Source: a virus. Taken from it: DNA of 64,000 nt. Each line of letters starts with the position of its first letter. Position 1 is the stretch's first letter. The position numbers were made by a program, and so were the translations under genes. Positions 1 to 64,000 of this stretch are shown piece after piece. Location of the stretch: IMG/VR virus record IMGVR_UViG_3300032770_000003, positions 107,495 to 171,494 of that record; one strand, given 5' to 3'. The notes under the pieces were generated by a model, which had not been told where the DNA came from, made no database searches, and saw only the letters and a program-made list of their open reading frames with translations.

Positions 1-376
1 CGCCGTGGAAATCTTTTTCACCAACCGTACAAACCCTGTGAAGGGAACGCGTCCGGGAGGAAATGCGCGCAAGTTCAAATACCTGCTCGAAAGTGGGTGG
101 CACATTCTGTGCATCATGGGTTCCAATCGTCGACGCAATCGACGACCCGGCAGTTTTCGTCCAGCCGACCAGATCACGGTTGAAACGGCCGATGCGGTAG
201 CGGCCTTTATCAAGCTGACCAAGCGGTACCCAACCATGATCCGTGAATATCGGGTGATTCGGTGTTCCGGTGAGCTTCTCACCAGTAGCCAGTACGATCT
301 CAACCATCTGGCCGGTGTACCAACGTCGGCTGACCTTTTTTGACGCACCACAGACGCGAACGTCGCCAGGGAAACA
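1..376 (-). mobile_element. Intein in the prohead protease (N-terminal part)
   Basis: Begins at Cys codon 376-374 directly after extein '...DVAITA'. Visible are block A (CFPGDVRV), the 'RRWYTGQMVEI' strand and block B (GTPNHPIFTDHG). It resembles the intein in the uracil-DNA glycosylase (28309-29121) block by block, so the two are the same family. The region between the Hint halves is overlapped on the + strand by an endonuclease-like reading frame ending at 343. The C-terminal splice junction is outside the window. Confidence 0.8.
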
Positions 377-844
377 GGCAGTAATCGCCACATCCTGCAG
401 CCAGCACTTGGCGATGGTATTCCCCTCTCGCCGAAGCACCTTGCCCTGGATCGAGAAACCAACCTTCCGATTGGACTCGTTGGCTGCGAGCGCGGTGATG
501 TGGTCCCACCAGTACTCAGCGCGCTCCTTGCCCTTATACAAAAACCCCTTCAACCAGAGCCCAGCCGGGGTGATCCGGCATTCCGCGGGTTCGCCGACCT
601 TGTGCTCAGGGCCCTCTTTGTGGTCGTCGTTGATGTAGCCGTACTTGAGGAAGTAGCCGTAGTCGATCCCGTTCTGACGGACCACTTCACCCTGAAGGTC
701 ACGGTCATCTGTGGACGCGACCCCTTGGATCCAGCGCTTGCCGTCCTTACTCTCAGCCTTGGAGATCTTCTCCACCGGCATGAAGAAGTGGAAGGTAGAA
801 CCGGTGCCCAGCAAACGGTCTTCTATACCGTCCACTAAGCGCAT
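1..844 (-). CDS. Prohead protease interrupted by an intein (3' end outside window)
   Basis: Capsid-maturation protease of the HK97 prohead type. I read it from ATG at 844, preceded by GGAGG at 8 nt and overlapping the end of the HNH gene. Extein residues 1-156 include GVASTDDRDLQGEVV and an 'INDDHKEGP' segment, the usual start of this fold with its likely catalytic His, then the 'VGFSIQG' strand. At position 376 the frame enters an intein beginning Cys-Phe-Pro-Gly, with Hint block B GTPNHPIF. The frame stays open to the window edge, so the C-extein and the catalytic Ser are not visible. In this operon the major capsid gene should follow further left. Family assignment is confident; the start is supported by the Shine-Dalgarno. 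Confidence 0.85.
   Translation of the reverse strand, partial: MRLVDGIEDRLLGTGSTFHFFMPVEKISKAESKDGKRWIQGVASTDDRDLQGEVVRQNGIDYGYFLKYGYINDDHKEGPEHKVGEPAECRITPAGLWLKGFLYKGKERAEYWWDHITALAANESNRKVGFSIQGKVLRREGNTIAKCWLQDVAITACFPGDVRVCGASKKVSRRWYTGQMVEIVLATGEKLTGTPNHPIFTDHGWVPLGQLDKGRYRIGRFNRDLVGWTKTAGSSIASTIGTHDAQNVPPTFEQVFELARISSRTRSLHRVCTVGEKDFHG
2..343 (+). CDS. Homing endonuclease-like ORF antisense to the intein (5' end outside window)
   Basis: An open frame on the + strand, opposite to all neighbours, entering from the window edge and stopping with TGA at 341-343, 31 nt before the intein N-terminus. Its C-terminal half parallels the + strand ORF at 28369-29049: 'FKYLLESGWHILCI' matches 'TKKLIELGWSVLYV', and 'EYRVIRCSGE' matches 'KYRVVRGSGE'. 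That companion has a Vsr-like (EDxHD) nuclease core. The last 25 residues are encoded by the complement of Hint block B, so part of the similarity could reflect the conserved intein sequence. Function is inferred from the more complete copy. Confidence 0.55.
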   Translation, partial: AVEIFFTNRTNPVKGTRPGGNARKFKYLLESGWHILCIMGSNRRRNRRPGSFRPADQITVETADAVAAFIKLTKRYPTMIREYRVIRCSGELLTSSQYDLNHLAGVPTSADLF

Positions 845-1362
845 GTCACGTGCCTCCATCTCTTCCCCTGAGTGATCAGAGCAATGGCGGAACGTGTGAC
901 ATTCAGCCTAGTGGCGATCCAACTCTGGGATCGCCCCAACCTTCGCCAGTTCAATACTTGCTGAATATCCGCTTCAGAAAGCTTAGCGCTACCACGCGGA
1001 TGAGCGGCGCCCTTTGGGGCATTGGTACGTCCCCACGCTACGCAATCAGCGCGATTCTGGCGGTGAGTACCCTCGCTCAGATGATCTGGATTCACACAGT
1101 GGCGGACATCGCAAGCGTGTAACGTTTCCATCCCCGGTAAGAGCTGGCGGCCTAGCTTCTGTTCCAAAACCAGCCTGGCAGCGATACGCGGACGACCGTT
1201 GAACCAAAACCACGCACAACCTTTGTTGTTCCTTGCACCTGTCCAGAGATGGCAAGGCCCCAGCCCTGGACGAGCCTCAGGCCCATTCAGGTCAATGAAC
1301 TTCCGGAACCGGAAGGTCTCGCCTTCACCAAGCAGCTGATCGTTGATCTCTGTGAGTCGCAT
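835..1362 (-). CDS. HNH endonuclease, free-standing
   Basis: A 175-residue protein with the phage HNH layout. An N-terminal 'CHLWTGARNNKG' strand is followed by 'METLHACDVRHCVNPDHL', containing the zinc/His residues and the N-x-x-H end of the motif, then 'GTHRQNRADC'. The C-terminal 50 residues form a helix-turn-helix (SQSWIATRLNVTRSAIA) that probably sets target specificity. It sits between head genes and overlaps the prohead protease start by 10 bp, as expected of an invasive homing gene. Nicking or cutting of DNA is inferred from family. No strong ribosome-binding site precedes the ATG. Confidence 0.85.
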   Translation of the reverse strand: MRLTEINDQLLGEGETFRFRKFIDLNGPEARPGLGPCHLWTGARNNKGCAWFWFNGRPRIAARLVLEQKLGRQLLPGMETLHACDVRHCVNPDHLSEGTHRQNRADCVAWGRTNAPKGAAHPRGSAKLSEADIQQVLNWRRLGRSQSWIATRLNVTRSAIALITQGKRWRHVTCA

Positions 1363-1455
1363 CAGAGGGAGGGGGCTCGCGGCCTCATCCTCCCTTTGAT
1401 GGAGCGATGCTGCTGAGTGATTAACGTAGGCGGATCTTGGTCAGCGAGTCAACAT

Positions 1456-1480
1456 GAATCCTCTCAGTCCGAGAGGATTC
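1456..1480. terminator. Perfect hairpin after the zinc-ribbon gene
   Basis: GAATCCTCTC and GAGAGGATTC form a 10-bp stem with a 5-nt loop, directly after the leftward stop at 1485. No U-run follows, so intrinsic termination is uncertain. The stem carries the CTCTCAG/CTGAGAG core seen in the hairpins at 41.9 and 43.5 kb. Confidence 0.4.
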
Positions 1481-1484
1481 AGAC

Positions 1485-1715
1485 TCACTTGTCCAAGTAC
1501 AGCTGGGGACCCGGATCGGGCGGCGCGGGGAGCTTCACCTCTTCGCCGCAGCTTTTACAGACTGCGTAATACCCGTCAGCGCGCAGCAAAACCACCTTCG
1601 CGCGCACCTTCCCCCAGCCCGCGGTGCCTTTGACGATCACCTCGGAACACTGACACGTGAGGAGAGCGTCTACTCCTGCCGCGTCAGCGTCTTGTAGGTT
1701 GAGTCTGACAGCCAG
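1485..1715 (-). CDS. Small zinc-ribbon protein (Com-like), start unclear
   Basis: The leftward frame ending at TGA 1485-1487 encodes '...LLTCQCSEVIVKGTAGWGK', later 'YYAVCKSCGEEV', and ends QLYLDK. Two Cys pairs (CxC and CxxC) about 30 residues apart suggest a zinc ribbon like phage Com-type or translation-regulator proteins. There is no ATG/GTG/TTG between the upstream in-frame stop and the first Cys. The upper limit given is a CTG codon at 1715, overlapping the preceding gene. Coding potential rests on the Cys pattern only. Confidence 0.4.
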   Translation of the reverse strand: MAVRLNLQDADAAGVDALLTCQCSEVIVKGTAGWGKVRAKVVLLRADGYYAVCKSCGEEVKLPAPPDPGPQLYLDK

Positions 1716-2104
1716 GGCGGTCTTCCTTGTTCAGTGAGCGCTTTGGTGAGTGCTGGACGCATTGCATCGTATTCGGCGTCAGGTAGCACGACGGCGCCGA
1801 CGTAGCCCTTCATGTCGCGGACGTAGGGGCAGGTTTTCGGGAAGGCGCCCTTGCTGATGGCCTCAGCAAGCGGCATGCACCAGCCCTTCGCCACCTCGTG
1901 CCGGCGCTCGTAGACCGAGCAGCAGCTCTTCCCGTTGCTCTTGTCCACCGCCAGGTGCTTGCAGCGCAGATCGGGGATCAGCACCGTTGTGGTCCCGCTC
2001 TTGGCGACGGGGACTGTCGCGTGACAGCACGCACCACAGTCGACACACATCGACTCCAGCTCAGACTTCGACAGCCCCTCCAGATGGATCGGCAACCGCG
2101 TCAC
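1670..2104 (-). CDS. YcgN/YkgJ-like cysteine-cluster protein
   Basis: A 144-residue protein with 'MCVDCGACCHATVPV' near the N-terminus, then Cys residues at 'LRCKHL', 'KSCCSVYERR', 'GWCMPL' and 'KTCPYV'. This CxxCGxCC...C...C..Y..R...C pattern belongs to the UPF0260/YkgJ group, thought to bind zinc or an iron-sulfur cluster; its role is unknown. GTG start at 2104 overlaps the preceding stop (GTGA), so it is translationally coupled. Confidence 0.7.
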   Translation of the reverse strand: MTRLPIHLEGLSKSELESMCVDCGACCHATVPVAKSGTTTVLIPDLRCKHLAVDKSNGKSCCSVYERRHEVAKGWCMPLAEAISKGAFPKTCPYVRDMKGYVGAVVLPDAEYDAMRPALTKALTEQGRPPWLSDSTYKTLTRQE

Positions 2105-2352
2105 TTCTTCTGTTCCTCGCCGTCTTTGCTCGACGGCACCAACTGACCGTCCGCCGAATAGATGTAATAGGGCCCGTCGCCCTCTTGCGCGGCCACGAGC
2201 TGCTTGGCCTCTTCGGGGGTGGCGACAGAGCCCACGAGGAAAAGCCCCTGGTCTTCAGGATCGCCAAAGTCGTCAACGCCGACGACGTTGTAACCGACCT
2301 GCGGGCGAAGCGCCTGCTTCTCCGCCAGGGCCTGCATGATGTCAATTGCCAT
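2101..2352 (-). CDS. Hypothetical protein, 83 aa
   Basis: Short acidic protein without recognisable domain. 'GVDDFGDPEDQGLFLVGS' and 'PYYIYSADGQLVP' suggest a small beta-rich fold. It lies between the HD hydrolase and the cysteine-cluster protein in the same leftward operon. ATG at 2352; no clear Shine-Dalgarno. Confidence 0.55.
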   Translation of the reverse strand: MAIDIMQALAEKQALRPQVGYNVVGVDDFGDPEDQGLFLVGSVATPEEAKQLVAAQEGDGPYYIYSADGQLVPSSKDGEEQKK

Positions 2353-2364
2353 TAACGCACTTAC

Positions 2365-2862
2365 TTACCCATTGGGATGCAGCGGATGAAGCTCGCTCTC
2401 CAATTCGGCCCAGAGAGCCTCATGCTCCCCCGGCGTGTAGAGAATCGCACGGAAGAGCAGGTGATCACTCTGATACTTTTTGTAGTAGGTGGAACCTCGC
2501 CAGGAACGACGGACGTTGGCGAGACGATCAAGCAGCTTCAGAAACACCGCGTCGGTTCCAGCTGCGCGAATCTTTCGCCAGCTCGCCGCCAGCCGTTCGT
2601 CACGCGGGGGCCCCTTGGGCAGCTTGGTCACCGCCTCCACCAGGCTCGTGACCTCGGAACCGAAGCTCTTGCGCACTTCCTCCGCGGTGGTGGGCGTGTC
2701 TTCCAGGACGTCGTGCAGGTAGGCAGCAGTCTGCACCGTCGGAGAGGCGCCGTAGAGAAGCGACAGGGCGTAGACCTCATCCAGGTGAGACAGATAGGAG
2801 ACATGCCCGTACATCTGCTTGCCATGGGCGGCAGCAGCAAATTCACGGGCTTTCGTCATCAT
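2365..2862 (-). CDS. HD-domain (p)ppGpp hydrolase-like protein (SpoT/MESH1 type)
   Basis: About 165 residues, the size of a small alarmone hydrolase. Visible metal and substrate motifs: 'HVSYLSHLDEV', 'AAYLHDVLEDTPTT' (the HDxxED signature), 'FGSEVTSLVEAVTKL' and 'LKLLDRLANV' (the late Asp/Asn motif). These match the SpoT/MESH1 HD fold that hydrolyses (p)ppGpp. I place the start at the double ATG at 2862, because the upstream in-frame stretch is a start-associated element, not protein. It follows two synthetase-like genes. Its own element implies separate expression. Activity is inferred. Confidence 0.8.
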   Translation of the reverse strand: MMTKAREFAAAAHGKQMYGHVSYLSHLDEVYALSLLYGASPTVQTAAYLHDVLEDTPTTAEEVRKSFGSEVTSLVEAVTKLPKGPPRDERLAASWRKIRAAGTDAVFLKLLDRLANVRRSWRGSTYYKKYQSDHLLFRAILYTPGEHEALWAELESELHPLHPNG

Positions 2863-2877
2863 CCTATCCACGGTGAA

Positions 2878-2897
2878 AGGTCGATCTGCGCAAAAGT
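2878..2897 (-). promoter_or_regulatory. Start-associated element (variant copy)
   Basis: Leftward sense ACTTTTGCGCAGATCGACCT, 15 nt before the HD hydrolase ATG. It differs from the consensus ACTTCTGTGYRGATCGACCT at two or three bases. This is the only copy inside the head module. Confidence 0.75.
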
Positions 2898-2908
2898 CCA
2901 AAAGGTAG

Positions 2909-3784
2909 TCAAAGGCAGTGAAACAGCTGCTGGACGATCGGGGGGCAGATGGGCTTGGCGGCCTGTAGGCCACTGTCCGCGGCGACCGTATAGTCCAACG
3001 CTTGCTGGGCGTACTGATTGATCGGTTCAGCCTGGCGCGACAATGCCTCCTCCTGCTCAGGAGTACGGGGCTTGTAGATATCGTGAATGAAGTTCTGCAT
3101 TTGACTCTGTGCTGTAGTCTGGACCTGAACTTCCTTATCTAATCCATCGCTGTCACGAATCGTAAGATGGTAGGCGCGGTATAGGCCCTTTGGGTTAGAG
3201 ACGTAGTCGTCTTCCCCGACAACTTGAAAGTTCTGCTTGATGCGGTCAACCAAAGCCATCTGTTCCGCTGCATTATTCACCACACAGCGCATGCCTGTGC
3301 AGTCTTGAAGGCGTGACGCATCACTATACTCTTTCGGTTTCCTGACGAGTTTGCCCAACGCACTAGAGATGTCTTTGACTCGTCCGCTAACACGCGCTCC
3401 CTCTCGGGCGGGCACTAGGGCGTGTAGCTTGTTTACCGCTGCCGATAATGATGCTTTGTGTTGAGCTAATAGCTGTTGAGCAAGTTGAACATGCTCTTGA
3501 GTACTCATCGTAGGAGGCAACCGACCGTCAAACTGTTGTGTTAACCGTGCGGTTTCCTTTTCTGGTGGTTCCGTCTCCTTACCTTGACTCCGGCTGCCCT
3601 CTGTTGTTGCAGCTGCTCCTGGCTTTCGGTAGTACGTCTCAGTGAATGATGTTCCGTCGCGGGTTACCTGCTCCTGAACAGCTTCCAACCCTTCGTGACC
3701 TGCCTTGAGCAGATCGAAGAGGGACTCGACACCTGTGTGTCGTCCCCCCTTGATCAGGTCAAACAAGCTCTCTACGCCAGGCAT
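2909..3784 (-). CDS. RelA/SpoT-type synthetase domain protein 1
   Basis: 291 residues. The C-terminal two-thirds carry RelA/SpoT nucleotidyltransferase motifs: 'RVSGRVKDISSALGKLVRKP', 'LQDCTGMRCVV' with the metal-binding Asp, 'DDYVSNPKGLYRAYHLTI', and 'KEVQVQT' with the catalytic-type Glu. The N-terminus has a tandem copy of VESLFDL(I/L)K(G/A)G followed by a 'RDGTSFTETYY' stretch. Similar tags start other proteins of this operon and may be a capsid-targeting signal. ATG at 3784 overlaps the preceding gene by 13 nt. It likely makes or transfers pyrophosphate to a nucleotide; the exact substrate is unknown, since some RSH-fold toxins modify tRNA or other nucleotides. Confidence 0.75.
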   Translation of the reverse strand: MPGVESLFDLIKGGRHTGVESLFDLLKAGHEGLEAVQEQVTRDGTSFTETYYRKPGAAATTEGSRSQGKETEPPEKETARLTQQFDGRLPPTMSTQEHVQLAQQLLAQHKASLSAAVNKLHALVPAREGARVSGRVKDISSALGKLVRKPKEYSDASRLQDCTGMRCVVNNAAEQMALVDRIKQNFQVVGEDDYVSNPKGLYRAYHLTIRDSDGLDKEVQVQTTAQSQMQNFIHDIYKPRTPEQEEALSRQAEPINQYAQQALDYTVAADSGLQAAKPICPPIVQQLFHCL

Positions 3785-4716
3785 CCGAATGTCCTCCGGA
3801 CTTCACCAGGGCACTCAGGCTTGGGTACGTCATCACCATTTCCGTCGAGAGCTGCGTAGTACCGAGAGAGGTCGTTGACATACGCGCGAATAGCACTCCC
3901 CGCGTGGGCTAGAGCGCGTTCCTGGCTCTCCGTCCGTGGCTTGTAGACGTCATGGGCCCAGTTGGCCAACTTGAGCTGATTGTGTGTCAGCACCTGAATC
4001 TCTTTTCCGTTGCCGTCCTTGTCGCGTACCACCACGTGATACGCGCGATAGTAGCCGCCTTTGGGACTCGTGAGGTAGTCGTCTTCCGTGATCACATCCC
4101 AGCGCGCCTTCACCCGCTCGACAGTCCGCTGGACCTCGTCCGTCGTGTCGACGACGATCCGAACCCCTGTCAGATCCTGGAGGTCAGCAGCCGATGCGTA
4201 GTGGGGCTTGTCGTGGAGCTTGCGGATCGTGCTCTCCAGGCTCTTGAGACGGCCCTCCACCTTGGAGCCTGGTAGCGCTACCTGGCGAACCTCGGACAGG
4301 AACCGCGCGTAGGTCCGCTTGTGATGCAAGATCTCATCCTGAGCGATCGCGACGTGCTCATCAAAGGAGTGCGGTCCAGGCATCTTCTCGCCGAACTCAT
4401 CGCGCAGAGCTTGGAGCTGCGGTGTCGTCTCGACGGTATCGTGCCCACGGGCCGCCAGCTCCAGACTCAACGCCTTGAGCATTTCCTCCACGTCGGCACT
4501 CGGCTGACCGCCTGGATCGTTCTTCTCTGAGCGCCACTGCATCGTGTGCATGAGGGTCATCAGAGCCCGTTTCTTGGCCAGGGCCGCTGCCTGGTTCTCG
4601 GTATCCAGTCCCTCGAAGACTTTCAGGAGATCGAGGATACGATCAGTAGGGACTCGGGAGTCTGTGATCAGACTGTCCAGTCGATCAGTCATCGCATGAA
4701 TATCTGCTGCATTCAT
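3772..4716 (-). CDS. RelA/SpoT-type synthetase domain protein 2
   Basis: A paralogue of the next gene downstream (2909-3784). Motifs: 'GSKVEGRLKSLESTIRKL', 'LQDLTGVRIVV', 'DDYLTSPKGGYYRAYHVVV' and 'KEIQVLTH', then the conserved helical 'HDVYKPRTESQERAL' shared with copy 1. The N-terminal ~130 residues are helical and unassigned. I prefer ATG 4716 (ATGA overlap with the preceding stop) over the upstream TTG at 4731. Retained Asp and Glu suggest an active nucleotidyltransferase fold. Confidence 0.75.
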   Translation of the reverse strand: MNAADIHAMTDRLDSLITDSRVPTDRILDLLKVFEGLDTENQAAALAKKRALMTLMHTMQWRSEKNDPGGQPSADVEEMLKALSLELAARGHDTVETTPQLQALRDEFGEKMPGPHSFDEHVAIAQDEILHHKRTYARFLSEVRQVALPGSKVEGRLKSLESTIRKLHDKPHYASAADLQDLTGVRIVVDTTDEVQRTVERVKARWDVITEDDYLTSPKGGYYRAYHVVVRDKDGNGKEIQVLTHNQLKLANWAHDVYKPRTESQERALAHAGSAIRAYVNDLSRYYAALDGNGDDVPKPECPGEVRRTFGCLA

Positions 4717-6200
4717 CGACGTCCTGCCCAATCCGCCTCGTAGGCCGCCTGTTCCTGGGGTGTGGCGAAGCCAGGTGCCACCTCCGGTTCTGTGACCTTC
4801 GCTCCCCGCTTCTGCTTGATGACCCTGCCCTCTGCATCGAACTTCTGCTTACCGATGAACTTTTGCTTCGTCTTCGGTTGCCAGTCGTCCGACACGAAAC
4901 CTCTGTTTTCTACTATCGTTCGAACGTACTCATCGAAGACGCCGACGTGTGTCCCCACCTGCTCGCGACTGAACGGCACACCCTTCGTCAGGTATTTCTT
5001 GACCGCGTCCTGTACAGCGCTCCTGATGTTTTCAGTCCAGCGCTGCTCACGCTCAACCCGATCAGCCTCACGTCGACGAACCTGCTCAGGAAGGGGGCTG
5101 CCGTCGGACAACCAAGACGTGGTCGTACCGATCTGCTCTGCCCAATGGGCAAACTGGGCACTGAGATCGAACTTGTCGAGCACGCGATTGGCGATGGCAC
5201 CCCAGCGCTGATCATCCGCCGGCAGCTGTGCTTTCTGCTTTATCTCCAGCGCACGCGCAGCGATGTGATCTTGGAACTCTTGATTCGAGATCGTCTTGTC
5301 ATCATCGAGCCCATCTGCGTATGCGATGAGGTTGGCGAATCGTTCCACATACTGTTTGTATGAAACAGGCTGACCGCTCGGAACAGCCCACTCGTAGTTA
5401 CCGAACGGGTCCTCCACCCGCTCGAAGATCGGTTCGGTTGTTCCTGTCACAGGAAGCCCTAGAAGGTTCTCAGACACGTCACGAACACAGTGTTGCGCCA
5501 GTAGCTCTGTCGTGGCCTCCTCTAGCGCAGCATTCGGACGGTAGGCTGCGTTCCTCTCACCCTCCTCACCGATCAGCGTTCCTTCGTATTGGAAGATGTT
5601 GGAGGCATGGTGCATGGACTCGTGAACGACCACTCTGACGCCATCCATAGTCCAGTCCCTGACTTTCTTCTCCGTGACGGCTTTGTAGACGTCTATGGCC
5701 ACACTCGGAGTGATCTGAATCAGACCAATGCTTCGGTTGTACTCCCCAGCTGCCCAGTTCATCTTGGGGTTCACATCGAAGAACTTCAGAGCGTCAGGAT
5801 CATTGGTTGCTTCTGGTCCCTTCAGCTTCCTAGCGATCTCTTTAGCTAGTGTTCGGAACTTGTCCTTGATGACAGGTGTGACCGCTTCTACGGCTTTCTT
5901 GGCATTCGCGCCGAACTCATCATACGAGCCAATGACACCGTAGTTCAGGTCGTCGTATTTGGGCAAGTCAACGGAACTCAGATTCAGGCTCGCTGACCCT
6001 TTGAACGATGGAACCGGAGTTGGCTTCTCTGCCAACACCGTCTTCGGATCTCTGTCAGTCGCAGGCCGATCAGCTGTAGAGCGAACCCAGCGCTTAGACT
6101 GATAGGTAGTCCCGTCCTTACGGTGAACCTCGACGTCACGAAGGACGAGACCTCCCGCCTTCATGAAGTCGAACAAGCCGAGAACCGGCTCGGTAACCAC
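4713..6200 (-). CDS. Putative zinc metallopeptidase (virion-associated)
   Basis: 495 residues. 'VRVVVHESMHHASNIF' has the HExxH zinc motif, and 'NAALEEATTELLAQH' downstream supplies a plausible third ligand (Glu), as in gluzincins. The N-terminus begins 'LGLFDFMKAGG', then 'DVEVHRKDGTTYQSKRWV', the tag-like pattern repeated in other large proteins here. The C-terminal 120 residues are charged and helical. Peptidase activity is inferred from the motif spacing. Such domains are known in polyvalent proteins injected with phage DNA. Confidence 0.55.
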   Translation of the reverse strand: MVTEPVLGLFDFMKAGGLVLRDVEVHRKDGTTYQSKRWVRSTADRPATDRDPKTVLAEKPTPVPSFKGSASLNLSSVDLPKYDDLNYGVIGSYDEFGANAKKAVEAVTPVIKDKFRTLAKEIARKLKGPEATNDPDALKFFDVNPKMNWAAGEYNRSIGLIQITPSVAIDVYKAVTEKKVRDWTMDGVRVVVHESMHHASNIFQYEGTLIGEEGERNAAYRPNAALEEATTELLAQHCVRDVSENLLGLPVTGTTEPIFERVEDPFGNYEWAVPSGQPVSYKQYVERFANLIAYADGLDDDKTISNQEFQDHIAARALEIKQKAQLPADDQRWGAIANRVLDKFDLSAQFAHWAEQIGTTTSWLSDGSPLPEQVRRREADRVEREQRWTENIRSAVQDAVKKYLTKGVPFSREQVGTHVGVFDEYVRTIVENRGFVSDDWQPKTKQKFIGKQKFDAEGRVIKQKRGAKVTEPEVAPGFATPQEQAAYEADWAGRR

Positions 6201-6221
6201 GCACCCGACTCCCTTGTGATG

Positions 6222-6455
6222 TCAGCGCTTCGGAGTCGTCTTCGGCGCCGGCTTGGATGCGCTCTTGCCGACCTGGTTGAGCTGATCGGGGTCCACCAAG
6301 AGCCCGTGCTTCATCACCCGCGGCTTGAGCTTCTCATCGCCCGGGTGGACGTAGCCATCATCGGTGGAGTTGGACTTGCTCATCTGAGGTGGCTCCTGTG
6401 CGGGTGCCCCTTCTTTCGAAGGTAGCATGGTTTTGTCGTCGAAGTAGAGAGTCAC
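6222..6455 (-). CDS. Hypothetical small polar protein, 77 aa
   Basis: Hydrophilic, Lys/Pro-rich, with no recognisable domain ('DGYVHPGDEKLKPRVMKHG'). GTG start at 6455 overlaps the stop of the 1046-residue gene (GTGA), so it is co-translated with the head operon. Confidence 0.6.
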   Translation of the reverse strand: MTLYFDDKTMLPSKEGAPAQEPPQMSKSNSTDDGYVHPGDEKLKPRVMKHGLLVDPDQLNQVGKSASKPAPKTTPKR

Positions 6456-9400
6456 GTAGCCCTTACCGCCAGTGCCGGCGGAACACCATGGTAGTGCTCA
6501 GGCGAGCTGTGCTCAGCCTGGGTATCGAACTCCGTCTCGGCGGGCGTCTCTGCTGGCGCTGCTGATGCCTCAGGCGCTGACTCGGCCTCACCAGTGTTCA
6601 CCCAGCGTTTGGTTTGGTAGGTGCCGCCGTCTTGCCGATGCGCCGTCACCTCCTGCAGCTGCAGCGCCTTCATCATCGACGGGTCGGTGGGAATCTCGGC
6701 GTAGTCATGCACGGGCACGGAGTGGATCCACTGGCTGAACTCCGTCTCATCCGCCGTCCGATCCGTCAGGTCGATACACACGTACGGCACCGGAATCGTC
6801 GCCTCTGGCAGCGCTGCGGACGCACTCCCGATCAAGCCCTTCGCTTTGGCGTTGGCCTGCAACACCTGCATGACCACAGGGTCAATCAGCACTTCCTGTA
6901 CGAGCTGCAAAATGCGTAGCGGGTCCGGTTCCTGGCTGAAGTCATGGCCCCATTCGAGCGCCACCGTCAGCAGTGCCTGATTCACTGCCTGTTCCCAGGA
7001 CGCGTGGTAGTAGGCCACCAGGCGCTCCACCTCACGCGCGAAGGTGTGGGTCGCGTGGTAGGTCTGCAGTCCGAGCAGCGACACGCCTTGCATGTCGAGG
7101 ACACGAGACAGGTAGTGCGGTCCCATCATCCGCCGCACGTTGGGATCGACCTTGTCGCGACCTTGCGAGGGCACCGAGAAGAGGGGCATTCCCGCGGGCG
7201 TGGTGGTCTTCATCACCACGAACGCAGACAGCATCTTGTTGTCGACGTACACCTTGCGTGACCCCAACGTGACCAGAGATCCGTCGAGGATCACCGAATC
7301 AGACGTGAGCGCCGCCAGCTCGATCGCCCGCATCTTGCCCTGGTCCAACAGAGCCAAGGCAACCGCGGTCATCTGATCTTTCAGCTTGTCCGAGTCGTTG
7401 AAGAGCCCGCTGTAGTACTCCCGCAGACCCGGCAGCCGCGCATCGACGATCGTGTTCTGTTGATTGATGGCCAGCTTGGGGATCGCTCTGATGTCTGAGT
7501 GGACATAGGTGAACCTGAACTCACCCGTGTTCGGATCACGCCAACGACCAACCCACAGGTTTTTGGGGTCGTAGCGGTTGTACTTGGCGTTCCACTCGAT
7601 CTGTTCCGGATCCGCCTCCGGACAGCGGGTGATCTTCCGCCCATCCGGTGTGAAGTATTCAGGGTTCTTGTCGAAGCTGGGCTCAGAGGGATGGAGCTTG
7701 GGGTCACCGTAGAAGTCAGCTCGATCAGGATCGCCTGACGGCGCGTTGGTGTAGCGAAGCAGATTCCCGTTCTGATCACGATAGAAGTAGCGCGGGTCAT
7801 CGTCCCCGCCCTCCTTGTGATCGTAGGAGTGAGTCGGATCGACGTCCTTGTCCCGCGTGAGGATATCGAGGGCTTTGTGCAGGAGCGCCTGCTGCTCCAT
7901 CAGCATGATGACGTAGTTCACGTCGATGGACTTGGTGATGCCCAAGTCGCGGCCCATCCCCGCGTTGTTGAGCACCTCCATCAGCTTCTCGATCTTCTCG
8001 GGCTTCTGACCCTCGGGGGCCGTGCGGATGGCTCGCATGGCGGCCTTCGCCTGAGCGATGATCGGTGCCTTCTCCGGCTTCGTCTGCTCCCACTGCATGA
8101 GCGCTTGAGTCAGGCGAGGCAACACGACCTTGGGGTCGTACATCTGCTTGCGCGCGGCTGTGACCTCAGGATCTGCTAGATGCTCCGACTCTTCCGCTTC
8201 CTCCTCTGTTGCGCTCCGCCGGGCGGCTGCTCCGCCTGCATCGTCTGGTCTGTCTCTCTTGAGCCGCGTCTCTTCATCAGTGGCTGAGCGCTGAGCGTCG
8301 GCAAAGTAGTGGTTGATCTTGCCGTTCTTTCCCGCCAACCAACCAGTGAAGTCCACCTCCCCTTTGGGGTTGTAGAGATCGATCGCGGACTCGATAGCTC
8401 GATACCCGACCGAGTCGGGCAGGAGGTAGACCTGATCCGGCTTCTCCTTGCCCTCCGGGAGATCCTGGCCAATCCACTCGCCCATCACCTCGCGCTTGTT
8501 GCCAGCGAAAAAAGGGCTGTTGGTGTAGCGGTTGGCTGCATCGATCAGCTTGCCCCAGTACTGCTTGGCCGCATGCTGGATGATGTTGTTCTTCTCTTGG
8601 GGACTGACGTCCAGCTCGCGCTTGCGCGTCTGTGGATCGTAGGTCCACTTGATCGACGGGTGCCGCATCACCTCGTCCATCGAGGGAAGGGCGCGCATGT
8701 CGAGCGGTGGCTTCTCCGGCTCCTTCTCCGCGGCCGTCTCTGGCGCTGCTTCCTCGGTCTTGAGTGCGGGATGCTGTTTCGAAAACTTGCCCTTGGTCGG
8801 CGTCCGCCCCAGCGCCTCCTCAATCGCACCGTACTCGTCATCGAGCTGACTGAGTGCCCGCTGCAGCGAACCCGCGTGCCCCTCACGTCCGGGCTTGCGC
8901 AGCTCGATCGGGAACGATGGATGGTAGACCAACTTGTACTGGCGGTCAGGGTCGGTCGACCACTCGATCTTGTTCTCTTCCTTGTTCACCTTCCCGATCA
9001 CGGGAATCACGTTGAACCAAGGCCGCCCCTCCGGATCATTCACAGTCTGCGTGTTCGAGGTCTGCAGAAACCAGTGCTCATAGGAGGCGTAGCTCTTGAA
9101 GACCTTCTCCTGCGCAGACTCACCCTCCTTGCTGAAGAGGGGATCCGGTGCGCGATCTGATCGCTTCAGGCTGAGATAACCATTCCGCTTCACCGTCAAG
9201 GTCAGATCAGCCTTCAGCGCTGAGTGCTTGACGGGAACCTGCTTACCGGGTTCTGACAGAGCTTCCTGCAGCGCTGCCCGGTAGGCTTTCTCTGGCGCGA
9301 CGTCGAGCAACGCCTGCTTGACTTCGAAGCTGTGCGACTTTGGTACGACCTGGAAAGTCTGCCGCTGGTGCTCCTCGCCCGTTCGCGGATTGACATAGGT

Positions 9401-9592
9401 GTGCGCGGTGGGCTGTTCGGAGATCTCTGGGACCTGCCCAAACCCTTGGGCGCCACCCGGTTCACTGGCGTATTCGTACGTCCAGTGGTCCCCCTGCCAT
9501 TCACGACGGATGTACTTGTGGCCCGGCCGCTCTGTCGCGCCCTCTGGCGCGGGGCCCTTGAACAGATCGAGCTTCAATCCGTCGATGATCAT
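6452..9592 (-). CDS. 1046-aa protein with topoisomerase IB-like domain
   Basis: The longest protein of the window. Around residues 640-900, 'LWVGRWRDPNTGEFRFTYV' resembles the start of the topoisomerase IB catalytic region. It continues with 'TAVALALLDQGKMRAIELAA', a hairpin 'VTLGSRKVYV', and 'LQTYHATHTF', which parallels the 'FRTYNAT' box, although the usual Arg is replaced by Gln. A tag-like 'HRQDGGTYQTKRWVNTG' lies near the C-terminus and 'LKLDLFKG' at the N-terminus. The remaining regions are unassigned. ATG 9592 overlaps an upstream stop (ATGA). It may be a virion protein injected with DNA; whether it cleaves DNA is doubtful given the altered residue. Confidence 0.5.
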   Translation of the reverse strand: MIIDGLKLDLFKGPAPEGATERPGHKYIRREWQGDHWTYEYASEPGGAQGFGQVPEISEQPTAHTYVNPRTGEEHQRQTFQVVPKSHSFEVKQALLDVAPEKAYRAALQEALSEPGKQVPVKHSALKADLTLTVKRNGYLSLKRSDRAPDPLFSKEGESAQEKVFKSYASYEHWFLQTSNTQTVNDPEGRPWFNVIPVIGKVNKEENKIEWSTDPDRQYKLVYHPSFPIELRKPGREGHAGSLQRALSQLDDEYGAIEEALGRTPTKGKFSKQHPALKTEEAAPETAAEKEPEKPPLDMRALPSMDEVMRHPSIKWTYDPQTRKRELDVSPQEKNNIIQHAAKQYWGKLIDAANRYTNSPFFAGNKREVMGEWIGQDLPEGKEKPDQVYLLPDSVGYRAIESAIDLYNPKGEVDFTGWLAGKNGKINHYFADAQRSATDEETRLKRDRPDDAGGAAARRSATEEEAEESEHLADPEVTAARKQMYDPKVVLPRLTQALMQWEQTKPEKAPIIAQAKAAMRAIRTAPEGQKPEKIEKLMEVLNNAGMGRDLGITKSIDVNYVIMLMEQQALLHKALDILTRDKDVDPTHSYDHKEGGDDDPRYFYRDQNGNLLRYTNAPSGDPDRADFYGDPKLHPSEPSFDKNPEYFTPDGRKITRCPEADPEQIEWNAKYNRYDPKNLWVGRWRDPNTGEFRFTYVHSDIRAIPKLAINQQNTIVDARLPGLREYYSGLFNDSDKLKDQMTAVALALLDQGKMRAIELAALTSDSVILDGSLVTLGSRKVYVDNKMLSAFVVMKTTTPAGMPLFSVPSQGRDKVDPNVRRMMGPHYLSRVLDMQGVSLLGLQTYHATHTFAREVERLVAYYHASWEQAVNQALLTVALEWGHDFSQEPDPLRILQLVQEVLIDPVVMQVLQANAKAKGLIGSASAALPEATIPVPYVCIDLTDRTADETEFSQWIHSVPVHDYAEIPTDPSMMKALQLQEVTAHRQDGGTYQTKRWVNTGEAESAPEASAAPAETPAETEFDTQAEHSSPEHYHGVPPALAVRAT

Positions 9593-9933
9593 CTCAAGCC
9601 GAGAGTACTGTCTTCCCGTGCCAATTGGTAGCGGGTCAGCCCGCCTTCGGTGGACTCTGTAAGAAGCTTTGCTCGAACCAGCTCATCAAGGGCGTGTCTT
9701 GGAATCCCGCTGCTGGTGAGCTGCCGCCTTGTGGCTGGCCGCCGGCCGTGATCGGTGCAGTCCTGGATCCGAGAGAGTAATCCGTGGAGCCAAGGGGTTG
9801 CTTGACCGGCAAGCTTGGCGATGGCATCAAGCTGGGCTCGACGGGCGCGACGCCCAACAGATCCTGTTGATCGAGCAAGAAGCCGATGATCTCCTGGCGT
9901 GCCTGCTCTGGCTTGAGCCCCTCGAACGCGCAT
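9589..9933 (-). CDS. Overlapping ORF with winged-helix-like C-terminus (start uncertain)
   Basis: This frame overlaps the 3' end of the next gene upstream in a different register and ends with a TGA that overlaps the ATG of the 1046-residue gene. Its last 55 residues ('RRQLTSSGIPRHALDELV', 'GGLTRYQLA') look like a winged helix, whereas the overlapping C-terminus of the other frame is low complexity. The true start is unknown and probably lies well inside the listed interval. It could also be a fortuitous frame. Confidence 0.35.
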   Translation of the reverse strand: MRVRGAQARAGTPGDHRLLARSTGSVGRRARRAQLDAIAKLAGQATPWLHGLLSRIQDCTDHGRRPATRRQLTSSGIPRHALDELVRAKLLTESTEGGLTRYQLAREDSTLGLR

Positions 9934-11573
9934 GCTTCCCCCCAGATCTTCGATGCAATCTCCATCAGCTGGGGATCGGGAACAGATCCGATCCGCCCCA
10001 AGAGTTGCTGGACTCCGTAGAGTGTTTCAACGTCGATCGGCGGTGGTCCCAACGGCATGCCGGTCATGGGGTTGAGGCCCATCATCGGTGCCATCGGATT
10101 CATCATCGGTGCCGGTACTTCACTGCCCGGTACCGTCGGACCAATGTCGTTCGGCAGCAGCGCCTTTCCAACGTAGCGGCGCTTGCCACCACTGGTCTCT
10201 ATGTACTGTCCACCACGCGGTCCAAACTGTGGTGAGCCACCAAAGGAGTAGCCGTACTCACCGTAAGGAAGCTTCACATTCTCTCCCTCTTCTTTGCCCG
10301 GGATCCCAATATCCCACTCTTTCGGAGTCCTGAGCTTCGGTGCGCGGTAGTTGAATCCATACTTGGCAGCCAACGCTTGATGGACCCTGTGAGCAGCTTC
10401 GGAATGTGCATCACCCTGCACACCACGAACACCGGCGACGTTGTAGGCGTGCGAAAACAGTGCCTCATACATCAGCTTCCCCAACCCCTTCCCGCGATGA
10501 GCCTCATCCAAGCCTGAGTGCGTTTCCACAGTAGAACCGCCTTCGTCGAACACACCCTGCGTATGGTGCACCGGACCACCGACTGTGCCCACGAGGTTTT
10601 GCCCATGCCGCAGCTGGGCCTCCATCATCTCATTGTTGATGTTTCCTGTTTTCTCACCACGAAGACCAGTGTGGTTGACGGACAGTGTGTAGCCTTGCTG
10701 CTGAAGATTCTCCGGCAGCATGTGCGAGTAGTCGAGGTCCTGTTCCCACTTGCCACCGGCGGTTTGCTCCTGCTTTCTTGGCGAACCAATAGGGTTCTGA
10801 GCCAAGGCAGCAGCTTTCTCGATCTCGCGGTAGAAGATGACCCCTCTACCAGACCCCACGTAGTGGTCGTCGTCATTCTCGTCGATGGGCTCAGCGTCGT
10901 CAGTAGCCGATGACTCTAGTCTTGCCGCCATCCGCTCCCGTGCGCCTGGTTTACGTTCTTCAAGCCGATCAACCATTCGGTCAAGGTCCAACGCCTTCTT
11001 CGCCTTGTCGGCGAGCATGCGCTTGAACTCGTCGAGACTCATCTCCTTCATGTCCCCGAAATAGCGCTTGTCGCTGTAGTTCTCCAGGAACGTCGCCTTG
11101 GCCTCTCGAACTGAGACGAAGCCGAGCATGACCTTCTGTTCATCCAGGCGACTGAAGCCGGGTCGCTTCATCTGATCGATGATGAACACCTTGTCGCTGT
11201 CATCGTTCGGGCCCAGAAAGACGTCGATCTCCTCTCCGTCGAGACCCTCTGTCCGGCGGATGTAGCCGTAGGGAACAGACATCTTGGTCTGCCCTGTCTG
11301 CTTGGTCACCGGATCTTGCCAGCTCAGCATCTGACCAGCGTTGGCTTCGATCGAAATCGGAATCCCCTGAAACACCACACGCCGGACGATCTTCCGCTGC
11401 AATGCCTTCTTCCACACAACAGCCTTCGCTGGCGTGGGCGTGAAGACGTCGAAGTGACGAGCCATCTCTAGTTCGTCGGCTGAATGATCATGCTGATCAG
11501 TCAGCGACTTGGTCAGGCAGCTTCCGCCTCCGCTCGCGCAGTTCGCACAGCAGGATTTCTTCACGTCTGTCAC
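9636..11573 (-). CDS. Polyvalent-type protein: pyrophosphatase-like domain plus GNAT acetyltransferase
   Basis: 645 residues. Residues ~60-190 ('MSVPYGYIRRTEGLDGEEI', 'DVFLGPNDDSDKVFIIDQ', 'MLGFVSVREAKATFLENY') match the phage inorganic-pyrophosphatase-like domain found in polyvalent proteins. Residues ~290-410 contain a GNAT fold with the acetyl-CoA loop 'HRGKGLGKLMYEALF'. A 'GGQYIETSGGKRRYVGKA' tag and a Met/Pro-rich tail follow. The N-terminus has a Cys cluster (CCANCASGGGSC). GTG start at 11573 overlaps the previous stop (GTGA). Likely packaged or structural; the substrates are unknown. Confidence 0.65.
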   Translation of the reverse strand: MTDVKKSCCANCASGGGSCLTKSLTDQHDHSADELEMARHFDVFTPTPAKAVVWKKALQRKIVRRVVFQGIPISIEANAGQMLSWQDPVTKQTGQTKMSVPYGYIRRTEGLDGEEIDVFLGPNDDSDKVFIIDQMKRPGFSRLDEQKVMLGFVSVREAKATFLENYSDKRYFGDMKEMSLDEFKRMLADKAKKALDLDRMVDRLEERKPGARERMAARLESSATDDAEPIDENDDDHYVGSGRGVIFYREIEKAAALAQNPIGSPRKQEQTAGGKWEQDLDYSHMLPENLQQQGYTLSVNHTGLRGEKTGNINNEMMEAQLRHGQNLVGTVGGPVHHTQGVFDEGGSTVETHSGLDEAHRGKGLGKLMYEALFSHAYNVAGVRGVQGDAHSEAAHRVHQALAAKYGFNYRAPKLRTPKEWDIGIPGKEEGENVKLPYGEYGYSFGGSPQFGPRGGQYIETSGGKRRYVGKALLPNDIGPTVPGSEVPAPMMNPMAPMMGLNPMTGMPLGPPPIDVETLYGVQQLLGRIGSVPDPQLMEIASKIWGEACAFEGLKPEQARQEIIGFLLDQQDLLGVAPVEPSLMPSPSLPVKQPLGSTDYSLGSRTAPITAGGQPQGGSSPAAGFQDTPLMSWFEQSFLQSPPKAG

Positions 11574-11716
11574 GCCGCCTTCGGACCGTCGCCGTCCCCT
11601 TCATCGTCATCGTCGTCAGGGTCAAACCAGAAGGGGTCGGGGCGGTACATGGCACCAGGCTCCGCGGTGCCATCATCGCCTTCGAGCGGGAGTTGTTCGT
11701 CATCAGGAGGAGCCAT
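11570..11716 (-). CDS. Small acidic protein, 48 aa
   Basis: ATG at 11716 reads 'MAPPDDEQLPLEGDDG...' and ends in an Asp-rich tail. It sits between the membrane/coiled-coil protein and the GNAT fusion and overlaps the latter's GTG start. The packing and the tight overlap support it; function is unknown. Confidence 0.6.
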   Translation of the reverse strand: MAPPDDEQLPLEGDDGTAEPGAMYRPDPFWFDPDDDDDEGDGDGPKAA

Positions 11717-11719
11717 ATG

Positions 11720-11980
11720 TCAGAAGCCTTTCTTAGGAGGAGGCGTCGGCAACAGATGTCTGTGGTCGTACTCATTCAACCTGTGGTCGCACTCGTTCAG
11801 CTTGGCGTCCATCTCGTACACGTGTTCAGTCAGACCAGCCATTTTGTTCGCGAGATCGTGTACGCGTTTGCGCAGCATATTGAGTTCTCGTGCCGTGTTT
11901 CGCGACTGCCAGAGCATGCCACCGAATGTCGAAGCTACCGCCAAAGCACTAATAATCAGCGTGATGTCGAGATTAACCAT
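11720..11980 (-). CDS. Small membrane-anchored coiled-coil protein (XhlA/holin-accessory-like)
   Basis: 86 residues. One N-terminal transmembrane segment ('LDITLIISALAVASTFGGML') is followed by about 50 residues of heptad-rich coiled coil ('LRKRVHDLANKMAGLTEHV') and a Pro-rich tail. The shape is like phage haemolysin XhlA or spanin-type lysis accessories, but the family is not certain. The 57-nt gap to the next gene shows no motif. Confidence 0.6.
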   Translation of the reverse strand: MVNLDITLIISALAVASTFGGMLWQSRNTARELNMLRKRVHDLANKMAGLTEHVYEMDAKLNECDHRLNEYDHRHLLPTPPPKKGF

Positions 11981-12037
11981 CGGGTTAAGAGTAGCGTCAC
12001 CCGACCTGACCTTTGCAAAGATTTCTTGCAGTGCTGC

Positions 12038-14362
12038 TTACAGATACGTCGATAACCAACTTTGTAGGGCCTTGTAGGCAGTTGGCTCGATCGGCGTCTG
12101 CTGACTCCCTGCATTCGTCGGCGGTGCCGCTGGTCCTACCATCCTGGTAGGACGGGGCATACCCATCGGCGCCTGGACTGTGCTGGAGCCCGCACTCGGC
12201 TGTACCTGGTACATGCCCGGGATTGGCCCTTGTCGCTGGGTAGTCGGCATTGGGTTACCAACCTGTGGCTTTCCTTGATCAGGATTGAGAAGACCCTGCA
12301 AACTCGCGAATGGATCTCTCGGTGTAGACCCAGATGGTGAGCCGCCTGGAGGTCCCGCCGGTCCCCCTGGTCCCATGCCCTGGGTCCCCATGGGGGGCTG
12401 TCCCTGGGGCGTGCCCATCGGCGGTTGGCCCGGGTTCGAGGACGGTGGCTGAGCCGCGGGCGGGGGCATCTGCGGCTTGGGCATCTGCATGCTCGGCAGC
12501 CCGGGTGCCTGCCCGGACGGGGCTCCGGCACCTGGTTGACCACCAGCCTGCGGCATGGCCGGACGCATCATGTTCGGTGCCCCTGGCTGGGGGCCGCCCA
12601 TGGGCCCGCCACCGCCTGGAGGTGTCATTCCTCCCCCCGGAGGTCCGCCGCTGTTCGGAGGCGGCCCGCCACCCATGGGTGGAACGCCACCGCCCATTCC
12701 AGGAGGTCGGGACGGAGGAGTCATACCGCCGCCCCCCGGCGGCTGCATTCCGCCCATGCCCTGTCCGCCACCCATCCCAGGTGCACCACCCATAGGAGGC
12801 GGTGTAGGGGGGCGTGGGGGCGCAGGGGGCTGCATCCCACCCGGACTCATCATCGATTGGCCCCCGGGCGGCGGCGAGGGAGGTGGAGCTGGTGGTTGGC
12901 CGCCCATTCCCCCTCCACCCATCCCGCCTGGCATCTGTGGCGGCCTGACCTGCCCTGGAGGAGGTTGGCCAGCTCCCATCGCGCCCATCCCTGGCATCGC
13001 GCTCTGACCCATCCCTGGCGGCATGGGAGGCGGCGCAGGCTTCGCGAGCGCGGGTCCGGGCGGCTGCCCCCCCATACCACCTCCGGGCGGCGCTCCCCCG
13101 AATTGCGGCCCGCCCGGAGGTGGCGAGGGAGAACCCATTCCCTGAGATCCGGGAGGCGGTCCCATCCCCGGCATGCCTGGACCCTGACCCGGTGTCGGGG
13201 GCGTCGCCCCGCCCATCCCGGGCGGCTTGGGCATCTGAGCCATGGGCATCCCAGCTCCCGCGCCCTGCGTGTTCGGCTGGGTCGCACCCGGACCTGGCAT
13301 CATCGTGCGCCCACCCTGCGGCGTGCTCATCGGCGGTCCCTGCGGGGGCTGGAACTTCTGAGCGAAACGCTCCATGGGGCTCTGTGAGTCAGATCCCATC
13401 TGTTTGTGCGCCGCCGACGCTTGCAGGTGCTGGGAAGCTTCCTGGGGGCTGCCAGCGGCGCCTGCCAGCTTCTCGTGCTGAGCGGCTGCAGCTTCGTGAT
13501 CCTGCTTGTCGAAATCCTTGTGAGCAGGGTGGAAAGGGTCGGCGTAGATCGGAATCCCAGAGGGAGCGAGTCCGATCGGGTTCCCCTGGTGAGGTATCTG
13601 CTGCGGCTGCGAGGCTCCCCGCATCCCCACACCAGGGATCTGGGGAGCGCCCTGACCCATGGGCGGCTGTTGATGCTGCTGCTGTTGCAGCGGAACATCC
13701 ATCGTCCCGAGTGCCTTAGTAAACGACTTCAGGATGTCAATGGATTTGTTCGCAAAGTAGTTCGGATCTTTGCTTAGCTTCGAGTGGGCACCCTCAGCCA
13801 TGCTGTGAGCTGCTGCTCTTCCGGCGGCGAGTTCCTTGCTCGCGTAGCTTTGCTTGGCATATTCCTGCGCGACTGGTTTATTGCCACCAGCATAAGCATT
13901 GGAACGTTCTGTCGCCGCCCGCTTGTTATGCATTTTGGCAGCGTCTTCATGATCTTCTTTCGTGAAATCAGCATGCTGTTGCTGGTGCGCTTTGATCTCT
14001 TGCTTCAGCTTGTCGGTAGCGTCCGTGCCACCAGATTGGGCTGAACGTGCTGCTGACACAAAAGAGTCATTAGGACCGTAAACAGGCTTCCCCGATCGCG
14101 TGTGGCCGATGACGTTGCCACCCCGCGATCCCTCGCCGCCGCCCGCCTTGAGCACCAGCTCCGGATTCACTTCGGGCGCGAAGCGGTTGGGCTGGAAGGC
14201 AGACGGGTAGCCGTGGAAGGCACCTCTGCGCGTGATGGGAGTTCCCATGCGGAAGTGTTCTTCGGCACGCGCCTGGTGGGTCTGGGCCTTTTCGATGGGC
14301 TCAGCGAATTGCGGATCGGCCCAGTTCAGTGGTCGCTTGGAGCCAAAATCGAAGTTGCTCAT
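12038..14362 (-). CDS. Large Pro/Gly/Met-rich virion protein
   Basis: 774 residues. The N-terminal 230 are ordered: a 'GGNVIGHTRSGKPVYGP' motif, then 'HADFTKEDHEDAAKMHNKRA', helical and His/Ala-rich. A second degenerate copy ('GNPIGLAPSGIPIYADPF', 'HPAHKDFDKQDHEAAAAQH') occurs near residue 265. From ~350 to 720 the protein is a low-complexity PPGGGMGGQPP-type tract. Two other operon proteins share the 'GxTxSGKPxY' motif. Probably structural or scaffolding; function is inferred from position only. Confidence 0.6.
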   Translation of the reverse strand: MSNFDFGSKRPLNWADPQFAEPIEKAQTHQARAEEHFRMGTPITRRGAFHGYPSAFQPNRFAPEVNPELVLKAGGGEGSRGGNVIGHTRSGKPVYGPNDSFVSAARSAQSGGTDATDKLKQEIKAHQQQHADFTKEDHEDAAKMHNKRAATERSNAYAGGNKPVAQEYAKQSYASKELAAGRAAAHSMAEGAHSKLSKDPNYFANKSIDILKSFTKALGTMDVPLQQQQHQQPPMGQGAPQIPGVGMRGASQPQQIPHQGNPIGLAPSGIPIYADPFHPAHKDFDKQDHEAAAAQHEKLAGAAGSPQEASQHLQASAAHKQMGSDSQSPMERFAQKFQPPQGPPMSTPQGGRTMMPGPGATQPNTQGAGAGMPMAQMPKPPGMGGATPPTPGQGPGMPGMGPPPGSQGMGSPSPPPGGPQFGGAPPGGGMGGQPPGPALAKPAPPPMPPGMGQSAMPGMGAMGAGQPPPGQVRPPQMPGGMGGGGMGGQPPAPPPSPPPGGQSMMSPGGMQPPAPPRPPTPPPMGGAPGMGGGQGMGGMQPPGGGGMTPPSRPPGMGGGVPPMGGGPPPNSGGPPGGGMTPPGGGGPMGGPQPGAPNMMRPAMPQAGGQPGAGAPSGQAPGLPSMQMPKPQMPPPAAQPPSSNPGQPPMGTPQGQPPMGTQGMGPGGPAGPPGGSPSGSTPRDPFASLQGLLNPDQGKPQVGNPMPTTQRQGPIPGMYQVQPSAGSSTVQAPMGMPRPTRMVGPAAPPTNAGSQQTPIEPTAYKALQSWLSTYL

Positions 14363-14365
14363 GGG

Positions 14366-14848
14366 TTATCCAATCCCGTTTCGGGTCACGTGGCGGCCCT
14401 CCACCGAGCTTCCGCCAAGACCCGCGTTCCAGTTCTCTTCCTCGCGGAGCTGAGCTTCCACCAGCTGCCGGACCTTGTCCTTCTCACTCGGTGAGAACTG
14501 AGTGAGGATCTCTGCTTGCTGTGGTTCCATGTTCCGGAACCGCTGCGGATACATCACCGTCAGCAGCGCCAGATGGATAGGCAGAAGCGCGTATGGCTGA
14601 GCACTGTTGTGGACAGCATCGATCACCATGTTCTTGGCCCACTCGTAATCGAGCGTTCCATCCGGGTTGCGCCGGATGGTAGCCATTGCATGCGTGCTCG
14701 GTCGGTCATCCATGCCCTTGTACTGGGGGACGAAGCGCTGATGCGGCTGCGCCGACTCCCAGCTCGGATTCACCTGCTGACCCGTCGCCTTGATCAGACG
14801 AGGGTCTTGGATCCACAGGGGCAGTCTCGATCCGTGATCTCCAGTCAT
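14366..14848 (-). CDS. Hypothetical head-module protein, 160 aa
   Basis: I choose ATG 14848, which overlaps the upstream stop (ATGA), rather than the longer frame to 14911. Sequence features are a Trp-rich N-terminus ('LPLWIQDPRLIKATG') and a helical C-terminal half ('MEPQQAEILTQFSPSEKDKV'). No domain is recognised. It lies between a small membrane protein and the Pro/Gly-rich virion protein. Confidence 0.6.
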   Translation of the reverse strand: MTGDHGSRLPLWIQDPRLIKATGQQVNPSWESAQPHQRFVPQYKGMDDRPSTHAMATIRRNPDGTLDYEWAKNMVIDAVHNSAQPYALLPIHLALLTVMYPQRFRNMEPQQAEILTQFSPSEKDKVRQLVEAQLREEENWNAGLGGSSVEGRHVTRNGIG

Positions 14849-15060
14849 GGCTTCTTGATCTCGATGGTTGCGGGTGGGGGAGGAGGAGACGTGGGAGGGG
14901 TTGGATTCCAAAGCGTCTCTGAGCGAGCGAGCGCTGCGAGCGCGTAGCCCAGCCCAGCGAAAGCGACACTGAAGGGAGCCAGTGACGGAATGTTGATCTG
15001 GCTGGCTGAGGTAAACACAGCTCCAGCGATCAGCAGAATGAGAGTCTGTGCCTTGTTCAT
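14845..15060 (-). CDS. Small two-helix membrane protein (holin-like)
   Basis: 71 residues with two hydrophobic segments ('LILLIAGAVFTSASQI' and 'APFSVAFAGLGYALAALA') and a Pro-rich cytoplasmic-type tail. Topology and size would fit a small holin, though no lysin is adjacent. The ATG overlaps the upstream stop. Confidence 0.55.
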   Translation of the reverse strand: MNKAQTLILLIAGAVFTSASQINIPSLAPFSVAFAGLGYALAALARSETLWNPTPPTSPPPPPATIEIKKP

Positions 15061-15698
15061 TGTTTTTTCAGCTCCTCTAGACCAGGTTTCGTGTTCATCA
15101 AGTCAGTCATCAAACCACTGAGATCGTGCTGACCTTCGCCAGACTTCGCTCTGCCAGCTCCGCCTGAGATGAACGTACCGATCGAGGGATCACGATGCGG
15201 GTTGGCCTTGTTTGTGTTGAGGTAGAGCTGATCGTGTCGCTCATCCGCTAGGTCAGCATCTGACCGCGGATAGTCGCGATTGGTGTGGTCGAACGTGCGG
15301 GCCCACTTGACTGGATCGATGCCCTTGAGCACCAGTGCCGGCTCTTCCACGATCGCGAGGTAGAGATGCGGCGCCGACTTCTTCGCGTAGATGGGCTTGC
15401 CGCTAGAGGTATGCCCGGTGATGTGCCCACCCCGTGAGCCTTCACCACTCTCCTTACCTCCTCCCCCACTCGGTTTGGCAAACCGGCGAAGGCTCTCATC
15501 CCCGCCGCGCCACTTCGGGTTGGGACTGTCATCGGGCCACTCATCGTCATCGAGTTGGTAGTTGGGTTCGAAGCGTTGGTACTTGAACTTGTTGCCGTAG
15601 AGGTCGACACCGCTGCCGCTGGTGAACCCCTCCTCTTCAGCGGATCCTTTTTTCGCCTTGAAGACTGAGACATCCGGAATGGCAAGATAAAGACGCAC
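15057..15698 (-). CDS. Virion-module protein with 'GHTSSGKPIY' motif
   Basis: 213 residues, hydrophilic. The central 'RGGHITGHTSSGKPIYAKK' is the same short motif seen in the 774- and 536-residue neighbours, followed by 'LYLAIVEEPALVLKGIDP'. It is an unrecognised phage protein co-transcribed with the portal group. Confidence 0.6.
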   Translation of the reverse strand: MRLYLAIPDVSVFKAKKGSAEEEGFTSGSGVDLYGNKFKYQRFEPNYQLDDDEWPDDSPNPKWRGGDESLRRFAKPSGGGGKESGEGSRGGHITGHTSSGKPIYAKKSAPHLYLAIVEEPALVLKGIDPVKWARTFDHTNRDYPRSDADLADERHDQLYLNTNKANPHRDPSIGTFISGGAGRAKSGEGQHDLSGLMTDLMNTKPGLEELKKQ

Positions 15699-15707
15699 GG
15701 AAGCCCC

Positions 15708-17318
15708 TCAGCGTCCGCCCCATGGAATGTCCATCCGTGGGTGTACGTTGTGGATAAGGCGGAGCCGCATCTCAGCGATCTCCTGACTCCGACGAAGATC
15801 GTCCTGAACCCTCTTCAGGCGGATGTCTTCGCTGTCAGCGACTCCCTGCACGGTATCAGTGACGGGGGGTGCAATACCGGTATACATCCGGGATGTCTGA
15901 GTCGTAGCCGAACGGAAGATTCCGTTCGGGTCGTAAGCCGGCTGGCGAAGGTACACGGGAATGGCAAGCGCACGAGAGGTGAGCGCCTTGTCCATGTGAT
16001 GCTCTTTGCACATGCCCGCCTTGCACGCTTTGCAGGAACCCGCATCGGACATTGACTTGCTGTGGGCTCCGATTCCCATGCTTCCTCCGGTCCCTGCACT
16101 AGCAGCAGGAGCAGCCGAAGCTGCTGGCGCCGGTGCGGGTGTTGTGTGTTGTGCTGGTGCTGTCGCTGCAGGAGCTGCAGGTGCGGGCGCAGCGGGAGCA
16201 GCAGGTGCGGGAGCCGGCGAAGACGCCTGTCCGCCGCCTCCTCCACCGCCACCTCCACCGCCACCTCCAGCGCCACCTCCAGCGCTGTGGCCACCGCCGC
16301 CCCCCATGTGGCCGCCCATGCTGGGTGTGATCGGCGCAGTCAGTGACTGAATCCCTGAGCTGGCAAGGTGGCTCGCCTCACCCGCCAGGGCGGTCGGTGG
16401 ACCAACAGTTGGGCCGCCTGCTTCAGCCCCCAGCTCGCGACCGAACCCCATACCCTGTGCCCAGCCGCTTCCAGCTGTCGGACCAAACGTCGTATCGAGA
16501 CCACCGCCACCAGCCATGGCGTGTTTCAGAATGTTCAGCGCCTCACGATTGGTTTCGAGAGAGCGGCGGTAGAACATCTTGAAGCCGTGGTGAGCCCATT
16601 CCAGAGGGCTCTTGTGACCTTCCTCTTCTTCCTCCTCCTCTTCCTCCTCCTCTTCCTCCTCCTTCTCTTTCCCTTCCGCCTTCATCAGGCCAAAGAGAGC
16701 GCCGAGAGACTTGTCGGCGCCGTCGCCACGGTCCTTGGCATCGACGCCTTCCGACTCCACCTCATTGGGGGAGACAGTGATGGTCACGTTGATCTCGGGC
16801 GCGAAAGAGACGTCACCGTCCGCCTCACCGTCAGAGCCTGTGGCCTTCTTGACCATGCCATCGGAGCACTTCTCCACCTCTTCCATGAAGCCTTCCATGG
16901 ATGGATCTTCGTCACGCAATTCGGTGTTCTTCTTCACCGCTTTGGCACCACCCATGAGTTGAGCATCAGTCAAGACAGGAACCTCCACAGTGGGACGTTG
17001 ATGACGATCGGGAATCTTTGCCATGGGCCGGGGCTCTTCGGCGCGGCTCTGGTACTTGATCGGATCAAGCACAGGCAGCTCCTGTGTCTTGGCGTTCTCG
17101 CGATTGCCCCGCGGTCCGTACTTTGGTCTGCCGCTCGACGTGGTCCCAATGACGTTGCCACCACGGGAACCAACATCCTTTGAAACGGACTTACCGCCTG
17201 CTCTGCGCTGGGTCTCAAGTGCAATCGCAATTGCTTGATCCCGTGGTTTGCCAGCTTCCTGCTCGCGTTTTATGTTATCACCCACTGCGTCATCAGAAGG
17301 GCTATTCACTAGGGGCAT
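15708..17318 (-). CDS. Low-complexity virion-module protein, 536 aa
   Basis: Starts 'MPLVNSPSDDAVGDNIKRE', a beginning I associate with phage head-region proteins ('SDxAVxxNIxxEmxAGKPxxQAVAIAL'). It then has 'GSRGGNVIGTTSSGRPKYGP', 'LGALFGLMKAEG' followed by a run of about 17 Glu, a Gly-rich run, Ala/Pro repeats and a 'CKACKAGMCKEHH' Cys/His cluster. ATG 17318 lies just after the HNH stop; the longer upstream frame is antisense noise. Probably a scaffold- or decoration-like structural protein. Confidence 0.6.
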   Translation of the reverse strand: MPLVNSPSDDAVGDNIKREQEAGKPRDQAIAIALETQRRAGGKSVSKDVGSRGGNVIGTTSSGRPKYGPRGNRENAKTQELPVLDPIKYQSRAEEPRPMAKIPDRHQRPTVEVPVLTDAQLMGGAKAVKKNTELRDEDPSMEGFMEEVEKCSDGMVKKATGSDGEADGDVSFAPEINVTITVSPNEVESEGVDAKDRGDGADKSLGALFGLMKAEGKEKEEEEEEEEEEEEEEGHKSPLEWAHHGFKMFYRRSLETNREALNILKHAMAGGGGLDTTFGPTAGSGWAQGMGFGRELGAEAGGPTVGPPTALAGEASHLASSGIQSLTAPITPSMGGHMGGGGGHSAGGGAGGGGGGGGGGGGGQASSPAPAPAAPAAPAPAAPAATAPAQHTTPAPAPAASAAPAASAGTGGSMGIGAHSKSMSDAGSCKACKAGMCKEHHMDKALTSRALAIPVYLRQPAYDPNGIFRSATTQTSRMYTGIAPPVTDTVQGVADSEDIRLKRVQDDLRRSQEIAEMRLRLIHNVHPRMDIPWGGR

Positions 17319-17320
17319 GG

Positions 17321-18037
17321 TCAAGCCTCCGCACACAACACGGACTGACGTGTGGTTTTTGTCAATCTCGTAATGTTGACTGAGCCGTCCGACTCCCTTG
17401 ATTGCACAGTTGCTAAAGCAACTTTCTTCATTACAGAACTGAGTCTGACACCACAAGCACGTGCCCACTGCTCTGGAGATTTGGCTGCCTTAGTACTGTT
17501 GCAGGGCTTGCACGCCGGAGCCAAGTTGTGTCGAGCGTGAAGTCCGCCCTTTACCAGAGGTACGATATGGTCAAGTGTCGTGGCGGCTCGTTTGCGGCAC
17601 CAAGCGCATTTGCCATCGAACGTACGAAAAAGGACGCGCAAGAATTCCAGACTAACAATCTCAACAGTGGCTGAGTGTATTCGTGCGCGACGACGATGCC
17701 AGCGCAACAAGGCACCAATTTTGCCCACAGGGCTGTAGTAATAGGCGCGGTTCTGTTTGAGTATCGCAGCCCTGTGCTTTGTATATCGAGAAGCGTGATA
17801 GGCCGCTATCTTTGTCTTGTTCGCCTGTCGGTAGGCGATGTCCTTTTCTCTGTTGTTACTGCGGTAACGTAATTCGATTTCACGAACCTTGGCGTAGTTG
17901 GTCTTGCGATAGACCTTGGCACGAAGGCGATGACACACACGACACCAACCTCCGTATCCATTCGGACAATTCTTATTCCTGACGAACGCACTGAGTGGAA
18001 GTGTGTGTCGACATTTGATACAAATGCGCGTGATCAT
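17321..18037 (-). CDS. HNH endonuclease, free-standing
   Basis: 238 residues. The N-terminus has 'CIKCRHTLPLSAF' and 'WCRVCHRLRAK' zinc pairs, then a basic linker. The HNH core follows: 'CAWCRKRAATTLDHIVPL' and 'NLAPACKPCNSTKAAK' (H-N-N residues with CxxC pairs). ATG overlaps the portal stop (ATGA). Insertion directly behind the portal, which itself holds an intein, fits a mobile gene. Confidence 0.88.
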   Translation of the reverse strand: MITRICIKCRHTLPLSAFVRNKNCPNGYGGWCRVCHRLRAKVYRKTNYAKVREIELRYRSNNREKDIAYRQANKTKIAAYHASRYTKHRAAILKQNRAYYYSPVGKIGALLRWHRRRARIHSATVEIVSLEFLRVLFRTFDGKCAWCRKRAATTLDHIVPLVKGGLHARHNLAPACKPCNSTKAAKSPEQWARACGVRLSSVMKKVALATVQSRESDGSVNITRLTKTTRQSVLCAEA

Positions 18038-21018
18038 TGTTTCATACCAGGGCCGCTTGCGGCCGCTTCATTATCTTGCCCGAAGTTGTCACTGTACTTC
18101 GGCCCAGCGGGTTTTCCTTCACCACCAGGACTACCACCGGGTTTACCTCCAGCTCCGGCGCCTCCTTGAGCCAATCCCTGCGCCTGAAGTGCGCTAATGT
18201 ATACCGGATTGAGGGGGACATCTCCACCTGGAAGTGGTGGCAGTGAAACCGTCTGTCTTCCTTCATTCAAACTCATGTAGCTGCTGATCTGCTCGACCAG
18301 CATCTCGTGTTTCTCGTTCTCGGACAGCTCATCGAGTCCGACGAACTCAAAGGTGAAGTGATCGTCGATCTTGTCGATGACGTGCTTGTTGATCAGCTTC
18401 GCGATGAACCGCAGAATTGGCTTGAGACCGCGGTCGCGCGAGGCTTTGAGCTTCCACTCCTGCGATGCCTCGAACAGCGGAGTCTGTTGCTGGCCTCCGT
18501 GGATCTCGAAGTTGATCTCAGCCGGATCGATCAGATACACGCCACAGGTGATCTTGATCAGATACTCAATCCACTTGCCGAACTCCATCTCCTGATTGGT
18601 CTTGGCGAGGTCAACCCACTCCAATCCTTCTGACTGGAGGATAGGAGTCTTCCAGCTGTTCTCGACGCCCGAGACCTGTGCGAGCCACTGCCGGCGGAAC
18701 CCTTCCAGCTGCTCAGGGGTGTAGTTGTCGCCCTTGAGGTTGAGGATGCCTTTGGGGGCAGTACCCTGAGAGAAGAACTTCCGGTTGTACTCCTCTGCGT
18801 AGAGGTGAGCGGTCACAATCGTGATGAGCTGCTCCAGCTCACCAAAGCCGTAACCCTGAATGTAGATGTCCGTGCGCGGGTTGCGAACCCCGAAGGACAG
18901 CTCGCTCGACGAGTAGACGTTCTCGATCTGGCCGTTGATGACCTGGACGTAGGCGATAGGACGGTTGCCGGAAAGCGGCTGTCCGTACTCACGCCCTTCG
19001 TAGAGGTTGGCGAAGCGACCCGGGACCGTGGGCTTGAAGCCCATGCGATCGTGGTACGACGTGTTCACGCCGACATAGCGATCGTCTGCTGCGATCCGGA
19101 TCGTGGCTGCATCGACCGCCCAAAACTCGTAGGGGAGGCCCATACCGTCGGGCACCACCTCGAAGCAGCAGTTGTGACTGGCGAAGCCTTCCGCTATGTA
19201 ACTATGATCCTCGTCAATCTCCAAGTTGAACACTGGGTAGTTCTCTACCCGCTCGCGAGTCACTTGTTCGATCTTGATGTAGAGGAATTCATCATCCTGA
19301 ATGAATGCACTACGCTGTTGCGTAGGAACAGGAATGTTCAGCAGGCGTCCATCGGACAGCGTCTGAAGACCTGTCCCACTGATGCGACCAACATACTTTT
19401 CTGAGTGATTGCGGCTATACGCCTCGTGCACGATCACCTGAGCCGGCACCACAGAACAACGGGTGTACATTCCCGCAGCTGCGAGCAATACCCGAAGTCC
19501 ACCAAAGAGCGCACGAGAGACTGTAGAAAAAGTCATAGAGGAGTTCGCTACGCTCCCATCACAGGCAAGGTAGCCGCGAAGGAAAGCCGCACGCACTTCG
19601 TCACTGGCTTCGAACATCCAAGATGGAACCCTCTTGTTGTGTGCACCATCACCGAAGTTCTCAGCCATGAAGCGGGCTAGCTCCACTGAGTTGCCAGTCA
19701 CTCCTGTGGCTGCACAGTCATCGTAACCAACGTCAGTCGTGCCAATTCCCAGGGAATCGAACACCTGGACGGCATGTATCAGCAGATGTTCATCATCTTT
19801 GTGGAAGGTCAAACCAACCGCGTTTGGTTCCTTGCGGGAGTTCTTTCCTGTGTGTCCGTTTGCTGTATAGAAGCCGCAAAAGGTCGCGAACTTCTCATCG
19901 AGGGTGACAGTATTAGGACGCGGAAGTGGTGAACGTGAAAAGCCGCGTTTCTCTGCTTCGTCCTTGACGAGCTGAATTGCTGGTCCGCCCCTGCGATAAT
20001 AGCCGCATAGAATTGCCCGCACAGTAACGACGTTGATGCCAGTCGCATCCGCAATCTCTCGATAAGGAATATTCGGGTACTGTCGAGCTTTGGTCTTGTC
20101 GAAGATCTGAAATTGAATCGGCTCAGTACGAATCGTAAGTTTGGGCTTTGGATAGACGAGATAGTGTTCGTCAGTCAGCTCCGAAGCTGGTGTCCAATCA
20201 GGCTTGATTCCCTTGCCGCGTGATGATGTCAGCCTGAACCATCGATCTGTAACTGCCAAGAACGGATGCTCGGAGGTGGCCCCGACTGACTGTCCACCAG
20301 ACCGGATCGTAATCAAATCACCCGTATACAAGCGGCGCATGCGCTCGACCACACGCCGAATGCGTCCGGTGTGGGTCCGGACTTCGGTTCCTACTTCGAT
20401 GGTCTCGATGGACTGAGGCACACCATCCGCGCACTCAATCTGCGTTGACGCAGGATGACACTGATCCAGAACCAAGCTGTCGCGGACGATCTTGCGCAGA
20501 AAGTTTTCGAAGTCGTCTCGATCGACACGCGCGTAGGGGTTGCGCTCAGCCCGACCACAGCGAAGGACGAAATCCTCCAGCTCCTTGATGAACTCCACCT
20601 CCGCCGGTGTCATCCGGTGGTCGGGGTCCTTGTGCCGAATCGCAAAGCCCAGCGAGCGCGTCCAGCGGTAGGGCTGCGCGAACGATGCCACCTGGGCCGC
20701 GCGAGTGTTGATGATCGCGTTTATGATCCCAAGCTGGGTGGCGATGCGCTTCAGGGTTTCGTAGGTCAGCGAGAAGCGACGATCCTTGTACCCCAGCGCG
20801 TACTGCAGACTGAGAGGATCGTGCATCCAGCTCTTCGGTGAGCGCTGGGGATCGGTGTTCGGGATCTGCTTCCAGGCTTTGCGCAGCTCTTGCGCGACGA
20901 TGACCGGAATGTGTTGCGTGGCCACCTGGGCAGCCGCCACCGTCTTGATGATCGACTCCATGTTGAGCCCGAGAGGGCCTGACATGGATGCACCTTTGTC
21001 CTTGCGCCGACGACTCAT
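18034..21018 (-). CDS. Phage portal protein with a LAGLIDADG intein
   Basis: 994 residues as translated. Exteins 1-186 and 617-994 together make a portal of about 564 residues. Portal-like landmarks are 'LGIINAIINTRAAQVASF', 'YGFGELEQLITIVTAHLYAE', 'FFSQGTAPKGILNLKG' and the late 'WVDLAKTNQEMEFGKWIEY'. The C-terminus is Gly/Pro-rich and probably disordered. The portal forms the dodecameric vertex ring for DNA packaging. Splicing is required for function, as the intein interrupts the 'SLVLDQ|CCFEVV' core strand. Translation starts at ATG 21018, just after the preceding stop. Confidence 0.88.
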   Translation of the reverse strand: MSRRRKDKGASMSGPLGLNMESIIKTVAAAQVATQHIPVIVAQELRKAWKQIPNTDPQRSPKSWMHDPLSLQYALGYKDRRFSLTYETLKRIATQLGIINAIINTRAAQVASFAQPYRWTRSLGFAIRHKDPDHRMTPAEVEFIKELEDFVLRCGRAERNPYARVDRDDFENFLRKIVRDSLVLDQCHPASTQIECADGVPQSIETIEVGTEVRTHTGRIRRVVERMRRLYTGDLITIRSGGQSVGATSEHPFLAVTDRWFRLTSSRGKGIKPDWTPASELTDEHYLVYPKPKLTIRTEPIQFQIFDKTKARQYPNIPYREIADATGINVVTVRAILCGYYRRGGPAIQLVKDEAEKRGFSRSPLPRPNTVTLDEKFATFCGFYTANGHTGKNSRKEPNAVGLTFHKDDEHLLIHAVQVFDSLGIGTTDVGYDDCAATGVTGNSVELARFMAENFGDGAHNKRVPSWMFEASDEVRAAFLRGYLACDGSVANSSMTFSTVSRALFGGLRVLLAAAGMYTRCSVVPAQVIVHEAYSRNHSEKYVGRISGTGLQTLSDGRLLNIPVPTQQRSAFIQDDEFLYIKIEQVTRERVENYPVFNLEIDEDHSYIAEGFASHNCCFEVVPDGMGLPYEFWAVDAATIRIAADDRYVGVNTSYHDRMGFKPTVPGRFANLYEGREYGQPLSGNRPIAYVQVINGQIENVYSSSELSFGVRNPRTDIYIQGYGFGELEQLITIVTAHLYAEEYNRKFFSQGTAPKGILNLKGDNYTPEQLEGFRRQWLAQVSGVENSWKTPILQSEGLEWVDLAKTNQEMEFGKWIEYLIKITCGVYLIDPAEINFEIHGGQQQTPLFEASQEWKLKASRDRGLKPILRFIAKLINKHVIDKIDDHFTFEFVGLDELSENEKHEMLVEQISSYMSLNEGRQTVSLPPLPGGDVPLNPVYISALQAQGLAQGGAGAGGKPGGSPGGEGKPAGPKYSDNFGQDNEAAASGPGMKQ
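19171..20460 (-). mobile_element. Intein with LAGLIDADG endonuclease in the portal
   Basis: 430 residues from Cys187 (CHPASTQIECADG) to Asn616 (ASHN), followed by +1 Cys. Block B is 'GATSEHPFLAV'. Two DOD motifs, 'FCGFYTANGHTG' and 'FLRGYLACDGSV', flank the homing domain, and the C-terminal block is 'VFNLEIDEDHSYIAEGFASH'. The first DOD acidic residue looks replaced by Asn, so cleavage may be weak. All splice residues (Cys1, His-Asn, +1 Cys) are present, so splicing should be active. Confidence 0.9.
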
Positions 21019-21021
21019 CGC

Positions 21022-21966
21022 TTACGGTCTCCCGATGTAGTCGCGCAGGCCGTTCAACCGCTCACGCAGACGAGCCGCCTTCCACTGCTCGAACGCAGCC
21101 CGATGACGAGGGGCCAAGCGAATGCCCTTGGCGATCTGCTCAGGCGTGACACCCATGGCGTCTTGCAAGAACTGCTGTTCGAGCGAGGACACCGGCGGGG
21201 CCACACGCGGCGCCGTCGCCTGGAGTTGTTGACCATACGACTTGAGCAGGTCAACAGCACTCCAGTGCTTCTCGCCATCGTTCGTCGCCAAAGGCGCGAG
21301 CCCATCACCAGCTCGCGTGAACAACTGCGGCTGTTGTGAACGGGTGATCGGCTCGTGCCAGTTGCGACCGGTGGTCTCGTCCTCAGGCATCTGTGCTGCG
21401 GTATTACCGGGATGCACGTCAGTCTGGAGACGTGGTTGCTCCTGGATCGACTGATCCTCAGTGCGATTCACAGTGGCTGCGGACGGAATCGGAACCGCAC
21501 CCTTCTCAGTCTCATCCTTCTTGTCGTCGTCGAACTCAGTGCCTTCCAGCGAGGCTTCTTCGACAGTCTCCCCTGGATCGAGCGGTGCCTTGGCCGTGCC
21601 CTTGGCCAGATCACAGCCATAGGGGCACGTCTTGAGCAGCTTCGAAGCCTCGAAGATCTGCGCCGGCTCAGTCGCCTTGACCAGCTTGAAATCAGCATTG
21701 GGGGCATAGCTGAAGTACCAGAGATCTCCAGACGTCGACTTCACCGTGCCCCGATAGGCTTCCATGCGCCCGCGGCGCATGACTCCGTAGCGGATCGAAG
21801 CAGGAATGACTCCGCAATCGACTGCTCCGCGAACCAGGAACTCGTCCATGTCGATGTGCTGCATGGACAGAGAGCGGTACATCGAGAGGAATGAGCCCTG
21901 CTCATCGTCTTTGCGAGCCGCCAGCGCGTTGGCGTCGCTCTCATCGACGTGAATGAATTCACTCAT
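21022..21966 (-). CDS. Head-module protein upstream of portal, 314 aa
   Basis: Mixed protein. The N-terminal 130 residues look folded ('MEAYRGTVKSTSGDLWYFSY'), the middle is acidic and low complexity, and the C-terminus is helical and basic ('RHRAAFEQWKAARLRERL'). No family recognised. Position before the portal suggests a scaffold or adaptor. ATG overlaps the upstream stop (ATGA). Confidence 0.6.
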   Translation of the reverse strand: MSEFIHVDESDANALAARKDDEQGSFLSMYRSLSMQHIDMDEFLVRGAVDCGVIPASIRYGVMRRGRMEAYRGTVKSTSGDLWYFSYAPNADFKLVKATEPAQIFEASKLLKTCPYGCDLAKGTAKAPLDPGETVEEASLEGTEFDDDKKDETEKGAVPIPSAATVNRTEDQSIQEQPRLQTDVHPGNTAAQMPEDETTGRNWHEPITRSQQPQLFTRAGDGLAPLATNDGEKHWSAVDLLKSYGQQLQATAPRVAPPVSSLEQQFLQDAMGVTPEQIAKGIRLAPRHRAAFEQWKAARLRERLNGLRDYIGRP

Positions 21967-22709
21967 TGATTACCTGTGTGCATTGCCTGCCAGGCTCGCA
22001 GAGCATTCAGATAGCCCTGTTGCTGCCCCTGCAGATAGCCACTCGCCGTCTCCAACCGCTTCGCTGGTTCCTGCTTCTCCTGCGGCGCGGGCTTGTAGTT
22101 GAGCAAGGTGTGAACGCCGTGAATCGTGGTCGGCGGATCCATCGGGCGAAGGCTCTGAGCTGTCGGCACCTGCTGCGGAGCTTGAGAAGGCTGCTGCTGT
22201 GGCTGCGCATCCATGTACGAAGGCGCCTGGTAGCCGTAGCCCCCTGGTTCGGTTCCCGGGTTCGAGGGGGCGGGAGCTGGCTCAGGGTTCTCTTCGTTGT
22301 GACGCGTTACAACATGTTCGAGCTTGGCCAGATGGTGGTCAGCCAGTGCGCCCCCGCTCTTCGGCGCTTGGATGAAGCCGCCCGAACGCGGATCGTGGAA
22401 CGAGTTGCCCGAACCGGACGCGGGGTGGAAAACCGCGATGCGACGTCCTTTCACTAGGGTCGCGTCTAGGAAACTCTTGTTCGCGCACGGTACGCCCGGC
22501 CGGTGCCAGCGGCTGCACGAGGTGCAGTAGGTGCTAGCTGGTGCTCGGTTGTCCGCGCCGGTGAGCGGGTTCCCCGCTCCCATCATGCGTTTGGCCTGCT
22601 GGTCAGCGAACGAGTCCTTGTGATGCTTCTCGTCAAGGCTGTCGCCTTGACCCTTGAGCAGCTCGGGCTCGATGAAGTACGCGCGGCGCATGATGGGAGC
22701 TGATCCCAA
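21963..22709 (-). CDS. Head-module protein with a Cys/His knuckle, 248 aa
   Basis: 'YCTSCSRWHRPGVPC' provides a compact CxxCxxxH...C metal-binding knuckle near residue 65. A Gln/Pro-rich linker and a helical tail ('ASGYLQGQQQGYLNALRAW') follow. Function unknown; co-translated with the next gene. Confidence 0.6.
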   Translation of the reverse strand: MGSAPIMRRAYFIEPELLKGQGDSLDEKHHKDSFADQQAKRMMGAGNPLTGADNRAPASTYCTSCSRWHRPGVPCANKSFLDATLVKGRRIAVFHPASGSGNSFHDPRSGGFIQAPKSGGALADHHLAKLEHVVTRHNEENPEPAPAPSNPGTEPGGYGYQAPSYMDAQPQQQPSQAPQQVPTAQSLRPMDPPTTIHGVHTLLNYKPAPQEKQEPAKRLETASGYLQGQQQGYLNALRAWQAMHTGNQ

Positions 22710-22712
22710 CGG

Positions 22713-23462
22713 TCATTCCTCGTAGCCGCCCGCGCCCATCGGGCGGGGGTTGACTCCGATCACATTCGCGCTGTTGGGGTTGCTGGCAGCGTTGCGCCCC
22801 ACGACCGTGGCCCCGGTAACGGTTCGGGTACCAGCTTGGCTAGCCGGAGTGGCGGCGGCTGCCGTCCTGGTAGGACGGCGTCGCGTGCGCACGACCGCCT
22901 TCGCGACCGACTGATCAGCCCGCCGCTGCCCCTCAGGCGGACGCGTGTCAGGGGTCATGGCCGTCAGCACGCTGTTGCCCAGCCCGCGCGTCTCTGGGAC
23001 CTCGATGAAGACGAAGTTCTGTGCGTAGCCGGGGTCCTCGATGAACAGCACCTCGGCGTCCTCGGTCCCCGTGGCACAGATCCGGTAGGTGGTTCCTTTG
23101 AGCAAGCGCAGGTGCGCGCCACTCTGCAGTCGGTGGTACGTCGACGAACCATCGTCCATCAGCTGCACAAACAGGCTGCCAGCACGACAGATGATCAGGC
23201 GATCCTGAGTCGGGTTGGCACCGAGTCCGAGGTTGTTGCCCGCTCCGATCACCTCCGAGCGAACGACAAACCGCTCGGTCTGCATCAGCGTCGAGGCGAT
23301 CCCAGTCGCCGTCGTGACCCGATCCGTGAGGGGCACCGTCAGCCCCAGGCCCTGGCGGCGCATGATATCAGAGTGCTTCGTGCCGGCGTGCGGATCCTGG
23401 GCGCAGGCGGAAGTGCGGTTGCGCTTGTAGAAGTTCGATGCTCGGACGGGATTGAAACTCAT
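22713..23462 (-). CDS. Cupin-like head-module protein
   Basis: 249 residues. The middle region ('RLIICRAGSLFVQLMDD', 'HRLQSGAHLRLLKGTTYRI', 'EVLFIEDPG') has the spacing of a cupin/jelly-roll barrel without the usual His metal ligands. The tail is basic and Ala-rich. It may be a decoration or fibre-adaptor protein. First gene of the head operon in the direction of transcription. Confidence 0.5.
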   Translation of the reverse strand: MSFNPVRASNFYKRNRTSACAQDPHAGTKHSDIMRRQGLGLTVPLTDRVTTATGIASTLMQTERFVVRSEVIGAGNNLGLGANPTQDRLIICRAGSLFVQLMDDGSSTYHRLQSGAHLRLLKGTTYRICATGTEDAEVLFIEDPGYAQNFVFIEVPETRGLGNSVLTAMTPDTRPPEGQRRADQSVAKAVVRTRRRPTRTAAAATPASQAGTRTVTGATVVGRNAASNPNSANVIGVNPRPMGAGGYEE

Positions 23463-23471
23463 GACCTCTCC

Positions 23472-23756
23472 TCAATTGGTGTGCATGGCGCGAACGGCTT
23501 CACTTCCGGATTGAAGTGTGCCTCCACAGCGAAGCAGCTCATCGACGGTGAAGCGATGACCGCAATCGCACAGCAGCTGCCACAAGCCGGCTGTCAGGCT
23601 CGAAGCGTGGATTACACAGGTCGGTAGGGCGATCGGGCGATCACACACGGTGCACACCATCACGGTGTTCCGCGCGACACAAACCCATTCCCGCGTCGCT
23701 GCCGCTGCCGGTGACGGCGCTGGATGCTCAGGTCTTCGATGCGTTGTCGTCTCCAT
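23472..23756 (-). CDS. Zinc-ribbon protein, 94 aa
   Basis: From ATG 23756. 'MVCTVCDRPI' and 'LLCDCGHRFTVDELLRCGG' form two Cys pairs about 30 residues apart. It overlaps the preceding short zinc protein in another frame by roughly 100 bp, so one of the two frames may be wrong at its end. Possible regulator or structural zinc protein. Confidence 0.5.
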   Translation of the reverse strand: METTTHRRPEHPAPSPAAAATREWVCVARNTVMVCTVCDRPIALPTCVIHASSLTAGLWQLLCDCGHRFTVDELLRCGGTLQSGSEAVRAMHTN

Positions 23757-23872
23757 TTGAGCCTGTTTTGGCGTTGCAGTAGGTCCTCCTGATACGCGCC
23801 AGGGCATCTACACACGACCCGCATGTTCCCGATTTCTAGAAGCGGCTCCTTGCAGTGTGGACAAGAATCCAT
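23660..23872 (-). CDS. Small basic zinc-knuckle protein, 70 aa
   Basis: 'MDSCPHCKEPLLEIG' and 'VVCRCPGAYQ' give CxxC and CxC pairs. The C-terminal half is Arg/Gln-rich and may bind nucleic acid. Start ATG 23872 has a purine-rich AGAGGGG upstream. The 3' end overlaps the next gene in another frame. Confidence 0.5.
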   Translation of the reverse strand: MDSCPHCKEPLLEIGNMRVVCRCPGAYQEDLLQRQNRLKWRRQRIEDLSIQRRHRQRQRRGNGFVSRGTP

Positions 23873-23898
23873 CCTAACCCCTCTACAACAAAGGCGTA

Positions 23899-24177
23899 CT
23901 ATATAACTGTTCGCCTGACAGTGCGAAGCTCTACTCTCGGTGCGAGATGCTCGATCTCGGGGTCAAGCTCGTACGTCGAAACGACCCGACCGAGAGTGTG
24001 CTTCCACTGGTGAACGCACTGCCTGCTGACCTGAAAGATGAAGCTGATCTTTGCGCCGGAGGCTCCACTCCTGAGCATCTCGATCAGCTCGTTGAAGGCT
24101 TCGCGCCCGTACGTCTTGATCAGGTGATTCGCTAATGATTGCGCGCTGGTCTTGGGTTTTTCTTTGACTTCAGCCAC
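23899..24177 (-). CDS. Helix-turn-helix regulator, 92 aa
   Basis: 'GREAFNELIEMLRSGASGAK' followed by 'ISFIFQVSRQCVHQWKHTLG' is a classic HTH with a recognition helix. GTG start at 24177. Immediately upstream lie two TTGAC-NN-GTCAA-type palindromes (24203-24214 and 24231-24242), so autoregulation is likely. It is a candidate repressor for the same palindrome found before other genes. Assignment as the regulator is inference. Confidence 0.6.
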   Translation of the reverse strand: MAEVKEKPKTSAQSLANHLIKTYGREAFNELIEMLRSGASGAKISFIFQVSRQCVHQWKHTLGRVVSTYELDPEIEHLAPRVELRTVRRTVI

Positions 24178-24202
24178 AGGTGCGAGGATGGAACCGAAGC
24201 GA

Positions 24203-24242
24203 TTGACCTGTCAAGTACTCTCAGGATGAGATGACAAGTCAA
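24203..24242 (-). promoter_or_regulatory. Paired operator palindromes before the HTH gene
   Basis: TTGACCTGTCAA (24203-24214) and ATGACAAGTCAA (24231-24242) are separated by TACTCTCAGGATGAG, a 15-mer repeated at 43519. Read leftward, the first gives TTGACA as a -35, though a clear -10 is not evident. Confidence 0.5.
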
Positions 24243-24541
24243 CCTGCGGTTTGGGCTAGCCCACCTTCGACTACCTGGACGCGTGCCCAAACGCCTGCGG
24301 GCGTGAAAACGAAGTACCGCCCGCCCGCTGGCTCCGGCTCCTTGACCAAGTCGCCGGTGCGGATCTGGCGGTGCCCCTCAAGCTGAGACTCCTCCGGCTT
24401 CATGAGCGCGACCCGGAGCGCGACGTCTTTGACGCTGATCGCCTGAACGTCACCAGCCCACTCATAGTCGACGTCCAGGAAGGCAACCTCGGGAGCGCGG
24501 CCGTCGTAGAGCTTGCGGAACCAGACCTCGAACGCAGGCAT
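24239..24541 (-). CDS. Hypothetical protein, 100 aa
   Basis: Starts at ATG 24541 ('MPAFEVWFRKLYDGRAP'); a TTG at 24550 is possible. Mostly beta-like sequence with a 'QIRTGDLVKEPEPAGGRYFV' segment. Unknown. Its stop lies in the operator region of the next gene. Confidence 0.55.
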   Translation of the reverse strand: MPAFEVWFRKLYDGRAPEVAFLDVDYEWAGDVQAISVKDVALRVALMKPEESQLEGHRQIRTGDLVKEPEPAGGRYFVFTPAGVWARVQVVEGGLAQTAG

Positions 24542-24581
24542 CCCCCGCAAGCGTACACGCTCACGGGGGAAAGGCTAGAGA

Positions 24582-24597
24582 CCCTGACTCGTCAGGG
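24582..24597. terminator. Hairpin overlapping the CobS-like stop codon
   Basis: CCCTGAC-TC-GTCAGGG, 7-bp stem with a 2-nt spacer. It lies at the stop of the AAA+ gene, is not followed by a U-run, and may attenuate or stabilise the mRNA end. Confidence 0.3.
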
Positions 24598-25683
24598 AGT
24601 CGGGGCGAACGCTCGCTGGACCACCCCCTCCACCACGGTGGCATCCGCCGGGGGCATCTGATTCAGGAAGCAGTATTTTGCCGCGATGAGAGGATTGCCC
24701 AGACTGACGAGGGTGTTGGCCCAGTTGATCAGGTCGCGGTGAGAGAGCGGCGGCACCGAGATCTCGCCGTTCTGATACGCCTTCCGGATCTTGCCCGCGG
24801 CCTTGACCAGGTAGCTGATGGCCAGCGGTTCGATCTTGCCCTCGAATCGGCGGCGCAGCATTTTGATCTCCTTCGCCTCGTCCAGGTATCCCAGGCTGAT
24901 GGTGAGGCTGAAGCGTTTGAGCTGAGCGTAGTTTTGCACCTTGGTGCCGGCGTAGTGCCCACTCTCGTCACCCAGGCCACGCGTGTTGGCGGTGGCGAAG
25001 TACGTGTTGTCAGGGTGGAGGGGAACCAGCGTTCCGCCGGTTTCGAGCACCAGGAGCTGCCCCTGGTTCTGATCGAGGGGCCGCTGGAACACGAAGGCCG
25101 TGTCGTTGGTCATCGCATCCCACTCGTCGAGCAGGATGATGGTTCCCGGCATGCGGTGCGCTCGCGCGAGCATCCCCCAGGAGAAGTCCATCTCCTTGCC
25201 CTTGACGATCCACTCGCCCACCAGATCGGGGCGCGTGATCCCGCCGTCGAGGCTGATCAGGACGACCTGATAGTTCAGCCGCGCGGCGATCTGCTGAATG
25301 AGCGTCGTCTTGCCGACGCCGCTGTGGCCGTGCACCAGCACCCGCTGCCGGGTGGCGAGCCCCATCAGCGCGATCTTGGTGTCTTCCTCCGGGAACTCGT
25401 AGCCCGGATCGATCTCCGGCACCCACGGCGTGCGATCGGCGTAGCCCATGATCTTGGGCGAGCGCCTGACCGGCTTGCCGTTCGCGTCCTTCTGTATGTT
25501 GCCAGACGCGTCACGTACGAAGTAGTTCAAGCCGAACGTCTCCGAGACGTCGTACTCCTTCTTGACGCGCTCCGGATACTCCGGTGGTACCAGCGGCTGA
25601 AGTGGTGCCGTCCCCACCTGAACCTGCTGTTGACTGACCGGGCGGCGACGTAGCGGTGCAGCAGCAACCTCTTCTTGAGCCAT
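24592..25683 (-). CDS. CobS/MoxR-type AAA+ ATPase
   Basis: 363 residues from ATG 25683. Walker A 'GHSGVGKTTLIQQIAARLN', then 'LDGGITRPDLVGEWIV', Walker B 'IILLDEWDAM', sensor 1 'TYFATANTRGLGDESGHYAG' and 'RFSLTISLGYL'. This series closely follows CobS, the ATPase partner of the cobaltochelatase-type CobT. A CobT-like VWA protein is encoded at 29906-32014, so the two probably form a MoxR-VWA-type remodelling pair. No other cobalamin genes are nearby. The start-associated element lies 24 nt upstream. Confidence 0.85.
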   Translation of the reverse strand: MAQEEVAAAPLRRRPVSQQQVQVGTAPLQPLVPPEYPERVKKEYDVSETFGLNYFVRDASGNIQKDANGKPVRRSPKIMGYADRTPWVPEIDPGYEFPEEDTKIALMGLATRQRVLVHGHSGVGKTTLIQQIAARLNYQVVLISLDGGITRPDLVGEWIVKGKEMDFSWGMLARAHRMPGTIILLDEWDAMTNDTAFVFQRPLDQNQGQLLVLETGGTLVPLHPDNTYFATANTRGLGDESGHYAGTKVQNYAQLKRFSLTISLGYLDEAKEIKMLRRRFEGKIEPLAISYLVKAAGKIRKAYQNGEISVPPLSHRDLINWANTLVSLGNPLIAAKYCFLNQMPPADATVVEGVVQRAFAPTP

Positions 25684-25707
25684 GACTTCAGTTCCCCTTT
25701 CGACGGG

Positions 25708-25727
25708 AGGTCGATCCGCACAGAAGT
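25708..25727 (-). promoter_or_regulatory. Start-associated element
   Basis: Leftward ACTTCTGTGCGGATCGACCT, exact consensus, 24 nt before the CobS-like gene and directly abutting the primase stop codon. Confidence 0.85.
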
Positions 25728-26834
25728 TCAGATCAGCAGCGACAACCGCCACTGCACGTATGCGCTGCTCCGTGCATCTATCCGATCGCGTAGTCGCTCA
25801 GCCAACCACAACACCACACTCGTGTTGACGAGCGCGTCCCCCGCGTCGACCTTGACACTGTGTGTCTCATCAATTAAGTTGACAATTGAAATACGAGTCT
25901 CAGGAAATGCTGACTTGATCCGCTCCACTGAGCGCACCGATTCCCGCGTGGCATCCGCATCCCAGCAAAAGATGATCTCCCCAGGTCGCAGCTCCCTGAG
26001 CAGCTCGACTTGAGCTTCCGAGATCGACTTGCCGAAAGTGCAGAGAGCCGGGGTGCCGTAGCGGAGAAACCCCAACGCATCGAATACGCCCTCCACCAGG
26101 ACGACAGCACCGCCAGATCGGTAGCGTTCAAAGAAGCACGGTTCCAGTGGCCACAGCCAATCGTGAACGTTGGCGCTGGACAGATACTTGATCTCTTTAC
26201 CAGCTATGCGCCGGCCTTGCCAAGCAACATCTCGCTGACCCACCCGAATCGGAAAGACCAGCCACGGCCCCCTGACCTCGTTCACCTTGCCCGTGACCGG
26301 ATTGACCTTCCGAGCTGGCAGACGGAGAGCCGCTCCCAAGCGGAGAGCCCGGATCTCCGCATCTCTCAGTCCCCGTACTTGAGTCGCGTACTGGTAGACC
26401 TCCTGGCTCGTGAGGCCGGTGAAGGTTGCTGCGCCCGGCACCACCACCGCCTCAGGGGAGTAGATCCTGGTCTCGGACACCGGCTCAGCGAAGAGCGTAG
26501 CCAGCGTCTGCACCAGACCCGGATCACCAGAGATAGCCGGTAGGACGGTACTGAGTAGCTCGATCCGGATCGCGGTCTCGTGGCGATCCGAAACCGCAGC
26601 CATCAGCTCCGCTAGGTCAGGCGCCCAGCCGTCGGCGCGCTTGCGGCCCCAGTCGCACTTGTAGCAAATCCAACGCTTCTTCTCGACGTTGACGTAGAGC
26701 TTCCAGTCGTCAGCTCCGCACTTCGGGCAGACCTCGATTCGACGCTCGTCACCGCCACCATCCTTGAGCTGGACGTACTGCTCAAGCCACGCCTCAAGAT
26801 CGAGATCGTCGATCGCCTCCCGCAGAGTGGTCAC
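25728..26834 (-). CDS. DNA primase (zinc finger plus TOPRIM)
   Basis: 368 residues. N-terminal zinc-binding 'CPKCGADDWKLYVNVEKKRW' continues to 'ICYKCDW'. The TOPRIM core has 'VVLVEGVFDALGF' (catalytic Glu) and 'IIFCWDADATRES' (DxD). No helicase domain is present, so it resembles a stand-alone DnaG/T7-type primase that makes RNA primers at the fork. GTG start at 26834 directly follows the WGR gene stop. Confidence 0.85.
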   Translation of the reverse strand: MTTLREAIDDLDLEAWLEQYVQLKDGGGDERRIEVCPKCGADDWKLYVNVEKKRWICYKCDWGRKRADGWAPDLAELMAAVSDRHETAIRIELLSTVLPAISGDPGLVQTLATLFAEPVSETRIYSPEAVVVPGAATFTGLTSQEVYQYATQVRGLRDAEIRALRLGAALRLPARKVNPVTGKVNEVRGPWLVFPIRVGQRDVAWQGRRIAGKEIKYLSSANVHDWLWPLEPCFFERYRSGGAVVLVEGVFDALGFLRYGTPALCTFGKSISEAQVELLRELRPGEIIFCWDADATRESVRSVERIKSAFPETRISIVNLIDETHSVKVDAGDALVNTSVVLWLAERLRDRIDARSSAYVQWRLSLLI

Positions 26835-27242
26835 TTACCATTCTGCTTTGCGGGCGGTCTCTTCGAGCGCCTTCTGCAGCTCCTCTTCCTCTGAGAGTTT
26901 CTGCTGGTGGTCCTCCGGCGAGATCGACGATATCGCCGATGATCCAAGCAGTGACTGAACATCGAGAGCTGTCAAGACCGCACAGGGAAAGCTATTCGCT
27001 TCGATGCTGTAGCCTTTGTCGATCTTCTCCTGACGGAGCTTCTCATACGAGTTGAATGCTGACTCGAAGGTGTTGAATTTCAGAACCCTCGTCTGCAGAG
27101 AAGCACTTCTCCGGCCCCACCCGATCCGAAGCTCCCAACCAGATGCGTGGGGATTCTTGGTAACGAACAGGGCGTAGTGCTTGTTGGACCTACCTGACAC
27201 AAAGGTCAGGTAGGTCAACAACTCGTGGTGCGGTTGTGCCAT
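26835..27242 (-). CDS. WGR-domain protein
   Basis: 135 residues from ATG 27242, which overlaps the preceding TGA (TGATG). 'KHYALFVTKNPHASGWELRI' and 'GWGRRSASLQTRVLKFNTFE' followed by 'EKLRQEKIDKGYS' is the WGR fold, which binds DNA ends or nucleic acid in PARPs and bacterial proteins. The C-terminal 50 residues are charged and helical. It is placed between the primase and a coiled-coil protein, so a role in replication or repair is likely. Confidence 0.75.
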   Translation of the reverse strand: MAQPHHELLTYLTFVSGRSNKHYALFVTKNPHASGWELRIGWGRRSASLQTRVLKFNTFESAFNSYEKLRQEKIDKGYSIEANSFPCAVLTALDVQSLLGSSAISSISPEDHQQKLSEEEELQKALEETARKAEW

Positions 27243-27943
27243 CAGAGAGCCCAGGCAGCGTTGACCCGCTTCAGGATCTCTTGACCGTTCGCCGAGATGA
27301 GTGCGTTTTCGACGTTGTCTTCCGCCTCGCGGATGATCTCCGCGATCTGCTTGGCCATCTCGCGCGCTTCCTCGCGGACCGTCTCCAGCGCCTTCCGCGC
27401 CTTCGGATCCTGAAGCAGCTCCAGGGCCGGCTTCGTGGTCACGAGCATGTTCCGGACCTTCTTGACGTCGAATTCCTTCAGCGCGGTCTTGAGCGCCTCC
27501 GTGTTCTGATTCAGCGTCTCGCGAAGAGCCTCCACCCCGTCGCGGTTCGTCGGATCGACCGTGGTGCAGAGCACGCGGAACTTGATGTAGCAGTGCTTCG
27601 CGCCCGCGTTGAACTCGTCGACCATGCCTCGCGCTTCCTCGACGGCGGCGAGCAGCTGATCCTTGTTCGCCGCCGGACAGAGGTAGCCCAGCTCGGTGTA
27701 GAGGCACTTCGACCGAATGCGAAACCGGGCGTTCGAGTACACCTGGTCTGCTTTCTTCGCCTCCTCCTTGTTCTTGAAGTGCCGCTGGCTCAGCCAGGTG
27801 GCATCTTCCGAACCGTCACGGTGCGTAACGACGTTTTCGTCCCGGCGGTAGTAGCTGACGCCGCGCTCGACGCTCAACTTCTCCGTCACCAGGATGCACG
27901 GGTTGATTTTGAGATTGCTCTGTTTCCAAGTCACAGTTGCCAT
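27242..27943 (-). CDS. Coiled-coil protein of unknown function, 233 aa
   Basis: The N-terminal 120 residues are mixed alpha/beta ('TVTWKQSNLKINPCILVTEK'). The remainder is a long amphipathic helix region ('EEAREMAKQIAEIIREAEDN'). Start ATG 27943, 18 nt after the start-associated element. It resembles uncharacterised phage proteins found near replication genes; no activity can be assigned. Confidence 0.6.
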   Translation of the reverse strand: MATVTWKQSNLKINPCILVTEKLSVERGVSYYRRDENVVTHRDGSEDATWLSQRHFKNKEEAKKADQVYSNARFRIRSKCLYTELGYLCPAANKDQLLAAVEEARGMVDEFNAGAKHCYIKFRVLCTTVDPTNRDGVEALRETLNQNTEALKTALKEFDVKKVRNMLVTTKPALELLQDPKARKALETVREEAREMAKQIAEIIREAEDNVENALISANGQEILKRVNAAWAL

Positions 27944-27961
27944 TTCGAACCTCCGGGGGAG

Positions 27962-27981
27962 AGGTCGATCCGCACAGAAGT
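27962..27981 (-). promoter_or_regulatory. Start-associated element
   Basis: Exact leftward consensus copy, 18 nt before ATG 27943 and a few bases after the uracil-DNA glycosylase stop. Confidence 0.85.
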
Positions 27982-27987
27982 TCAGTC

Positions 27988-29400
27988 TCAGGCTGAGACG
28001 ATCTGGTGATCGAGCCACTCACGCACTGCACGCAGATCCTCATAGACCTGCGTTCGCGCCGATGGATTACGCGCTATGTAAGCTGGATGATACGATACCC
28101 GAGTAGGTCCGAACGCTGTGTTGTGCCAGATGCCCCGTAGGGATGACAGCGGTGCGGTACTGAGAGTAGGAGCCAAGAGCGCTGTGGTGGCGACTCGCCC
28201 GAGTGCCACGACAGTGAGCGGCCGCACCAACTCCAGCTGACGCTCAAAGTACGGACGGCACGCCGCCAGCTCCGCGGGTGCCGGCTGACGATTCCGGGGT
28301 GGCCTGCAGTTGGATACTAACATCCCATCTGCTATATACTGCCCGCTTCTGGTCTGCAAATTGTAAACATGACCACTAAACCACTTCCTTTCGATCTTCA
28401 GGATCTTAGCCAGCGCTACTTGCGTGGCGCTGGATTGGAACCTTTGTCCCGGGAAGTTCATATTGGGCAAGCTACGCTCAAGAAGTTGTTCCTGAAAGCC
28501 GGTGTCGCGGTACGAGACCGCTCCGCCGCTATGAAGACCCGGCTGCGCCAGATGACACAAGAGCAACGAAAGGAACTCACTGAAGCTGCGCACGCAGCTT
28601 GTCACGGCCGTGTACGCCCTCTCGAAGAATCTCAGCGAATTGCCGAAGCGCGTGCTCGCCGCTTTCAGGAAACAAAAAAGGTGGTCGGATCCTTCGAAGA
28701 TCTCTTGGTCAGTTGGATCAGACAGCGCGGGATTACTGTGACCCCGCAACAGCCTGTAAGGGGTTACAACCTCGATATTGGCATGTCCCCCGTCGCCGTG
28801 GAAGTTCACGTGGCTGTCAACCATCCATTTGCGGATGCCGACATCCGACAGCGTACGAAAAAGTTGATCGAACTTGGTTGGAGCGTGCTCTATGTCTGGA
28901 TCACCAAAGCCCACCCTCTTCAGCACAGGGTAGTGGATGAGATCATCGCCTTCCAACAGGCGCGAAAGAGGAAGCCGCCCTCTGCTGGAAAATACCGGGT
29001 GGTTCGGGGTTCCGGAGAGGTCACCCTTCTCCGTATGGACCTTGAGTAACGGCCCCTCATACCATCGTCGATAGATCTTCTCGATCCCTGAAGCACACAC
29101 CACAGTAGCTCCAGGAAAACACATCACTGGGTTAAGGATGTAGACCTGTTCCCGGGTGTAGCCCATCCAGGCGATGAACTCGTCGAGAATCGCACCCGCC
29201 CGGCCCACGAACGGAAGGCCCGACAGATCCTCGTTCTGTCCAGGCGCCTCACCAACGAACGCGACTGGCGGGCGAGCGACATTCCCAGTGCCGAATACGA
29301 CCTTGGTCCGCCCGCCCGCCAGTGGACACTTCGTGCAAGTCGAAGCCTCAGACCGGAGCGCGACCAACGCATCGATCTGCGCCGGTGTGCCCGGTTCCAT
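27988..29400 (-). CDS. Uracil-DNA glycosylase (family 4-like) with an intein
   Basis: 470 residues as translated. Exteins 1-93 and 365-470 give a 199-residue enzyme. It has 'CTKCPLAGGR' (first two iron-sulfur Cys), 'FVGEAPGQNEDLSGLPFVGR' (catalytic motif), then 'CRPPRNRQP' and 'AACRPYF' (third and fourth Cys), and 'SYHPAYIARNP'. It removes uracil from DNA and may protect or prepare phage DNA. The intein sits exactly before the third cluster Cys, so the [4Fe-4S] site exists only after splicing. Start ATG overlaps the upstream stop (TAATG). Confidence 0.85.
   Translation of the reverse strand: MEPGTPAQIDALVALRSEASTCTKCPLAGGRTKVVFGTGNVARPPVAFVGEAPGQNEDLSGLPFVGRAGAILDEFIAWMGYTREQVYILNPVMCFPGATVVCASGIEKIYRRWYEGPLLKVHTEKGDLSGTPNHPVFSSRGRLPLSRLLEGDDLIHYPVLKRVGFGDPDIEHAPTKFDQLFRTLSDVGIRKWMVDSHVNFHGDGGHANIEVVTPYRLLRGHSNPALSDPTDQEIFEGSDHLFCFLKAASTRFGNSLRFFERAYTAVTSCVRSFSEFLSLLLCHLAQPGLHSGGAVSYRDTGFQEQLLERSLPNMNFPGQRFQSSATQVALAKILKIERKWFSGHVYNLQTRSGQYIADGMLVSNCRPPRNRQPAPAELAACRPYFERQLELVRPLTVVALGRVATTALLAPTLSTAPLSSLRGIWHNTAFGPTRVSYHPAYIARNPSARTQVYEDLRAVREWLDHQIVSA
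28309..29121 (-). mobile_element. Intein in the uracil-DNA glycosylase, with antisense endonuclease gene
   Basis: 271 residues from Cys94 (CFPGATVVCASG) to Asn364 (MLVSN), +1 residue Cys. Block B is 'GTPNHPVF', C-terminal blocks 'GHVYNLQTRSGQYIADGM'. The penultimate residue is Ser rather than His. The ~165 central residues show no endonuclease motif in this strand. They are the complement of the + strand ORF at 28369-29049. The frame nevertheless stays open throughout. Confidence 0.85.
28369..29049 (+). CDS. Vsr-like (EDxHD-type) homing endonuclease, antisense inside an intein
   Basis: 226 residues on the + strand amid leftward genes, wholly within the intein interval. The N-terminus has HTH-like helices ('LSREVHIGQATLKKLFLKAG'), the linker is Arg-rich, then the nuclease core: 'SFEDLLVSWIRQRGI', 'GYNLDIGMSPVAVEVHV' and 'RQRTKKLIELGWSVLYVWIT'. 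This E...D...ExxH arrangement resembles Vsr-related homing endonucleases associated with inteins and introns. The last 20 residues are the complement of Hint block B. No strong Shine-Dalgarno precedes the ATG. A related ORF lies opposite the prohead protease intein. Confidence 0.7.
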   Translation: MTTKPLPFDLQDLSQRYLRGAGLEPLSREVHIGQATLKKLFLKAGVAVRDRSAAMKTRLRQMTQEQRKELTEAAHAACHGRVRPLEESQRIAEARARRFQETKKVVGSFEDLLVSWIRQRGITVTPQQPVRGYNLDIGMSPVAVEVHVAVNHPFADADIRQRTKKLIELGWSVLYVWITKAHPLQHRVVDEIIAFQQARKRKPPSAGKYRVVRGSGEVTLLRMDLE

Positions 29401-29903
29401 TACGCCGCTTTCTGCGCCTTGGCCTTCTTGGCACCCGGCGGGAAGTACTTCACCGCCCGCGCTTGGCCCTCCTTCATCATCTTGCCCTCGGCAAGCAGCT
29501 GCCGGATCGGCAGGACCATCTCCTTAGTCGGCACACCCAGATTCTTGGACATCGATTCGGCACCCTGTCCAGGATTGGTGACGACCCACGAGAGGATCTT
29601 CGTGCGCAGCTTCGCCAGGTCATCGGCGGAGCGCTTGCCCCGTCCGTGCCCGTTCGCTGACTCCGACTTCGCTTCCTCGGGAACCGGTGTCAGCGACCGG
29701 CGAACCGCCCGCTTGCGCCGGTGTCCGTTGGCCTTCGGCGCCTCTTCTTCCTCGGATGGCTTGAGGAACGCCTTCAGCTCCAGCGTCCCCTCCAACTCTT
29801 GGTAGACCTTCGGATGACTGGCGTCGAGCGCCGCTGCCAGCAACGCCTCGTCCAGGTTCTCGAAAGTCTGCTGTTTGTCGTTCAGCACCAGATACGTACT
29901 CAT
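29400..29903 (-). CDS. Winged-helix DNA-binding protein
   Basis: 167 residues from ATG 29903. After an acidic/basic linker with 'NGHRRKRAVRRS', the C-terminal 70 residues read 'LRTKILSWVVTNPGQGAESM', 'SKNLGVPTKEMVLPIRQLL' and 'AVKYFPPG', a winged helix like Lrp/MarR-type or phage regulatory domains. It is coupled to the glycosylase by TAATG and may be a transcription factor of the replication module. Confidence 0.65.
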   Translation of the reverse strand: MSTYLVLNDKQQTFENLDEALLAAALDASHPKVYQELEGTLELKAFLKPSEEEEAPKANGHRRKRAVRRSLTPVPEEAKSESANGHGRGKRSADDLAKLRTKILSWVVTNPGQGAESMSKNLGVPTKEMVLPIRQLLAEGKMMKEGQARAVKYFPPGAKKAKAQKAA

Positions 29904-29905
29904 GT

Positions 29906-32014
29906 CTACCCTTTCTTGTGCCTGAGGCACTGGTCTATCTGATTCAGACCTTGACGAGGTAATTCGTCAAGCTTTTTCACTACCACAGTGTTCGAATATA
30001 TGCCAGTGACTGCGTCGGTCTCGATTCCGATCACTACGAGTTCAACGAGCTTTTCTACCGCCCTGGCACAATCCGTAGCGTAGTTGACATGCGCTGCGTG
30101 GTCCTCATCAAACCTCGGGAATCTCTGTCGACTATCGTCCACATCCCACACGGGCGCAACCGGCACCGGCTCCCCGTCGTTGAAGACGAAGAGGAGCTTG
30201 CGTTTCTCAGGCCGAGAGAGGAGCATCCGAGCGCCAAGCTTGACGGTCTCCCCATCGTAGGTGTTCGCCTTGAGGTTCTTAGGCATCTGCAGGAAGCGCG
30301 GCCCGGCCGCATACCAGGAATCGCCGAAGGACTTGTACTCCCCCAGCCAGAGATCCCCCCAGCGCTGATAGGTGGCCTGGACCTCGGGAGTCGTCGGCAG
30401 CTTGCGCCGGAACGCCACTTCGGGCTGAGAGGTTGACCAGCCGTAGCACGCGAAGGGAATCTTGAGCTGGTTGAACAGCTCGCCGAAGATGACGGCCGTC
30501 TGTGCGGCCAACAGGATCTTGCTCCCGTCCATCGACCCGGAGTGATCCACCAGCAGCAGTGCACAGGTATCGAACGCCTCGCCTGCGACCTGTGACCGAA
30601 ACACGTCCTTGCCGGTGCCGTTCACGACCTTGTACAGTCGCCGGCCGTTGAGCTTCCCGCGGAACTTGCCTTCCTCCCAGCGGCTCTGGGTGCGCGCCAT
30701 GAGCGCCCGCGTGAGCTTGAGCTTCATCGGGGCGACCATCGCGTTCGCCTGGTTCATGAAGCGGACGAACTCCGTGCGATCGCCCTCCTTGATCTTCTCG
30801 ATGGTGTCACCCTCCGTCGTGAAGATCTGGTAAGCGTGGCTACCCTTGCGCGCCTCTTCGACCGCTTTCTGGAGCAGCTCACCACGATCCGGAGCTTGTT
30901 TTTGCTCCGCACGCACCTCTTCCTCAGAGGGATCGAAGTTTGGTGCTGGCGCTGGGGCGGGGGCCTGTGACGGGGGCGCCTGCTCTTCTTCCTGGGACTC
31001 TTCCTCGCCACCACTTCCCTCTTTCGCGCCTTCGTCTTCCTCGCCCTGCTCGGATCCTGTGGCCGCACCCGCGGGCGGAGAGTCGTCTTCCGACTCATCC
31101 TCCTGTTCCGCGTCCCCCCCGTCGGCCTCTCCATCACCCTGTTCAGAGTCGTCCTCTGATCCCTGCGGCGGGGCCGTCTCCGTCTCTTCCGTCTCCTCAG
31201 GATCAGAATCCTCAGACTGCGACTGTTGCGGTTGGGGCTGCGGTTGCTCCGGCTGCTCCGGCTGCTCGAACATCGCCTGTTCTTGCGGCGACGGGGGCGG
31301 CGGGGGCGGCTGGTTCGACTGCTGTTGCCGTGGCTGCTGCTGCGGCTGTTGCGGCTGTTGCTGAGGGGGCGGCGGCGGGGGCGGGGGTGGCGTCGTGTCC
31401 TTCAGCCGTTCGAGAAGGATCTCAGCAAGCTCCCGCACCTCACGGGTGCTCCGAGCTTCGAACCGCGCTCGGCGGAAGAGGTCTTCTCCGTCCCGCTGAA
31501 AGCGCGCGAGGATCTCAGGCTCGACCACCGTCTGCAGAAACCAGTGATCGTAGTTGAATCCCGTGGTCGCGTACGCGAGCCCGGTGTAGAGGAATTTCCC
31601 GAGTGCCGTGCGTGTCGCCCAGGCTTGCGCCGGATTCGCCGCGACCTTGCGCAGATCCCACTCTGCGGCAAAATCGAAGTTGGATTGCGCTCCGGGGTAG
31701 ATGTCGATCCACCTCTGCTCGATCCGCGGATCCTCCAGCGCGTTCAGCGCGAGGAAGAGCTTGGGCTTGCGCGCCAGCTCCTCCAGCATGTCGAAGTCGC
31801 TGTGGACGCAATGAGACGCTTCGTGGTCCAGGTAACCCTGTGTCGCGCGCAGCAGCTCGTCGCTGGCATCGTCCGGGAGCAGCGGCAGATAGATCGTCTT
31901 GCCGTTGGTGCGAGGTTGTGCGTGCGTGAAGATGACCTTGAGCTTCCACTGCTCCACCAGGATGCGCGCCAGGCGTTCCAGCGATGACTCGACGATTCGA
32001 AGCTGCTGCGTCAT
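29906..32014 (-). CDS. CobT-like VWA-domain protein
   Basis: 702 residues from ATG 32014. The N-terminal 190 residues include a zincin-like 'YLDHEASHCVHSDFDML'. The middle is a long Pro/Gln run, then acidic Glu/Asp/Ser and Ala/Pro tracts. The C-terminal VWA domain has MIDAS 'LLLVDHSGSMDGSKI', preceded by 'GKFRGKLNGRRLYKVVNGTG', as in CobT. With the CobS-like ATPase at 24592 it forms a probable AAA+/VWA pair. Phages do carry such CobST-like pairs; the physiological target is unknown. Confidence 0.8.
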   Translation of the reverse strand: MTQQLRIVESSLERLARILVEQWKLKVIFTHAQPRTNGKTIYLPLLPDDASDELLRATQGYLDHEASHCVHSDFDMLEELARKPKLFLALNALEDPRIEQRWIDIYPGAQSNFDFAAEWDLRKVAANPAQAWATRTALGKFLYTGLAYATTGFNYDHWFLQTVVEPEILARFQRDGEDLFRRARFEARSTREVRELAEILLERLKDTTPPPPPPPPPQQQPQQPQQQPRQQQSNQPPPPPPSPQEQAMFEQPEQPEQPQPQPQQSQSEDSDPEETEETETAPPQGSEDDSEQGDGEADGGDAEQEDESEDDSPPAGAATGSEQGEEDEGAKEGSGGEEESQEEEQAPPSQAPAPAPAPNFDPSEEEVRAEQKQAPDRGELLQKAVEEARKGSHAYQIFTTEGDTIEKIKEGDRTEFVRFMNQANAMVAPMKLKLTRALMARTQSRWEEGKFRGKLNGRRLYKVVNGTGKDVFRSQVAGEAFDTCALLLVDHSGSMDGSKILLAAQTAVIFGELFNQLKIPFACYGWSTSQPEVAFRRKLPTTPEVQATYQRWGDLWLGEYKSFGDSWYAAGPRFLQMPKNLKANTYDGETVKLGARMLLSRPEKRKLLFVFNDGEPVPVAPVWDVDDSRQRFPRFDEDHAAHVNYATDCARAVEKLVELVVIGIETDAVTGIYSNTVVVKKLDELPRQGLNQIDQCLRHKKG

Positions 32015-32029
32015 TGTCCCCTCGACAGG

Positions 32030-32049
32030 AGGTCGATCCGCACAGAAGT
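32030..32049 (-). promoter_or_regulatory. Start-associated element
   Basis: Exact leftward consensus copy, 15 nt before the CobT-like ATG. Its first base overlaps the stop of the preceding gene (TGACTTCTG). Confidence 0.85.
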
Positions 32050-32870
32050 CAAAATCGCCAGTGCGCGCGTATAGCCTTGGCCAGCTCGTGAGCTGCAAGC
32101 GAAGTGCGCACTGTGACACGGTAACTACAGGTCGCGTACTTCGACGCCACCTTCGCCGGTGTCGGAGTTGGAGGTTCGAGCTGGTGCAGATCCGCCTGCA
32201 TGTAGCGAAACGTACCGAGTGCCGCTGAGATCTCAGTCAGCCGGTCTATCAGCTCGGGTACGATGCCAACGAAAGCGTATTTACCGGTGTCAAGCCAGAA
32301 TCGAACGATCACGAGTCCGTCACGCATCACACTGCAGTAGCTCGCAGTCAGAGCGAGCTGATACTGCCCGCGGTGCGCATACTGCGTTGCAAAATCACGC
32401 GCCGACCACATCAGCGGCAGGACGGGCAGCTCCCCTAGCGTCCGCCGGAATTCAGCCAGGAACGAGTCGACGGCGCGACCCATAGGCACATACTCGCGCC
32501 TCGCGTATTTATCGGTACCGGCCCAGCGGCTCTTTTTGGTGGCGGGCTTCTTTCCGTGCTTCGCGGGCGGGGACGATGGACGCGGCGGGGGCGGCAGCGG
32601 ATCTTGTTTCAAGGGGACTACGAGCTGGGGACCGCTGGCCACAGCTACCGCCTCAGTGCGAAGCTTCCAGGCGCGTTCGCAGAAGCGCGCGAGACCACAG
32701 CTCGGTGCTTCGCCACAGGGCCCTTCGCCTTCGACCACGAAGAGACCAAAGCAATCAGTCTGATCAACCGTCGCCGTCTCCTCAGGACGCATCGAGCGCT
32801 TGATTAGCTTGACCACCGGGACTAGCCACGGGTCACGGGCCCATTCAACCTGCGGAAGCTCGTTGGACAT
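32049..32870 (-). CDS. Hypothetical protein, 273 aa
   Basis: The N-terminal half has Cys residues ('CFGLFVVEGEGPCGEAPSCG') that could bind zinc. A Pro/Lys-rich linker follows, then a folded C-terminal half ('SVMRDGLVIVRFWLDTGKY'). No family recognised. Preceded by GAGAGGT and by a good promoter-like sequence with a TTGAC palindrome at 32899. First gene of a transcription unit leading into the CobT-like gene. Confidence 0.6.
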   Translation of the reverse strand: MSNELPQVEWARDPWLVPVVKLIKRSMRPEETATVDQTDCFGLFVVEGEGPCGEAPSCGLARFCERAWKLRTEAVAVASGPQLVVPLKQDPLPPPPRPSSPPAKHGKKPATKKSRWAGTDKYARREYVPMGRAVDSFLAEFRRTLGELPVLPLMWSARDFATQYAHRGQYQLALTASYCSVMRDGLVIVRFWLDTGKYAFVGIVPELIDRLTEISAALGTFRYMQADLHQLEPPTPTPAKVASKYATCSYRVTVRTSLAAHELAKAIRAHWRF

Positions 32871-32882
32871 ACCTCTCGAACA

Positions 32883-32912
32883 AAACTATGACTCTAAACT
32901 TGACTTGTCAAG
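32883..32912 (-). promoter_or_regulatory. Promoter with operator palindrome
   Basis: Leftward TTGACA, 17-nt spacer, TAGTTT. The -35 is embedded in the perfect palindrome CTTGACTTGTCAAG (32899-32912). It drives 32049-32870. Confidence 0.6.
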
Positions 32913-32949
32913 ATAACGTGCTCTAGGTGCGAACGATCCAGAATCAGAG

Positions 32950-32961
32950 TTGACTTGTCAA
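32950..32961 (-). promoter_or_regulatory. Operator palindrome
   Basis: TTGACTTGTCAA, a second copy about 50 bp upstream of the previous one in the same intergenic region. No convincing -10. Confidence 0.5.
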
Positions 32962-33167
32962 GGTCTTTTCCGCTGTTGCCGTCGCATGTATTTGTCAGCC
33001 CAGTGGGCGGGCTTTGGCCTGCGCCGCAGCACTAGCTGACCCGAAAGGCTGCAGCGCGGTTCCCCGAACCAGTCAGGCGCGTCCCCCAGGTTGTGAACCG
33101 GAAACCGATGGTCATCTCGGATCGGTAGGACTGCGCTGCAGCGGCACGTCCGCCAGTGAAACGTCAT
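32958..33167 (-). CDS. Small basic protein, 69 aa
   Basis: Arg/His/Trp-rich ('LVLRRRPKPAHWADKYMRRQ'). ATG 33167 overlaps the preceding stop (TGATG). Its end runs into the operator at 32950. Unknown function. Confidence 0.5.
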   Translation of the reverse strand: MTFHWRTCRCSAVLPIRDDHRFPVHNLGDAPDWFGEPRCSLSGQLVLRRRPKPAHWADKYMRRQQRKRP

Positions 33168-33472
33168 CAGCGCTGCACGGGCAGGTCGTCACGGTGGAGG
33201 TACGAGATCGTGACTTCGCCCGTGTGGGGATCGGTGACGTCGGCGATCTGATACTCGCCATACAGCGCCGCCCGCCAGCGGAGCCGATCAAGCAACCTCT
33301 CCCGCGCATCGATGTCATGCACCGGCGCGAAGTCGCGCAGATCCTTGGGCCGAATCTCGGTCAGCACCACCGGGGTGGGCTCGACCCTGACCACCTCCAG
33401 CGAGCCTTGCTCCTGGAACACATCCTCGATTCGCGACGCGAACAGCTTCAAGAACTTCTGCAGGAATGCCAT
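33167..33472 (-). CDS. Hypothetical protein, 101 aa
   Basis: From ATG 33472, with GAAGGAGG 9 nt upstream. An amphipathic N-terminal helix ('MAFLQKFLKLFASRIEDVF') precedes a beta-rich domain ('EYQIADVTDPHTGEVTISYL'). Under a promoter whose -35 lies in the palindrome at 33509. Confidence 0.6.
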   Translation of the reverse strand: MAFLQKFLKLFASRIEDVFQEQGSLEVVRVEPTPVVLTEIRPKDLRDFAPVHDIDARERLLDRLRWRAALYGEYQIADVTDPHTGEVTISYLHRDDLPVQR

Positions 33473-33491
33473 TGTCAGAATCCTCCTTCGG

Positions 33492-33522
33492 TAGATTTGG
33501 GTTCGGCCTTGACATGTCAAGG
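33492..33522 (-). promoter_or_regulatory. Promoter with operator palindrome
   Basis: Leftward TTGACA, 17 nt, AATCTA. The -35 lies in the palindrome CCTTGACATGTCAAGG (33507-33522). The gene start with a strong Shine-Dalgarno follows at 33472. Confidence 0.65.
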
Positions 33523-33527
33523 CTTGG

Positions 33528-33650
33528 GGTGTTTAGATGAAGCACAGCGGCTAGGCAAGGCTCGGCCTGGATCGTTTCGGCTAGGTCAGGCTTGACTGGG
33601 TTCGGCAGGCATGGAAGCCGGGGTGGGGAGATGTGTCATCCACTCCCGGC
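33528..33650. repeat. Short G-rich tract with 5-nt periodicity
   Basis: GG dinucleotides recur every five bases ('ggctaggcaaggctcggcc', then 'cggctaggtcaggct'). The same texture, on a smaller scale, as the arrays at 53.45 and 55.0 kb. No convincing gene; a 17-codon leftward frame (33588-33641) follows the element at 33665. Confidence 0.5.
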
Positions 33651-33660
33651 TCTCTTCGCC

Positions 33661-33709
33661 CGAAAGGTCGATCCGCACAGATGTCTTTTGTGCGGATCGA
33701 CCTTTCGGC
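33661..33709. promoter_or_regulatory. Back-to-back pair of start-associated elements forming a perfect inverted repeat
   Basis: Leftward copy 33665-33684 (one mismatch, ATCTGT) and rightward copy 33685-33703 share 19 bp of perfect complementarity around a 9-nt centre. The rightward copy is 20 nt before ATG 33724, the only rightward gene nearby, which shows that the element's orientation follows that of the gene. As RNA this would form a strong hairpin. Confidence 0.75.
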
Positions 33710-33723
33710 GAAAGGACCGACCA

Positions 33724-33864
33724 ATGGCCAAAAAGACCAAATACAACCCTGAGAAACGTGCATGGCGCGGCCGTTCCTATAAAAACGGCGGCCGTCGCGT
33801 CAAAGATCTGCGCGATGCAGGGAAGGCTTCAACAGCGCTGGCAGACGCCAAGCACTCAGGTTGA
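33724..33864 (+). CDS. Small basic protein, 46 aa
   Basis: 'MAKKTKYNPEKRAWRGRSYK' then 'NGGRRVKDLRDAGKAS': Lys/Arg-rich and probably nucleic-acid binding. GAAAGGA Shine-Dalgarno and a rightward start-associated element support it. It ends overlapping the 3' end of the phosphatase gene on the other strand. Confidence 0.6.
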   Translation: MAKKTKYNPEKRAWRGRSYKNGGRRVKDLRDAGKASTALADAKHSG

Positions 33865-34620
33865 GATGTCAGATTCGCGCGGCGGTACGTAGGCGGTGTG
33901 GGCGCGCACTTGGTGGATCTCCGGCTTAGCGCGATTCGGCACAAAGACCGCCGCCGTCAGCCAGCCCCCAAAACAGCACCCCGTGTCAATGCCATAGCAC
34001 TCGACGCCGTTGTCACGTACGTCAATGCGTACCGCGTGGCGGTCGTGGCGGATGTGCCCATACACCACGGACTGCGGCCCCACCCACCGCTCAGTCCAGT
34101 ACACCGACCCTGGAGGTAGCTCGTGGGGGTTCCCAGTGGACGCATAGGCGCCTGCCCCGTCCACCCAGCGACAGCGCAGGATCTGTCGGTAGTCCACCTG
34201 CTCTAGGGCTCGATTGGACGGTATGCCCCCGTGGGTCACCAGCCAGGGGCGCTCCATGTGGATGAACTGCAGCACGATGGGCAGGCGCGCCAACCACTGC
34301 CGATCGTCTGCAGACAGCGCTGCGTGCTGCGCGAGACGGGTAGCCGAACGTGGGCGCATGGGGTTCTTGTAGTGTGGGTCTTCCTGGCAGCGCGCCTCAT
34401 GGCGTGCATAGCGCAGAGCCCACTCCTCATGATTACCCATCACCACCTCAGCCCCCACCTCCTGCATGAAGTGCACAACACCTACAGGATCGGGACCGCG
34501 ATCGATCAGGTCACCTACCGAGATCAGCCGGTCAGCGCCCGTACGAAACTGGAGCTGGTCTAGCAGCTCTCTCAGTTCGAGGAGACAACCGTGAATGTCA
34601 CCGACGACGATCGTTCTCAC
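33856..34620 (-). CDS. PPP-family metallophosphatase (Ser/Thr or Ap4A type)
   Basis: 254 residues with the full motif set: 'VVGDIHGCLLELRELL', 'ISVGDLIDRGPDPVGVV', 'VVMGNHEEWAL', 'WLVTHGGI' and a late 'VYGHIRHD'. This matches the lambda phosphatase/PrpE/ApaH branch that uses two metals to hydrolyse phosphoesters. In a phage it may dephosphorylate host proteins or clear dinucleotide alarmones. ATG overlaps the upstream stop. Confidence 0.88.
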   Translation of the reverse strand: MRTIVVGDIHGCLLELRELLDQLQFRTGADRLISVGDLIDRGPDPVGVVHFMQEVGAEVVMGNHEEWALRYARHEARCQEDPHYKNPMRPRSATRLAQHAALSADDRQWLARLPIVLQFIHMERPWLVTHGGIPSNRALEQVDYRQILRCRWVDGAGAYASTGNPHELPPGSVYWTERWVGPQSVVYGHIRHDRHAVRIDVRDNGVECYGIDTGCCFGGWLTAAVFVPNRAKPEIHQVRAHTAYVPPRESDIST

Positions 34621-34913
34621 GACACCTTGTCAGGTGCCGGCTCTGCTGGCGGATCCCCTGCCTCTGCTTCGTTCATGCGATCGATGTTCAGCATTGCTCG
34701 ATTCCACGCATGCATGCAAGCCTCTTGGAACGCTTGCACGGTCATGTGCTCGCCGATCGCCCTGCCCGCAACGGAGTCGAGATCAGCGAACAAAGCGTAA
34801 CGATCACCCCATTTCTTGTACCGGCAGCGCGAATCGCGGTGAGGGTCGTCGAACCCTGAGTAGACGGCGCCTTTTTTGACGACGGGAACCTTCGTCCGCT
34901 TCTTCGGAGGCAC
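34617..34913 (-). CDS. Hypothetical protein, 98 aa
   Basis: Basic N-terminus ('MPPKKRTKVPVVKKGAVYSG') and a helical middle ('MTVQAFQEACMHAWNRAMLN'). GTG start at 34913. The upstream TTGACTTGTCAA overlaps a -35 whose predicted transcript start is nearly at the GTG, so the message may be leaderless. Confidence 0.55.
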   Translation of the reverse strand: MPPKKRTKVPVVKKGAVYSGFDDPHRDSRCRYKKWGDRYALFADLDSVAGRAIGEHMTVQAFQEACMHAWNRAMLNIDRMNEAEAGDPPAEPAPDKVS

Positions 34914-34935
34914 GCTGTCACAATGCTCGCTAGAA

Positions 34936-34947
34936 TTGACAAGTCAA
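34936..34947 (-). promoter_or_regulatory. Operator palindrome / -35
   Basis: TTGACAAGTCAA. Leftward, TTGACT is followed after 17 nt by a weak ATTGTG. Confidence 0.5.
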
Positions 34948-34965
34948 GGAGTTCACTCCTGAAAG

Positions 34966-35487
34966 CTACTGTGTGGGGATCTCGTACCTCTGCAGGAATG
35001 CAGGCATCGGCAACCGCTCAACGTCGTCATGGTCATTGGCGCTTATCAACTCCCTCGTCGCCCAGTCCTCAGCTTGCTGCCGCTGCTCCGGCGTCCAGCG
35101 GAGGATCTCATCGAAGGTCGGAGCCCGCGCCAACACCAGGCTCAGCAGGTCGGTCAAGATACGTTGGTTGTCATCGACCACGGCGCCAGGTCGGCACGCG
35201 CGACAGAAGTGCGCATCACGGTCATTCAGCACCTCACAGTCTCGGCAAATCCACTTGTTGCTGACCCCCGGACAGTACGTCGCGTAGGGGCCCACGACCC
35301 GCACGAAACAATGGCAACAAACGTACGCCGTCAGGTTGTGGCGCATCGGTAGCGGATCGTCATGTGGGATCTCTTCACCGAGCTTGTGAGTCGCGGGAAT
35401 CCTCGCGCCACCCTGCTGGCAGACATGACAGATCACACCAGTACAAGACTGGCTGACGAAGTGTTTGGCCTCTACCCTCGTTGACAT
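34966..35487 (-). CDS. Double zinc-ribbon protein, 173 aa
   Basis: From ATG 35487 with AAAGGAGG upstream. Cys pairs: 'CTGVICHVCQQGG', 'YVCCHCFVRV', 'WICRDCEVLN' and 'HFCRACRPG' (RanBP2/zinc-ribbon-like spacing). The C-terminal 70 residues are helical. Probably binds nucleic acid or protein; no specific function. Confidence 0.6.
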   Translation of the reverse strand: MSTRVEAKHFVSQSCTGVICHVCQQGGARIPATHKLGEEIPHDDPLPMRHNLTAYVCCHCFVRVVGPYATYCPGVSNKWICRDCEVLNDRDAHFCRACRPGAVVDDNQRILTDLLSLVLARAPTFDEILRWTPEQRQQAEDWATRELISANDHDDVERLPMPAFLQRYEIPTQ

Positions 35488-35603
35488 GGGGGCCTCCTTT
35501 CGACCCCCACTACGGTAGCACAGTGAGGTCCATCGGTAATCGGGGGTGGGTCGTGAGTCGAACACGACCTTGCGGGAGCCCTACTGCTCACCACCCTGTT
35601 TGG

Positions 35604-37196
35604 CTATTCGGCGTTGGTTCCTTCCACCTCCGGGTGCGCCTCCGGCACACGAACTTTGTCAGCCTTGCCCGCGATGGCAACCCTTCCCGTGTAGGTCAGT
35701 GAAGCGGCGATCTTGCTGAGTCCCGCCTCCACACACTGACCGATGATTTCAGCCGCCTCGATCTCGGCATCGACAGGCTCCTCACGCTTCTCGTTGAGCA
35801 TGTCGATCTGAGCTTGCATGTGGTTGGCGGCAGTGACCAGATCGGCACCCGTGATCCGTATCGATTCATCACCAGGCTTGATGTGCCTGATCGCAGAGAG
35901 CTTCGAGCGCTCCACCGCCTCACGAATCGAGGCGGGAATGAAGCCCCGCAGCTTCTCCCCAGCCAACGTCAGGTCTTCCTTGTCGGCGATGAGACCGCGC
36001 CCATAGAGCCGCATGAGCCGCTCCGCTGCCTTGGCATCCGGCGCTCGAACCGGTACCACGGTATCGATGCGACCCGGCCGCAGCATGGCCTGATTGATCC
36101 CTTGCACCTTGTTGGTCGTGAGCACCACGATGACCTCGGTGTTTTTCGCGTCGACACCGTCGAGGGTGTTGAGGATCTCGTTGACCTTCGCGGTGCGCGC
36201 ATCGGGAGCTTCGTCGCCGTCCTCGTCCACCTGGATCTGGTTGATGTCCTCGGCGAACACCACACAGGGCTGGTACTGTCGAGCCATGGCGATCGCGCGT
36301 CCGAGGTCAGTAGCAGCCTTCACATAGATGAAGGTCCAGCGCGCCTTGGAGTTCACGCACTTGGCAGCCGTCACGTACGCTGCCAACGTCTTCCCCACTC
36401 CGTAAGGTCCTTCGAGCAGGATTCCGCGCTTGAGCGGAATCTTGAAAAACCGGCACACGTCGGTGTGCTCGATGGGCGCGAACAGCGCCGTCTCGATCAT
36501 GTCCTGGACCTCGTCGGTGAAGATCAGTTCCTCCGGATGCACGTCCGTGAGATCCATAAACGAGGGCAGGTAACCGGGCTGGATCGAGAAAGGCCCATCA
36601 CTGTCTGCATCGGGGAAGACCACCGAGATCGCCTTGCCGCGGAAGATCGAGTGCTCCTTGATCCAGTTCCGCAGGAGCATCACGATCTCGTTGACCTGGT
36701 CTTCGCTCTTGCGCCGGATCTCACCGCTCAGCTTGAACTTGACCGTCTTGTCCGGCATGACGCGAAAGTCGGCGTGAAGGAACCCCTCGACGTTGGGCAG
36801 CTCGAAGCGGCCCCACGGTACCTGGATCGTCTTGCCCGGTTCGATCTCCACACCGATCAACGTCGGCGGGGTTTCACCGAAGAAGTGCTCGTCGCCCTTG
36901 ACGTCAACGAATCCGTACTTGTTCTGCAGCACGGACAACAGCGCGTGAGCCCCCTCGACCGGGTAGCAGTCGATCACGTGTGAGACCTGGACGATCGTCT
37001 TCTCTTTCTCGATCTGGCGTGCGATCCAGACGGCGGCTTCTTCGTGTGACATGCCCTCCGGGAAGATCATCTTGTTGCCCTCGCGGGCGAACGTGACGTC
37101 TTTGAATTTGGTATCGATGTCTTCCTCTTTTGGCTTCTTCGAGTCCTTCAGATTCTGAAGCGCTTTCTGCAGTGTGGACGCGGTCGGTGTTCCCAT
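35604..37196 (-). CDS. AAA+ ATPase (FtsH/proteasome-like module)
   Basis: 530 residues from ATG 37196 (AAAGGAA Shine-Dalgarno), not the longer GTG frame. An N-terminal substrate-type domain (~240 aa) precedes Walker A 'LLEGPYGVGKTLAAYV', Walker B 'CVVFAEDINQI', sensor 1 'VIVVLTTNK' and arginine finger 'AMLRPGRIDTVV'. No protease domain is fused. It belongs to the classic AAA clade of unfoldases. The + strand frame of 389 codons opposite is its shadow. Confidence 0.85.
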   Translation of the reverse strand: MGTPTASTLQKALQNLKDSKKPKEEDIDTKFKDVTFAREGNKMIFPEGMSHEEAAVWIARQIEKEKTIVQVSHVIDCYPVEGAHALLSVLQNKYGFVDVKGDEHFFGETPPTLIGVEIEPGKTIQVPWGRFELPNVEGFLHADFRVMPDKTVKFKLSGEIRRKSEDQVNEIVMLLRNWIKEHSIFRGKAISVVFPDADSDGPFSIQPGYLPSFMDLTDVHPEELIFTDEVQDMIETALFAPIEHTDVCRFFKIPLKRGILLEGPYGVGKTLAAYVTAAKCVNSKARWTFIYVKAATDLGRAIAMARQYQPCVVFAEDINQIQVDEDGDEAPDARTAKVNEILNTLDGVDAKNTEVIVVLTTNKVQGINQAMLRPGRIDTVVPVRAPDAKAAERLMRLYGRGLIADKEDLTLAGEKLRGFIPASIREAVERSKLSAIRHIKPGDESIRITGADLVTAANHMQAQIDMLNEKREEPVDAEIEAAEIIGQCVEAGLSKIAASLTYTGRVAIAGKADKVRVPEAHPEVEGTNAE

Positions 37197-37298
37197 TGAG
37201 TTAATTCCTTTCTGAATCGAGACGATGATTTCCTCTGGCACATGCTCTGGCGCAAGTCCGGCTTGCTTTACGATGCTGATGAAGACAGCACCTGCTGC

Positions 37299-37424
37299 TT
37301 ACTCAAAAAGAGGCGATGGCAGATTGGCTGCATCGATCCTCTGTAGTCGCTCGATGATCTCTCCCGCCTTCTTGTTCGGAAGGACCACGCGAGCGAACAC
37401 GGCTAGATCACATAGAACGCACAC
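37299..37424 (-). CDS. Small CxxC protein, 41 aa
   Basis: GTG at 37424 has AAGGAGG 8 nt upstream. It reads 'MCVLCDLAVFARVVLPNKKA' and then a helix ending SPLFE. The single CxxC could bind metal as a dimer. Confidence 0.5.
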   Translation of the reverse strand: MCVLCDLAVFARVVLPNKKAGEIIERLQRIDAANLPSPLFE

Positions 37425-37536
37425 ATTCAAAACCCTCCTTGGAATGGGGAAGGGCTTGTCCCGCACCCTCGGGGACCAAGTCCAAGTTGAAAAAGAAATC
37501 GCACCCTGCCATGAGACCCGGCATGGGTGCAACTCC

Positions 37537-37755
37537 CTATTCGCGTTTTACGAGTGCGTACCCGAACTGACCTGCGACTACACGCAGAGCTGGCTCGTCA
37601 CTACCCGGTGCTGCTTGAACCTTGCTGATCAGCACGTCGAGTCCGTGGGCCCGCGGCGCCGCATAGTCCTCATCCCTGTAGCAGACCAGTTGTTCCAGTG
37701 CAGTCAGCACCAACTGGCGCTCAGCTTCAGAGAGCACCAACAAAGTCCAATCCAT
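37537..37755 (-). CDS. Hypothetical protein, 72 aa
   Basis: Helical N-terminus ('LLVLSEAERQLVLTALEQLV') with leucine periodicity and an acidic middle. Similar small helical proteins are common in phage early regions. No distinct motif. Confidence 0.5.
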   Translation of the reverse strand: MDWTLLVLSEAERQLVLTALEQLVCYRDEDYAAPRAHGLDVLISKVQAAPGSDEPALRVVAGQFGYALVKRE

Positions 37756-37809
37756 CGCCCTGGGGCGAACCCTACCAGAGGCGTACTTCGTCGCGCCAGA
37801 AAGATCGGC

Positions 37810-38103
37810 TCACCGACGGAGTTCGTCGGTGCGGCCCGCTCGCACGTATCTCGCTAGCTCGTGCATGAGCGCGAGCCACGCCAAGCGCCCCGGACGGATA
37901 GCGAAACTCCGGGCCGCTGCCCGGAGCTGCCACGCCCACCGCCAGGTATGCTTGTCCCGTGTTGGGGCATAGACGACACCGACTGGGCTCAGTCGATGCA
38001 CGGCTTGCGCGTACTTGCCGATTGCACGTCTGGTGGTTCGTGCTCGGTACTTCCGCCCGCCTTGCCACTCCGTAAGTATCTTGCGTGCTAGTCGAGCCCT
38101 CAT
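37810..38103 (-). CDS. Basic hypothetical protein, 97 aa
   Basis: Very Arg-rich ('RARLARKILTEWQGGRKYRA'), probably nucleic-acid binding. ATG overlaps the preceding stop (ATGA), which argues for a real gene despite no Shine-Dalgarno. Confidence 0.5.
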   Translation of the reverse strand: MRARLARKILTEWQGGRKYRARTTRRAIGKYAQAVHRLSPVGVVYAPTRDKHTWRWAWQLRAAARSFAIRPGRLAWLALMHELARYVRAGRTDELRR

Positions 38104-38309
38104 CGGTTCTCCTTGGTTTTGACGACCACCTCTTCGAAGCGGCTATTCCGCATCAGGATCGTGCCCACCGACTCGCGGAGCTGCGGACCCGCACAGATCA
38201 GCGCCAGAAGCGTCTTCTTGTCGCCGGCTCGCCGAGCACCACTCACGATACGTTGGATGGCTGCATCCGTTGCGATGTACTTCACCGCCGGCTGTTTCTG
38301 CTGAGACAT
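38100..38309 (-). CDS. Hypothetical protein, 69 aa
   Basis: From ATG 38309, 21 nt after a start-associated element. The Shine-Dalgarno GGAGGG sits in a small hairpin (CCCTCC/GGAGGG), which could modulate translation. Helical sequence ('AAIQRIVSGARRAGDKKTLL'); unknown. Confidence 0.6.
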   Translation of the reverse strand: MSQQKQPAVKYIATDAAIQRIVSGARRAGDKKTLLALICAGPQLRESVGTILMRNSRFEEVVVKTKENR

Positions 38310-38330
38310 GACAACCCTCCTTCCGGAGGG

Positions 38331-38350
38331 AGGTCGATCTGCACAGAAGT
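38331..38350 (-). promoter_or_regulatory. Start-associated element
   Basis: Leftward ACTTCTGTGCAGATCGACCT, abutting the preceding gene's stop. Confidence 0.85.
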
Positions 38351-38559
38351 TACGGCGGCGGGATCGGCTGCTGTTCGTCGACCGCATCCAAGATCTCAGC
38401 GATCTTCAGCCACGCGGTACCGCCACCACAAGACGACGACGCCGCGATCGCACTGATCGCGGCCAGCGCCCGCCGGAGATAGCGACTCTCGGGGCAACCG
38501 CATTCTGCGAACGCTTGAGGCGTGCGATCTTCCCGCAGCGGCTGCTCGACGACGCTCAC
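38350..38559 (-). CDS. Hypothetical protein, 69 aa
   Basis: GTG at 38559 overlaps the upstream stop (GTGA). Contains 'CGCPESRYLRRALAAISAIA' and a helical body. No family recognised. Confidence 0.5.
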   Translation of the reverse strand: MSVVEQPLREDRTPQAFAECGCPESRYLRRALAAISAIAASSSCGGGTAWLKIAEILDAVDEQQPIPPP

Positions 38560-39062
38560 GCCCACCCTCTGGACTCGGCGTACAGTTGGTCTTCTTGAGC
38601 AGCTTCGTGCCGGAGCTGCTCTTTCACGCGCATCATGGCCAAGCCGTAGCTGCGCAGCTCCAAGGCGACCCTGGCGGTCGTCTTGTCCCGTTCGCTGGTG
38701 CGTCTGTTTGCGATGTCAGCCCGCAACTCCGTGATCGTGTGTGTCACAAGCCAATAGATATCGTAGACCCAGGGTCGTGAAATTTGAAACAAATCAGCGA
38801 CAGCGTTGATGCCGTCGGCACCTTTGTCACCTAGTGGTTGGCGCCGAACGCAAACCGCTCCGATCGCACACGTTCCACAGCTCGGCTTCTTCTCCTCAGA
38901 ATTATCAGGGTGCCATACGCCGTTCCGGCGGACGCCCACGTGAGGATTGAAACCAGGCCCGTACTTGACGATCCAAAGAATGTCCTCTTTGACGTCCTGT
39001 ACGAAGCGCGTGACTTCTTCCGGTGTGGGATCCGGGATCTCGTATGAAGTTTGAAGTGACAT
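38556..39062 (-). CDS. Hypothetical protein with Cys cluster, 168 aa
   Basis: Start at ATG 39062 or 39068. 'SCGTCAIGAVCVRR' is a possible metal site. The C-terminal 80 residues are helical and HTH-like ('AVADLFQISRPWVYDIYWLV'). An 8-bp inverted repeat lies on the start codon side (39064-39093), suggesting autoregulation. Confidence 0.55.
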   Translation of the reverse strand: MSLQTSYEIPDPTPEEVTRFVQDVKEDILWIVKYGPGFNPHVGVRRNGVWHPDNSEEKKPSCGTCAIGAVCVRRQPLGDKGADGINAVADLFQISRPWVYDIYWLVTHTITELRADIANRRTSERDKTTARVALELRSYGLAMMRVKEQLRHEAAQEDQLYAESRGWA

Positions 39063-39063
39063 G

Positions 39064-39093
39064 GTCACGACACTCTAGATCAGGAGTCGTGAC
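39064..39093. promoter_or_regulatory. Inverted repeat, operator-like
   Basis: GTCACGAC and GTCGTGAC, perfect 8-bp arms separated by 14 nt, immediately upstream of the start of the HTH-like gene. Confidence 0.45.
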
Positions 39094-39171
39094 CCAGACA
39101 ACCTCAAAACAGGATGTCCGTCATACAGGCGTCACAGGTCCCCCGCCCGGGGACGGCCGCACGCTGCTGGG

Positions 39172-39366
39172 TTATCGCTCGACCTCGAACCAGGCGACGA
39201 CAAGCCCGTCATCGTCATGAATCTCGACGGTCAGCGCCCCCGTGTTGGCGGCCTGCCGGCGGGCATCCGCCAGAATCAGGGCCCGCACGTGGTCACTCGT
39301 AGCGCCGTCGAGGTCGTGCCAATTGGCACTTTGTGTGGCGTCCAGATGAAGTGTCAGTTGCTGCAT
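39172..39366 (-). CDS. Hypothetical protein, 64 aa
   Basis: 'MQQLTLHLDATQSANWHDLD' then a helix and the strand 'ALTVEIHDDDGLVVAWFEVE'. GGAGG upstream and the start-associated element 20 nt before the ATG. Confidence 0.6.
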   Translation of the reverse strand: MQQLTLHLDATQSANWHDLDGATSDHVRALILADARRQAANTGALTVEIHDDDGLVVAWFEVER

Positions 39367-39386
39367 CTCTCCCTACCTCCGGCAAA

Positions 39387-39406
39387 AGGTCGATCTGCAC
39401 AAAAGT
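39387..39406 (-). promoter_or_regulatory. Start-associated element (variant)
   Basis: Leftward ACTTTTGTGCAGATCGACCT, one base off the main consensus. Confidence 0.8.
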
Positions 39407-39409
39407 CAA

Positions 39410-39781
39410 CTACTCGTCATCGTCGGTGGGCTTGCGCTCGAAGGACTCGAAGCTCCGCGGCTCATGGTGCTGCGCCATGCTCATGGCCAGCGTGACGGCG
39501 TGGGCGACACCCGTGGGAGGCTCCGACACCCCGGCGCCGAAGTTGTCGGCGCACGCTTCCTCCCACAGCGCCGCCAGGGCCGCCCGGATGACCTCCTCCT
39601 CGGCAGCCGTCGCACCCGCGATCGCAGTCGTGAACGCGGGCCGGTCAAACGCGCATGCGTCGAGATCGACTTCGAAGCCGCAGCGCTCATCGATGCGATC
39701 CGAGACGTATTGAATCCACGCGTCGTAGTCCGCTTCGGTGACGTCTCCCATGTTGTAGCTCGTCAAAGTCACAGAAATCAT
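39410..39781 (-). CDS. Acidic hypothetical protein, 123 aa
   Basis: Asp/Glu/Ala-rich helical protein ('AEEEVIRAALAALWEEACAD'). An acidic C-terminus ends DDDE. ATG overlaps the upstream stop. Could be a DNA-mimic-like inhibitor by charge alone; that is speculation. Confidence 0.55.
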   Translation of the reverse strand: MISVTLTSYNMGDVTEADYDAWIQYVSDRIDERCGFEVDLDACAFDRPAFTTAIAGATAAEEEVIRAALAALWEEACADNFGAGVSEPPTGVAHAVTLAMSMAQHHEPRSFESFERKPTDDDE

Positions 39782-40164
39782 TGTTGCCTCCCTGGTAACC
39801 AGAAGCTGGGGCTGCTACGCACCACATTCGGGTGTTGGTCGGGTGCGAGCACAAAGCCCAGGCGCGCCAGCCCCGGCACCAACTGCTGATTGAGAACGTT
39901 CTCCAGGTAGAGTGTCAGGTCAGGGTAGTCGGTGCGCAGCTGGTGAATCAGCGCCTTGAACGAGCCCCGCCCCGGTTCAGTCGCGCTCGCCGAAGCGATG
40001 GTGAACACGGGATTCCAAGGCTTGCGATCGATGTACCGTGGCCCGAAGCGCACGTACAACGAGCTGAAGCCCGGCTGCTGAATGTGACGGCCAACTGGCC
40101 AGTTCAGTTCACGACCGTAGGCAATGAACTGTGCAAGATCCATCATCGTTGTCTTCGCTCTCAT
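39778..40164 (-). CDS. GNAT-like acyltransferase fold protein
   Basis: 128 residues from ATG 40164 (ATGA overlap). 'SLYVRFGPRYIDRKPWNPVF', 'SATEPGRGSFKALIHQL', 'LYLENVLNQQLVPGLARLGF': the pattern of strand, P-loop-like GxGxF and 'N..LxxxLxxxGF' resembles phage GNAT proteins. Acetyl-CoA binding loop is degenerate; substrate unknown. Confidence 0.5.
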   Translation of the reverse strand: MRAKTTMMDLAQFIAYGRELNWPVGRHIQQPGFSSLYVRFGPRYIDRKPWNPVFTIASASATEPGRGSFKALIHQLRTDYPDLTLYLENVLNQQLVPGLARLGFVLAPDQHPNVVRSSPSFWLPGRQQ

Positions 40165-40295
40165 GCCTTGTCCTCCGCGATGGCACGCAAACAATCAACC
40201 ACAGCAAGCCAAACCAGGAAGAGCAGCCCCGCGTCCCAACCCAGTAGCACAGTGGTCAGCACGACGGTCGGAATGTAGATCACCAGGCGGATCAC
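40161..40295 (-). CDS. Small membrane protein, 44 aa
   Basis: GTG 40295, 'VIYIPTVVLTTVLLGW' and 'GLLFLVWLAVVDCL': one or two transmembrane segments. Coupled to the next gene by ATGA. Confidence 0.5.
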   Translation of the reverse strand: MIRLVIYIPTVVLTTVLLGWDAGLLFLVWLAVVDCLRAIAEDKA

Positions 40296-40314
40296 GATTC
40301 ACTACTCCCGATCG

Positions 40315-40527
40315 CTAGTCATCTTCGTCAGCCAGAGCGATCGCGATCCTCGTCGCTACGAACTGCGCGACCCCTTGCGAGCCATGAAGCTTTTCCCAGC
40401 GCGCCAGTCCTTCCGCGATGGAAAGGATGTGATCGTTCTCGACGGTGCAGGTGCAGATGGGTGGGCTGAGCGGCCCACTGTTCGCGTTCAGCATGCAGTC
40501 TTCATCGTGGTTTGCTGTTGGCTTCAT
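40315..40527 (-). CDS. Hypothetical protein, 70 aa
   Basis: From ATG 40527, overlapping the preceding stop (ATGA). Cys/His-containing N-terminus ('CMLNANSGPLSPPICTCTVE') and a helical tail ('QGVAQFVATRIAIALADEDD'). Confidence 0.55.
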   Translation of the reverse strand: MKPTANHDEDCMLNANSGPLSPPICTCTVENDHILSIAEGLARWEKLHGSQGVAQFVATRIAIALADEDD

Positions 40528-40697
40528 AGCGGCCTCTTGAGGAAAGCAGTCAGGCATGTCGTGTCGTCCTGGGAGGAAGTAGAAACAACGACTGAGACCA
40601 GCTCCCAGCCTGTCGCCCCGAACGTGTCGAGCGTGTCCTGGAGTGCCTCCGGCTGATCCTCTTTCACCTGGCAGCACATGTATTCCCACTTGGTCAT
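40524..40697 (-). CDS. DUF4177-like protein, 57 aa
   Basis: 'MTKWEYMCCQVKEDQPEALQ', 'LDTFGATGWELVSVV' and 'TAFLKRPL' fit the short KWEY...GWEL...LKR pattern of DUF4177. Start ATG 40697 overlaps the previous stop. Function of the family unknown. Confidence 0.7.
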   Translation of the reverse strand: MTKWEYMCCQVKEDQPEALQDTLDTFGATGWELVSVVVSTSSQDDTTCLTAFLKRPL

Positions 40698-40870
40698 CGG
40701 CTTCTCCGAAGCTGTTCGATTTCCAGCTCGTTCATGCGCTCGACCATCCACTCGCCCGGTGAGCCGCCGTAGCCCTCATCGATGTTGGCGCGGAAGGTCT
40801 TCCAGCTGGTTTCAAGCTCAGCCAGCTCGCGGGTCAGCTCCGCATCGCTCAGGGCGGTGGCCGGTCTCAT
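40694..40870 (-). CDS. Helical hypothetical protein, 58 aa
   Basis: 'MRPATALSDAELTRELAELE' and 'EWMVERMNELEIEQLRRSR': amphipathic coil. Both ends overlap neighbours by ATGA, so it belongs to a coupled gene string. Confidence 0.6.
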   Translation of the reverse strand: MRPATALSDAELTRELAELETSWKTFRANIDEGYGGSPGEWMVERMNELEIEQLRRSR

Positions 40871-41157
40871 TTGGGTGGCTGGGGCATGGTGGACTTGATG
40901 GCCTTGTTGAGCGCCCAGTAGCGCCGAGCGAAGGCAACGTCCTGCTTGGTGAGGTAGCGATAGTCCCGCAAAGTGGTGTCCTCCTCATCATTCGGCATGC
41001 AGCCGATGTCGAGCACTGACAGCCGCGTGTCCTTGAAGTACCGGTCCCCGGCGGGGATGTGCCGGTTGAGCCACTTGATGGCCCGGACCACAGCCAGGGC
41101 ATCTTCAGCCGACGCGCATTCGATGGTCCCGTCGGGCCGCACGGCAAACTTTCCCAT
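40867..41157 (-). CDS. Hypothetical protein, 96 aa
   Basis: 'GTIECASAEDALAVVRAIKW' and 'YRYLTKQDVAFARRYWALNK'. No domain recognised. A leader with GGAACTTGGAAC lies 20-35 nt upstream, as before RadC and the gene at 63599. Confidence 0.55.
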   Translation of the reverse strand: MGKFAVRPDGTIECASAEDALAVVRAIKWLNRHIPAGDRYFKDTRLSVLDIGCMPNDEEDTTLRDYRYLTKQDVAFARRYWALNKAIKSTMPQPPK

Positions 41158-41178
41158 TGAAGTTGTCCCTTCCCCTTG

Positions 41179-41190
41179 GTTCCAAGTTCC
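41179..41190 (-). promoter_or_regulatory. Second recurrent leader motif
   Basis: GTTCCAAGTTCC on +, leftward sense GGAACTTGGAAC. Also at 60847 and 63842. Confidence 0.4.
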
Positions 41191-41325
41191 TGAGTCAAAG
41201 TGCTACGTTACAGCCCCAACACCCATCCCACTGTCACCTCGAAGTGTCACCCGCCCAGGCAGTCTAGCTCAGGGCCCCAAGCCCGTGAAGCACACTGCCG
41301 AAGTCCTTCATCTCCTTCATTTTCT

Positions 41326-41502
41326 TCACTCGTCATCCGCCTCCAGCATCACCCAGTGCCAGCCCCCCGCAGAGCGGGGATACCCAATGAAGCGATGCTT
41401 CTCCAGGTCGCTGATCGGTAGGGTAGGGAACTGACGCATGACCCCGCGCCGTTGCACGTCGGTCAGCTCCGCCCAGGTCTTGGCTTTAAGTGTCAGGGTC
41501 AT
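41326..41502 (-). CDS. Hypothetical protein, 58 aa
   Basis: 'MTLTLKAKTWAELTDVQRRG' and 'YPRSAGGWHWVMLEADDE'. ATG 41502 lies inside the 3' end of the preceding gene. After the stop, a GTGA-coupled 21-codon frame follows; the stretch 41191-41260 holds only the TAACGTAGCA repeat. Confidence 0.5.
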   Translation of the reverse strand: MTLTLKAKTWAELTDVQRRGVMRQFPTLPISDLEKHRFIGYPRSAGGWHWVMLEADDE

Positions 41503-41671
41503 TCTTGAGCAGGTCGAAGCCGTCCGTCGTGGTGTGCGGTTCGTCGAAGACCTCGAAGCGCCAGCCGTCCGCGACCTTGGACACGGTGAAGTTCCGTCCC
41601 TGCCGAACCAGCTGGGCGCAGGTGTCGCTGGCGATCCTCTCGTCTGAAAGCGTGATGGTCTTTGCGTTCAT
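41486..41671 (-). CDS. Hypothetical protein, 61 aa
   Basis: 'MNAKTITLSDERIASDTCAQ', 'VADGWRFEVFDEPHTT'. Small beta-rich phage protein, 17 nt after a start-associated element. Confidence 0.6.
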   Translation of the reverse strand: MNAKTITLSDERIASDTCAQLVRQGRNFTVSKVADGWRFEVFDEPHTTTDGFDLLKNDPDT

Positions 41672-41688
41672 GCTCTCCTCCGACCTCA

Positions 41689-41708
41689 AGGTCGATCCGC
41701 ACAGAAGT
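41689..41708 (-). promoter_or_regulatory. Start-associated element
   Basis: Exact leftward consensus copy. Confidence 0.85.
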
Positions 41709-42004
41709 CAAAGGGGACCCTACCATGGTAGGCTCGTAGCTAACCGCGTCAGTTTATATTATGCGTCAATTTAGTTTCTACCCCCAAAATTTTCGATCAC
41801 AGGCCAGATGTCACCTCCGGGCCGCCGAGGAACGGTGGGCCCCTAAACAATGGCTATAAATAGCCCATCATTCCGCGGACCTACCGGTCTGAGAGGCAAA
41901 GCCTCTCAGACTGGCAGGTCAGCCTCTCACGCTGAGATGCTGGTGAGGCATGGCCGTAGGCCATGCTCACGGAGCATCTCAAGCTGAGGGGAATGATTGG
42001 GCTT
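41709..42004. other. Gene-free stretch with palindromes and hairpins
   Basis: Contains AT-rich sequence (41745-41785), palindromes CCTACCATGGTAGG and GGCTATAAATAGCC, and two perfect hairpins: GTCTGAGAGGC/GCCTCTCAGAC (41887-41911) and CATGGCC/GGCCATG (41949-41965). No credible gene. Likely regulatory. Confidence 0.5.
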
Positions 42005-42226
42005 TCAGGCCGAGAGGACGGGGTAGGCGGCTGCGGCCTTCGGGAGGTCGTGACGAGCGCGTCCAGCGGCCTTGCGGTTGCGGCAGTGCAGGCAGTTCTT
42101 GTGGGGGCGTGGCAGGAAGACGGGGCCTTCACCTCCGTGGCGAAGGGGAAGTGGGCAAATGTCCTTCCCGCATCCGGTGCATGCGACGTCTTCGAGGCCG
42201 TGCTTGGTGGGCTTGAGGATCATCAT
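42005..42226 (-). CDS. Small zinc-binding protein, 73 aa
   Basis: From the double ATG at 42226, AAAGGAG upstream. 'VACTGCGKDICPLPLRHGG' and 'HKNCLHCRNRKAAGRARHD': two CxxC pairs, basic. Probably a nucleic-acid-binding zinc ribbon. Confidence 0.6.
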   Translation of the reverse strand: MMILKPTKHGLEDVACTGCGKDICPLPLRHGGEGPVFLPRPHKNCLHCRNRKAAGRARHDLPKAAAAYPVLSA

Positions 42227-42250
42227 GGGTCGGTCTCCTTTCACGCTGAG

Positions 42251-42270
42251 AGGTCGATCTACGCAGAAGT
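42251..42270 (-). promoter_or_regulatory. Start-associated element (variant)
   Basis: Leftward ACTTCTGCGTAGATCGACCT, followed by CTCAGCG. 24 nt before ATG 42226. Confidence 0.8.
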
Positions 42271-42479
42271 TTTGACGCCTTGGGCCCAATTGTAACTTCG
42301 AAGTTCTTTCGGCCTGGGGCGCAGATCAACTCAAGTGGTCGATATCGTTGGGATAATGCTTCGCGTCCATTTGTAAACAACAGGCCATTCCTACCGGCCT
42401 GAAAGGTGTTGACCTCTCAGACTGGTAGGGACCTGATGACGCCGACGCACGCACGACAGGCGCATGCTAACGTAGCAGA

Positions 42480-42860
42480 ATGCTTCGAAGTCCTACTTGG
42501 AAGGTCTACTGCCTGTTCGACCCACAAGACGGCGAGCTGCGCTATGTCGGGTGCACAGCTCAAGCACTCGGGGCCCGCATCCGGACGCACCGCCAGGTGC
42601 GCGAGCTACGCACAACCAACTGGGGTCTCTCCTACCTGCCTGAGGAGCGCGGCAAGTCCAAGAAAGAGATGTGGATCCGAGACCTCAGACGAAGAGGAGC
42701 CACCCCATACGTCGTCGTGGTGTCCACCTTCCATGACAAGAAGACCGGTCTTCAGGCTGAGAGGTGGCTGATAAACCTATTGATAACGCTAGGTTACGCA
42801 CTAACGAACAGCGACAGTCGTACACAAAAGCTTGCCCGACAGCGCTGCGGACAGTTCTGA
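42480..42860 (+). CDS. GIY-YIG endonuclease
   Basis: 126 residues. 'VYCLFDPQDGELRYVGCTAQ' carries the GIY-YIG variant (VYC...RYVG), followed by the catalytic Arg ('GARIRTHR'), 'GATPYVVVV' and the metal Glu ('GLQAERWLINLLI'). Rightward among leftward genes and convergent with two small membrane proteins, as for a mobile endonuclease. Inverted CCTACC/GGTAGG with CTCTCAG lies upstream (42390-42430). Confidence 0.75.
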   Translation: MLRSPTWKVYCLFDPQDGELRYVGCTAQALGARIRTHRQVRELRTTNWGLSYLPEERGKSKKEMWIRDLRRRGATPYVVVVSTFHDKKTGLQAERWLINLLITLGYALTNSDSRTQKLARQRCGQF

Positions 42861-42865
42861 CGCTT

Positions 42866-43045
42866 TCACGCTACTGCACGTCTCACCTCTCTTTCCTTTG
42901 GCTGCGACCTTCGAACCCCATGTCGGCACGGAAGGATGATGGCGTCCGGGTGGACCACACTCTCAGCTCGGAGGGCACGCTTGCGCCAGTAGAGGGTGGG
43001 CAGCGCCGCCAGCACCAGGAGAACCACATCAGCGACGAAGTGCAT
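42866..43045 (-). CDS. Small membrane protein, 59 aa
   Basis: 'MHFVADVVLLVLAALPTLYW' is a single transmembrane segment, followed by a basic tail. AAAGGAGAGAGG upstream of ATG 43045. Confidence 0.55.
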   Translation of the reverse strand: MHFVADVVLLVLAALPTLYWRKRALRAESVVHPDAIILPCRHGVRRSQPKEREVRRAVA

Positions 43046-43059
43046 GGACCTCTCTCCTT

Positions 43060-43179
43060 TCAGCGGCGGATGAGCCGCTCTGCGAGCTGTGCGCGCCGAA
43101 CCCAGCGCCGGGCGGTGATCAGAAGGCTCACACCGAGACCAAGCTGACCCGCGAGAATGACTGCTGCGACAAGTGTCAT
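43060..43179 (-). CDS. Small membrane protein, 39 aa
   Basis: 'MTLVAAVILAGQLGLGVSLL' then basic residues. Shine-Dalgarno GGAGAAAGG. With its neighbour it forms a pair of single-pass small proteins downstream of the tRNA-like gene. Confidence 0.55.
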   Translation of the reverse strand: MTLVAAVILAGQLGLGVSLLITARRWVRRAQLAERLIRR

Positions 43180-43222
43180 GACCTTTCTCCAGTAAAAGTG
43201 CTACGTTAGCGGACCCAATCAG

Positions 43223-43296
43223 TGGGCCCAGAGGCGAGGACTCGAACCTCGCTTTCCAACCGAGTGAGCAGTTGGTGACCCTGTCGTCCCTCTGGG
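43223..43296 (-). tRNA. tRNA-like gene, anticodon arm atypical
   Basis: Leftward 74-nt segment. Acceptor CCCAGAG(G)/(C)CTCTGGG ends with C-CCA encoded. T arm CGAGG-TTCGAGT-CCTCG is canonical. D arm is short (GAC/GTC, no GG pair in the usual place). Anticodon stem CCAAC/GTTGG encloses a 10-nt loop, so no anticodon can be read with confidence (CAC or GCT possible). Either a degenerate phage tRNA or a tRNA mimic. A start-associated element lies 32 nt upstream. Confidence 0.5.
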
Positions 43297-43328
43297 CTGC
43301 CCGGGTTTCTCACTTCCCGAACGCCAAG

Positions 43329-43348
43329 AGGTCGATCTACACAGAAGT
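43329..43348 (-). promoter_or_regulatory. Start-associated element before the tRNA-like gene
   Basis: Leftward ACTTCTGTGTAGATCGACCT. The next feature is an RNA gene, not an ORF, which favours a transcriptional role. Confidence 0.8.
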
Positions 43349-44285
43349 CAGGTCAGAGCGCGCCTAATGTAGGCAGCCTCACGACAAAAAACACACGCAT
43401 CAAAATGCTCTAGGATGCGCGTTCGCCTACCTCCAGGCACCTAGGGTCCATCCGCGCGATCGCCCAAAATCGGACCCAAAACCCTCGATTCCTGAAATGT
43501 CGCACAAAGTGCTTGACATACTCTCAGGATGAGCGTACTGGCGACTGTTCCTCTCATCCTGAGAGGAACGCATTGAGAGTACGCGTCCGCGTACTCTCAT
43601 ACTGAGGTGCTGGGTCGTCTCAGGATTGAGACGACCCCCGCTCAGAGCCTTTCAGTCTGAGAGCCTTCGGCCTCTCAGACTGAGATAACTACGCGTTTTC
43701 CTTACGGAAAACGGAAGGCCCGGAAGCCCGCGTTCCGCGGGCTGTGTGCTGGGAGAACATCTAGAGATACGGATGAGCTTCCTAGGGGTGAAGAGCACCT
43801 ACAGAAGCAGACACAGAGGCTAGGTGAAAGGCATATCCCGAGAGCTGTGGTTCCCGTCCTTCCCGTTCCCCTCTCCTGTGGCTCTGTGGTCCCTCTCGTT
43901 GTCCTTCCCTGATCTCTCGGATGTTCTCGTTTCCTCTACTCTTTCTCGTCTGTTACCTGGTGGACTTGTGGGGGGCTATGACCTGCCATCCTGGTAGTGG
44001 TCTACTCCTCCCCTCTGGTGGTCCTTCCCAGGGTTTTGTGGGGGATGTGGAGGCTATTGAGGGGTGACAAGAGGGATTTTCTCGGGGGAATATTCGTGTC
44101 GGGTGTTTGGAGGTCGGTTGAGGGGGGTTGGGTGTGGTTTTCGGTGTGATTGAGAGGGGTTGGGATGGGAAGTGTGGGGGAAATAGGGGCTAAGATATGG
44201 GAATCGTTAGTGAAAGAGGGAATTTGGGTTGTGGAGTCTGGGGAGCTGGAAGTGGGTGGTTTGTGAGTGATTACGGCTAGTTAGC
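43349..44285. other. Divergent gene-free region, candidate origin/control region
   Basis: Leftward genes end here and rightward genes begin. 43513-43690 holds stacked perfect hairpins: CCTCTCA-TCC-TGAGAGG; GAGAGTACGCG/CGCGTACTCTC; GGGTCGTCTCA/TGAGACGACCC; TCAGTCTGAGAG/CTCTCAGACTGA. From about 43845 to 43975 the + strand is pyrimidine-rich; from about 44040 to 44275 it is G/T-rich with GG runs. The switch at about 44.0 kb means each divergent transcript would be purine- or G-rich. No ORF with protein-like content. Confidence 0.6.
43513..43541 (+). promoter_or_regulatory. Putative rightward sigma70-type promoter
   Basis: TTGACA, 17-nt spacer, TACTGG. The spacer contains TACTCTCAGGATGAG, which also occurs between the operators at 24.2 kb. 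Confidence 0.45.
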
Positions 44286-44774
44286 ATGTTTGGGTTGAGC
44301 TTGGGTTGGCTGGTGTGTCAGGGTCTTTCGGGATTCGTTGGTTTGGGGGATTGGAACTTCTACTTTGGAACACTGTGTTGCTACTTGGCTGCGGCCCTTT
44401 GGGCTGCTGGACTGACATGGCCTCCTGCGCCTGTGCCGCTCGGTCTTCTCAACCTGCCTCTTGTCAACCTGCCTCTTGTCAACCTGCCTCTCACTTCCCC
44501 GCCGCACATTCCAGCGGGGGCGCTGACCAAAGAAGAGGCAATGTTTATGCTGACTTGCATCTGGAGCAGCGCCGAGAGCGGTGCTTTGCCGGGTCAGCTC
44601 TTTGGGCAGACCGCCAAGCTCATTCGCTTGATGCGCAGCGTGGTGCCCGACTTCGATCCTGACGCCATGCTGGAGCGCATCAAGCACAAGCTGGTCGCTT
44701 TGGCGGTCGTGGAAGAAATGGGTCCGCGAGATGAGCCGTTGACCAACGCAGTCAAAGCGGGGCCCTGGTGGTGA
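44286..44774 (+). CDS. Module A copy 1, membrane-anchored protein, 162 aa
   Basis: N-terminal hydrophobic stretch ('NFYFGTLCCYLAAALWAAGL'), then a 15-nt tandem repeat coding LNLPLV/VNLPLV, and a helical C-terminal domain: 'LTKEEAMFMLTCIWSSAESG' and 'VPDFDPDAMLERIKHKL'. The C-terminal domain is paralogous to 46713-46976. The ATG is not well supported, because the N-terminal half sits in the G-rich leader; the true start may be further in. Confidence 0.5.
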   Translation: MFGLSLGWLVCQGLSGFVGLGDWNFYFGTLCCYLAAALWAAGLTWPPAPVPLGLLNLPLVNLPLVNLPLTSPPHIPAGALTKEEAMFMLTCIWSSAESGALPGQLFGQTAKLIRLMRSVVPDFDPDAMLERIKHKLVALAVVEEMGPRDEPLTNAVKAGPWW

Positions 44775-44778
44775 GGCC

Positions 44779-45030
44779 ATGAGTCGGATTGCCGCCCTGA
44801 ATGAGCAGCTGATTGTGGCGCTTCGCACCGTCATGCCTAACGCCGTGGCGGACTACTTTGCCGCCAACATCGACCGCTGGCTTGGCATCGAGGCAGCCGC
44901 CCGCATGGTTGTAAACGCCGCTGAGGTCGACAAATCGCCCCAGGCGCTTGCGCTGGCGATCTTCCAGCTTCGCGAGGTCGTGAACGCACCCACGCCCCCG
45001 CCACCAGGGTCGTCGGAAACCAAGCAATGA
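44779..45030 (+). CDS. Module B copy 1, 83 aa
   Basis: 'LIVALRTVMPNAVADYFAAN', 'IDRWLGIEAAARMVVNAAEV'. Helical, paralogous to 46970-47253. Always follows a module A gene. Confidence 0.55.
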   Translation: MSRIAALNEQLIVALRTVMPNAVADYFAANIDRWLGIEAAARMVVNAAEVDKSPQALALAIFQLREVVNAPTPPPPGSSETKQ

Positions 45031-45209
45031 CCCAGTGGTTTTATGCACTGCGGTTCTGGTGGTACTGGCTGCGGGCCCCGGCAAGCGCCCGCCTGCTTCT
45101 GAGCTTCAACGGTGTAACGGTGCGCGCCGTGCGGTTGTCGAGTGACGTTATCCTCGTGCGTGATGCGTCACGGTTTCGTGGTGCAGTCGGCTTCTTCCAG
45201 GAGAAATGA
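45027..45209 (+). CDS. Small membrane-associated protein, 60 aa
   Basis: Trp/aromatic-rich N-terminus ('MTQWFYALRFWWYWLRAPAS') and a short beta region. ATGA-coupled to module B. Confidence 0.5.
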   Translation: MTQWFYALRFWWYWLRAPASARLLLSFNGVTVRAVRLSSDVILVRDASRFRGAVGFFQEK

Positions 45210-45213
45210 CACA

Positions 45214-46716
45214 ATGGGCATCTCAGGCGAGATCAAGGTCGGCGATCGGTTCATTTGGAACGGCGTGAGGACTTACGGAAGCGGCTGGACCATAGAGCCA
45301 GGGGACGTCGTGGTCGTCACGGATAAGACTCGGGGTGTGCCTGTGACACACAGGGGGCATCTCTGGTTGGCCCGGGTCGAACGCACAGACGCGCACTCGT
45401 GGTTCGCCTTCACCCACGAGGCGTGGGCGCGCTACGTCGAGGGGCCCATGCCCGAGGACAAGCCGCCGCTGCAGCCCGCTGCCAAGTGCCCAATCGCTCT
45501 GGGGTCACGTTGGCGCAAGAAAGTGGGGGCTGGAAATTGGAAAGAGGGTGACGAAGCTGTAGTGGTGCACATCGAGCAAGGTCACTTCGGGTGGCTTGTT
45601 CAGATGCAAAACGACAAAGGGTTTAGCGATGGACCCTGGTGCTTCAGCCCAGACGGGAGGCATGACCAGGGGACGTGGCTTTGGCTCTGCGACCCGCCAG
45701 TCGAGAGCCCCACCCCTGCTCCCGACCCCGCTCCTGCACGCAAAGCCAAGGCTTGCCCGATCGCCGTAGGCTCACGCTGGCGTCGAACGCGCGGCGGTGG
45801 CTGGAAAGGGGTCAATGGCGGGTCTTGGGACCTTGGCGAACAAGCCGTGGTGGTCGGAGTCAGCGACAAGCCGCTGGACGGTGATTGGCTGGTCACGCTG
45901 CAGAGCACCAAGGATGGCTACATCGATGCAGGTTGGCATTTCCATGTAGATGGAACCCACGACCTGTGGGCCCTGGTGAGCGATCCCCGCGACAAATGCC
46001 CGATCGCTCTTGGGTCACGCTGGCGCAGGAATTCGCCCGAAGGTTACTGGAAGCAGGGTGACGAAACCGTCGTGATGAGTGTGAAGCTGGCTCTGGCCAA
46101 GAACTGGCTTGTTGTGCTGCGCAGCGACGAGCACGGAGATACAGATTGGCTCTTTGAGCCAAATGGGACTCACCGCGCCTGGACCCTGGTGAGCGTCAAA
46201 CAACCCCTCGTCGGGTCACGCTGGCGCATCACCAGTGACCTTTGCGGCTGGAAAGCCGGCGATGAAGCTCAAGTCATAAAAGTCTTGGAACGATCCACAG
46301 GTGGCTGGTTTGTCGTCCTGCGCAAGCTTGACGAGCACGGATGGTGCAACGATCTGGTCAAGCGGGCCACCGACTGGCACTTCAGCGCACAGCAGACTGA
46401 CAACACCTGGGTGTGGGTCTGCGACCCACCAGTCCACAAGATTGGCGGCGAGCTGAACACCCAGCCGGCTCCGACCTACGTCAAGTGCGCCCCTGGCTGC
46501 ACCCCCGCTAGCCCCTGCAAGCGCTCTGTGTGCCCTGTCTGGCGTGAGCCTGGATTCCGCGTGATCGAATCCCAGGTGCTCTGGGCTCAGCGCCAAGACC
46601 ACATCCACAAGGAGGCCAAGGAGCGCCCCGTCGATCCAGCGCCCCGTCAGTACGCTCCGCCGGAGCTGCATTGCGAGCTGAACTGGGCGTGCGGTTTGGT
46701 CCGGACCAAGCAATGA
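45214..46716 (+). CDS. Tandem-repeat protein, about five SH3-like repeats, 500 aa
   Basis: Start at ATG 45214 (GGAGAAATGACACA upstream). After an N-terminal unit, repeats begin 'CPIALGSRWRKK', 'CPIAVGSRWRRT', 'CPIALGSRWRRN' and 'PLVGSRWRIT'. Each continues with 'GDEAVVV...WLV.L...G...W.F...GTH...W.LV'. Each unit is about 75-95 residues, beta-rich. A Cys-rich segment ('CAPGCTPASPCKRSVCPVW') precedes the C-terminal tail. Unknown function; possibly ligand- or cell-surface-binding. Confidence 0.65.
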   Translation: MGISGEIKVGDRFIWNGVRTYGSGWTIEPGDVVVVTDKTRGVPVTHRGHLWLARVERTDAHSWFAFTHEAWARYVEGPMPEDKPPLQPAAKCPIALGSRWRKKVGAGNWKEGDEAVVVHIEQGHFGWLVQMQNDKGFSDGPWCFSPDGRHDQGTWLWLCDPPVESPTPAPDPAPARKAKACPIAVGSRWRRTRGGGWKGVNGGSWDLGEQAVVVGVSDKPLDGDWLVTLQSTKDGYIDAGWHFHVDGTHDLWALVSDPRDKCPIALGSRWRRNSPEGYWKQGDETVVMSVKLALAKNWLVVLRSDEHGDTDWLFEPNGTHRAWTLVSVKQPLVGSRWRITSDLCGWKAGDEAQVIKVLERSTGGWFVVLRKLDEHGWCNDLVKRATDWHFSAQQTDNTWVWVCDPPVHKIGGELNTQPAPTYVKCAPGCTPASPCKRSVCPVWREPGFRVIESQVLWAQRQDHIHKEAKERPVDPAPRQYAPPELHCELNWACGLVRTKQ

Positions 46717-46976
46717 CCGCTGTTGTCGAGGGTGTCGATATCACCCCAGAAGAGGCAATCTTTCTGCTGACTTGCTGTTGGTACAATCGAATGGAGGGCG
46801 AAAACTACCTGCCTTGCCAATTCCCGAGCAGCGCAAGCGTTGAGAACGTCATCGCGCAACTTCGGGCGATTGTTCCCACGTTCGATCCTGACCGGTGCGC
46901 GGCAGAGATCGATCGCAAGGTCAACGACGCCATTCGGCGCGAGGAGCTGGCAGCAAGCCGTAAGACCAATGGCTGA
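46713..46976 (+). CDS. Module A copy 2, 87 aa
   Basis: 'DITPEEAIFLLTCCWYNRME' and 'VPTFDPDRCAAEIDRKVNDA' align with the C-terminal domain of 44286-44774. Lacks the membrane N-terminus, so this copy shows the minimal domain. Confidence 0.6.
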   Translation: MTAVVEGVDITPEEAIFLLTCCWYNRMEGENYLPCQFPSSASVENVIAQLRAIVPTFDPDRCAAEIDRKVNDAIRREELAASRKTNG

Positions 46977-47253
46977 TGCACCCGATCCCGATCTCGGGGC
47001 CATCAGGGCGGTCTTGCAACAAAGCGTCAGCGACCCTCAACTCGTTGATACCATTGTGCAATTGATCAAGCGCTGGACGGATATCGAAGGCGCCGCGACG
47101 ATCGTCATGTACACCGCGGCCAGCTATGACGATGGCTCCGCGTCCGCGTCGTCGAGACTGCTCCACGAAATCGCACTTGGGCTCTTAGGCAAGGCGCTGA
47201 GCATTCCCATGCCCGAAATCGTTGCACCGGCGACGCCCGCGCGACCGAGCTGA
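46970..47253 (+). CDS. Module B copy 2, 94 aa
   Basis: '[20 protein letters not shown]' parallels copy 1. ATG overlaps the end of module A2 by 7 nt, as a coupled pair. Confidence 0.55.
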
Positions 47254-47281
47254 CTCGGAAACTTTCATGCCAGGAGACTTC

Positions 47282-48004
47282 ATGCCACTTCGACTTAACG
47301 CCACACAAGCGCAAATACGTGTGCTAGCCAACAAGCATGTTGCGCGATACAGCAAGTACATAGACCACGCCAGAGCTGGTCACCCTGGGTACTCCTACGA
47401 AGACAGCTTGCACTATCTCGGCATTTGGGTCGGGATCTTGGCCAAGGACTGCGATCCGGCGCGCCTGGCGCCCTTCGAGCGCAGAGAGGTCGTGGAGGCG
47501 ATGGATGATGAGGTCGGCGACCTGGAGGCTGAGCTGAACAGGCCGTGGGAGCCGCACCCGACCGAACCACTGCCGCCTACAGTTGTCGGGATCATCGTTC
47601 AGCTTCCCCCGAAGCTCCCTGATGTCAGCGTTTCTACGGAGGACGTAATCGCGATCCTACAGCGGGCCATGACCGAACCCGTTCGGATGCTCATCGTCGA
47701 GCGCAAAGAAGCCCCTGGCAAATGGGCGCTCCCCGGGGGCAAGGTCGAGCCTGGTGAAACCCTTCTGCAGGCTTTGACTCGAGAAGTCAAAGAAGAGACG
47801 GGTGTCGTAGTCGAGGTCGCTGATGAGTTCTTTCGCGGCACATCGTCGCGCAGCGGTCGCCCAGTCATCGCCTTCAACGTCACCAGGTGGTCGGGCACGC
47901 CAGAAACACGCGAGCAGGGCGTCAATGTACGCTGGGGAACGCTAGAAGACCTACTCGACAGCCCTTTCGCCGACTTCTACAAAGCGATGTGGTGGCTTCC
48001 ATGA
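47282..48004 (+). CDS. NUDIX hydrolase with helical N-terminal domain
   Basis: 240 residues from ATG 47282 (AGGAGA upstream; ATG 47267 possible). Residues 1-90 are helical. The NUDIX box '[20 protein letters not shown]' followed by ETG is complete, with 'KWALPGGK' before it. It likely hydrolyses a nucleoside diphosphate derivative, for example oxidised nucleotides, NAD or an alarmone; the N-terminal domain does not tell which. Confidence 0.85.
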
Positions 48005-48024
48005 ATCCAGAAAGGGTGTAAGTC

Positions 48025-48141
48025 ATGCAACTTATTAGGGAATTCCTGCACATGGACTGGTCGACGGCGTGTGTATTTTCCGTGGCGTTCATCATGGGCG
48101 GGATCACGATCTCGATCGGTCTCGCGACGAGGCGCCCATGA
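48025..48141 (+). CDS. Small membrane protein, 38 aa
   Basis: 'ACVFSVAFIMGGITISIGLA' is a single hydrophobic helix. GTAAGT precedes; weak Shine-Dalgarno. Coupled by ATGA to the next frame. Confidence 0.45.
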   Translation: MQLIREFLHMDWSTACVFSVAFIMGGITISIGLATRRP

Positions 48142-48233
48142 CCGACACACTGCTTGTGGTGGGGCAGCGCTGGGAAGCATTGCGTGATATCGAGGCGCAC
48201 CCCGACCATCCGCTGATCCCCAACAAACCCTAG
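48138..48233 (+). CDS. Tiny ORF, 31 aa
   Basis: 'MTDTLLVVGQRWEALRDIEA', ends NKP. Start overlaps the previous stop. Coding status is uncertain. Confidence 0.35.
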   Translation: MTDTLLVVGQRWEALRDIEAHPDHPLIPNKP

Positions 48234-48251
48234 CAATGGGCACTCGGATTC

Positions 48252-48350
48252 ATGCTTGCCATATCGGTGATTTGCAAGCGCCATGGCTGGCACCCCACTC
48301 ACTTCTTTCAGTGGGTTGCTGAAAGCTTCCCCCCACAAGCGAGTGGCTGA
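48252..48350 (+). CDS. Tiny ORF, 32 aa
   Basis: 'MLAISVICKRHGWHPTHFFQ'. Its stop overlaps the next start (TGATG). Coding status is uncertain. Confidence 0.35.
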   Translation: MLAISVICKRHGWHPTHFFQWVAESFPPQASG

Positions 48351-48661
48351 TGTTCGAGCACGAACCATTCGCGCCCGATGACGACTACTACGGCGAGCAC
48401 ACGCTACGGGCCAAATCGCTGCTTGATGGGCGTGAAGTGCACCTGCTCCAGTACATGTTCAACCTGCGGCTAGCTGTTACCACGGAGCCGCATGGCATGT
48501 GTTACGAGGACGGCTATTGCTTCCACGACAGCGCGGCGGCGTACCGTGCTTTCGAAAGCTGGGATGGTGATTCCATCCCGAGTGAGCCGTGGGCGAAGAA
48601 TCCCTTCAGAGGGGTCTACGGACCATGCTCATGTGTGAGCTGCCAAGGGCATCAACGATGA
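48350..48661 (+). CDS. Hypothetical protein, 103 aa
   Basis: Acidic N-terminus ('EPFAPDDDYYGEH'), aromatic residues, C-terminal 'CSCVSCQGHQR'. TGATG and ATGA couplings on both sides. Confidence 0.55.
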   Translation: MFEHEPFAPDDDYYGEHTLRAKSLLDGREVHLLQYMFNLRLAVTTEPHGMCYEDGYCFHDSAAAYRAFESWDGDSIPSEPWAKNPFRGVYGPCSCVSCQGHQR

Positions 48662-49218
48662 ATCCATACTTCAGCCCTGAGGAAGCGATCATAGTTCGTT
48701 ACGTACTCCATGGCGGAGAAGAACATGTGATCGTCACGCTCACGTGCTGCGGTACCTATCGAGGTACGCATCATCTCGGCATGAACGTCACCAGCGGCTT
48801 TGGCTCATATGGATACGAGTGGCACAGCATCGGGCAACCGGACCCGCGGAGGTTCCTCATCAGCTGCGATGCTGACTACCTCTATCGCAAGCTCACCCAC
48901 GTAGTTCGGGTCTATGACGGTGAACAGACCCTGGCCAATGTCGTTGCTGCCTTCAAAGCAACTCATCCGGATCTCATCGATGACCTCGGCGATGAGTTCA
49001 ATTCCCTCGACAGAATCGAGGATTTCCACCTGTGGTGGCACAATCTCGACAATCCGCGATTTCACAATGATGACATGGATGGGAACGACGATCCGCAGCA
49101 ATTGGTCGCCTACAAGCGGGAGCCTCAGTGCTGGACGTTCTGTGAGCAGTACTTGCCACTGCTCAAGGATCGGCTACGCCAGGAACTGGACGCGGGCTTA
49201 GCATTCGGCTGCAAATGA
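48658..49218 (+). CDS. Hypothetical protein, 186 aa
   Basis: From ATG 48658 (ATGA overlap). Beta-rich first half ('HVIVTLTCCGTYRGTHHLGM'), helical acidic second half ('WTFCEQYLPLLKDRLRQEL'). No family recognised. Confidence 0.55.
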   Translation: MNPYFSPEEAIIVRYVLHGGEEHVIVTLTCCGTYRGTHHLGMNVTSGFGSYGYEWHSIGQPDPRRFLISCDADYLYRKLTHVVRVYDGEQTLANVVAAFKATHPDLIDDLGDEFNSLDRIEDFHLWWHNLDNPRFHNDDMDGNDDPQQLVAYKREPQCWTFCEQYLPLLKDRLRQELDAGLAFGCK

Positions 49219-49565
49219 CCATTCTGGTTTGTGGCGGCCGGCTCTTCCGGCCCACAGCACAGAGCTATTCGACACTCGCTGATCATCTGCTGCCTGGCAC
49301 CAAACTGATCCACGGTGGCGCCACGGGTGCCGACGCGTTCGCCGATGAGTTCGCCAAGGGGCTTGGCTTCGTCGAGGTCGTACCCTACCGTATCACCAGA
49401 GCTGAGTGGGCACAGCTTGGACCGGCTGCAGGGCCCATACGGAATCAGCGCATGCTCACTGAAGGCAAGCCTGACTTGGTGATCGCGTTTCCTGGAGGTC
49501 GTGGTACTGCTGACATGGTAGAACGCGCGGAAGCTGCTGGGATTCCGGTCATCAGAGCAAAGTAG
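49215..49565 (+). CDS. SLOG-superfamily (DUF2493) nucleotide-binding protein
   Basis: 'MTILVCGGRLF', 'LIHGGATGADAFADEFAKGL', 'GPAAGPIRNQRML' and 'VIAFPGGRGTADMV' are the DUF2493/YspA set: a Rossmann-like fold with the GG-GT ligand loops. It probably binds a nucleotide or derivative; SLOG proteins often act in nucleotide-signal or conflict systems. Confidence 0.8.
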   Translation: MTILVCGGRLFRPTAQSYSTLADHLLPGTKLIHGGATGADAFADEFAKGLGFVEVVPYRITRAEWAQLGPAAGPIRNQRMLTEGKPDLVIAFPGGRGTADMVERAEAAGIPVIRAK

Positions 49566-49574
49566 GAGGTAGCG

Positions 49575-49772
49575 ATGGGCGCATACCTGAATCCTCCGAT
49601 CGACAAAGCCATCTGGCTGGAACTCCACGGAGAGCCGCTCCCGACGCCTCCCACGAAAGTGCACACGGGTGAGAAGCTTGCCGTCTGCCTGGTCAACAAC
49701 GGGCCCTTCACAGCCGCTGGGATCATCTTCGATGAAGAGCATAGCAACTTGTCAAAGTACCTGAAGCGGTGA
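49575..49772 (+). CDS. Hypothetical protein, 65 aa
   Basis: AGGAGG before ATG. 'AIWLELHGEPLPTPPTKVHT' and 'VNNGPFTAAGIIFDEEHSNL': small beta protein typical of phage early regions. Confidence 0.55.
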   Translation: MGAYLNPPIDKAIWLELHGEPLPTPPTKVHTGEKLAVCLVNNGPFTAAGIIFDEEHSNLSKYLKR

Positions 49773-49954
49773 CCAAAGCTAACCCCGAAGCTACGCGCCT
49801 TCGCGCAGCTCTTGAGCCAAGCGCCCTACGCCAAGCGTGGAAGGACTGGCAATGGTTGCATTGTACACACCTGGAGGATGGCCCTCAACAACACGGAACC
49901 GTGTGCATCACGTGTGCGCTTGACTGCATCGCTGCCCGCATAAAAGAGGACTGA
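49769..49954 (+). CDS. Small Cys/His protein, 61 aa
   Basis: GTG overlaps the previous stop. 'WLHCTHLEDGPQQHGTVCIT' then 'CALDC' could bind zinc. Confidence 0.5.
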   Translation: MTKANPEATRLRAALEPSALRQAWKDWQWLHCTHLEDGPQQHGTVCITCALDCIAARIKED

Positions 49955-49958
49955 CCGC

Positions 49959-50198
49959 ATGGATTCCGATTCACAATTCGGTATCAAGCACTGGGTCATC
50001 TACAAGAACCCCAGCGACTACCCCAACAAGTACGTCGTGCGTTGCCTGGTTGCGGTCAAGGGGGAAGTGCTCGCTGACATGGAGCCAACCACAGTGGTCG
50101 ATACCCTCGAAGCTGCCCGTGCGCGGGTGCCAGATGGCACGGTCATGGTCGCGAGACACCCCAGCGACGATCCGGTCATCGTCGAGGTCTGGCTTTGA
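49959..50198 (+). CDS. DUF5678-like small protein, 79 aa
   Basis: 'KNYVVRCLVAVKGEVLADME'-type strand (here 'NKYVVRCLVAVKGEVLADME') and 'MVARHPSDDPVIVEVWL' resemble small uncharacterised prokaryotic proteins of that kind. Family assignment is tentative. Confidence 0.5.
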   Translation: MDSDSQFGIKHWVIYKNPSDYPNKYVVRCLVAVKGEVLADMEPTTVVDTLEAARARVPDGTVMVARHPSDDPVIVEVWL

Positions 50199-50422
50199 TG
50201 GATGACAAGCACAACTATTTCACGGTGGATCGGCTGCTCCACACCACAGCTCATACTCGCGCTGTGCGAATGACCATCTGGCTCGACGATGATACGAATT
50301 GCGAGGTGCTCATGACGCCTGAGCAAGCACGGGCTCTAGCAGCTCGGCTGACCGAGACCGCGAACGATCCAGTGACCCCAGAGGAAATCGCTGCTTTGGC
50401 AACAACAGCGGGTAACAACTGA
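50198..50422 (+). CDS. Hypothetical protein, 74 aa
   Basis: TGATG coupling. 'MTIWLDDDTNCEVLMTPEQA' plus a helix: a small alpha/beta protein. Confidence 0.55.
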   Translation: MDDKHNYFTVDRLLHTTAHTRAVRMTIWLDDDTNCEVLMTPEQARALAARLTETANDPVTPEEIAALATTAGNN

Positions 50423-50437
50423 CGAAAGGACCAAACC

Positions 50438-50848
50438 ATGAAGACGTTCATCGCTCTGTGCATCGCAAGCTTTGTCATCGCTGCCGCTCCAACGCGAACC
50501 TCTGCGGCCGACAAAGGCGTCTGGGGCTATGTCAGCCTTAACGTTACCTGCAACCCAAAAGGGCGATTCGGGGAGCAGACACGCGCGAAGCTTGTGTCCA
50601 TGGTCTTTGGGTTTTGCGGCATGGAGCTGCGGGATGCCATCCTGCAAGATGCAGAGCCGTACTACTCACAAGCAGCCGATGACGTATGTGGCCCAAACAA
50701 CTGGGACATCACATACAAGTACGTCGCGGTATCGTTCATCAGCGAAGAGGATGCCCAAAACCGACATGACAAAGACTTGATCTCGGGGAACTACAGTATC
50801 CACAAAGAGTTTCCGTACCTGTGGACGGCGTACTGCAAAGGCAAGTAG
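50438..50848 (+). CDS. Secreted protein with signal peptide, 136 aa
   Basis: 'MKTFIALCIASFVIAAAPTR' is a Sec signal peptide, with a likely cleavage after TSA. The mature part has 4-5 Cys. GAAAGGA upstream. May act in the periplasm (superinfection exclusion or lysis inhibition are possibilities without direct evidence). Confidence 0.6.
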   Translation: MKTFIALCIASFVIAAAPTRTSAADKGVWGYVSLNVTCNPKGRFGEQTRAKLVSMVFGFCGMELRDAILQDAEPYYSQAADDVCGPNNWDITYKYVAVSFISEEDAQNRHDKDLISGNYSIHKEFPYLWTAYCKGK

Positions 50849-50851
50849 GCG

Positions 50852-51046
50852 GTGAGCTTCACTCTGCGTGACTACTTGGTCTGCACCGTCTATAGCTACG
50901 TTTCGCTTTCACTCATCGGAGTGTGGAATCCCAAACACCACACTCGACAACGAATTCGTATCGTCGCCGCTTTCTTGTGGCCCATTGGCATTGTGTTTGC
51001 CATCCACCAGATTGGCCGCAAGCTGGTCAAGCTGCTGTCAAAATGA
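50852..51046 (+). CDS. Small two-helix membrane protein, 64 aa
   Basis: GTG start. 'LVCTVYSYVSLSLIGVW' and 'RIVAAFLWPIGIVFAIHQIG' span the membrane. Coupled to the next gene by ATGA. Confidence 0.55.
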   Translation: MSFTLRDYLVCTVYSYVSLSLIGVWNPKHHTRQRIRIVAAFLWPIGIVFAIHQIGRKLVKLLSK

Positions 51047-51195
51047 AGTGCCAAACCTGCCAGCACACGTACCTGTGCCATGTAAACAACTACGGAGTTG
51101 GGCGCTGTCAGAAAGGTGGCTGTCCTTGCGTCAAATATGTGGCGCCCGAATTGGTCCTTCTGCCATCGATTCCAAATGATGACTTGACAAAGTAA
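51043..51195 (+). CDS. Small zinc-ribbon protein, 50 aa
   Basis: 'MKCQTCQHTYLCHVNNYGVG' and 'RCQKGGCPCVKY': CxxC...C...CxC. The frame extends upstream to 50923, but ATG 51043 overlaps the previous stop and begins the Cys motif. Confidence 0.6.
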   Translation: MKCQTCQHTYLCHVNNYGVGRCQKGGCPCVKYVAPELVLLPSIPNDDLTK

Positions 51196-51209
51196 CCTCA
51201 CGAATGCTT
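51184..51209 (+). promoter_or_regulatory. Putative promoter
   Basis: TTGACA followed at 17-19 nt by CTTAGC/TAGCTT. It precedes ATG 51221 by a short leader. Confidence 0.4.
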
Positions 51210-51220
51210 AGCTTAGAGAC

Positions 51221-51598
51221 ATGTTGCGCAAGACGATAGACAGTGCAGTTTCGTTCTATCGACGCCACAAGGTGGTCCGGGAACTCGTTAACCACCAGTT
51301 TCCGAAGACCTCGGTCTTCCTTGAAGTGCGCGGAATCCGCCTGCGAATCGGGCTCAGGACATTCGTTCCCCTGCCCTGGCACGTGACGGACCTAGCGGAT
51401 GTGCTGGTCGAGCGCAACCCCCGTACCGGATCGTGGGTCTGCACCAAGCACCCGGATCAGGTGGTCCCCTTCGTCGTCGAGCCGGGGCTACACGCCCGGA
51501 GTTGCTTCTGTTCCCAGATCGATCGGACCCTGCGCCCGTGCATTGTGTGCCAGGATAACGCAAAGCTGATCGGGCGCGACTTCAGCGCCATTCAGTAA
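51221..51598 (+). CDS. Hypothetical protein, 125 aa
   Basis: Basic N-terminus, central 'WVCTKHPDQVVPFVVEPGLH', C-terminal 'SCFCSQIDRTLRPCIVCQDN' with a possible zinc site. Confidence 0.55.
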   Translation: MLRKTIDSAVSFYRRHKVVRELVNHQFPKTSVFLEVRGIRLRIGLRTFVPLPWHVTDLADVLVERNPRTGSWVCTKHPDQVVPFVVEPGLHARSCFCSQIDRTLRPCIVCQDNAKLIGRDFSAIQ

Positions 51599-51748
51599 GT
51601 GGTGCCGGTACAGTACATCACACTGCCGCTGACCACGTCGATCGTAGAGCTGCGGACGTGGTTCGAGCAAGGCTGGCGACTGGTGTGCTGGGTCGACCAC
51701 TACACGCTCGCACACCATGGGGAAATCTCGGGTCCGATGACAGGCTAG
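51599..51748 (+). CDS. Small protein, 49 aa
   Basis: GTG-GTG start directly after the previous stop. 'LRTWFEQGWRLVCWVDHYTL'. Aromatic-rich, unknown. Confidence 0.45.
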   Translation: MVPVQYITLPLTTSIVELRTWFEQGWRLVCWVDHYTLAHHGEISGPMTG

Positions 51749-51756
51749 TCCTCTCA

Positions 51757-51773
51757 CGTCAAGATATTTGACG
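51757..51773. promoter_or_regulatory. Palindrome before the lectin-glycosidase gene
   Basis: CGTCAAGATATTTGACG. The half-sites TTGACG/CGTCAA resemble the TTGAC operator with inverted spacing. Confidence 0.4.
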
Positions 51774-51804
51774 AAAATCTCCCGAGAGGGACTAGCATGG
51801 AGGC

Positions 51805-53415
51805 ATGACGATCAAGACGCGTCGTGTCTCAGCGGCAGCGGCCGCAGTCGCTCTGCTGTTTGTCGTGAGCGTCGCACTCCGACACAAGCCTGCGAAGCAC
51901 CACCTTCCGACGCCGCAAGCGAGACGACTCCAGCTCGCGGCAGCTTCTTCGACGATTTGCACGATCGCGCAAGAAGGGAACCAGGCTTCGATCAAGTGCC
52001 CCGCTGGCGAAGTGTTCAGCAGCGTCTTCTTCGCGAGCTTCGGGAACGCTACGGGCACCTGCTCGACGTACAAGCTCGGCACGTGCAACGCGACCACGTC
52101 AGTCGCTGTGGTCTCGCTGGCGTGTCTCGGAAAAGCTTCCTGCAAGGTCAACGCTTCGAGCGCCACGTTCGGCGGCGATCCTTGCGCGGGGACTGTCAAG
52201 CATCTCAGTCTGAGACTTGTCTGCTCACCGCCACCCCCACCACCTTGCCCCGCTGACGGCGGCGCGGGAAGTGGTGGCTCAGGTGGTAGTGGTGGCAGCG
52301 GGGGAGCTGGTGGCGTAGGCGGCTCTGGTGGCACCGCTGGCTCTGGCGGCGTAGGTGGCTCTGGAGGCTCAGGCGGTAGTGGTGGAGTCGGAGGTACTGG
52401 AGGCTCAGGCGGATCCGGAGGCTCTGGTGGATCGGGTGGATCGGGTGGATCGGGTGGATCGGGTGGATCGGGTGGAAGTGGTGGTTCAGGCGGCACGGGA
52501 GGAACAGGCGGCAGTGGCGGAACCGCAGTCCTCAAGGTCGGCAACCACGCGCTCATCGATACCTGTGGCAACACCTTCGTTCCGAAAGGAATCGAAGCGA
52601 CGATGGGCTTGGGCTTGGAATACAACGGCACGCTCGCGAACGTGGTCGATCAGATCGCACTAACCAACGCGAACGCGATTCGTCTGCTGCCCAACATCTC
52701 ACAGCTGCAACCGAGTGACGTGCAGCCGATCATTGCACGGGCCATCAGCCATGGACTCGTGACCTATATCTCGCCTGGTGATCGAACCTGGTTTGGTCAG
52801 GCGGCGGTGCACACGATGCTGACCCCGTACCTGCCCTACCTCGTGATCGACGCCTACCAGGAGGCCGAGTTCGACGATCCCGTGCGCTGGCTCTCCGAAG
52901 CTCAGGCGGCCGTCGTCCAGGTTCGCGGCTACGGTTACAGCGTTCCGCTGGTCGTGATCAGCAATCAGTACGGTCGTGACCTGCCCACGCTGCTAGCTCA
53001 CGGTGCCGACGTCGAAGCCGCGGACCCGATCCACAACACCATTCTCGGCTGGCAAGCCTACTGGGGCTCGAACGCCTCCAATCCCTGGACCTACCAACAG
53101 CAATACAACCTGACGTGGGAGCAAGCCGTCGCACAGGCGGCAGCGGCCCCGTTCACCGTCCAGCTCGGACTCGACTACGTGACCGACTTCCCCGATTGGT
53201 TTATGGACTATGGTCACGTCATGGATCTTACCAAACCGGTAGGACTGGGTTGGCTTTGGTGGGATTATTATCTACCATTTGGCGACACTACGAATGATCT
53301 GACAAGTGACAATTCATTTGCTCACTTGTCGACACTTGGCCAATCCGTCGTTGTCACTCAACCCTCTGGATTCAGCTCGCCCAACCCGAAGGCGTGCAAG
53401 CCGCCTGGTTTCTAA
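51805..53415 (+). CDS. Secreted SUEL-type lectin fused to a glycoside hydrolase-like domain
   Basis: 536 residues. N-terminal signal anchor ('AAAAAVALLFVVSVAL'). Galactose-binding SUEL-type lectin at ~50-135 ('IKCPAGEVFSSVFFASFGNA', six Cys). Then about 105 residues of Gly-Ser repeats (GGSGGSGG). The C-terminal domain begins 'LIDTCGNTFVPKGIEATMGL' and looks like a GH5-type TIM barrel ('ANAIRLLPNISQL', 'HGLVTYISPGD'). The catalytic Glu pair is not certain. Exported protein that may bind and cleave surface polysaccharide; a cargo or host-derived gene. Confidence 0.65.
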   Translation: MTIKTRRVSAAAAAVALLFVVSVALRHKPAKHHLPTPQARRLQLAAASSTICTIAQEGNQASIKCPAGEVFSSVFFASFGNATGTCSTYKLGTCNATTSVAVVSLACLGKASCKVNASSATFGGDPCAGTVKHLSLRLVCSPPPPPPCPADGGAGSGGSGGSGGSGGAGGVGGSGGTAGSGGVGGSGGSGGSGGVGGTGGSGGSGGSGGSGGSGGSGGSGGSGGSGGSGGTGGTGGSGGTAVLKVGNHALIDTCGNTFVPKGIEATMGLGLEYNGTLANVVDQIALTNANAIRLLPNISQLQPSDVQPIIARAISHGLVTYISPGDRTWFGQAAVHTMLTPYLPYLVIDAYQEAEFDDPVRWLSEAQAAVVQVRGYGYSVPLVVISNQYGRDLPTLLAHGADVEAADPIHNTILGWQAYWGSNASNPWTYQQQYNLTWEQAVAQAAAAPFTVQLGLDYVTDFPDWFMDYGHVMDLTKPVGLGWLWWDYYLPFGDTTNDLTSDNSFAHLSTLGQSVVVTQPSGFSSPNPKACKPPGF

Positions 53416-53438
53416 ACCGCTGACCTGTTTTTCAGCCA

Positions 53439-53452
53439 CTTGACCCGTCAAG
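53439..53452 (+). promoter_or_regulatory. Operator palindrome / promoter before array 1
   Basis: CTTGACCCGTCAAG. Rightward TTGACC followed at 17 nt by GTAGGG. It would transcribe the G-rich array as RNA. Confidence 0.5.
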
Positions 53453-53454
53453 CG

Positions 53455-54195
53455 CGGGTGTTGTAGGGTTGCCCCCGTTGGCACGGTCGGGTCAGGTGCG
53501 TTATGGCATGGTGAGGCAGGATGGGTTGGGCGAGTCTGGGCTTGGGTTGGCCCGGCTTGGCGGGGCAGGAAGGGCTCGGCGAGGCTTGGCAAGGCATGGC
53601 TAGGAAGGGACAGGCAAGGCAGGAATGGTGCGTAGGGGATAGGCACGGCTGGGATCGGATGGGATCGGAACGGCAGTCGAGGAAAGGTGTGGTCACGCCC
53701 GGTAAGTCGAGTCGTGGCAGGGCAGTCGAGTCGAGGAACGGAAAGGAAAGGGTGGAAGGCAGTGGTAGGGCAGGATCGGTCAGGACCGGCAAGGCGGTGT
53801 TGGAATCGGAATGGTCCGGCAGCTTAGGTGAGGAGTGGTGAGGCACGGTTTGGTTTGGAATGGAGCGGCAGTCTCGCAGAGGTGAGGTATGGCAAGGCAT
53901 GGAGTGCACGGCTAGGAAAGGCAGTCACGGACAATGGCGCGCCAGGGTTTGGGGGGTTGGGTATGGAATGGAAAGGCACGGCAGTAGAGGACCGGAAGGG
54001 CCGGGTCAGGATGGGATTCGCAGGGCAGGGGCGTGGCAGGTCGGGCCAGGTATGGTGCGTTTTGGCTGGGCGAGGAACGGTTGGGTTTGGCAGTCGAGGT
54101 TAGGAAGCGAAGCGAAGGTCAGGGTGTGGCTCGGCAGTCCTGGTCGGGAATGGGTCGGCAAGGAAGTAAACGGCATGGCAGTCGCGGCAGCCAAA
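53455..54195 (+). repeat. G-rich array 1, 5-nt periodic (NNGGN)
   Basis: GG recurs at five-base spacing over some 740 bp (for example 'tcggcgaggcttggcaaggc', 'gggatcggatgggatcgga'). About every 37-60 nt a GGCAGTC motif interrupts the phase, at 53672, 53721, 53758 (variant), 53818 (variant), 53867, 53920, 53980 (variant), 54089, 54133 and 54177. A 5-nt period cannot be a codon frame, and ORFs here on both strands are compositional artefacts. The + strand RNA could form two-layer G-quadruplexes. No gene is seen. Confidence 0.7.
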
Positions 54196-54257
54196 TCGTA
54201 GGCAACCAACGTGACTGTGCAACTTGAGAACTGACACTTTGTGAAAGGGGACTTGGA

Positions 54258-54992
54258 ATGCGAAATGGAACGACAACAGCACCGCTGCCTTCGGCATTGA
54301 CCAAGCGGCGAGGTCGACCACCCAAAGCGCGACCGTGGGAGGACGATACCGGCGAAGTGCCGCCGACCAAGATCGACATCAAGGAAAAGATCGCCAAGCC
54401 GACCAAGGAAAAGACGGCGGCGATTTTCATCCCCAAGATTGCCGTCAACCACACCACGATCAAGGTGATCGGCATCTCCAGTCTGATCGTGCATGCGTGG
54501 AGCGAGAAGGCCAAAAAGGAAATGCGCGACAAGCAGACTGGCGTCGCCACGCAAAAGCGTGAGTTCAAGGTCCCCATGGACGACTTCAACGGCGCTCGCT
54601 ACCTCAATGCTGAGGGTAAGGATTGTGTTCCTGCGCTCGCCTTCCGCAACGCCGCGGTTGAGGCGGGTGTGCTCGCCGGCGTCTTCAAGACGACGTTGCG
54701 CAAAGCATTCTTCATCACCGGCCCTGACCTGATTCCGATCATCAGCGATCCTCCCATCATGAGAGAGGACATGGTGCGTGTCGGTCAGGGTACCGCCGAT
54801 CTCAGGTATCGGCCCGAATACAAGAACTGGAGCTGCGTCGTCCCTGTCGAGTTCAACCCCAAAGTGCTGAGCCTCGAACAGCTCGTCAACCTATTCGACA
54901 ACGCGGGTTACGCGATTGGCATTTGCGAGTGGCGGCCCCAGCGCGATGGTCAATTCGGACGCTTCCGCGTGGCCATCGATAGCACCAAGTAA
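54258..54992 (+). CDS. Conserved phage protein flanked by the G-rich arrays, 244 aa
   Basis: AT-hook-like N-terminus 'KRRGRPPKARPWEDD'. The conserved body has 'GISSLIVHAWSEKAKKEM', 'ALAFRNAAVEAGVLAGV', 'IMREDMVRVGQGTADLRYRP' and 'GYAIGICEWRPQRDGQFGRF'. I recognise this pattern as a widespread phage protein annotated only as hypothetical; it may work on nucleic acid. GAAAGGGG Shine-Dalgarno. Its location between two 0.8-kb arrays suggests it acts on them or on their RNA. Confidence 0.65.
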   Translation: MRNGTTTAPLPSALTKRRGRPPKARPWEDDTGEVPPTKIDIKEKIAKPTKEKTAAIFIPKIAVNHTTIKVIGISSLIVHAWSEKAKKEMRDKQTGVATQKREFKVPMDDFNGARYLNAEGKDCVPALAFRNAAVEAGVLAGVFKTTLRKAFFITGPDLIPIISDPPIMREDMVRVGQGTADLRYRPEYKNWSCVVPVEFNPKVLSLEQLVNLFDNAGYAIGICEWRPQRDGQFGRFRVAIDSTK

Positions 54993-54995
54993 GGG

Positions 54996-55760
54996 GGCAA
55001 GGCAGGGATCGGGCGGAAGGGCTAGGTTGGCTAGGCTTGGCAGTCATGGGCCGGGTGTGTTCCGGAACGGAAGGGGTCGGCGCGGAATGGCACGGCAGTC
55101 AGCGCAGGGCTTGGTTCGGCTTGGCCAGGTTGGTTCCGGTTCGGAGCGGCTAGGCAAGGCAGTCGAGGCCGGGGAGTGGGCTAGTCTGGGCGAGTCAGGG
55201 TAGGGTCGGCCAGGGACTGGATTGGCAGTCGAGGTTAGGAGTGGAATGGACGGGTAAGTCACGGCTTGGCAGGAACGGCGAGGCCCGGCGCGGCCCGGAC
55301 CGGTAGGGCCCGGCACGGTATGGTCCGGTACGGACTGGCAGGGCAGGAATGACTAGGCTAGTTACGGCACGGCACGGATCGGCACCGCTGGGCAGTCGGA
55401 GGCTGGGAAAGGCGCGTTTTGGACCCGTGGGGCTGGGTGTGTTTGGGCATGGATTGGAACGGAACGGAGCGGCATGGCAGTCAAGGCAAGGTGTTGCGGG
55501 GCAACGCGAGGAATGGTGTGGCAGTCGGGGCGGGGCGAGCTTTGCGTGGATGGGCGGGGAATGGCAGTCGTGGTGAGGTTGGGAAGCGAGAGGAGAGGAA
55601 AGGCATGGCGGGGCAGTCGGGGCCGGGCAATGTGAGGTCGGGCAGGGTGCGAGCGGGCGCGGCTGGTAAGGTGCGGGGCAGGGAATGTTTCGGCAGTGTT
55701 GGGCAAGGTGGGCAGCGCATGGCAGTTGTGGCGAGGTCCGGCGTGGGATCGCTGGGCCGG
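54996..55760 (+). repeat. G-rich array 2, 5-nt periodic
   Basis: Same NNGGN texture as array 1 ('aggcccggcgcggcccgga'), with GGCAGTC phase-shifters at 55039, 55094, 55158, 55224, 55391, 55476, 55520, 55563 and 55612, and GGCAGT variants at 55692 and 55721. No credible ORF. Ends about 50 nt before the next gene. Confidence 0.7.
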
Positions 55761-55812
55761 TTCGGTGTGGCAGGCTTGGTTTTGAACTTCCACAAAAAGG
55801 GAGACTTGAGGC

Positions 55813-56364
55813 ATGGCAATCGCAGAGATCGATCCCACAAGCATTCGAGCGCGACCTGGTTCTCGGCTCACGAACAAACAAGCGTTGGCGATCGCACCGA
55901 CGCTGTTTGCGATTGAACAGCGGGACGGGTTGGTCAAGCCCGAAGCTGTGCTGGAGGCTGCCCAGCAGAATCCGGGATCAGAGCTGCACTCACTGTTCCC
56001 CTGGAGCGATGCGGATGCGGCCCGCGCTCACCGACTCAACATCGCTCGTTCGATCATCCGCAGTGTGACGTACAAGGTGATCCGCTACGGCAACGGATCA
56101 CTCAATGACTACGTACCGTGTTTCGTGCGCATACGGGAGGACGGCGAACCCCAGCTCGACGGCAGCACAACACTCCCGCAAACCGGCTACGCATCCGTCA
56201 CCCGGGTGCTCGACAATGAGCACCTCCGTTCGCAGATCATCGCGGCCGCGGTACGCGAGCTGAACCAGGTTGTGCGCAAGCTCGAAACCTTGAAGGGGCT
56301 CGAACGGGCACTGACAAACGCGAAAGAGCTGCTCGAACAGCTCAAGAAAGCCAGCGCAGCTTGA
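55813..56364 (+). CDS. Hypothetical protein, 183 aa
   Basis: Helical protein: 'LTNKQALAIAPTLFAIEQRD', 'LNIARSIIRSVTYKVIRYGN' and a C-terminal coiled coil 'LNQVVRKLETLKGLERALTN'. AAGGGAGACTTGAGGC precedes ATG. It shares the leader 'GGGACTTGG/GGAGACTTGAGG' with 54258, so the two probably belong together functionally. Confidence 0.6.
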   Translation: MAIAEIDPTSIRARPGSRLTNKQALAIAPTLFAIEQRDGLVKPEAVLEAAQQNPGSELHSLFPWSDADAARAHRLNIARSIIRSVTYKVIRYGNGSLNDYVPCFVRIREDGEPQLDGSTTLPQTGYASVTRVLDNEHLRSQIIAAAVRELNQVVRKLETLKGLERALTNAKELLEQLKKASAA

Positions 56365-56732
56365 GGTGTGTTGGTTGTGACGAGGACAAAGAAACGAGTA
56401 GCTACGCGTATGCCGGAACTGCTGTCGATCTTTGCACAGAATGCCGAACGTGCATTGTGTGCAAGAAGGCTGTGGAACCTAGCCACGGAGCCCATCGCAT
56501 GGGCTTTCTACCGGCTATCCACGGTGGCGAATGCCTGCGCGCAGCCGCGCGACGTGGAGTGGTCGCGGTCGGTGACGATCTGACCTCTGAGGGGAACGGT
56601 TGGGCCCCGCAAGGTAGGGGTTGGAGCGGCATGGCAGGCAGGTTAAAGGCATGTCCTGGTACAGCTGCTGGCGGTTTCGCCGGTGGAACAGGAAGCCTAT
56701 GTTCCACACGCCCCGCCAGAACGTCGACGTGA
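56361..56732 (+). CDS. Zinc-binding protein, 123 aa (C-terminus doubtful)
   Basis: TTG start overlaps the preceding TGA. 'MRCVGCDEDKETSSY', 'LCTECRTCIVCKKA' and 'HGGECLRAAAR' form Cys pairs. From residue ~75 the sequence runs through a short G-rich pentamer tract (56590-56650), so the tail may be an artefact of that tract. Confidence 0.5.
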   Translation: MRCVGCDEDKETSSYAYAGTAVDLCTECRTCIVCKKAVEPSHGAHRMGFLPAIHGGECLRAAARRGVVAVGDDLTSEGNGWAPQGRGWSGMAGRLKACPGTAAGGFAGGTGSLCSTRPARTST

Positions 56733-56755
56733 CTGGGTAGTGAAGGGGAGTCATC

Positions 56756-57067
56756 TCACTTCGAGGGATCACCATCCCAGTCGAGCACTCCGAGCTGGCG
56801 ATCGATCGCCCACTGCTCTTCCGGTAGCAGGCGATCGAAGTTGCTCGGACGTCGCTGAGCCGCACGAGCCAGGGGCCCCAATCCGTCCTCGTGACGGATG
56901 ACCTCCAGAGGCAGTGACGAGGCCAACACCGGCGTGGTCGGGATCCCTCGCCGGATCCGATCAGCCAGATAGCGGGGCCCTCCTAGCCACGCATCTCGGC
57001 CCTCGGACGTAGTCAGCCACGCGACGATAGCATCACGCTCGATTGCCACAGCATCTCGCGCTCGCAT
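56756..57067 (-). CDS. Hypothetical protein, 103 aa
   Basis: GAAAGGATC 9 nt upstream. 'RDAWLGGPRYLADRIRRGIP', 'LPLEVIRHEDGLGPLARAAQ', 'WAIDRQLGVLDWDGDPSK'. Unrecognised. TGATACTATC lies upstream, repeated before the next leftward gene. Confidence 0.55.
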   Translation of the reverse strand: MRARDAVAIERDAIVAWLTTSEGRDAWLGGPRYLADRIRRGIPTTPVLASSLPLEVIRHEDGLGPLARAAQRRPSNFDRLLPEEQWAIDRQLGVLDWDGDPSK

Positions 57068-57119
57068 TCGGAACCGATCCTTTCAGACCCCCTGAAGGAT
57101 TGCTTCCCCCGAGATAGTA

Positions 57120-57440
57120 TCAGGAAAGCTTCGACTTCACCCGCTCCACTACCAACGCGAGAAGCGTACTGGGATCCTGCTCCAAGCGTGGGCCCAACAT
57201 GATCAGCTTGCTACTCACAAAAGACACCACTGTGTCAATGATTTTTTCTGCACGCGCCCTTACAGTCGGCGGGTAGTGCTTCTTGCAGTAGAGCTTGCCT
57301 TCGTAGGTCAGCTCACCCTCGTAGAGGCAACGCTCATCGTCCTGGTGGCGTCCGCGCGTGGCGCGCTCGACGATACCGTTGCAGCGGATCGCGGGATTGG
57401 CGACTTTGAAGCCTGTGAGGCGCGGCTTCTGCTGGCGCAT
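57120..57440 (-). CDS. Hypothetical zinc-binding protein, 106 aa
   Basis: From ATG 57440. 'IRCNGIVERATRGRHQDDER', 'CLYEGELTYEGKLYCKKHYP' gives C...C...CxxH, then a long helix. Start upstream at 57488 is possible. Confidence 0.5.
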   Translation of the reverse strand: MRQQKPRLTGFKVANPAIRCNGIVERATRGRHQDDERCLYEGELTYEGKLYCKKHYPPTVRARAEKIIDTVVSFVSSKLIMLGPRLEQDPSTLLALVVERVKSKLS

Positions 57441-57565
57441 CCTAGCGCCCGTCCACCGCCACGTGAGGCTGTGGCGCGATAAGTCCAAGTACCATGCGAG
57501 GATAGTATCAATGATTCTGGGTAGCTGTCGAGCTGAATCTCAGGCAGACTCCAGATTTAGGAAGC

Positions 57566-57604
57566 GGGGCAGCGCCGGCTAGACTTCTTGAGCCGGCGTG
57601 CCCC
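57566..57604. terminator. Strong hairpin after the secreted-protein gene
   Basis: GGGGCA.CGCCGGCT and AGCCGGCG.TGCCCC pair with one bulge around a 10-nt loop, 13 nt after the leftward stop at 57617. No U-run, but position fits termination. Confidence 0.45.
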
Positions 57605-57616
57605 ACCGAAGCGATC

Positions 57617-58111
57617 TTAGGGGTTGTAGGATACTGAGTACACACGGGAAGTGGAATTACCCGGTGCCAAGTTGCACTCGACGAAGAGACTATCGCCTGA
57701 GTCGACGGTGACCTTGGGGAGCGTAATCGTATGGACGTTGGCTCCGCCGAACGCATCCATATTGGTCCAATTGCCCCACGTCATGACCCCATTGTTCGTC
57801 ATCTTGCCGGTAAAGCATTGAACGTCAGTCACGGCATAAGCTCCCCAGGCTTTCACCGTGACGGACTTCGAGCCTGTGTTGTCGACGCGCAGGGAGTAGA
57901 CAACCGAAGCCTCGGAGTCGGTGCAGGTGTTTGCGATTGCACCGGTGAGTCCGTATTGGATATCGCAGAATTGGTATTGGCTGAATGCGTTGCCGATTTG
58001 TTCGACGCCAGCAACACCGGGAAGTATTGCCGCTTGAGCAGAGATGGCGATGCCGATGAGTGCGGTGAAGATGAGTGCGGTGAAGATGAGCGCTCGCAGT
58101 GTGCTTTTCAT
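57617..58111 (-). CDS. Secreted protein, 164 aa
   Basis: Signal peptide 'LIFTALIFTALIGIAISAQA' contains a perfect in-frame duplication (12-nt repeats). The mature part is beta-rich with several Cys ('FCDIQYGLTGAIANTCTDSE'). Resembles small exported proteins of soil Deltaproteobacteria. Possible host-derived cargo gene. Confidence 0.6.
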   Translation of the reverse strand: MKSTLRALIFTALIFTALIGIAISAQAAILPGVAGVEQIGNAFSQYQFCDIQYGLTGAIANTCTDSEASVVYSLRVDNTGSKSVTVKAWGAYAVTDVQCFTGKMTNNGVMTWGNWTNMDAFGGANVHTITLPKVTVDSGDSLFVECNLAPGNSTSRVYSVSYNP

Positions 58112-58160
58112 TCGATGCCTCCGTTACGTGGTTAACCCCCTGGAACACACCTAAGCTGTT

Positions 58161-58589
58161 TTACACGCCGCCGTCGGTCAGCTTGCGGGCGCCGTTGTCG
58201 CCCGGACAGTAGACCATTTGCAGATACGGAATGTTGGGCAAGACATCGACGGTGCACCCGCGCGGCGTGCCGCACACGAACGAGCACGCGTCGGCGATGT
58301 CCCCGCAGTAGGTCGAGCCCTGGTTCGGGAACGTCCAGAATTTGTCAGTGGGGCACGGTCCGTCGAGCGCGCTGCCGGTCGCGCCGAGCTTGATGCCGGC
58401 GTCGTTCACGTGACCGCCGTTGCCCTTGGGGCATGGCAACGCACCACAGACCATCGGGTATCCGGGATTCTCGATGACCGGCGCCGCATCCATGACCACA
58501 GCGGCGTCCGGCGACTCGCCTGGTGGAAGCAGCCCAGCGCGGCCACATCCCAGGACCAACAGGGACAGAACCAGTAGTGAACCGCGCAT
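58161..58589 (-). CDS. Lipoprotein, 142 aa
   Basis: From ATG 58589: 'MRGSLLVLSLLVLGCGRAG', a clear lipobox (VLG|C), then a Pro/Asp-rich linker 'PGESPDAAVVMDAAPVIENP', typical of myxobacterial lipoproteins. The C-terminus has six Cys. Exported and membrane anchored; function unknown. Confidence 0.65.
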   Translation of the reverse strand: MRGSLLVLSLLVLGCGRAGLLPPGESPDAAVVMDAAPVIENPGYPMVCGALPCPKGNGGHVNDAGIKLGATGSALDGPCPTDKFWTFPNQGSTYCGDIADACSFVCGTPRGCTVDVLPNIPYLQMVYCPGDNGARKLTDGGV

Positions 58590-58604
58590 GGGCAAACTCC
58601 TCTC

Positions 58605-59543
58605 TTAGAAGCCGGCTACGACGATGTTATCGAAAGTCGCTGGCACGGGGCCAGTATCATTGTCCGAACTGAGGCGGATTTGATCGAACTGGATGCCCTG
58701 CGTACCAGGCGTCATGTCGAAGGTCGTCGAGGTGTTCACTCTCGGCGTGAGCCCGTACCAGCACCACCAGCCCGTCTGCGGTTGGTGCATGCACACGTCC
58801 GCTTTCTCGGACGGCGGATCGACGAAGCCGACCACGTCGATCGACTTCGGGCTAAAGGGCATCTGCACCCGCGTCGGTCCGTATTTCAGGTTTTCGAGGA
58901 CCCAAAAGCTGACATTGATGATCTCGGGGCCGTCGTGACCGCTGATCGTGCGATCGATCGTCGTGGGATCGGGCACGCGGCACGCGCCGTTGGCCGGGAA
59001 ACCGAGCCAGCCTTGCGGGCCGAAGCACGTGAAAATCGAAGGATAGTTGAGGTGGTAGTGAGACTGGATCGTCGGGGTGACTTTCACCGCACCGAGGGTG
59101 CCGCCACAGTTTTGCGAGTACCCAACAGGCTGAAAACAGAAGCTGTCCCCCGCGTCCTGGACTGCAACCGAAAGCACGCCGTTGAAAACAGCAGTGCAAG
59201 TTGTCGTGCCAGCTCCCGCGAAGTTCACCGTGCACGTGTTGGGTGCCGCCGTAAGCGCCGTGTTGGCAAGCGTCTGCTGGATGACCGCACCAGCATGCAC
59301 CGTAGGCGATTGGTCCGGGAACGGATGCGCGAGGGACCATGCTTTTTTGTTGGCGACACGCTGAGCCATGACAGCGTCGGGCACCTTTTCGTTGGGCGCC
59401 CCCAGCTTGATGGGCCCGGACAGCGTCTGATCCTGGGTCAGATGCTCCGAATCCCCTGGGTCGGACGCGGGCGGCCCGTCGCAGCCCATCGCCATGATCG
59501 TTACGAATGCCGTGACCAGTCCTAGTCGCAGTTGCAGTTTCAT
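58605..59543 (-). CDS. Lipoprotein, 312 aa, possible carb-binding fold
   Basis: Signal 'LVTAFVTIMAMGC' (lipobox AMG|C). The C-terminal half is beta-rich ('VDVVGFVDPPSEKADVC', 'FDQIRLSSDNDTGPVPATFD') and resembles secreted carbohydrate-binding or lectin-like domains. A cargo gene for surface alteration is plausible, not shown. Confidence 0.6.
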   Translation of the reverse strand: MKLQLRLGLVTAFVTIMAMGCDGPPASDPGDSEHLTQDQTLSGPIKLGAPNEKVPDAVMAQRVANKKAWSLAHPFPDQSPTVHAGAVIQQTLANTALTAAPNTCTVNFAGAGTTTCTAVFNGVLSVAVQDAGDSFCFQPVGYSQNCGGTLGAVKVTPTIQSHYHLNYPSIFTCFGPQGWLGFPANGACRVPDPTTIDRTISGHDGPEIINVSFWVLENLKYGPTRVQMPFSPKSIDVVGFVDPPSEKADVCMHQPQTGWWCWYGLTPRVNTSTTFDMTPGTQGIQFDQIRLSSDNDTGPVPATFDNIVVAGF

Positions 59544-59554
59544 TCGCTACCTCC

Positions 59555-59791
59555 CTAACGTGGTTTTTCCTGGACCCCCTGAAGTCGAGTCGAATCAGAA
59601 ACCAGGCCAGCTTCGATCGCCAGCTCGGCCATGGTACGCGCGAAGCAAACCTCTGAGCCATCGGTGAACGTCATCACCCAATAACCATCTGAGCCGTCCG
59701 CTTCCGCGCTCCATTCGAGCGACTGGATCGTCTTGCCTTGTACGGCAGCGGAGAGCGAAGCTCGCCATTCGTCGGTGATCAAAGTTCCCAA
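59555..59791 (-). CDS. Hypothetical protein, 78 aa
   Basis: TTG start ('MGTLITDEWRASLSAAVQGK') is likely. 'YWVMTFTDGSEVCFARTMAE' gives a small alpha/beta protein. The 190 bp upstream of it (59792-59982) hold no gene; a TGATAC-type box occurs near 59810. Confidence 0.5.
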   Translation of the reverse strand: MGTLITDEWRASLSAAVQGKTIQSLEWSAEADGSDGYWVMTFTDGSEVCFARTMAELAIEAGLVSDSTRLQGVQEKPR

Positions 59792-59982
59792 AGTACCAGG
59801 TTGGGTACCGTATCAGGACCTTGCTAGTGTGTCCACCCTTAACTTTTCTCTAGGGTTTTGGCCGCCTTGCAAAGATATCCTCAGCAGTTGCCCGCAACAG
59901 CTCACCGATCAAGATCGCACACAGCTTGATTGGCGGCCAGTAAACTGCGAGCTTCGCCTTGACTTTCGTACGAATCACCGCC

Positions 59983-60225
59983 TCAGTTCACCCCCTTTCG
60001 GAATTCATCGTATCCCGGAATGAAGAGGCCGTCAGCGTCCATCCCCTCCAGGAGGTTGCCGAGGTAGCGAGGCTCCACCGCCAGCGCCGAACCCGACCAC
60101 TGCCACGAATCCGCAGCCACATTCTCGTGGATCCACTCCTTTGCGGTCTCGCTGACCGGTAGCACCAGCATCACGGAACCGTGGTTTTCCACCAGCACAT
60201 CGGGCTTCGCTGTTTCTTTCTTCAT
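59983..60225 (-). CDS. Hypothetical protein, 80 aa
   Basis: 'LVENHGSVMLVLPVSETAKE' and 'WQWSGSALAVEPRYLGNLLE' resemble small phage proteins often found in late early regions. GAAAGGAAGGG precedes; element 24 nt upstream. Confidence 0.65.
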   Translation of the reverse strand: MKKETAKPDVLVENHGSVMLVLPVSETAKEWIHENVAADSWQWSGSALAVEPRYLGNLLEGMDADGLFIPGYDEFRKGVN

Positions 60226-60249
60226 CGTCGTACCCTTCCTTTCAGCGAG

Positions 60250-60269
60250 AGGTCGATCCGCACAGAAGT
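60250..60269 (-). promoter_or_regulatory. Start-associated element
   Basis: Exact leftward consensus copy, abutting the RadC stop. Confidence 0.85.
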
Positions 60270-60829
60270 CAGGCGGCCTTGACCTCCTCCTTGACCTCCT
60301 CCTTGAGCACCACCGCAGTGGTGTCGGCGACGATGAGCTTGACGCGACGAACGAGTTCCGGGTCGTAGGTGGCCAGACCCCGTTGCACGCAGTCCGTGAT
60401 GGAGGCGAACCCGCCGTCAGCGACCACGATGTGATCGAGCATGGGGATTCCGCACAGCTCACCGACGGCGCCCATCCGGACCGTGAGTTCGAGGTCGGGA
60501 ATGGAGGGAGTCGGATCCCCGCTGGGGTGGTTGTGGGCGAAGATGACCGCGGCTGCGCCATCAGCGATGGCGTTGCGGAAGACCTCACGTGGGTGCACCT
60601 CGACGCTGTCGAGCGGGCCGATACCCACCGTCCGGCGCGCGATCACCCGGTGCCGTGGGTCCAGACTGAAGACCACGAAGTGTTCCTGGGCAGCGGTGTG
60701 AATGTCGCGGGTGGCGGCATACACGTCACCCGCATTCTTGATCTGGCGGCCCTTGCGCACCCCGGAGCCGGTGGGGGGCTTGCTGGTCGGTTGATACACG
60801 GGTGGTTCGAAATCGTTCACGTTGCTCAT
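60269..60829 (-). CDS. radC: RadC-like JAB-domain protein
   Basis: 186 residues from ATG 60829. 'AAVIFAHNHPSGDPTPSIPD' is the JAMM zinc motif (HxH...SxxD), preceded by 'FVVFSLDPRHRVIARRTVG' and followed by 'GIPMLDHIVVADGGFASI'. RadC-like proteins are common on mobile elements; substrate unknown. Two leader motifs precede it: AAGTTCCAAGTTCC and an element variant. Confidence 0.88.
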   Translation of the reverse strand: MSNVNDFEPPVYQPTSKPPTGSGVRKGRQIKNAGDVYAATRDIHTAAQEHFVVFSLDPRHRVIARRTVGIGPLDSVEVHPREVFRNAIADGAAAVIFAHNHPSGDPTPSIPDLELTVRMGAVGELCGIPMLDHIVVADGGFASITDCVQRGLATYDPELVRRVKLIVADTTAVVLKEEVKEEVKAA

Positions 60830-60846
60830 CTGACTACCCCTTTTCA

Positions 60847-60860
60847 AAGTTCCAAGTTCC
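60847..60860 (-). promoter_or_regulatory. Second recurrent leader motif
   Basis: AAGTTCCAAGTTCC; also at 63842, with a 12-bp version at 41179. Confidence 0.4.
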
Positions 60861-60866
60861 ACATAG

Positions 60867-60886
60867 AGGTCGATCCCCACAGAAGT
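60867..60886 (-). promoter_or_regulatory. Start-associated element (variant)
   Basis: Leftward ACTTCTGTGGGGATCGACCT, 37 nt before RadC. Confidence 0.8.
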
Positions 60887-60903
60887 GGGGATCGAGTCCC
60901 TGT

Positions 60904-61398
60904 TCAACCTTCCTTGGCGGCGACCGTGATGGCTTTGGCCACCTGCAACTTACCGGTCGTACCCGCGTTCTTGAGCATCCAGTGCGCCCAGTCGAGCTTG
61001 GTCAGGCCCGCGAAGCCACGAGGGTGGGGTTGGGCGGCCAGCTTGGCTTCGACCGTGGGGAGCAGCGCGAGCGCCTCTTCGATGCGGGCGGCGTCGCGGG
61101 CGTGGCGGGCTTCCCGGTCCACCTTCGCCTTGGCCGCGTCAACCACCTTGCGCAGCCCAGCGTCGCCGGTCTTGTGCACGCAGTCGCAGCCGACCTTGAA
61201 GCGGCGGCCGTCCGCGCTCTGGATGGTGCACACGAACATGATGCCTTGACCGCAGTAGTCACAGCTGCTGCCGGGCTGCACCGGGGCGCCTGGGCAGGCG
61301 CAGTAGACTTCCTTGTGCATCCCGACGAAGCGGAACGGCGCCTTACCCAGCCCAGCCTTTTCGAAAACGTGAATCACAGTTCCAGTTCCAGTTTCCAT
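60904..61398 (-). CDS. Phage zinc protein, 164 aa
   Basis: 'EVYCACPGAPVQPGSSCDYC' and 'VGCDCVHKTGDAGLRKVV' are a double zinc-binding pattern I know from many phage early proteins; then a basic helical region. Start ATG 61398. Function unknown. Confidence 0.7.
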   Translation of the reverse strand: METGTGTVIHVFEKAGLGKAPFRFVGMHKEVYCACPGAPVQPGSSCDYCGQGIMFVCTIQSADGRRFKVGCDCVHKTGDAGLRKVVDAAKAKVDREARHARDAARIEEALALLPTVEAKLAAQPHPRGFAGLTKLDWAHWMLKNAGTTGKLQVAKAITVAAKEG

Positions 61399-61428
61399 CG
61401 TCTGTCCTTCCTCTCGTCTCACGCTGAG

Positions 61429-61448
61429 AGGTCGATCTGCACAGAAGT
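61429..61448 (-). promoter_or_regulatory. Start-associated element
   Basis: Leftward ACTTCTGTGCAGATCGACCT followed by CTCAGCG, 30 nt before ATG 61398. It abuts the preceding stop. Confidence 0.85.
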
Positions 61449-61651
61449 CAGTAGTCGTAGTCGATGGGCTCTTCGACCACATCCTCGTAGCGGCCGCGGT
61501 GACCGAGCACCTCAGGCGCGTAGTGGGCCTCGACGGCGTCGATGCAGGTGTCGCACACACGCGAGAGAGGGATTCCCTTCGCGTCGTTCAGCCACCACGA
61601 ATTCGTCTTGTTGTGGGTTGCCTTGTGCGCTGTCAGCTCTCTGTCGGTCAT
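61448..61651 (-). CDS. Small phage protein, 67 aa
   Basis: 'HKTNSWWLNDAKG'-like start (here 'THNKTNSWWLNDAKGIPLSR'), a CxxC, and an acidic end 'YEDVVEEPIDYDY'. Typical small phage zinc protein. Confidence 0.65.
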   Translation of the reverse strand: MTDRELTAHKATHNKTNSWWLNDAKGIPLSRVCDTCIDAVEAHYAPEVLGHRGRYEDVVEEPIDYDY

Positions 61652-61678
61652 GGGCGTATCCTTCCTACGTTGGGGGAA

Positions 61679-61876
61679 TCAGTTGTTGGGAATCTCGACG
61701 TAGCCGCCATTCATCTTGGGGATGACGGCGCGGACAACGTTGTCCCCCACCAGGTGGTTATATGCGACCGGCAGCTCCGCCATCAGCTTGCGGCGCATTT
61801 CCATGGGCATGTGGTTGTCGAACCACCGGAGAAGCAGTTCCTGCTCGATTTGCGTCAGCTTGCTCAAGTCTTTCAT
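61679..61876 (-). CDS. Hypothetical protein, 65 aa
   Basis: 'LTQIEQELLLRWFDNHMPME', 'MAELPVAYNHLVGDNVVRAV'. Helical; element 24 nt upstream. Confidence 0.6.
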   Translation of the reverse strand: MKDLSKLTQIEQELLLRWFDNHMPMEMRRKLMAELPVAYNHLVGDNVVRAVIPKMNGGYVEIPNN

Positions 61877-61900
61877 CTTCGAACCCTCACTTTCGCTGAG

Positions 61901-61920
61901 AGGTCGATCTGCACAGAAGT
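61901..61920 (-). promoter_or_regulatory. Start-associated element
   Basis: Leftward ACTTCTGTGCAGATCGACCT followed by CTCAGCG. Confidence 0.85.
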
Positions 61921-62112
61921 TCAAATCATCTTTTTGATTCGCTGCACCACTCTTTCAAGGACAGCTTCAAGCTCCTTTGATTCAGAACTGCGATCCTCCG
62001 GATCGTCTTGCTCTGCGATTTCTGTAAACCAAACGGGGGCAATGTCGCCCCATTCATCCAGCTCGGCTGATAAGATCTTCGCTAGCTCTACTGCCGTCAG
62101 ATTACGGGGCAC
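61921..62112 (-). CDS. Hypothetical acidic helical protein, 63 aa
   Basis: GTG 62112 overlaps the previous stop (TAGTG). 'LTAVELAKILSAELDEWGDI', 'SESKELEAVLERVVQRIKKM'. Confidence 0.6.
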   Translation of the reverse strand: MPRNLTAVELAKILSAELDEWGDIAPVWFTEIAEQDDPEDRSSESKELEAVLERVVQRIKKMI

Positions 62113-62360
62113 TAGTCGGCCTCCCACCCGAAGTAGAAGCGGGGGTAGTGCTGGAACTTCAATGAGCCCAGGGCCCCGTCGCTCTTCCGCACGACGACGG
62201 CGTAGGGCGCCAGGAAGCCCTTGACCTCGAAGTCGCGCTGCAGCTCATCGGTGTCCCATACCTGGCCGTGTTCCTCTTCCAGCTCGGCGCGCACTGCCTG
62301 CTTGGCGTTGATCTGGGCCTGTTCCTCCCTGCGGATGTTCTCGGTCGGATCGTGTGACAT
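62112..62360 (-). CDS. Phage small protein, 82 aa
   Basis: 'ELQRDFEVKGFLAPYAVVVR' and 'GALGSLKFQHYPRFYFGWEA' match a small protein repeatedly found in tailed phages of Gram-negative hosts; unknown function. Start ATG 62360, GAAAGGAAGGG upstream. Confidence 0.65.
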   Translation of the reverse strand: MSHDPTENIRREEQAQINAKQAVRAELEEEHGQVWDTDELQRDFEVKGFLAPYAVVVRKSDGALGSLKFQHYPRFYFGWEAD

Positions 62361-62480
62361 GTGATTACCCTTCCTTTCCCTGTTCCCTCGTTCGAGAGCT
62401 TAGAGACAATTCCCCCCTTTAGGGTTTTACCCATCGTGCGTTATGCAGGCCACTTTTGAGTAGTTCCTTCACCTGGAAAA

Positions 62481-62696
62481 TTACTCTGACTGCTTGGCCG
62501 CAACAGGATCTGCAAACGCACTCGCTCTAGGAGTACTTTCAAGTAGTTCAGTAGCCGCAGTCACAACCTCCATCAGATCAGCCAGCGCCGCACGCGAACC
62601 CAAACACATCCGACAAGTACACAGACTTCCACCGAACTCCTTGTCTGTATTAAGGTGCTCACGGATGGATTGTGGCGAACGTGTGATTGTGGCCAT
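62481..62696 (-). CDS. Hypothetical protein, 71 aa
   Basis: 'SLCTCRMCLGSRAALADLME': a CxCxxC pattern and a helix. Confidence 0.55.
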   Translation of the reverse strand: MATITRSPQSIREHLNTDKEFGGSLCTCRMCLGSRAALADLMEVVTAATELLESTPRASAFADPVAAKQSE

Positions 62697-62702
62697 TTGG
62701 GG

Positions 62703-62843
62703 TTAACCTTCCTTTCCCTGTTCCTCGTTCTTGTCGGCGCGGCGGCGGAGCTTCTTGGCCGCGGTCTTTGCCTCGAAGCGCGTGGCCCAGCGTGCCTTGT
62801 GCTTCGCCCCCGCTGCGTTCGCCTTGACATCCTGCAGAGCCAT
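62703..62843 (-). CDS. Small basic protein, 46 aa
   Basis: ATG 62843, overlapping the upstream stop (TGATG). 'KARWATRFEAKTAAKKLRRR' is strongly basic and may bind nucleic acid. Confidence 0.55.
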   Translation of the reverse strand: MALQDVKANAAGAKHKARWATRFEAKTAAKKLRRRADKNEEQGKEG

Positions 62844-63016
62844 CAGATTCCTCCGTTCTCGGTCGCGATCACCGCGACCTTCTTGAAGTTTTTCCAGTAC
62901 CCGCGGCACTCCAGGACATCCGCCGCTTTCCCCCAGTCCTCTTCCGCCACCAGGAGCTTTGTGCGCTCCCCTTTTTCGTTCTCCGCGGACACCTCGAAGC
63001 AGCGAATCCTTTCCAT
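62843..63016 (-). CDS. Hypothetical protein, 57 aa
   Basis: 'MERIRCFEVSAENEKGERTK' and 'ADVLECRGYWKNFKKVAVIA'. Start ATG 63016, GAAGGAAGG upstream, element 26 nt before. Confidence 0.6.
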   Translation of the reverse strand: MERIRCFEVSAENEKGERTKLLVAEEDWGKAADVLECRGYWKNFKKVAVIATENGGI

Positions 63017-63042
63017 CTTCCGACCTTCCTTCCTACGACGAG

Positions 63043-63062
63043 AGGTCGATCCGCACAGAAGT
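63043..63062 (-). promoter_or_regulatory. Start-associated element
   Basis: Exact leftward consensus copy, abutting the preceding stop. Confidence 0.85.
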
Positions 63063-63328
63063 CAGGCTCTGACGACTTCGATGGTATGAGTGGGATCGCC
63101 GTCGTTGAAACGGATACAGGGAGCAGAGAGGCGGTTGATGTGGCTGGCGTAGAAGCTCACCAGCGCACCCGATTTGAAACCATTGAGGATTTTGAATGCG
63201 ACTTTGACCTGGTGTGAGTACTCAGGGCCAAGGGGGGTAACGCCGCAGACAACCATTCTGGTGTGGGCGGGGATACTACGAGCTTGGCAGCCCTTCGTCA
63301 CCTTGACTCGATCGCCGGCTTTCAGCAT
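63062..63328 (-). CDS. KOW/SH3-like small protein, 88 aa
   Basis: 'MLKAGDRVKVTKGCQARSIP' then 'AHTRMVVCGVTPLGPEYSHQ', an SH3/KOW-type barrel. Start ATG 63328, GAAAC upstream. Confidence 0.6.
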   Translation of the reverse strand: MLKAGDRVKVTKGCQARSIPAHTRMVVCGVTPLGPEYSHQVKVAFKILNGFKSGALVSFYASHINRLSAPCIRFNDGDPTHTIEVVRA

Positions 63329-63626
63329 TGTCGTTTCCTTGGCCTGAGGTCGATCCGCACAGAAGTTGAAGAATACGATTCTGGACGAGGTAGAGAAAGA
63401 CCCTACGGTTGCTCCGAAAACGCCTACGCAGCTCACGATTGCGCACAGTCGTGCAGTGGTAACCACCACAGAATGGGCAGAGGTAGACCTTTTGCTTCCA
63501 ACGCGCAGCTACGCCTTCGGGCGTACTCCCTCGTACGATATCGCCTCTTTTGCAGACACTTGAGGCGGTGTACTCTGCCTCTGCCGTAGCGGGGCACGCT
63601 ATGCCCGCTTGCTCAGCATGCTGCAC
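63276..63626 (-). CDS. Zinc-ribbon protein reading through an element
   Basis: 'YLCPFCGGYHCTTVRNRELR' is a typical phage zinc ribbon; 'ACPATAEAEYTAS' precedes. Unlike other genes, it has no stop before the element at 63347: the frame continues through it and 52 nt into the next gene. Either the protein ends naturally late or an upstream stop has been lost. Confidence 0.55.
   Translation of the reverse strand: MQHAEQAGIACPATAEAEYTASSVCKRGDIVRGSTPEGVAARWKQKVYLCPFCGGYHCTTVRNRELRRRFRSNRRVFLYLVQNRILQLLCGSTSGQGNDNAESRRSSQGDEGLPSS
63347..63366 (-). promoter_or_regulatory. Start-associated element inside an upstream ORF
   Basis: Exact leftward consensus copy, 18 nt before ATG 63328 of the KOW-like gene. 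Confidence 0.8.
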
Positions 63627-63823
63627 AGGGTGCGCAACTCCCTGACAGTCTCCTCAGCGATGGGCGCTGTCTGGTAGGGATCCTCGACGACCTGCCCCAG
63701 CGGCACCCCCTCGAAACGCTCCTCGACGTCGTCGAAGGCAACGAGAGGTAGGTCGACCTCGGTGATCTCGTCGTCGTCGCTCACCCAGTCGGCAAAGACC
63801 CACAACCCCTGCTCGTTCGTCAT
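63599..63823 (-). CDS. Acidic hypothetical protein, 74 aa
   Basis: 'MTNEQGLWVFADWVSDDDEI', then helical. Start ATG 63823; leader has AAGTTCCAAGTTCC and AAGGGAG. Confidence 0.55.
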   Translation of the reverse strand: MTNEQGLWVFADWVSDDDEITEVDLPLVAFDDVEERFEGVPLGQVVEDPYQTAPIAEETVRELRTLCSMLSKRA

Positions 63824-63841
63824 ACCCCGTCTCCCTTGTTG

Positions 63842-63855
63842 AAGTTCCAAGTTCC
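63842..63855 (-). promoter_or_regulatory. Second recurrent leader motif
   Basis: AAGTTCCAAGTTCC, identical to 60847-60860. Confidence 0.4.
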
Positions 63856-63873
63856 AAGGAGCTGAGGGGAAGA

Positions 63874-63885
63874 CCCCCCCCCCCC
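63874..63885. repeat. Homopolymer C12/G12
   Basis: Twelve consecutive C on + between two leftward genes. Confidence 0.6.
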
Positions 63886-63899
63886 AGCCCCAAACCCTG

Positions 63900-64000
63900 C
63901 TAGCGGCGCAGGTATTCCGCGCCGTAGAGCCCGCAGCCGTAACTCTTGAAATCCTGAGTGTAAATCGTGCCGCGGGGATGCTGCGCCTGAGATTTCCAGC
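63900..64000 (-). CDS. Partial CDS at window edge, small protein C-terminus
   Basis: Leftward frame ending '...YTQDFKSYGCGLYGAEYLRR' at TAG 63900. Aromatic and Gly-rich C-terminus of a small protein; start lies outside the window. Confidence 0.4.
   Translation of the reverse strand, partial: WKSQAQHPRGTIYTQDFKSYGCGLYGAEYLRR

Follow-up and report, generated by a model that had tools for sequence, protein, structure and literature searches.

Can one stretch of phage DNA encode a protein-splicing element on one strand and, on the other strand of the same bases, the endonuclease that makes this element mobile? The question is raised by the left edge of a 64,000-nucleotide stretch of DNA (the window, G000:C1:107495-171494), which forms the right-hand end of a virus record of 171,494 bases and begins inside the intein of a prohead-protease gene, with an open frame on the opposite strand. 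A first-pass annotation had compared this pair with an intein in a glycosylase gene of the same window, and had suggested that intein and antisense endonuclease form a heritable mobile unit. Our analysis makes it very probable that both copies consist of a class 1 intein and a complete antisense gene for an I-Bth0305I-like homing endonuclease, although splicing, expression, cleavage and homing are all inferred. The features of both loci are collected in Table 1.

Table 1. Features of the two inteins and of their antisense genes. Positions without prefix are those of the window; L002 is the contig extended to the left by about 7.5 kb, in which position = window position + 7494.
Feature	Position	Strand	Remarks
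Prohead-protease intein, whole	L002:7025-7870 = G000:C1:107025-107870	-	282 aa, CFPG..VAHN/S; blocks A, B, F, G
Protease intein, N-terminal part inside window	1..376	-	remainder, up to 470 bases, left of window
Antisense endonuclease gene of protease intein, whole	L002:7085-7837	+	250 aa from ATG
Antisense endonuclease of protease intein, C-terminal part	1..343	+	ORF 2..343 open to left edge
Intein block A, CFPG, nucleophile Cys1 (protease intein)	365..376	-	motif
Intein block B, TPNHP (protease intein)	251..265	-	opposite strand codes RVIRC tail motif of endonuclease
N-terminal extein, prohead (head maturation) protease	377..859	-	phrog_1028, E 2.7e-44
Intein of family-4 uracil-DNA glycosylase	28309..29121	-	271 aa, CFPG..LVSN/C
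Antisense endonuclease in glycosylase intein	28369..29049	+	226 aa; HTH and PD-(D/E)XK-type core; Y133, N134, D136, E145
Endonuclease ATG start codon (glycosylase copy)	28369..28371	+	antisense to block-F His codon of GHVYNL
Sigma70-like promoter TGGATA-18-TATACT	28311..28340	+	upstream of endonuclease, within intein C-terminal coding sequence; consensus match only
C-terminal extein, uracil-DNA glycosylase	27988..28308	-	TIGR00758
N-terminal extein, uracil-DNA glycosylase	29122..29400	-	TIGR00758

The leftward extension of the contig restored a single 568-aa ORF (L002:6647-8353, - strand) which reads from protease through intein to protease without a break, and with it the whole antisense gene. 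The proposal would have failed if the + strand ORF had proved to be a short fragment without a nuclease core; instead, the complete ORF carries an N-terminal helix-turn-helix (HTH) and a PD-(D/E)XK-type nuclease core. No Pfam or NCBIfam match was obtained for this protease-side endonuclease. Its catalytic Glu codon occupies window positions 8-10, and the YNxD motif lies just outside the window, on the left. The endonuclease had been expected to start just inside the C-terminal block of the intein, and the ATG is indeed located exactly 60 nt inside the intein C-end, the same distance as in the glycosylase copy and in nearly all relatives. At the other end, the distance between the endonuclease stop and the intein N-terminus had been given as 72 nt for the glycosylase copy, which stands, and as 31 nt for the protease copy, which was measured as 33 nt and has to be corrected. 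Blocks A and B of the protease intein were found on the - strand as described. In both copies the antisense gene takes up nearly the full length of the intein, and the two frames lie exactly back to back, with codon position 1 opposing position 3.

The second host gene encodes a family-4 uracil-DNA glycosylase (UDG), whose extein matched TIGR00758 in two stretches (E 1.1e-45). The inteins of the two genes are homologous over their entire length (27%, E 2e-21); the two antisense ORFs, already regarded as related in the first-pass annotation, share 31% over 190 aa (E 3e-16), and the nucleotide comparison of both inteins, which had been proposed as a check, gave 61.6% identity over ungapped positions. 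A maximum-likelihood tree built from 92 endonucleases made the two copies sisters in 0% of 200 bootstraps. Because they were never sisters, though both are long branches, a separate acquisition of the two copies is favoured as a better reading than a recent duplication, as far as such a tree can tell.

Both elements meet the description of class 1 inteins by their motifs and their predicted Hint fold, from which splicing is inferred. The motifs CFPG, TPNHP, HVYNL and either VAHN/S or LVSN/C are present, with Ser as the penultimate residue in the glycosylase copy, and C1, T38, H41 and N271 are invariant across 50 inteins. The model of the UDG intein is confident at residues 1-62 and 235-271, which are the two Hint halves, and of low confidence opposite the HTH and linker of the endonuclease; its fold matches were the GyrA, RadA, RecA and VMA inteins, with a probability of up to 1.00. 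Neither the protease nor the UDG intein gave a LAGLIDADG or HNH hit in Pfam.

The antisense product meets the expectation for a relative of the EDxHD / I-Bth0305I homing endonucleases, which fall into the EDxHD / Vsr / DUF559 group, in the sequence and modelled fold of its catalytic domain. Profile searches retrieved I-Bth0305I (3r3p, E 5e-6), a DUF559-like nuclease (3hrl, E 5e-5) and the HTH domains of resolvases and transposases, and the Pfam family MTES_1575 matched the UDG-copy endonuclease with an E of 1.8e-5, which does not reach the curated cut-off. Modelled with AlphaFold (pLDDT 92.5), the same protein has an alpha-beta-beta-beta-alpha-beta core, and its best PDB match in Foldseek was again I-Bth0305I 3r3p (probability 1.00, E 4e-3). 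The conserved HD pair of the EDxHD signature was not identified in the family, which keeps E-D-E-R instead (E110, D136, E145 and R162). The active-site Y and D are invariant in 92/92 sequences through both synonymous codons each, the N is found in 90/92, and the E is invariant in 92/92 (GAA 81, GAG 11).

The arrangement is not confined to this phage. The two endonucleases matched 126 and 109 phage records by tblastn, and in the first 22 records opened the match lies antisense within one uninterrupted host gene. Scans of IMG/VR with group alignments contributed 121 further loci; single-sequence scans of viral contigs with each of the two endonucleases and a scan of genome contigs found no relatives, and an alignment of all 18 sequences was too diverse for scanning. 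The 148 loci with a positive hit, which include the window, its own genome and overlapping copies, form 94 clusters at 85% nucleotide identity. A scan with an alignment of the sense inteins returned at least 539 relatives, and the antisense gene is present in 80/80 of the best 80. The host genes are mostly those of Phage_Mu_F minor head proteins and portal-MuF fusions; the others encode terminase (L048), dCMP deaminase (L009), UDG and proteases. The host gene is a single uninterrupted ORF in the inspected loci, and the criterion of a split intein or fractured gene is not met. Snoke and, by its tblastn matches, KMB36 are members of the family, and no free-standing member of the endonuclease family appeared in any search made. 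Edwardsiella MSW-3 was considered as an intein without the antisense gene and rejected, since its antisense gene is intact. The tblastn spans of L009 and L024 seemed to contain stops, but these precede the start codon and are not inside the gene. The claim that the antisense architecture is not due to chance is borne out by its recurrence in every relative examined. The idea of a heritable mobile unit gains support as well, the same unit being found in several genes of unrelated phages, with mobility inferred from the precise empty sites described below.

A sceptic could hold that only the intein is real and that the + strand ORF is merely its shadow frame, since the back-to-back antisense frame of GC-rich genes often happens to be open. 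In 148/148 loci no stop interrupts the back-to-back frame along the endonuclease, with stops present in the other two antisense frames; in the best 80 intein-found loci stops occur only beyond the endonuclease ends, even at 33% GC, and one 33% GC virus has an open antisense gene against 51 stops in a neighbouring frame. Back-to-back stops amount to 1.69 per 100 codons in exteins and to 0 in 24,754 codons under the endonuclease. Over 87 clusters, TTA, CTA and TCA were absent from the endonuclease frame, where they would stop the intein (0 observed, 466 expected), and from the intein frame, where they would stop the endonuclease (0 observed, 652 expected), the expected counts being predicted from codon usage in exteins. 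The endonuclease frame was defined as an open ORF, so the stop count is partly ascertained. Of 10214 windows of 250 codons in the exteins, 2948 (29%) likewise have an open back-to-back frame, so that openness proves little in a single GC-rich locus, such as those of this phage; it nevertheless persists in loci of 33-46% GC, where 10-30 stops per gene are expected. Because openness alone is weak evidence in GC-rich loci, a direct test was made, in which one frame had its synonymous codons shuffled and the other was scored for conservation, using sequence pairs of <40% identity; the sequences are related, so the effect sizes count and not the z-scores. The similarity of the whole endonuclease was 0.933, compared with 0.080 if only the intein were preserved, and that of the whole intein was 0.563, compared with 0.091 if only the endonuclease were preserved. 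The HTH region is constrained for the endonuclease only (endonuclease 1.171 vs 0.047; intein 0.038 vs -0.005), the block A/B side mainly for the intein (intein 1.568 vs 0.258; endonuclease 0.520 vs 0.159), and the nuclease core for both proteins (1.369 vs 0.289 and 0.834 vs 0.364). Within the limits of codon statistics, these values show that selection acts on both proteins. A mere shadow frame, which leaves unexplained an endonuclease conserved far above the level set by the intein, even in regions without intein conservation, as well as the match in fold and sequence to a known homing endonuclease and the presence of Shine-Dalgarno and start signals, has next to no credibility.

The converse objection is that only the endonuclease is real, the sense reading being an open pass-through without protein splicing, like the ShiLan insertion discussed below. 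Judged by the shuffles, the middle of the intein is indeed filler for the nuclease gene, unconserved and modelled with low confidence, and the splicing blocks dominate at the intein N-terminal end. It is there that the objection fails, with blocks A and B conserved beyond the constraint from the endonuclease (1.57 vs 0.26 for the intein). The invariance of Cys1, TxxH and the C-terminal Asn in the 50 inteins, the intein ends that model as Hint and match intein structures, and the location of the insertions in head genes that are likely essential speak against it too, and it can be granted only a sliver more credence than the shadow frame. The preferred reading of two genuine proteins also fits one motif that is putatively constrained on both strands. 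The intein FHGD lies opposite the VAVE strand of the nuclease (D 88/92, G 87/92, H 82/92, F or L 92/92), and the VAVE codons are locked to GCC (84) and GTG (81), beyond what selection on the nuclease alone requires; on this comparison FHGD is independently conserved in the intein, with no role assigned to it. In the protease intein FHGD faces the endonuclease Glu at window positions 1-10; the glycosylase intein has the equivalent motif within 28309-29121.

Signals for expression of the endonuclease appear to be embedded in the intein. In the 76 clusters with a recognisable block F, the endonuclease start lies opposite the first residue of this block (HVYNL) and is ATG in 57 and GTG in 6, and the block-F Leu codon is CTC in 57/76, against 16.9 expected. 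GGAG or GAGG is found up to 18 nt upstream of the endonuclease in 45/70, compared with 14.2 when synonymous codons were redrawn, and sigma70-like promoters with at least 10/12 matches lie opposite block G in 19/70, compared with 3.7 in the redraw test; five loci carry a perfect TTGACA-TATAAT there. The glycosylase copy has a weak Shine-Dalgarno sequence, CAAATTGTAAAC-ATG. In the protease copy a promoter match was looked for and none was found, and a terminator-like hairpin over the 3' end of its endonuclease is within the range of chance. By these counts block F also supplies, on its opposite strand, the start codon and the ribosome-binding site for the endonuclease, whose expression is inferred.

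The best view of mobility comes from the minor-head gene, the only site for which precise empty sites were examined, the two sites of our own phage not being included. Snoke carries the intein in this gene, and the homologous genes of fEg-Eco19 and K1ind1 are intein-less; the joined Snoke exteins are identical to fEg-Eco19 at 977/1044 positions and to K1ind1 at 941/1044, with no gap. Among the 230 records matched by the Snoke gene in megablast, 58 cover at least 80% of it, and many Kagunavirus records among the matches listed cover about 55% in two pieces. A distribution so patchy and site-precise is as homing would predict, homing itself being an inference from the compared genes. Kagunavirus fEg-Eco06 (L020) has its intein elsewhere in the minor head gene, about 20 codons upstream of the insertion point in Snoke (L004, antisense gene at L004:2468-3220).

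These data suggest a mechanism in which the sense strand would be read into the host protein together with the intein, which would then excise itself, and the antisense strand into a free endonuclease starting at the ATG opposite the block-F His. Translation of the latter may rely on the Shine-Dalgarno sequence that faces the Asn-Leu codons of block F, and its transcription may, in many relatives, be driven by the sigma70-type promoter opposite block G. The endonuclease would presumably cut the host gene of co-infecting phages where this gene lacks the intein, and repair of the cut allele would copy in the intein and the endonuclease gene together. It is conceivable that the dual coding is real and the nuclease serves some purpose other than homing, for example defence against other phages or the exchange of genome regions; nucleases of the DUF559/MTES_1575 type are found in other systems, and no activity data are available. 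But the nuclease is nested in an intein, its best fold match is a homing endonuclease, and the family occupies several unrelated host genes with precise empty alleles in close relatives, so that we consider such a role unlikely, though less easily dismissed than the loss of either protein, and retain homing as the preferred reading.

Several known systems resemble parts of this arrangement. I-Bth0305I (EDxHD; 3r3p) shares the nuclease fold, the helix Glu, a matching strand pair and the location in a phage mobile element, but it is annotated as a mobile intron protein, whereas the gene described here runs antisense to an intein and its product carries an HTH region at the N-terminus. Conventional LAGLIDADG or HNH inteins likewise unite intein and nuclease in one mobile unit; their nuclease is a sense-strand domain of the intein protein, not a separate antisense gene. 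The fractured genes that Dassa is said to have described in 2009 reportedly contain split inteins with EDxHD endonuclease genes, the host gene being split around the endonuclease. They also tie an intein to a nuclease that belongs to the same broad group and has a gene to itself, whereas here host gene and intein form one ORF that overlaps the nuclease gene. The nearest known concept is the ShiLan-type element, a hidden HNH endonuclease within an in-frame insertion of a phage gene (Arsenault 2025, PMC11855218). There too a homing nuclease is concealed in another frame of the insertion, but it is an HNH nuclease in the third frame of the same strand without a splicing domain, and not, as here, a PD-(D/E)XK-type core on the opposite strand of an element with full intein blocks. 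The minor-head inteins of the Guernseyvirinae phages Snoke (PMC6776784) and vKMB36 (PMC11162368) belong to the present family; the published passages on them describe the sense intein, the one on Snoke also noting the intein-less K1ind2, and make no mention of an antisense endonuclease. The full-text literature searched, which does not cover bioRxiv preprints, yielded no account of inteins whose antisense strand codes for an endonuclease, and priority remains open. A 2025 preprint on actinobacteriophage inteins of non-canonical architecture is said, to judge by its title, to concern unusual layouts and may already report part of the family. Gordonia MuF phages carry the family of inteins with an antisense endonuclease. 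As a way to pack a mobile element, the back-to-back arrangement of intein and endonuclease seems not to have been described before.

The same genome contains other elements of this general kind. The portal protein (18034-21018, - strand) bears a conventional intein with a sense-strand LAGLIDADG nuclease (Pfam LAGLIDADG_3, E 2.4e-11), whose antisense frames contain 10, 22 and 18 stops. A further intein, by eye with a sense-strand HNH-type nuclease, is present in a ribonucleotide reductase outside the window (L149, G000:C1:55045-55794), and the phage therefore has at least four inteins. Free-standing HNH endonuclease ORFs adjoin the protease gene (835-1362, - strand) and the portal gene (17321-18037, - strand), both of which are intein-bearing. 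A TTCTGTGCGGATCG-like motif occurs at 15 sites of the window, against 0.88 expected, 14 of them on the - strand (e.g. 25712, 27966, 32034, 38335, 61433 and 63351, all -); with many copies just upstream of - strand genes, it is possibly a phage-specific promoter or leader.

It is possible, and we propose it only tentatively, that these elements form a separate and widespread class of mobile inteins, in which an endonuclease gene, complete with a promoter, a ribosome-binding site and a start codon of its own, lies antisense to the splicing motifs. The element may then escape the decay phase of the homing cycle, because with the two genes interlocked the endonuclease could hardly be deleted while splicing is kept. 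Neither the 148 loci nor the best 80 of at least 539 intein-found relatives included a copy that was eroded or lacked the endonuclease; each scan ranked its loci by similarity, so that eroded copies may be under-represented. Two conserved, unrelated protein domains are rarely found in antisense overlap over their full length, and such cases are usually contested; the recurrence of this one in some 90 divergent clusters, in one register and one geometry, makes the selection for dual coding measurable. It would also mean that a family of homing endonucleases is hidden under the head-gene annotations of Jersey-like Salmonella phages, Gordonia, Pseudomonas and Aaphi23. The arrangement offers a concrete hypothesis, that a selfish gene may avoid its loss by overprinting the very element that shelters it.

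Follow-up and report, generated by a model that had tools for sequence, protein, structure and literature searches.

So far as is known, inteins acquire mobility by fusion of an endonuclease into the splicing protein. A different pairing is found in the fractured genes reportedly described by Dassa et al. in 2009, in which split inteins are accompanied by a free-standing Vsr-like endonuclease gene between two half-genes. Other described systems resemble parts of the locus analyzed here: I-Bth0305I is listed under group I intron endonucleases (PMC3943268), and a phage methylase harbors the ShiLan domain, an HNH gene lying out of frame (PMC11855218). The latter paper also cites, for overlapping frames, a 2025 preprint on the non-canonical architecture of actinobacteriophage inteins. 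Here, we describe an intein within a 64,000-nucleotide stretch of viral DNA (the window; positions 107,495 to 171,494 of IMG/VR record IMGVR_UViG_3300032770_000003), in which a putative homing endonuclease gene (HEG) is encoded on the opposite strand of the intein coding sequence.

Results

An intein without an endonuclease domain in a uracil-DNA glycosylase gene

The leftward gene was assigned to uracil-DNA glycosylase (UDG) family 4 on the basis of a TIGR00758 match (1.1e-45) for the whole 470-aa protein. Its parts are as follows.

27988-29400, - strand: UDG gene with intein, open frame of 470 aa
29122-29400, - strand: N-extein, UDG family 4
28309-29121, - strand: intein, 271 aa in a contiguous frame, Cys1 to Asn271, then Cys+1
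28999-29010, - strand: Hint block B, TPNH (T38-H41), with T38 and H41 invariant in the family
28306-28381, - strand: Hint blocks F/G (GHVYNLQTRSGQYIADGMLVSN) and Cys+1
27988-28308, - strand: C-extein, the rest of the glycosylase including the stop codon

The intein is inserted immediately N-terminal to the Cys in (V/I)KCRPPxNRxP, a conserved UDG motif, and intein-less phage UDG relatives align continuously through the junction. Position 1 is Cys in the window copy and in 67 of 67 others checked, and the block B TxxH signature is present in 68 of 69 inteins, as TPNH at residues 38-41 in the window copy. The latter terminates in Asn271 with Cys at +1, a position occupied elsewhere by Cys (66/67) or Ser (1/67). 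A penultimate His is usual, but not universal, in class 1 inteins; the window intein carries Ser here, and the others have His (30), Ser (28) or another residue (9; n = 67). Matches of the intein frame to solved inteins, by profile and by fold, also support assignment of the 271-aa insert as an intein with class 1 hallmarks, which would be expected to splice.

Domain and profile searches found no endonuclease domain in the 271-aa frame. Its AlphaFold2 model comprises confident Hint halves and a mostly disordered middle, with residues 127-230 predicted to be disordered and residues 80-125 mostly ordered. An earlier note, made from the sequence of the window, had described a continuous 271-aa intein frame lacking an endonuclease, with an HEG antisense inside it, and both the domain searches and the coordinates confirm this description. 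The PHROG family phrog_15127, labeled 'head protein', matches intein-frame residues 1-198 of the UDG (5.7e-30), and this head-protein family therefore evidently includes intein sequence; part of the match is the antisense shadow of the nuclease.

The opposite strand encodes a predicted nuclease with a helix-turn-helix

The HEG has the following predicted organization.

28369-29049, + strand: antisense homing endonuclease gene, 226 aa plus stop codon, entirely within the intein
28396-28497, + strand: HTH (resolvase-like) part, residues 10-43, with helices at 10-18, 23-29 and 34-43; HTH_7 and PDB HTH matches in the family
28690-28971, + strand: Vsr/DUF559/I-Bth0305I-like nuclease domain, residues 108-201, with invariant or near-invariant residues; top Foldseek match 3r3p
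28696-28698, 28774-28776, 28801-28803 and 28807-28809, + strand: nuclease-domain residues E110, D136, E145 and H147, respectively

Codon boundaries of the two genes coincide, such that HEG residue h faces intein residue 252-h and middle bases face middle bases. Read on the opposite strand, the codons of HEG residues 206-216 (GKYRVVRGSGE) give exactly LSGTPNHPVFS, the intein sequence surrounding Hint block B, and the tail YRVVRGSG is complementary to the block itself, as the earlier note had proposed for the last HEG residues. In the same way, the PVAVE strand of the nuclease is complementary to DFHGD, a conserved motif in the intein frame.

The Pfam match of the HEG was weak (MTES_1575, 1.8e-5, short of the curated cut-off). 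Structure prediction yielded a confident model (AlphaFold2, mean pLDDT 92.8), with the HTH at the N terminus and the nuclease at the C terminus, in agreement with the Vsr-like nuclease and HTH that had been proposed from the sequence. The top Foldseek hits were 3r3p_B and 3r3p_A, both I-Bth0305I (prob 1.00, E 3e-3). A family profile built from one alignment (A1) matched I-Bth0305I at 2.1e-5, as well as resolvase-type HTH structures; with a profile built from a second alignment (A7), I-Bth0305I was absent among hits at E <= 0.01. The likeness of the predicted protein to I-Bth0305I is remote. The EDxHD residues anticipated by the earlier note were recovered in part: E110, D136 and E145 are conserved in the nuclease family, whereas the His, present in the window protein as H147, is variable across it. 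Based on these comparisons, the HEG product is a probable homing endonuclease that combines an HTH with a PD-(D/E)xK nuclease and would be expected to cleave DNA.

Candidate promoters in the last splicing block

28311-28340, + strand: sigma-70-like promoter match for the antisense gene, TGGATA-N18-TATACT, inside the coding DNA of intein block F/G

This sequence match is the only promoter-like site in 28000-29400, and its percentile (0.77-0.81) is not significant alone. No Shine-Dalgarno sequence for the HEG was visible. Across 68 non-redundant inteins, HEG-directed sigma-70-like promoters in block F/G DNA outperformed synonymous recodings (mean percentile 0.81, KS p about 1e-14), and several family promoters contain exact TTGACA and TATAAT elements. 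The extein controls showed no excess (0.47 and 0.41); for sites pointing the opposite way, the excess was smaller (0.61). This enrichment suggests that HEGs of the family are transcribed from their own promoter inside the intein.

The arrangement is conserved across phages

Because long antisense open runs are common in this GC-rich phage, the HEG open frame alone is not evidence for a gene: stop-free antisense runs of at least 250 codons occur in 7 of 17 other CDSs, a run of 240 codons is unremarkable in this genome, and ORF length was rejected as an argument. The case for the HEG is made instead by homology and by conservation across phages.

A translated search of public phages found HEG relatives in 126 records, including phages of Salmonella, Gordonia, Pseudomonas and Klebsiella, nearly all antisense to head-morphogenesis genes. 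We assembled 115 loci (76 clusters at 75% identity) from public phages, IMG/VR and one bacterial genome. In 112 of these, the intein frame is open and the nuclease is encoded antisense within it; the register never varies, and neither frame contains a stop. The overlap of the intein gene with the nuclease gene covers about 89% of the length (family median). AT content among the loci reaches 62%, and both frames are still stop-free in phages of about 60% AT. From host-gene codon usage, approximately 360 stops would be expected for the intein frame and 495 for that of the nuclease, compared to none observed in either (log10 P about -186 and -255, respectively). The earlier note had treated the arrangement as exceptional; the antisense endonuclease itself holds up, but it is not a one-off.

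The same note had named a lack of homologues outside the intein complement as grounds for doubting the + strand ORF. Three such homologues were found (L023, L097 and L115), all free-standing; the three have 10, 5 and 9 antisense stops. L023 (Acinetobacter phage IME285; L023 positions 413-1348), with 10 of these stops, adjoins an uninterrupted MuF gene, and it is the only nuclease annotated among the 21 annotated phage regions examined. The free-standing forms look secondary because the tree nests L097 (sister to the embedded L102) and, with weaker support, L023 among embedded copies. The resemblance of the L023 and L097 antisense strands to the intein profile was set aside as proof of intein descent, since nuclease homology can cast such a shadow by itself.

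When viral contigs were scanned with the endonuclease of the window's own element, or with a neighboring gene, no close relatives were found. In one sampling of 274 bacterial genomes from a single class, the sole match was the known Atlantibacter copy. Pattern scans were run on sub-alignments, the 23-row alignment being too diverse. Overall, the comparisons indicate that the antisense-endonuclease intein is an old architecture, widespread in phages and almost never annotated.

Selection acts on both frames

With no close relatives of the window copy, selection was measured on independent pairs of family members. Third-position changes were more frequent at doubly silent Gln codons (CAA/CAG, 0.34) than at Glu/Lys codons silent only in the nuclease (0.14; odds ratio 3.2, p 1e-8). 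The same effect was observed in the central linker alone (p 1.7e-6), whereas the extein control showed no such excess and ran in the opposite direction. Central changes in the intein frame were milder than permuted changes by about 7.7 sd, compared to -1.6 sd for the extein permutation control.

Relative to doubly synonymous changes, central rates were 0.13 (0.10-0.18) for HEG-nonsynonymous and 0.63 (0.45-1.07) for intein-nonsynonymous changes, and rates in the N-terminal Hint region were about equal (0.56 nuclease-altering, 0.49 intein-altering). From this contrast we infer that the nuclease dominates the middle, and that the intein constrains its own ends and is weakly selected in its middle beyond staying open. 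The constraint on both strands suggested in the earlier note was thus recovered among family members, as purifying selection that is strong on the nuclease frame and weak to moderate on the intein frame. The converse that it had considered, relaxed selection on the + strand ORF, was not seen, the nuclease frame being the more constrained.

Host genes and mobility

Host genes of the family include MuF and related minor capsid proteins, terminase, dCMP deaminase and UDG; by inspection, a prohead-protease-like gene in the window's genome is probably also a host. Insertions precede Cys in all but one case checked. Empty MuF and UDG sites occur in related phages, and Salmonella phage TUMS_E6 lacks the 816-bp MuF insert of LP31 with a precise junction. 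Intein identity can be either higher or lower than that of the flanking exteins: in the pair L012-L038, intein identity is 0.93 versus 0.73 and 0.81 for the flanks, and in L001-L007 it is 0.86 versus 0.94 and 0.96. The high L012-L038 intein identity may in part reflect double constraint rather than transfer.

Other elements in the same genome

Part of a second element of this kind lies at the edge of the window.

1-376, - strand: second intein of the antisense-endonuclease kind, part in window (G000:107025-107870), in a probable prohead protease gene (window 1-859)
1-343, + strand: second antisense endonuclease gene, part in window, 33% identical to the first

This second intein is inserted before Ser. 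Immediately upstream of the probable protease gene that bears this intein is an HNH_3 endonuclease gene (835-1362, - strand). The portal protein gene (18034-21018, - strand) carries a canonical intein with an in-frame LAGLIDADG domain, and one genome therefore holds both intein architectures. Elsewhere, a weak Hint match lies within a 1258-aa open frame (G000:55567-55770, - strand), and 29906-32119 (- strand) encodes a CobT-like VWA protein with a long linker rich in proline, glutamine and glutamate.

Discussion

We consider it very likely that this locus is a mobile intein, with the gene for its homing endonuclease on the opposite strand of the intein's own coding DNA. By analogy with what is known of these protein families, leftward translation would yield a precursor of the glycosylase; its Hint halves would then excise 271 residues and restore the Cys of the conserved CRPP motif in UDG. 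The promoter in the block F/G DNA would direct transcription of the + strand ORF, giving the 226-aa HTH and PD-(D/E)xK nuclease. This enzyme may cut intein-less UDG alleles of co-infecting phages close to the insertion site, and repair would copy the intein and endonuclease gene together. An antisense promoter of host type could supply the endonuclease early, ahead of late genes.

The locus could be read in other ways. If only the intein frame were a gene, the + strand ORF would be a compositional shadow of a conserved insert, and both the frequency of long antisense open runs in the HEG register in this GC-rich genome and the complementarity between the conserved DFHGD motif and the nuclease active-site strand, by which either could be mistaken for the other, are in keeping with this. 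It is strongly contradicted, however, by the lack of stops, which extends to phages of about 60% AT, the greater conservation of the HEG frame (central nonsynonymous rates of 0.13 vs 0.63), its confidently predicted fold, for which nuclease and HTH relatives are known, its free-standing homologues and the family-wide enrichment of its own promoters, and we give it almost no weight. Conversely, the nuclease might be the only functional sequence, with the intein middle serving as unconstrained filler that needs no more than an absence of stops. Of the alternatives this one deserves the most attention, although we still judge it unlikely: the predicted disorder of residues 127-230 and a central intein-nonsynonymous rate whose interval extends to 1.07 speak for it, but central intein-frame changes are both milder than permuted ones and biased away from intein-altering sites, exteins show neither effect, and residues 80-125 are mostly predicted to be ordered.

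The antisense gene could also be a domesticated nuclease with another purpose, such as restriction, repair or keeping out competing phages. Members of the Vsr/DUF559 superfamily serve several functions, and cutting intein-less rivals would itself serve exclusion; nevertheless, the position of the gene inside an intein, its sporadic insertion in related phages, the diversity of host genes and the identity of the nearest solved fold, a homing endonuclease, make this improbable. A mobile intein with an opposite-strand HEG accounts best for the data. Whether the family constitutes an undescribed class of mobile element, with an opposite-strand mobility gene, its own promoter in the last splicing block, a single origin, spread through many phage lineages and at least 4-5 host genes, and occasional free-standing release, is in our estimation an even bet.

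On the mobile-intein reading, the family represents a second solution to intein mobility, in which two proteins are made from two strands of about 0.8 kb, in one register across very diverged phages. Long antisense dual coding is also seen here with unusual clarity in a natural setting, and selection can be measured for each frame. The overlap suggests a reason for the persistence of a selfish gene: the two genes may be tied together because frameshifts or deletions in the HEG would break the intein of the host protein. In addition, conserved 'domains' of phage head proteins can be explained as antisense shadows of the nuclease, and annotation misses the antisense endonuclease gene nearly everywhere.

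None of the literature that we searched describes antisense endonuclease genes in inteins, the 2025 actinobacteriophage intein preprint lying outside that search. The Gordonia phage inteins found here are probably treated in that preprint, and part of the antisense arrangement may be described there, for example in those cases. Within our search, the nearest description is the ShiLan element, in which an endonuclease is likewise concealed: the insert is open in the frame of the host gene but encodes the nuclease in a different one. It differs in its nuclease family (HNH) and in having no splicing domain, and the antisense arrangement is not described there (PMC11855218). I-Bth0305I (EDxHD; PDB 3r3p) shares with the HEG its nuclease fold, a profile match and attached DNA-binding parts, whereas the HEG lies antisense to an intein and its family keeps E-D-E rather than strict EDxHD. 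The fractured genes pair the same components, intein halves and a nuclease of the Vsr-like superfamily, but here a single contiguous intein gene overlaps the nuclease. Finally, canonical LAGLIDADG inteins also have a Hint domain, insertion at a conserved motif before Cys or Ser, and an endonuclease that travels with the intein; in those the endonuclease forms part of the intein polypeptide as one of its domains, whereas here it is a separate protein encoded on the opposite strand of an intein that has no endonuclease of its own.

Follow-up and report, generated by a model that had tools for sequence, protein, structure and literature searches.

What could be served by DNA in which GG recurs at every fifth base of two long stretches while the bases in between vary? 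This question is raised by a viral DNA stretch of 64,000 nucleotides, hereafter the window, which takes up positions 107495-171494 of a virus record of 171,494 bases and carries two such arrays on either side of one gene (Table 1). With genes for head proteins, a portal protein and a DNA primase in the window, the record is that of a phage, in agreement with the phage or provirus setting of the system considered here; a search of the record for the terminase family PF03237 gave no match. We conclude, with a probability of about 94%, that window positions 53439-56364 are a phage-encoded VIPR locus, in which guide-RNA arrays are combined with a Vipr RAMP protein in the order vrRNA array 1, vipr, vrRNA array 2 and candidate vap. 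This kind of locus has been in print since 2026 and is hence not new.

VIPR (Viral Interference Programmable Repeat) was described in a 2026 preprint as a phage-borne relative of CRISPR (PMC13142463), which was the only relevant source that our literature search on VIPR found; a listing of the literature on pentanucleotide arrays in phages contained nothing related. According to the preprint, Vipr is an ancestral RAMP whose gene is flanked by vrRNAs of 9-16 YNNGG repeats, and double-stranded DNA is recognized through the NN pairs, one base being skipped for each pair; for the VIPR of phage SUSP1, RNA binding, the 1-nt skip and repression of transcription by the complex were reported (PMC13142463). 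The repeat consensus is GGY/NN, with "a related consensus" allowed, seven types with differing arrays and vap genes are named, and satellites and prophages make up most of the natural targets that are predicted (PMC13142463).

Table 1. Features of the VIPR locus and of the solitary unit, in window positions.
Feature	Position	Strand	Remarks
Second operator copy (putative), CTTGACATGTCAAG	33508..33521		exact; 41 bp before the solitary unit
Solitary vrRNA-like unit	33549..33607	+	11 pentamers (9 with GG), then GGCA
Two hairpins after the solitary unit	33616..33712	+	RNA fold z -9.5 against shuffles
Palindromic operator (putative), CTTGACCCGTCAAG	53439..53452		exact; 42 bp before array 1
vrRNA array 1	53481..54205	+	GGHNN pentamers interrupted by GGCA tetramers; lag-5 z 11.8; 13 GGCA steps
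vipr, RAMP-fold protein, 244 aa, phrog_4652	54258..54992	+	family profile matches SUSP1 Vipr; predicted Csm3/Cas7-like fold
vrRNA array 2	54996..55780	+	between vipr and vap candidate; lag-5 z 10.5; 10 GGCA steps
Candidate vap (VIPR accessory protein), 183 aa, phrog_15946	55813..56364	+	role inferred

The rhythm lies far above what dinucleotide composition provides. Array 1 holds 92 pairs of GG at a distance of five bases, against a mean of 32.4 (s.d. 5.0, maximum 46) in 300 dinucleotide shuffles of the stretch, and array 2 holds 98 against 39.7 (s.d. 5.5, maximum 58); the gene between them, with 3 against 2.9, is without the rhythm. The initial annotation, which had reported the 5-nt period and proposed weighing it against composition, is thus borne out, as is its statement that the primary sequence does not repeat, because Tandem Repeats Finder has no entry for either array and the rhythm is therefore not a sequence repeat. 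It had also noted a strand asymmetry: runs of at least six GG at 5-nt steps are confined, in the window, to the two arrays, with none on the minus strand, and the pattern (GGNNN)x4+GG occurs 52 times on the forward strand and never on the reverse strand of the whole 171,494-base record, its only positions outside the main arrays being window 33549 and 56613. GG is present in about 220-240 of the 279 array pentamers and absent from some, whereas the other bases vary freely. The earlier view that selection acts on spacing is right; an RNA is most likely the product, as had been supposed. Open reading frames cross the arrays, but codons are not compatible with a period of 5 nt interrupted by 4-nt steps, and the coding reading was rejected. 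The Rfam 15 covariance models at gathering score had no match within the window, a tRNA search found nothing, and the array DNA gave no similarity match to known phages.

The gene between the arrays connects them to the published system. A profile of 80 sequences of its family matches the solved structure 36pp_D, "SUSP1 Vipr protein", at E = 7.7e-38, with the next matches at E of about 1, and the window protein alone finds 36pp_D at E = 1.5e-6. When its AlphaFold2 model (pLDDT 88.7) was submitted to Foldseek, each of the best 50 matches listed was either Cmr6 or a chain from a type III or type VII complex, with E down to 1.2e-5, and alignment with VIA-align against RAMPs gave Z of up to 11.7 (r.m.s.d. 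3.4, 151 aligned). By its predicted fold, the window Vipr is a Csm3/Cas7-like RAMP. The family shares a conserved C-terminal stretch, GxGDxRPxxxxxxGRF, which may correspond to the glycine-rich loop of RAMPs. Pfam had no meaningful match for the family and PADLOC made no cas call on it, giving single weak matches to Cmr6/Csm3; nine neighbouring proteins had no cas match in Pfam. The initial annotation had named the protein encoded at 54258 as a binding partner to be assayed, a good choice, since a RAMP-fold Vipr homologue would be the natural partner of a guide RNA.

Class 1 CRISPR RAMPs (Csm3, Cmr6 and type VII Cas7), which pack along the guide RNA with a periodic footprint, share their fold with the predicted Vipr. 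In contrast to class 1 CRISPR, no repeat-spacer array was found in the window locus, and its guide information would reside in NN pairs rather than in contiguous spacers; neither the direct repeats with spacers nor the cas operon that define CRISPR-Cas class 1 were found in the region.

If arrays of this kind belong with Vipr, the two should occur together wherever the arrays are sought without regard to genes. IMG/VR was scanned with (GGNNN)x10+GG, blind to genes, which gave at least 120 stretches; most of the 120 listed are non-repeating arrays of up to about 1.6 kb. An all-against-all comparison of their open reading frames yielded one dominant cluster of 63 loci, which includes both of the window proteins that flank the arrays. 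With iterated profiles, a Vipr homologue was recognized in 82 of the 120 listed stretches (84 at another threshold), always on the array strand, within 150 bp of the array in 67 cases and within 1 kb in all, and 75 viral control loci, fetched for decoded-guide patterns, contained neither Vipr nor the family of the 55813 protein, the vap candidate. The initial annotation had held that its reading would fall if related phages kept the flanking genes but had no arrays; what the gene-blind scan found instead is this frequent company of array and flanking-gene homologue. Among 119 bacterial stretches matching (GGNNN)x12+GG, 7 remained after poly-G and simple repeats had been filtered out, and a single one of the 119 has a Vipr match; it belongs to these 7 and is a Fibrobacteres MAG contig of 7060 bases (L243) with a genuine-looking GGNNN array. 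About 27 of the listed viral stretches, some of them cut at contig ends, are without a recognized Vipr or vap (L030, L036, L040, L042, L046-L049, L059, L065, L070, L074, L076, L080 and about a dozen more), and some of these may hold more distant Vipr types. Stretches of poly-G or tandem repeats (L027, L064, L067, L071, L083, L113, L132, L138 and L139) were left out only of this list of unexplained loci; the count of 82 spans all 120.

How a continuous array could be divided into guides is suggested by the second element of the pattern. The initial annotation had described punctuation by GGCAGTC roughly every 50 nt; the heptamer does recur, 16 times in the arrays (7 + 9), but at intervals of 43-169 nt, so that the stated spacing is only approximate. 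The recurring element proper is the tetramer GGCA, at which the 5-nt frame is displaced; one segmentation of the arrays has 23 such tetramers, with GTC next in 10 of them and GGA in 5, and the former is the source of the heptamer noticed first. Across 22 loci that carry the vap candidate family, the window included, 65 of 69 four-base steps between clean pentamers are GGCA, and short GGCA spacings are mostly 34, 39, 44, 49, 54, 59, 64, 69, 74 or 79, i.e. whole pentamers plus one tetramer. In 61 loci without that family, GGCA makes up 18 of 23 tetramer steps but is far rarer per locus. Clean units between GGCA steps comprise about 8-14 pentamers, the segmentation leaving longer blocks as well, and no conserved tail was seen between the units of the main arrays. 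From this spacing we infer that GGCA is a guide border in continuous arrays. A search with GGCAGTC and five subsequent pentamers returned 107 loci, 66 of them with a dense local array, and in these 66 the Vipr family was found 37 times and the vap candidate family 39 times, on the same strand; the GGCA variant is thus shared and not private to this phage.

On these grounds we propose that the arrays would be transcribed from the operators as vrRNA guides, and that the vrRNAs would be cut or ended at the GGCA tetramers, the borders between successive guides. Vipr would coat each guide with one subunit per pentamer, holding GGH and exposing the variable NN; the exposed pairs would bind double-stranded DNA with one base skipped between pairs, according to the published rule, and the complex would then block transcription of a gene of a competing element. 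GGA pentamers would be used as guide repeats too.

The closest described system is that of the Escherichia phage SUSP1 (type II in PMC13142463), which likewise is phage-encoded and has a RAMP-fold Vipr, a small second gene and flanking pentamers. The window locus differs from it in having GGH where SUSP1 has GGY and in its continuous GGCA-cut arrays without a tail, the SUSP1 vrRNAs being tailed. Its second gene is unrelated to Vap1, to which a profile search of the vap candidate found no relation, and its Vipr stands outside the SUSP1 side of the tree; the 3' tail and the Vap1 gene that mark type II are both lacking here. Fold comparison of the vap candidate gave rows that include winged-helix proteins, the best Z of 5.6 being within the usual background. 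Its family occurs in 22 of the 120 listed array stretches, always on the array strand and within 1 kb. In a Vipr tree of 86 rows, from which rows of less than 150 aa are omitted, all 27 rows labelled with this family fall inside a 34-row group (support 95/55), nested in a starred 39-row branch (98/89) that excludes SUSP1 Vipr; the closest starred partners of the window Vipr are L018 and L111, in each of which the sequence breaks off near the gene. The clade probably corresponds to a VIPR type already in print, and we hence do not call it new.

Relatives with the same gene pair in the same order, vap after vipr, exist in the mycobacteriophage LastJedi, the Gordonia phages UmaThurman and Ecliptus and the cyanophage Cy-LDV1, where both are annotated as hypothetical proteins and Vipr is 31-37% identical. 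Arrays of GGCA-cut pentamers are visible in Cy-LDV1 and Ecliptus. In these four phages the arrays are shorter or elsewhere, and LastJedi has hardly any distance between vipr and vap.

Upstream of array 1 lies a palindrome that the initial annotation had called an operator/promoter. The palindrome is exact and may be an operator, but a sigma-70 scan of 53300-56500 found no consensus promoter. The exact sequence, CTTGACNNGTCAAG, has only 4 copies in the 171,494-base record, and similar palindromes with 0-1 mismatch stand at window 24202, 32899, 32949, 33508, 34935 and 53439; they resemble operator sites of a single phage repressor. Since one copy precedes array 1 and another precedes a solitary pentamer unit 20 kb from the main locus (lag-5 z 4.1), the two may share an operator, and the solitary unit would add one guide behind the same operator sequence. 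The two hairpins that follow it are a possible tail or terminator, as judged from the predicted fold. A further short in-register run of GG, ending in GGCA, is seen at 56594-56640, downstream of the vap candidate, where an open reading frame that has CxxC motifs contains it; it could be another vrRNA or a coincidence of coding.

Four guides were decoded with the published 1-nt skip, and IMG/VR was searched with an 8-pentamer core of each, the remaining pentamers being scored as an extension. For the units at 55272 (25 core matches, best extension 6/12), 55098 (11, best 5/8) and 53568 (9, best 3/4), nothing rose, in our judgement, above chance. The solitary guide gave 30 core matches, two of which have an extension of 6/6 and the next 4/6; these two agree with the decoded guide in 22 of 22 bases and lie in two near-identical phage contigs, L475 (a 155,979-base record) and L447 (86,428 bases), for which reason the match is counted once. 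Read on the opposite strand, the site comprises codons 50-60 (EHNWYDDSDFY) of the gene for a 220-aa protein, and the skips fall on the wobble positions of these codons. When 49 ten-pentamer guide windows were compared with the two matched records, only those from the solitary unit exceeded 17/20. A site in L455 that agrees with the solitary guide in 20/22 was set aside, as it is not in the wobble frame.

The matched gene (L475 5308-5970, minus strand) belongs to an unnamed phage protein family, of which there are 24 named phage records, including Caulobacter, Streptomyces, Rhodococcus and Burkholderia phages; in the 8 of these 24 that were compared, the solitary guide fits best at the conserved motif, with 16-18/22. 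Within its own record the guide has no match within 3 mismatches, and a search of that record for a relative of the matched protein, run without a positive control, was empty. In a wider comparison, guides from the 82 Vipr-bearing sources were set against all fetched loci with skips of 0-3, and no signal appeared under any rule; the sole weak pair was L126 to L093, 17/18 under skip 1.

The match of the solitary guide is a good candidate for a natural target and not a proof, and the alternative is that it arose by chance, the real target being elsewhere. Four guides were tried, and we put the chance of a 6/6 extension at roughly 0.003-0.016 in the case of this guide and at 0.01-0.06 when all four are considered, before the frame coincidence is taken into account; the 30 core matches, about a dozen distinct sequences, average about 2/6 extension bases. 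The matched phage, moreover, shows no meaningful relationship to that part of the source phage which the window covers, apart from one 25-residue match at E 0.001, and no Vipr or vap candidate family match. Against chance stand the position of the skipped bases at codon wobble sites and the continuation of the match by one more upstream in-register pentamer (24/24, noticed afterwards) up to the GGCA, where it ends. We therefore hold a chance match to be unlikely.

Somewhat less probable, in our opinion, is that the locus is of the VIPR kind but decayed or no longer used for targeting, with its arrays drifting under weak constraint. Such drift would account for the pentamers with A at position 3, which make up 34% in the window (n=98), a share exceeded only by L120 (41%, n=22) among the 78 loci with at least 12 unambiguous pentamers, 37 of which have no A there at all. 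Pentamers without GG and the lack of an IMG/VR target for three of the four guides point the same way. GGA pentamers, however, are also found in L365, L302, L354 and L324, and the array of L365 is dominated by A at this base (50 of 68 clean pentamers), i.e. GGA/NN and not GGY/NN; moreover, most window pentamers have kept GG, the GGCA borders persist, and the reading frames of vipr and the vap candidate are intact.

The initial annotation had itself favoured an RNA prone to R-loops and quadruplexes or one that sequesters proteins, the GG spacing serving folding or titration, and had likened the texture to immunoglobulin switch regions. An array transcript would indeed be G-rich, strand-specific and non-coding with many GG sites, but quadruplexes need no strict 5-nt step, the arrays travel with a RAMP gene and fit a described class of guides whose known repeat, GGY/NN, has this very period, and neither the GGCA borders nor the full decoded match would be explained. 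We consider such a function very improbable, and the likeness to switch regions finds no support, as the period belongs to that guide-RNA class. That the arrays are functionless decayed tandem repeats or an assembly artefact, as their likeness to pentanucleotide microsatellites might suggest, is hardly credible, since no tandem repeat was found, GG is kept while the other bases vary, and the linkage of the same texture to the same gene already refutes it.

Taken as a VIPR locus, the window offers more than one further example. The system was reached here from raw sequence independently of its discoverers, the array pattern first and the gene second, and the arrays alone suffice to find VIPR loci in viral metagenomes. 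What is added is an independent test of the linkage, a GGCA rule for cutting continuous arrays, a candidate distant vrRNA gene and one natural guide-target match, and the published code can now be tested in a second, tail-less lineage. It is possible to go further and join these elements: a tail-less VIPR clade with GGCA-separated guides and A, C or T after GG, and with a vrRNA acting in trans behind the same operator and aimed, by the wobble skip, at a conserved coding motif of unrelated phages. We regard this combined reading as evenly poised; if it is true, VIPR would be a phage-wide regulon and not a single locus.

Other features of the window were seen in passing. An intein that contains a LAGLIDADG domain splits the portal protein (18034-21018, minus strand). 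The gene at 51805-53415 on the plus strand, immediately before array 1, encodes a secreted-looking protein of 536 aa in which a SUEL-type lectin domain is accompanied by a long linker rich in Gly and Ser. On the minus strand, 29906-32119 encodes a CobT-like VWA protein and 24592-25752 a CobS-like AAA ATPase, the latter with a match to a PHROG named for porphyrin biosynthesis. The reverse strand of L127, one of the surveyed loci, carries at about 3187-4770 an array of 1.6 kb whose pentamer blocks are separated several times by a conserved linker, GGGAGCAGCAGCATCC...GGGATGGAC, a layout that represents another array architecture.
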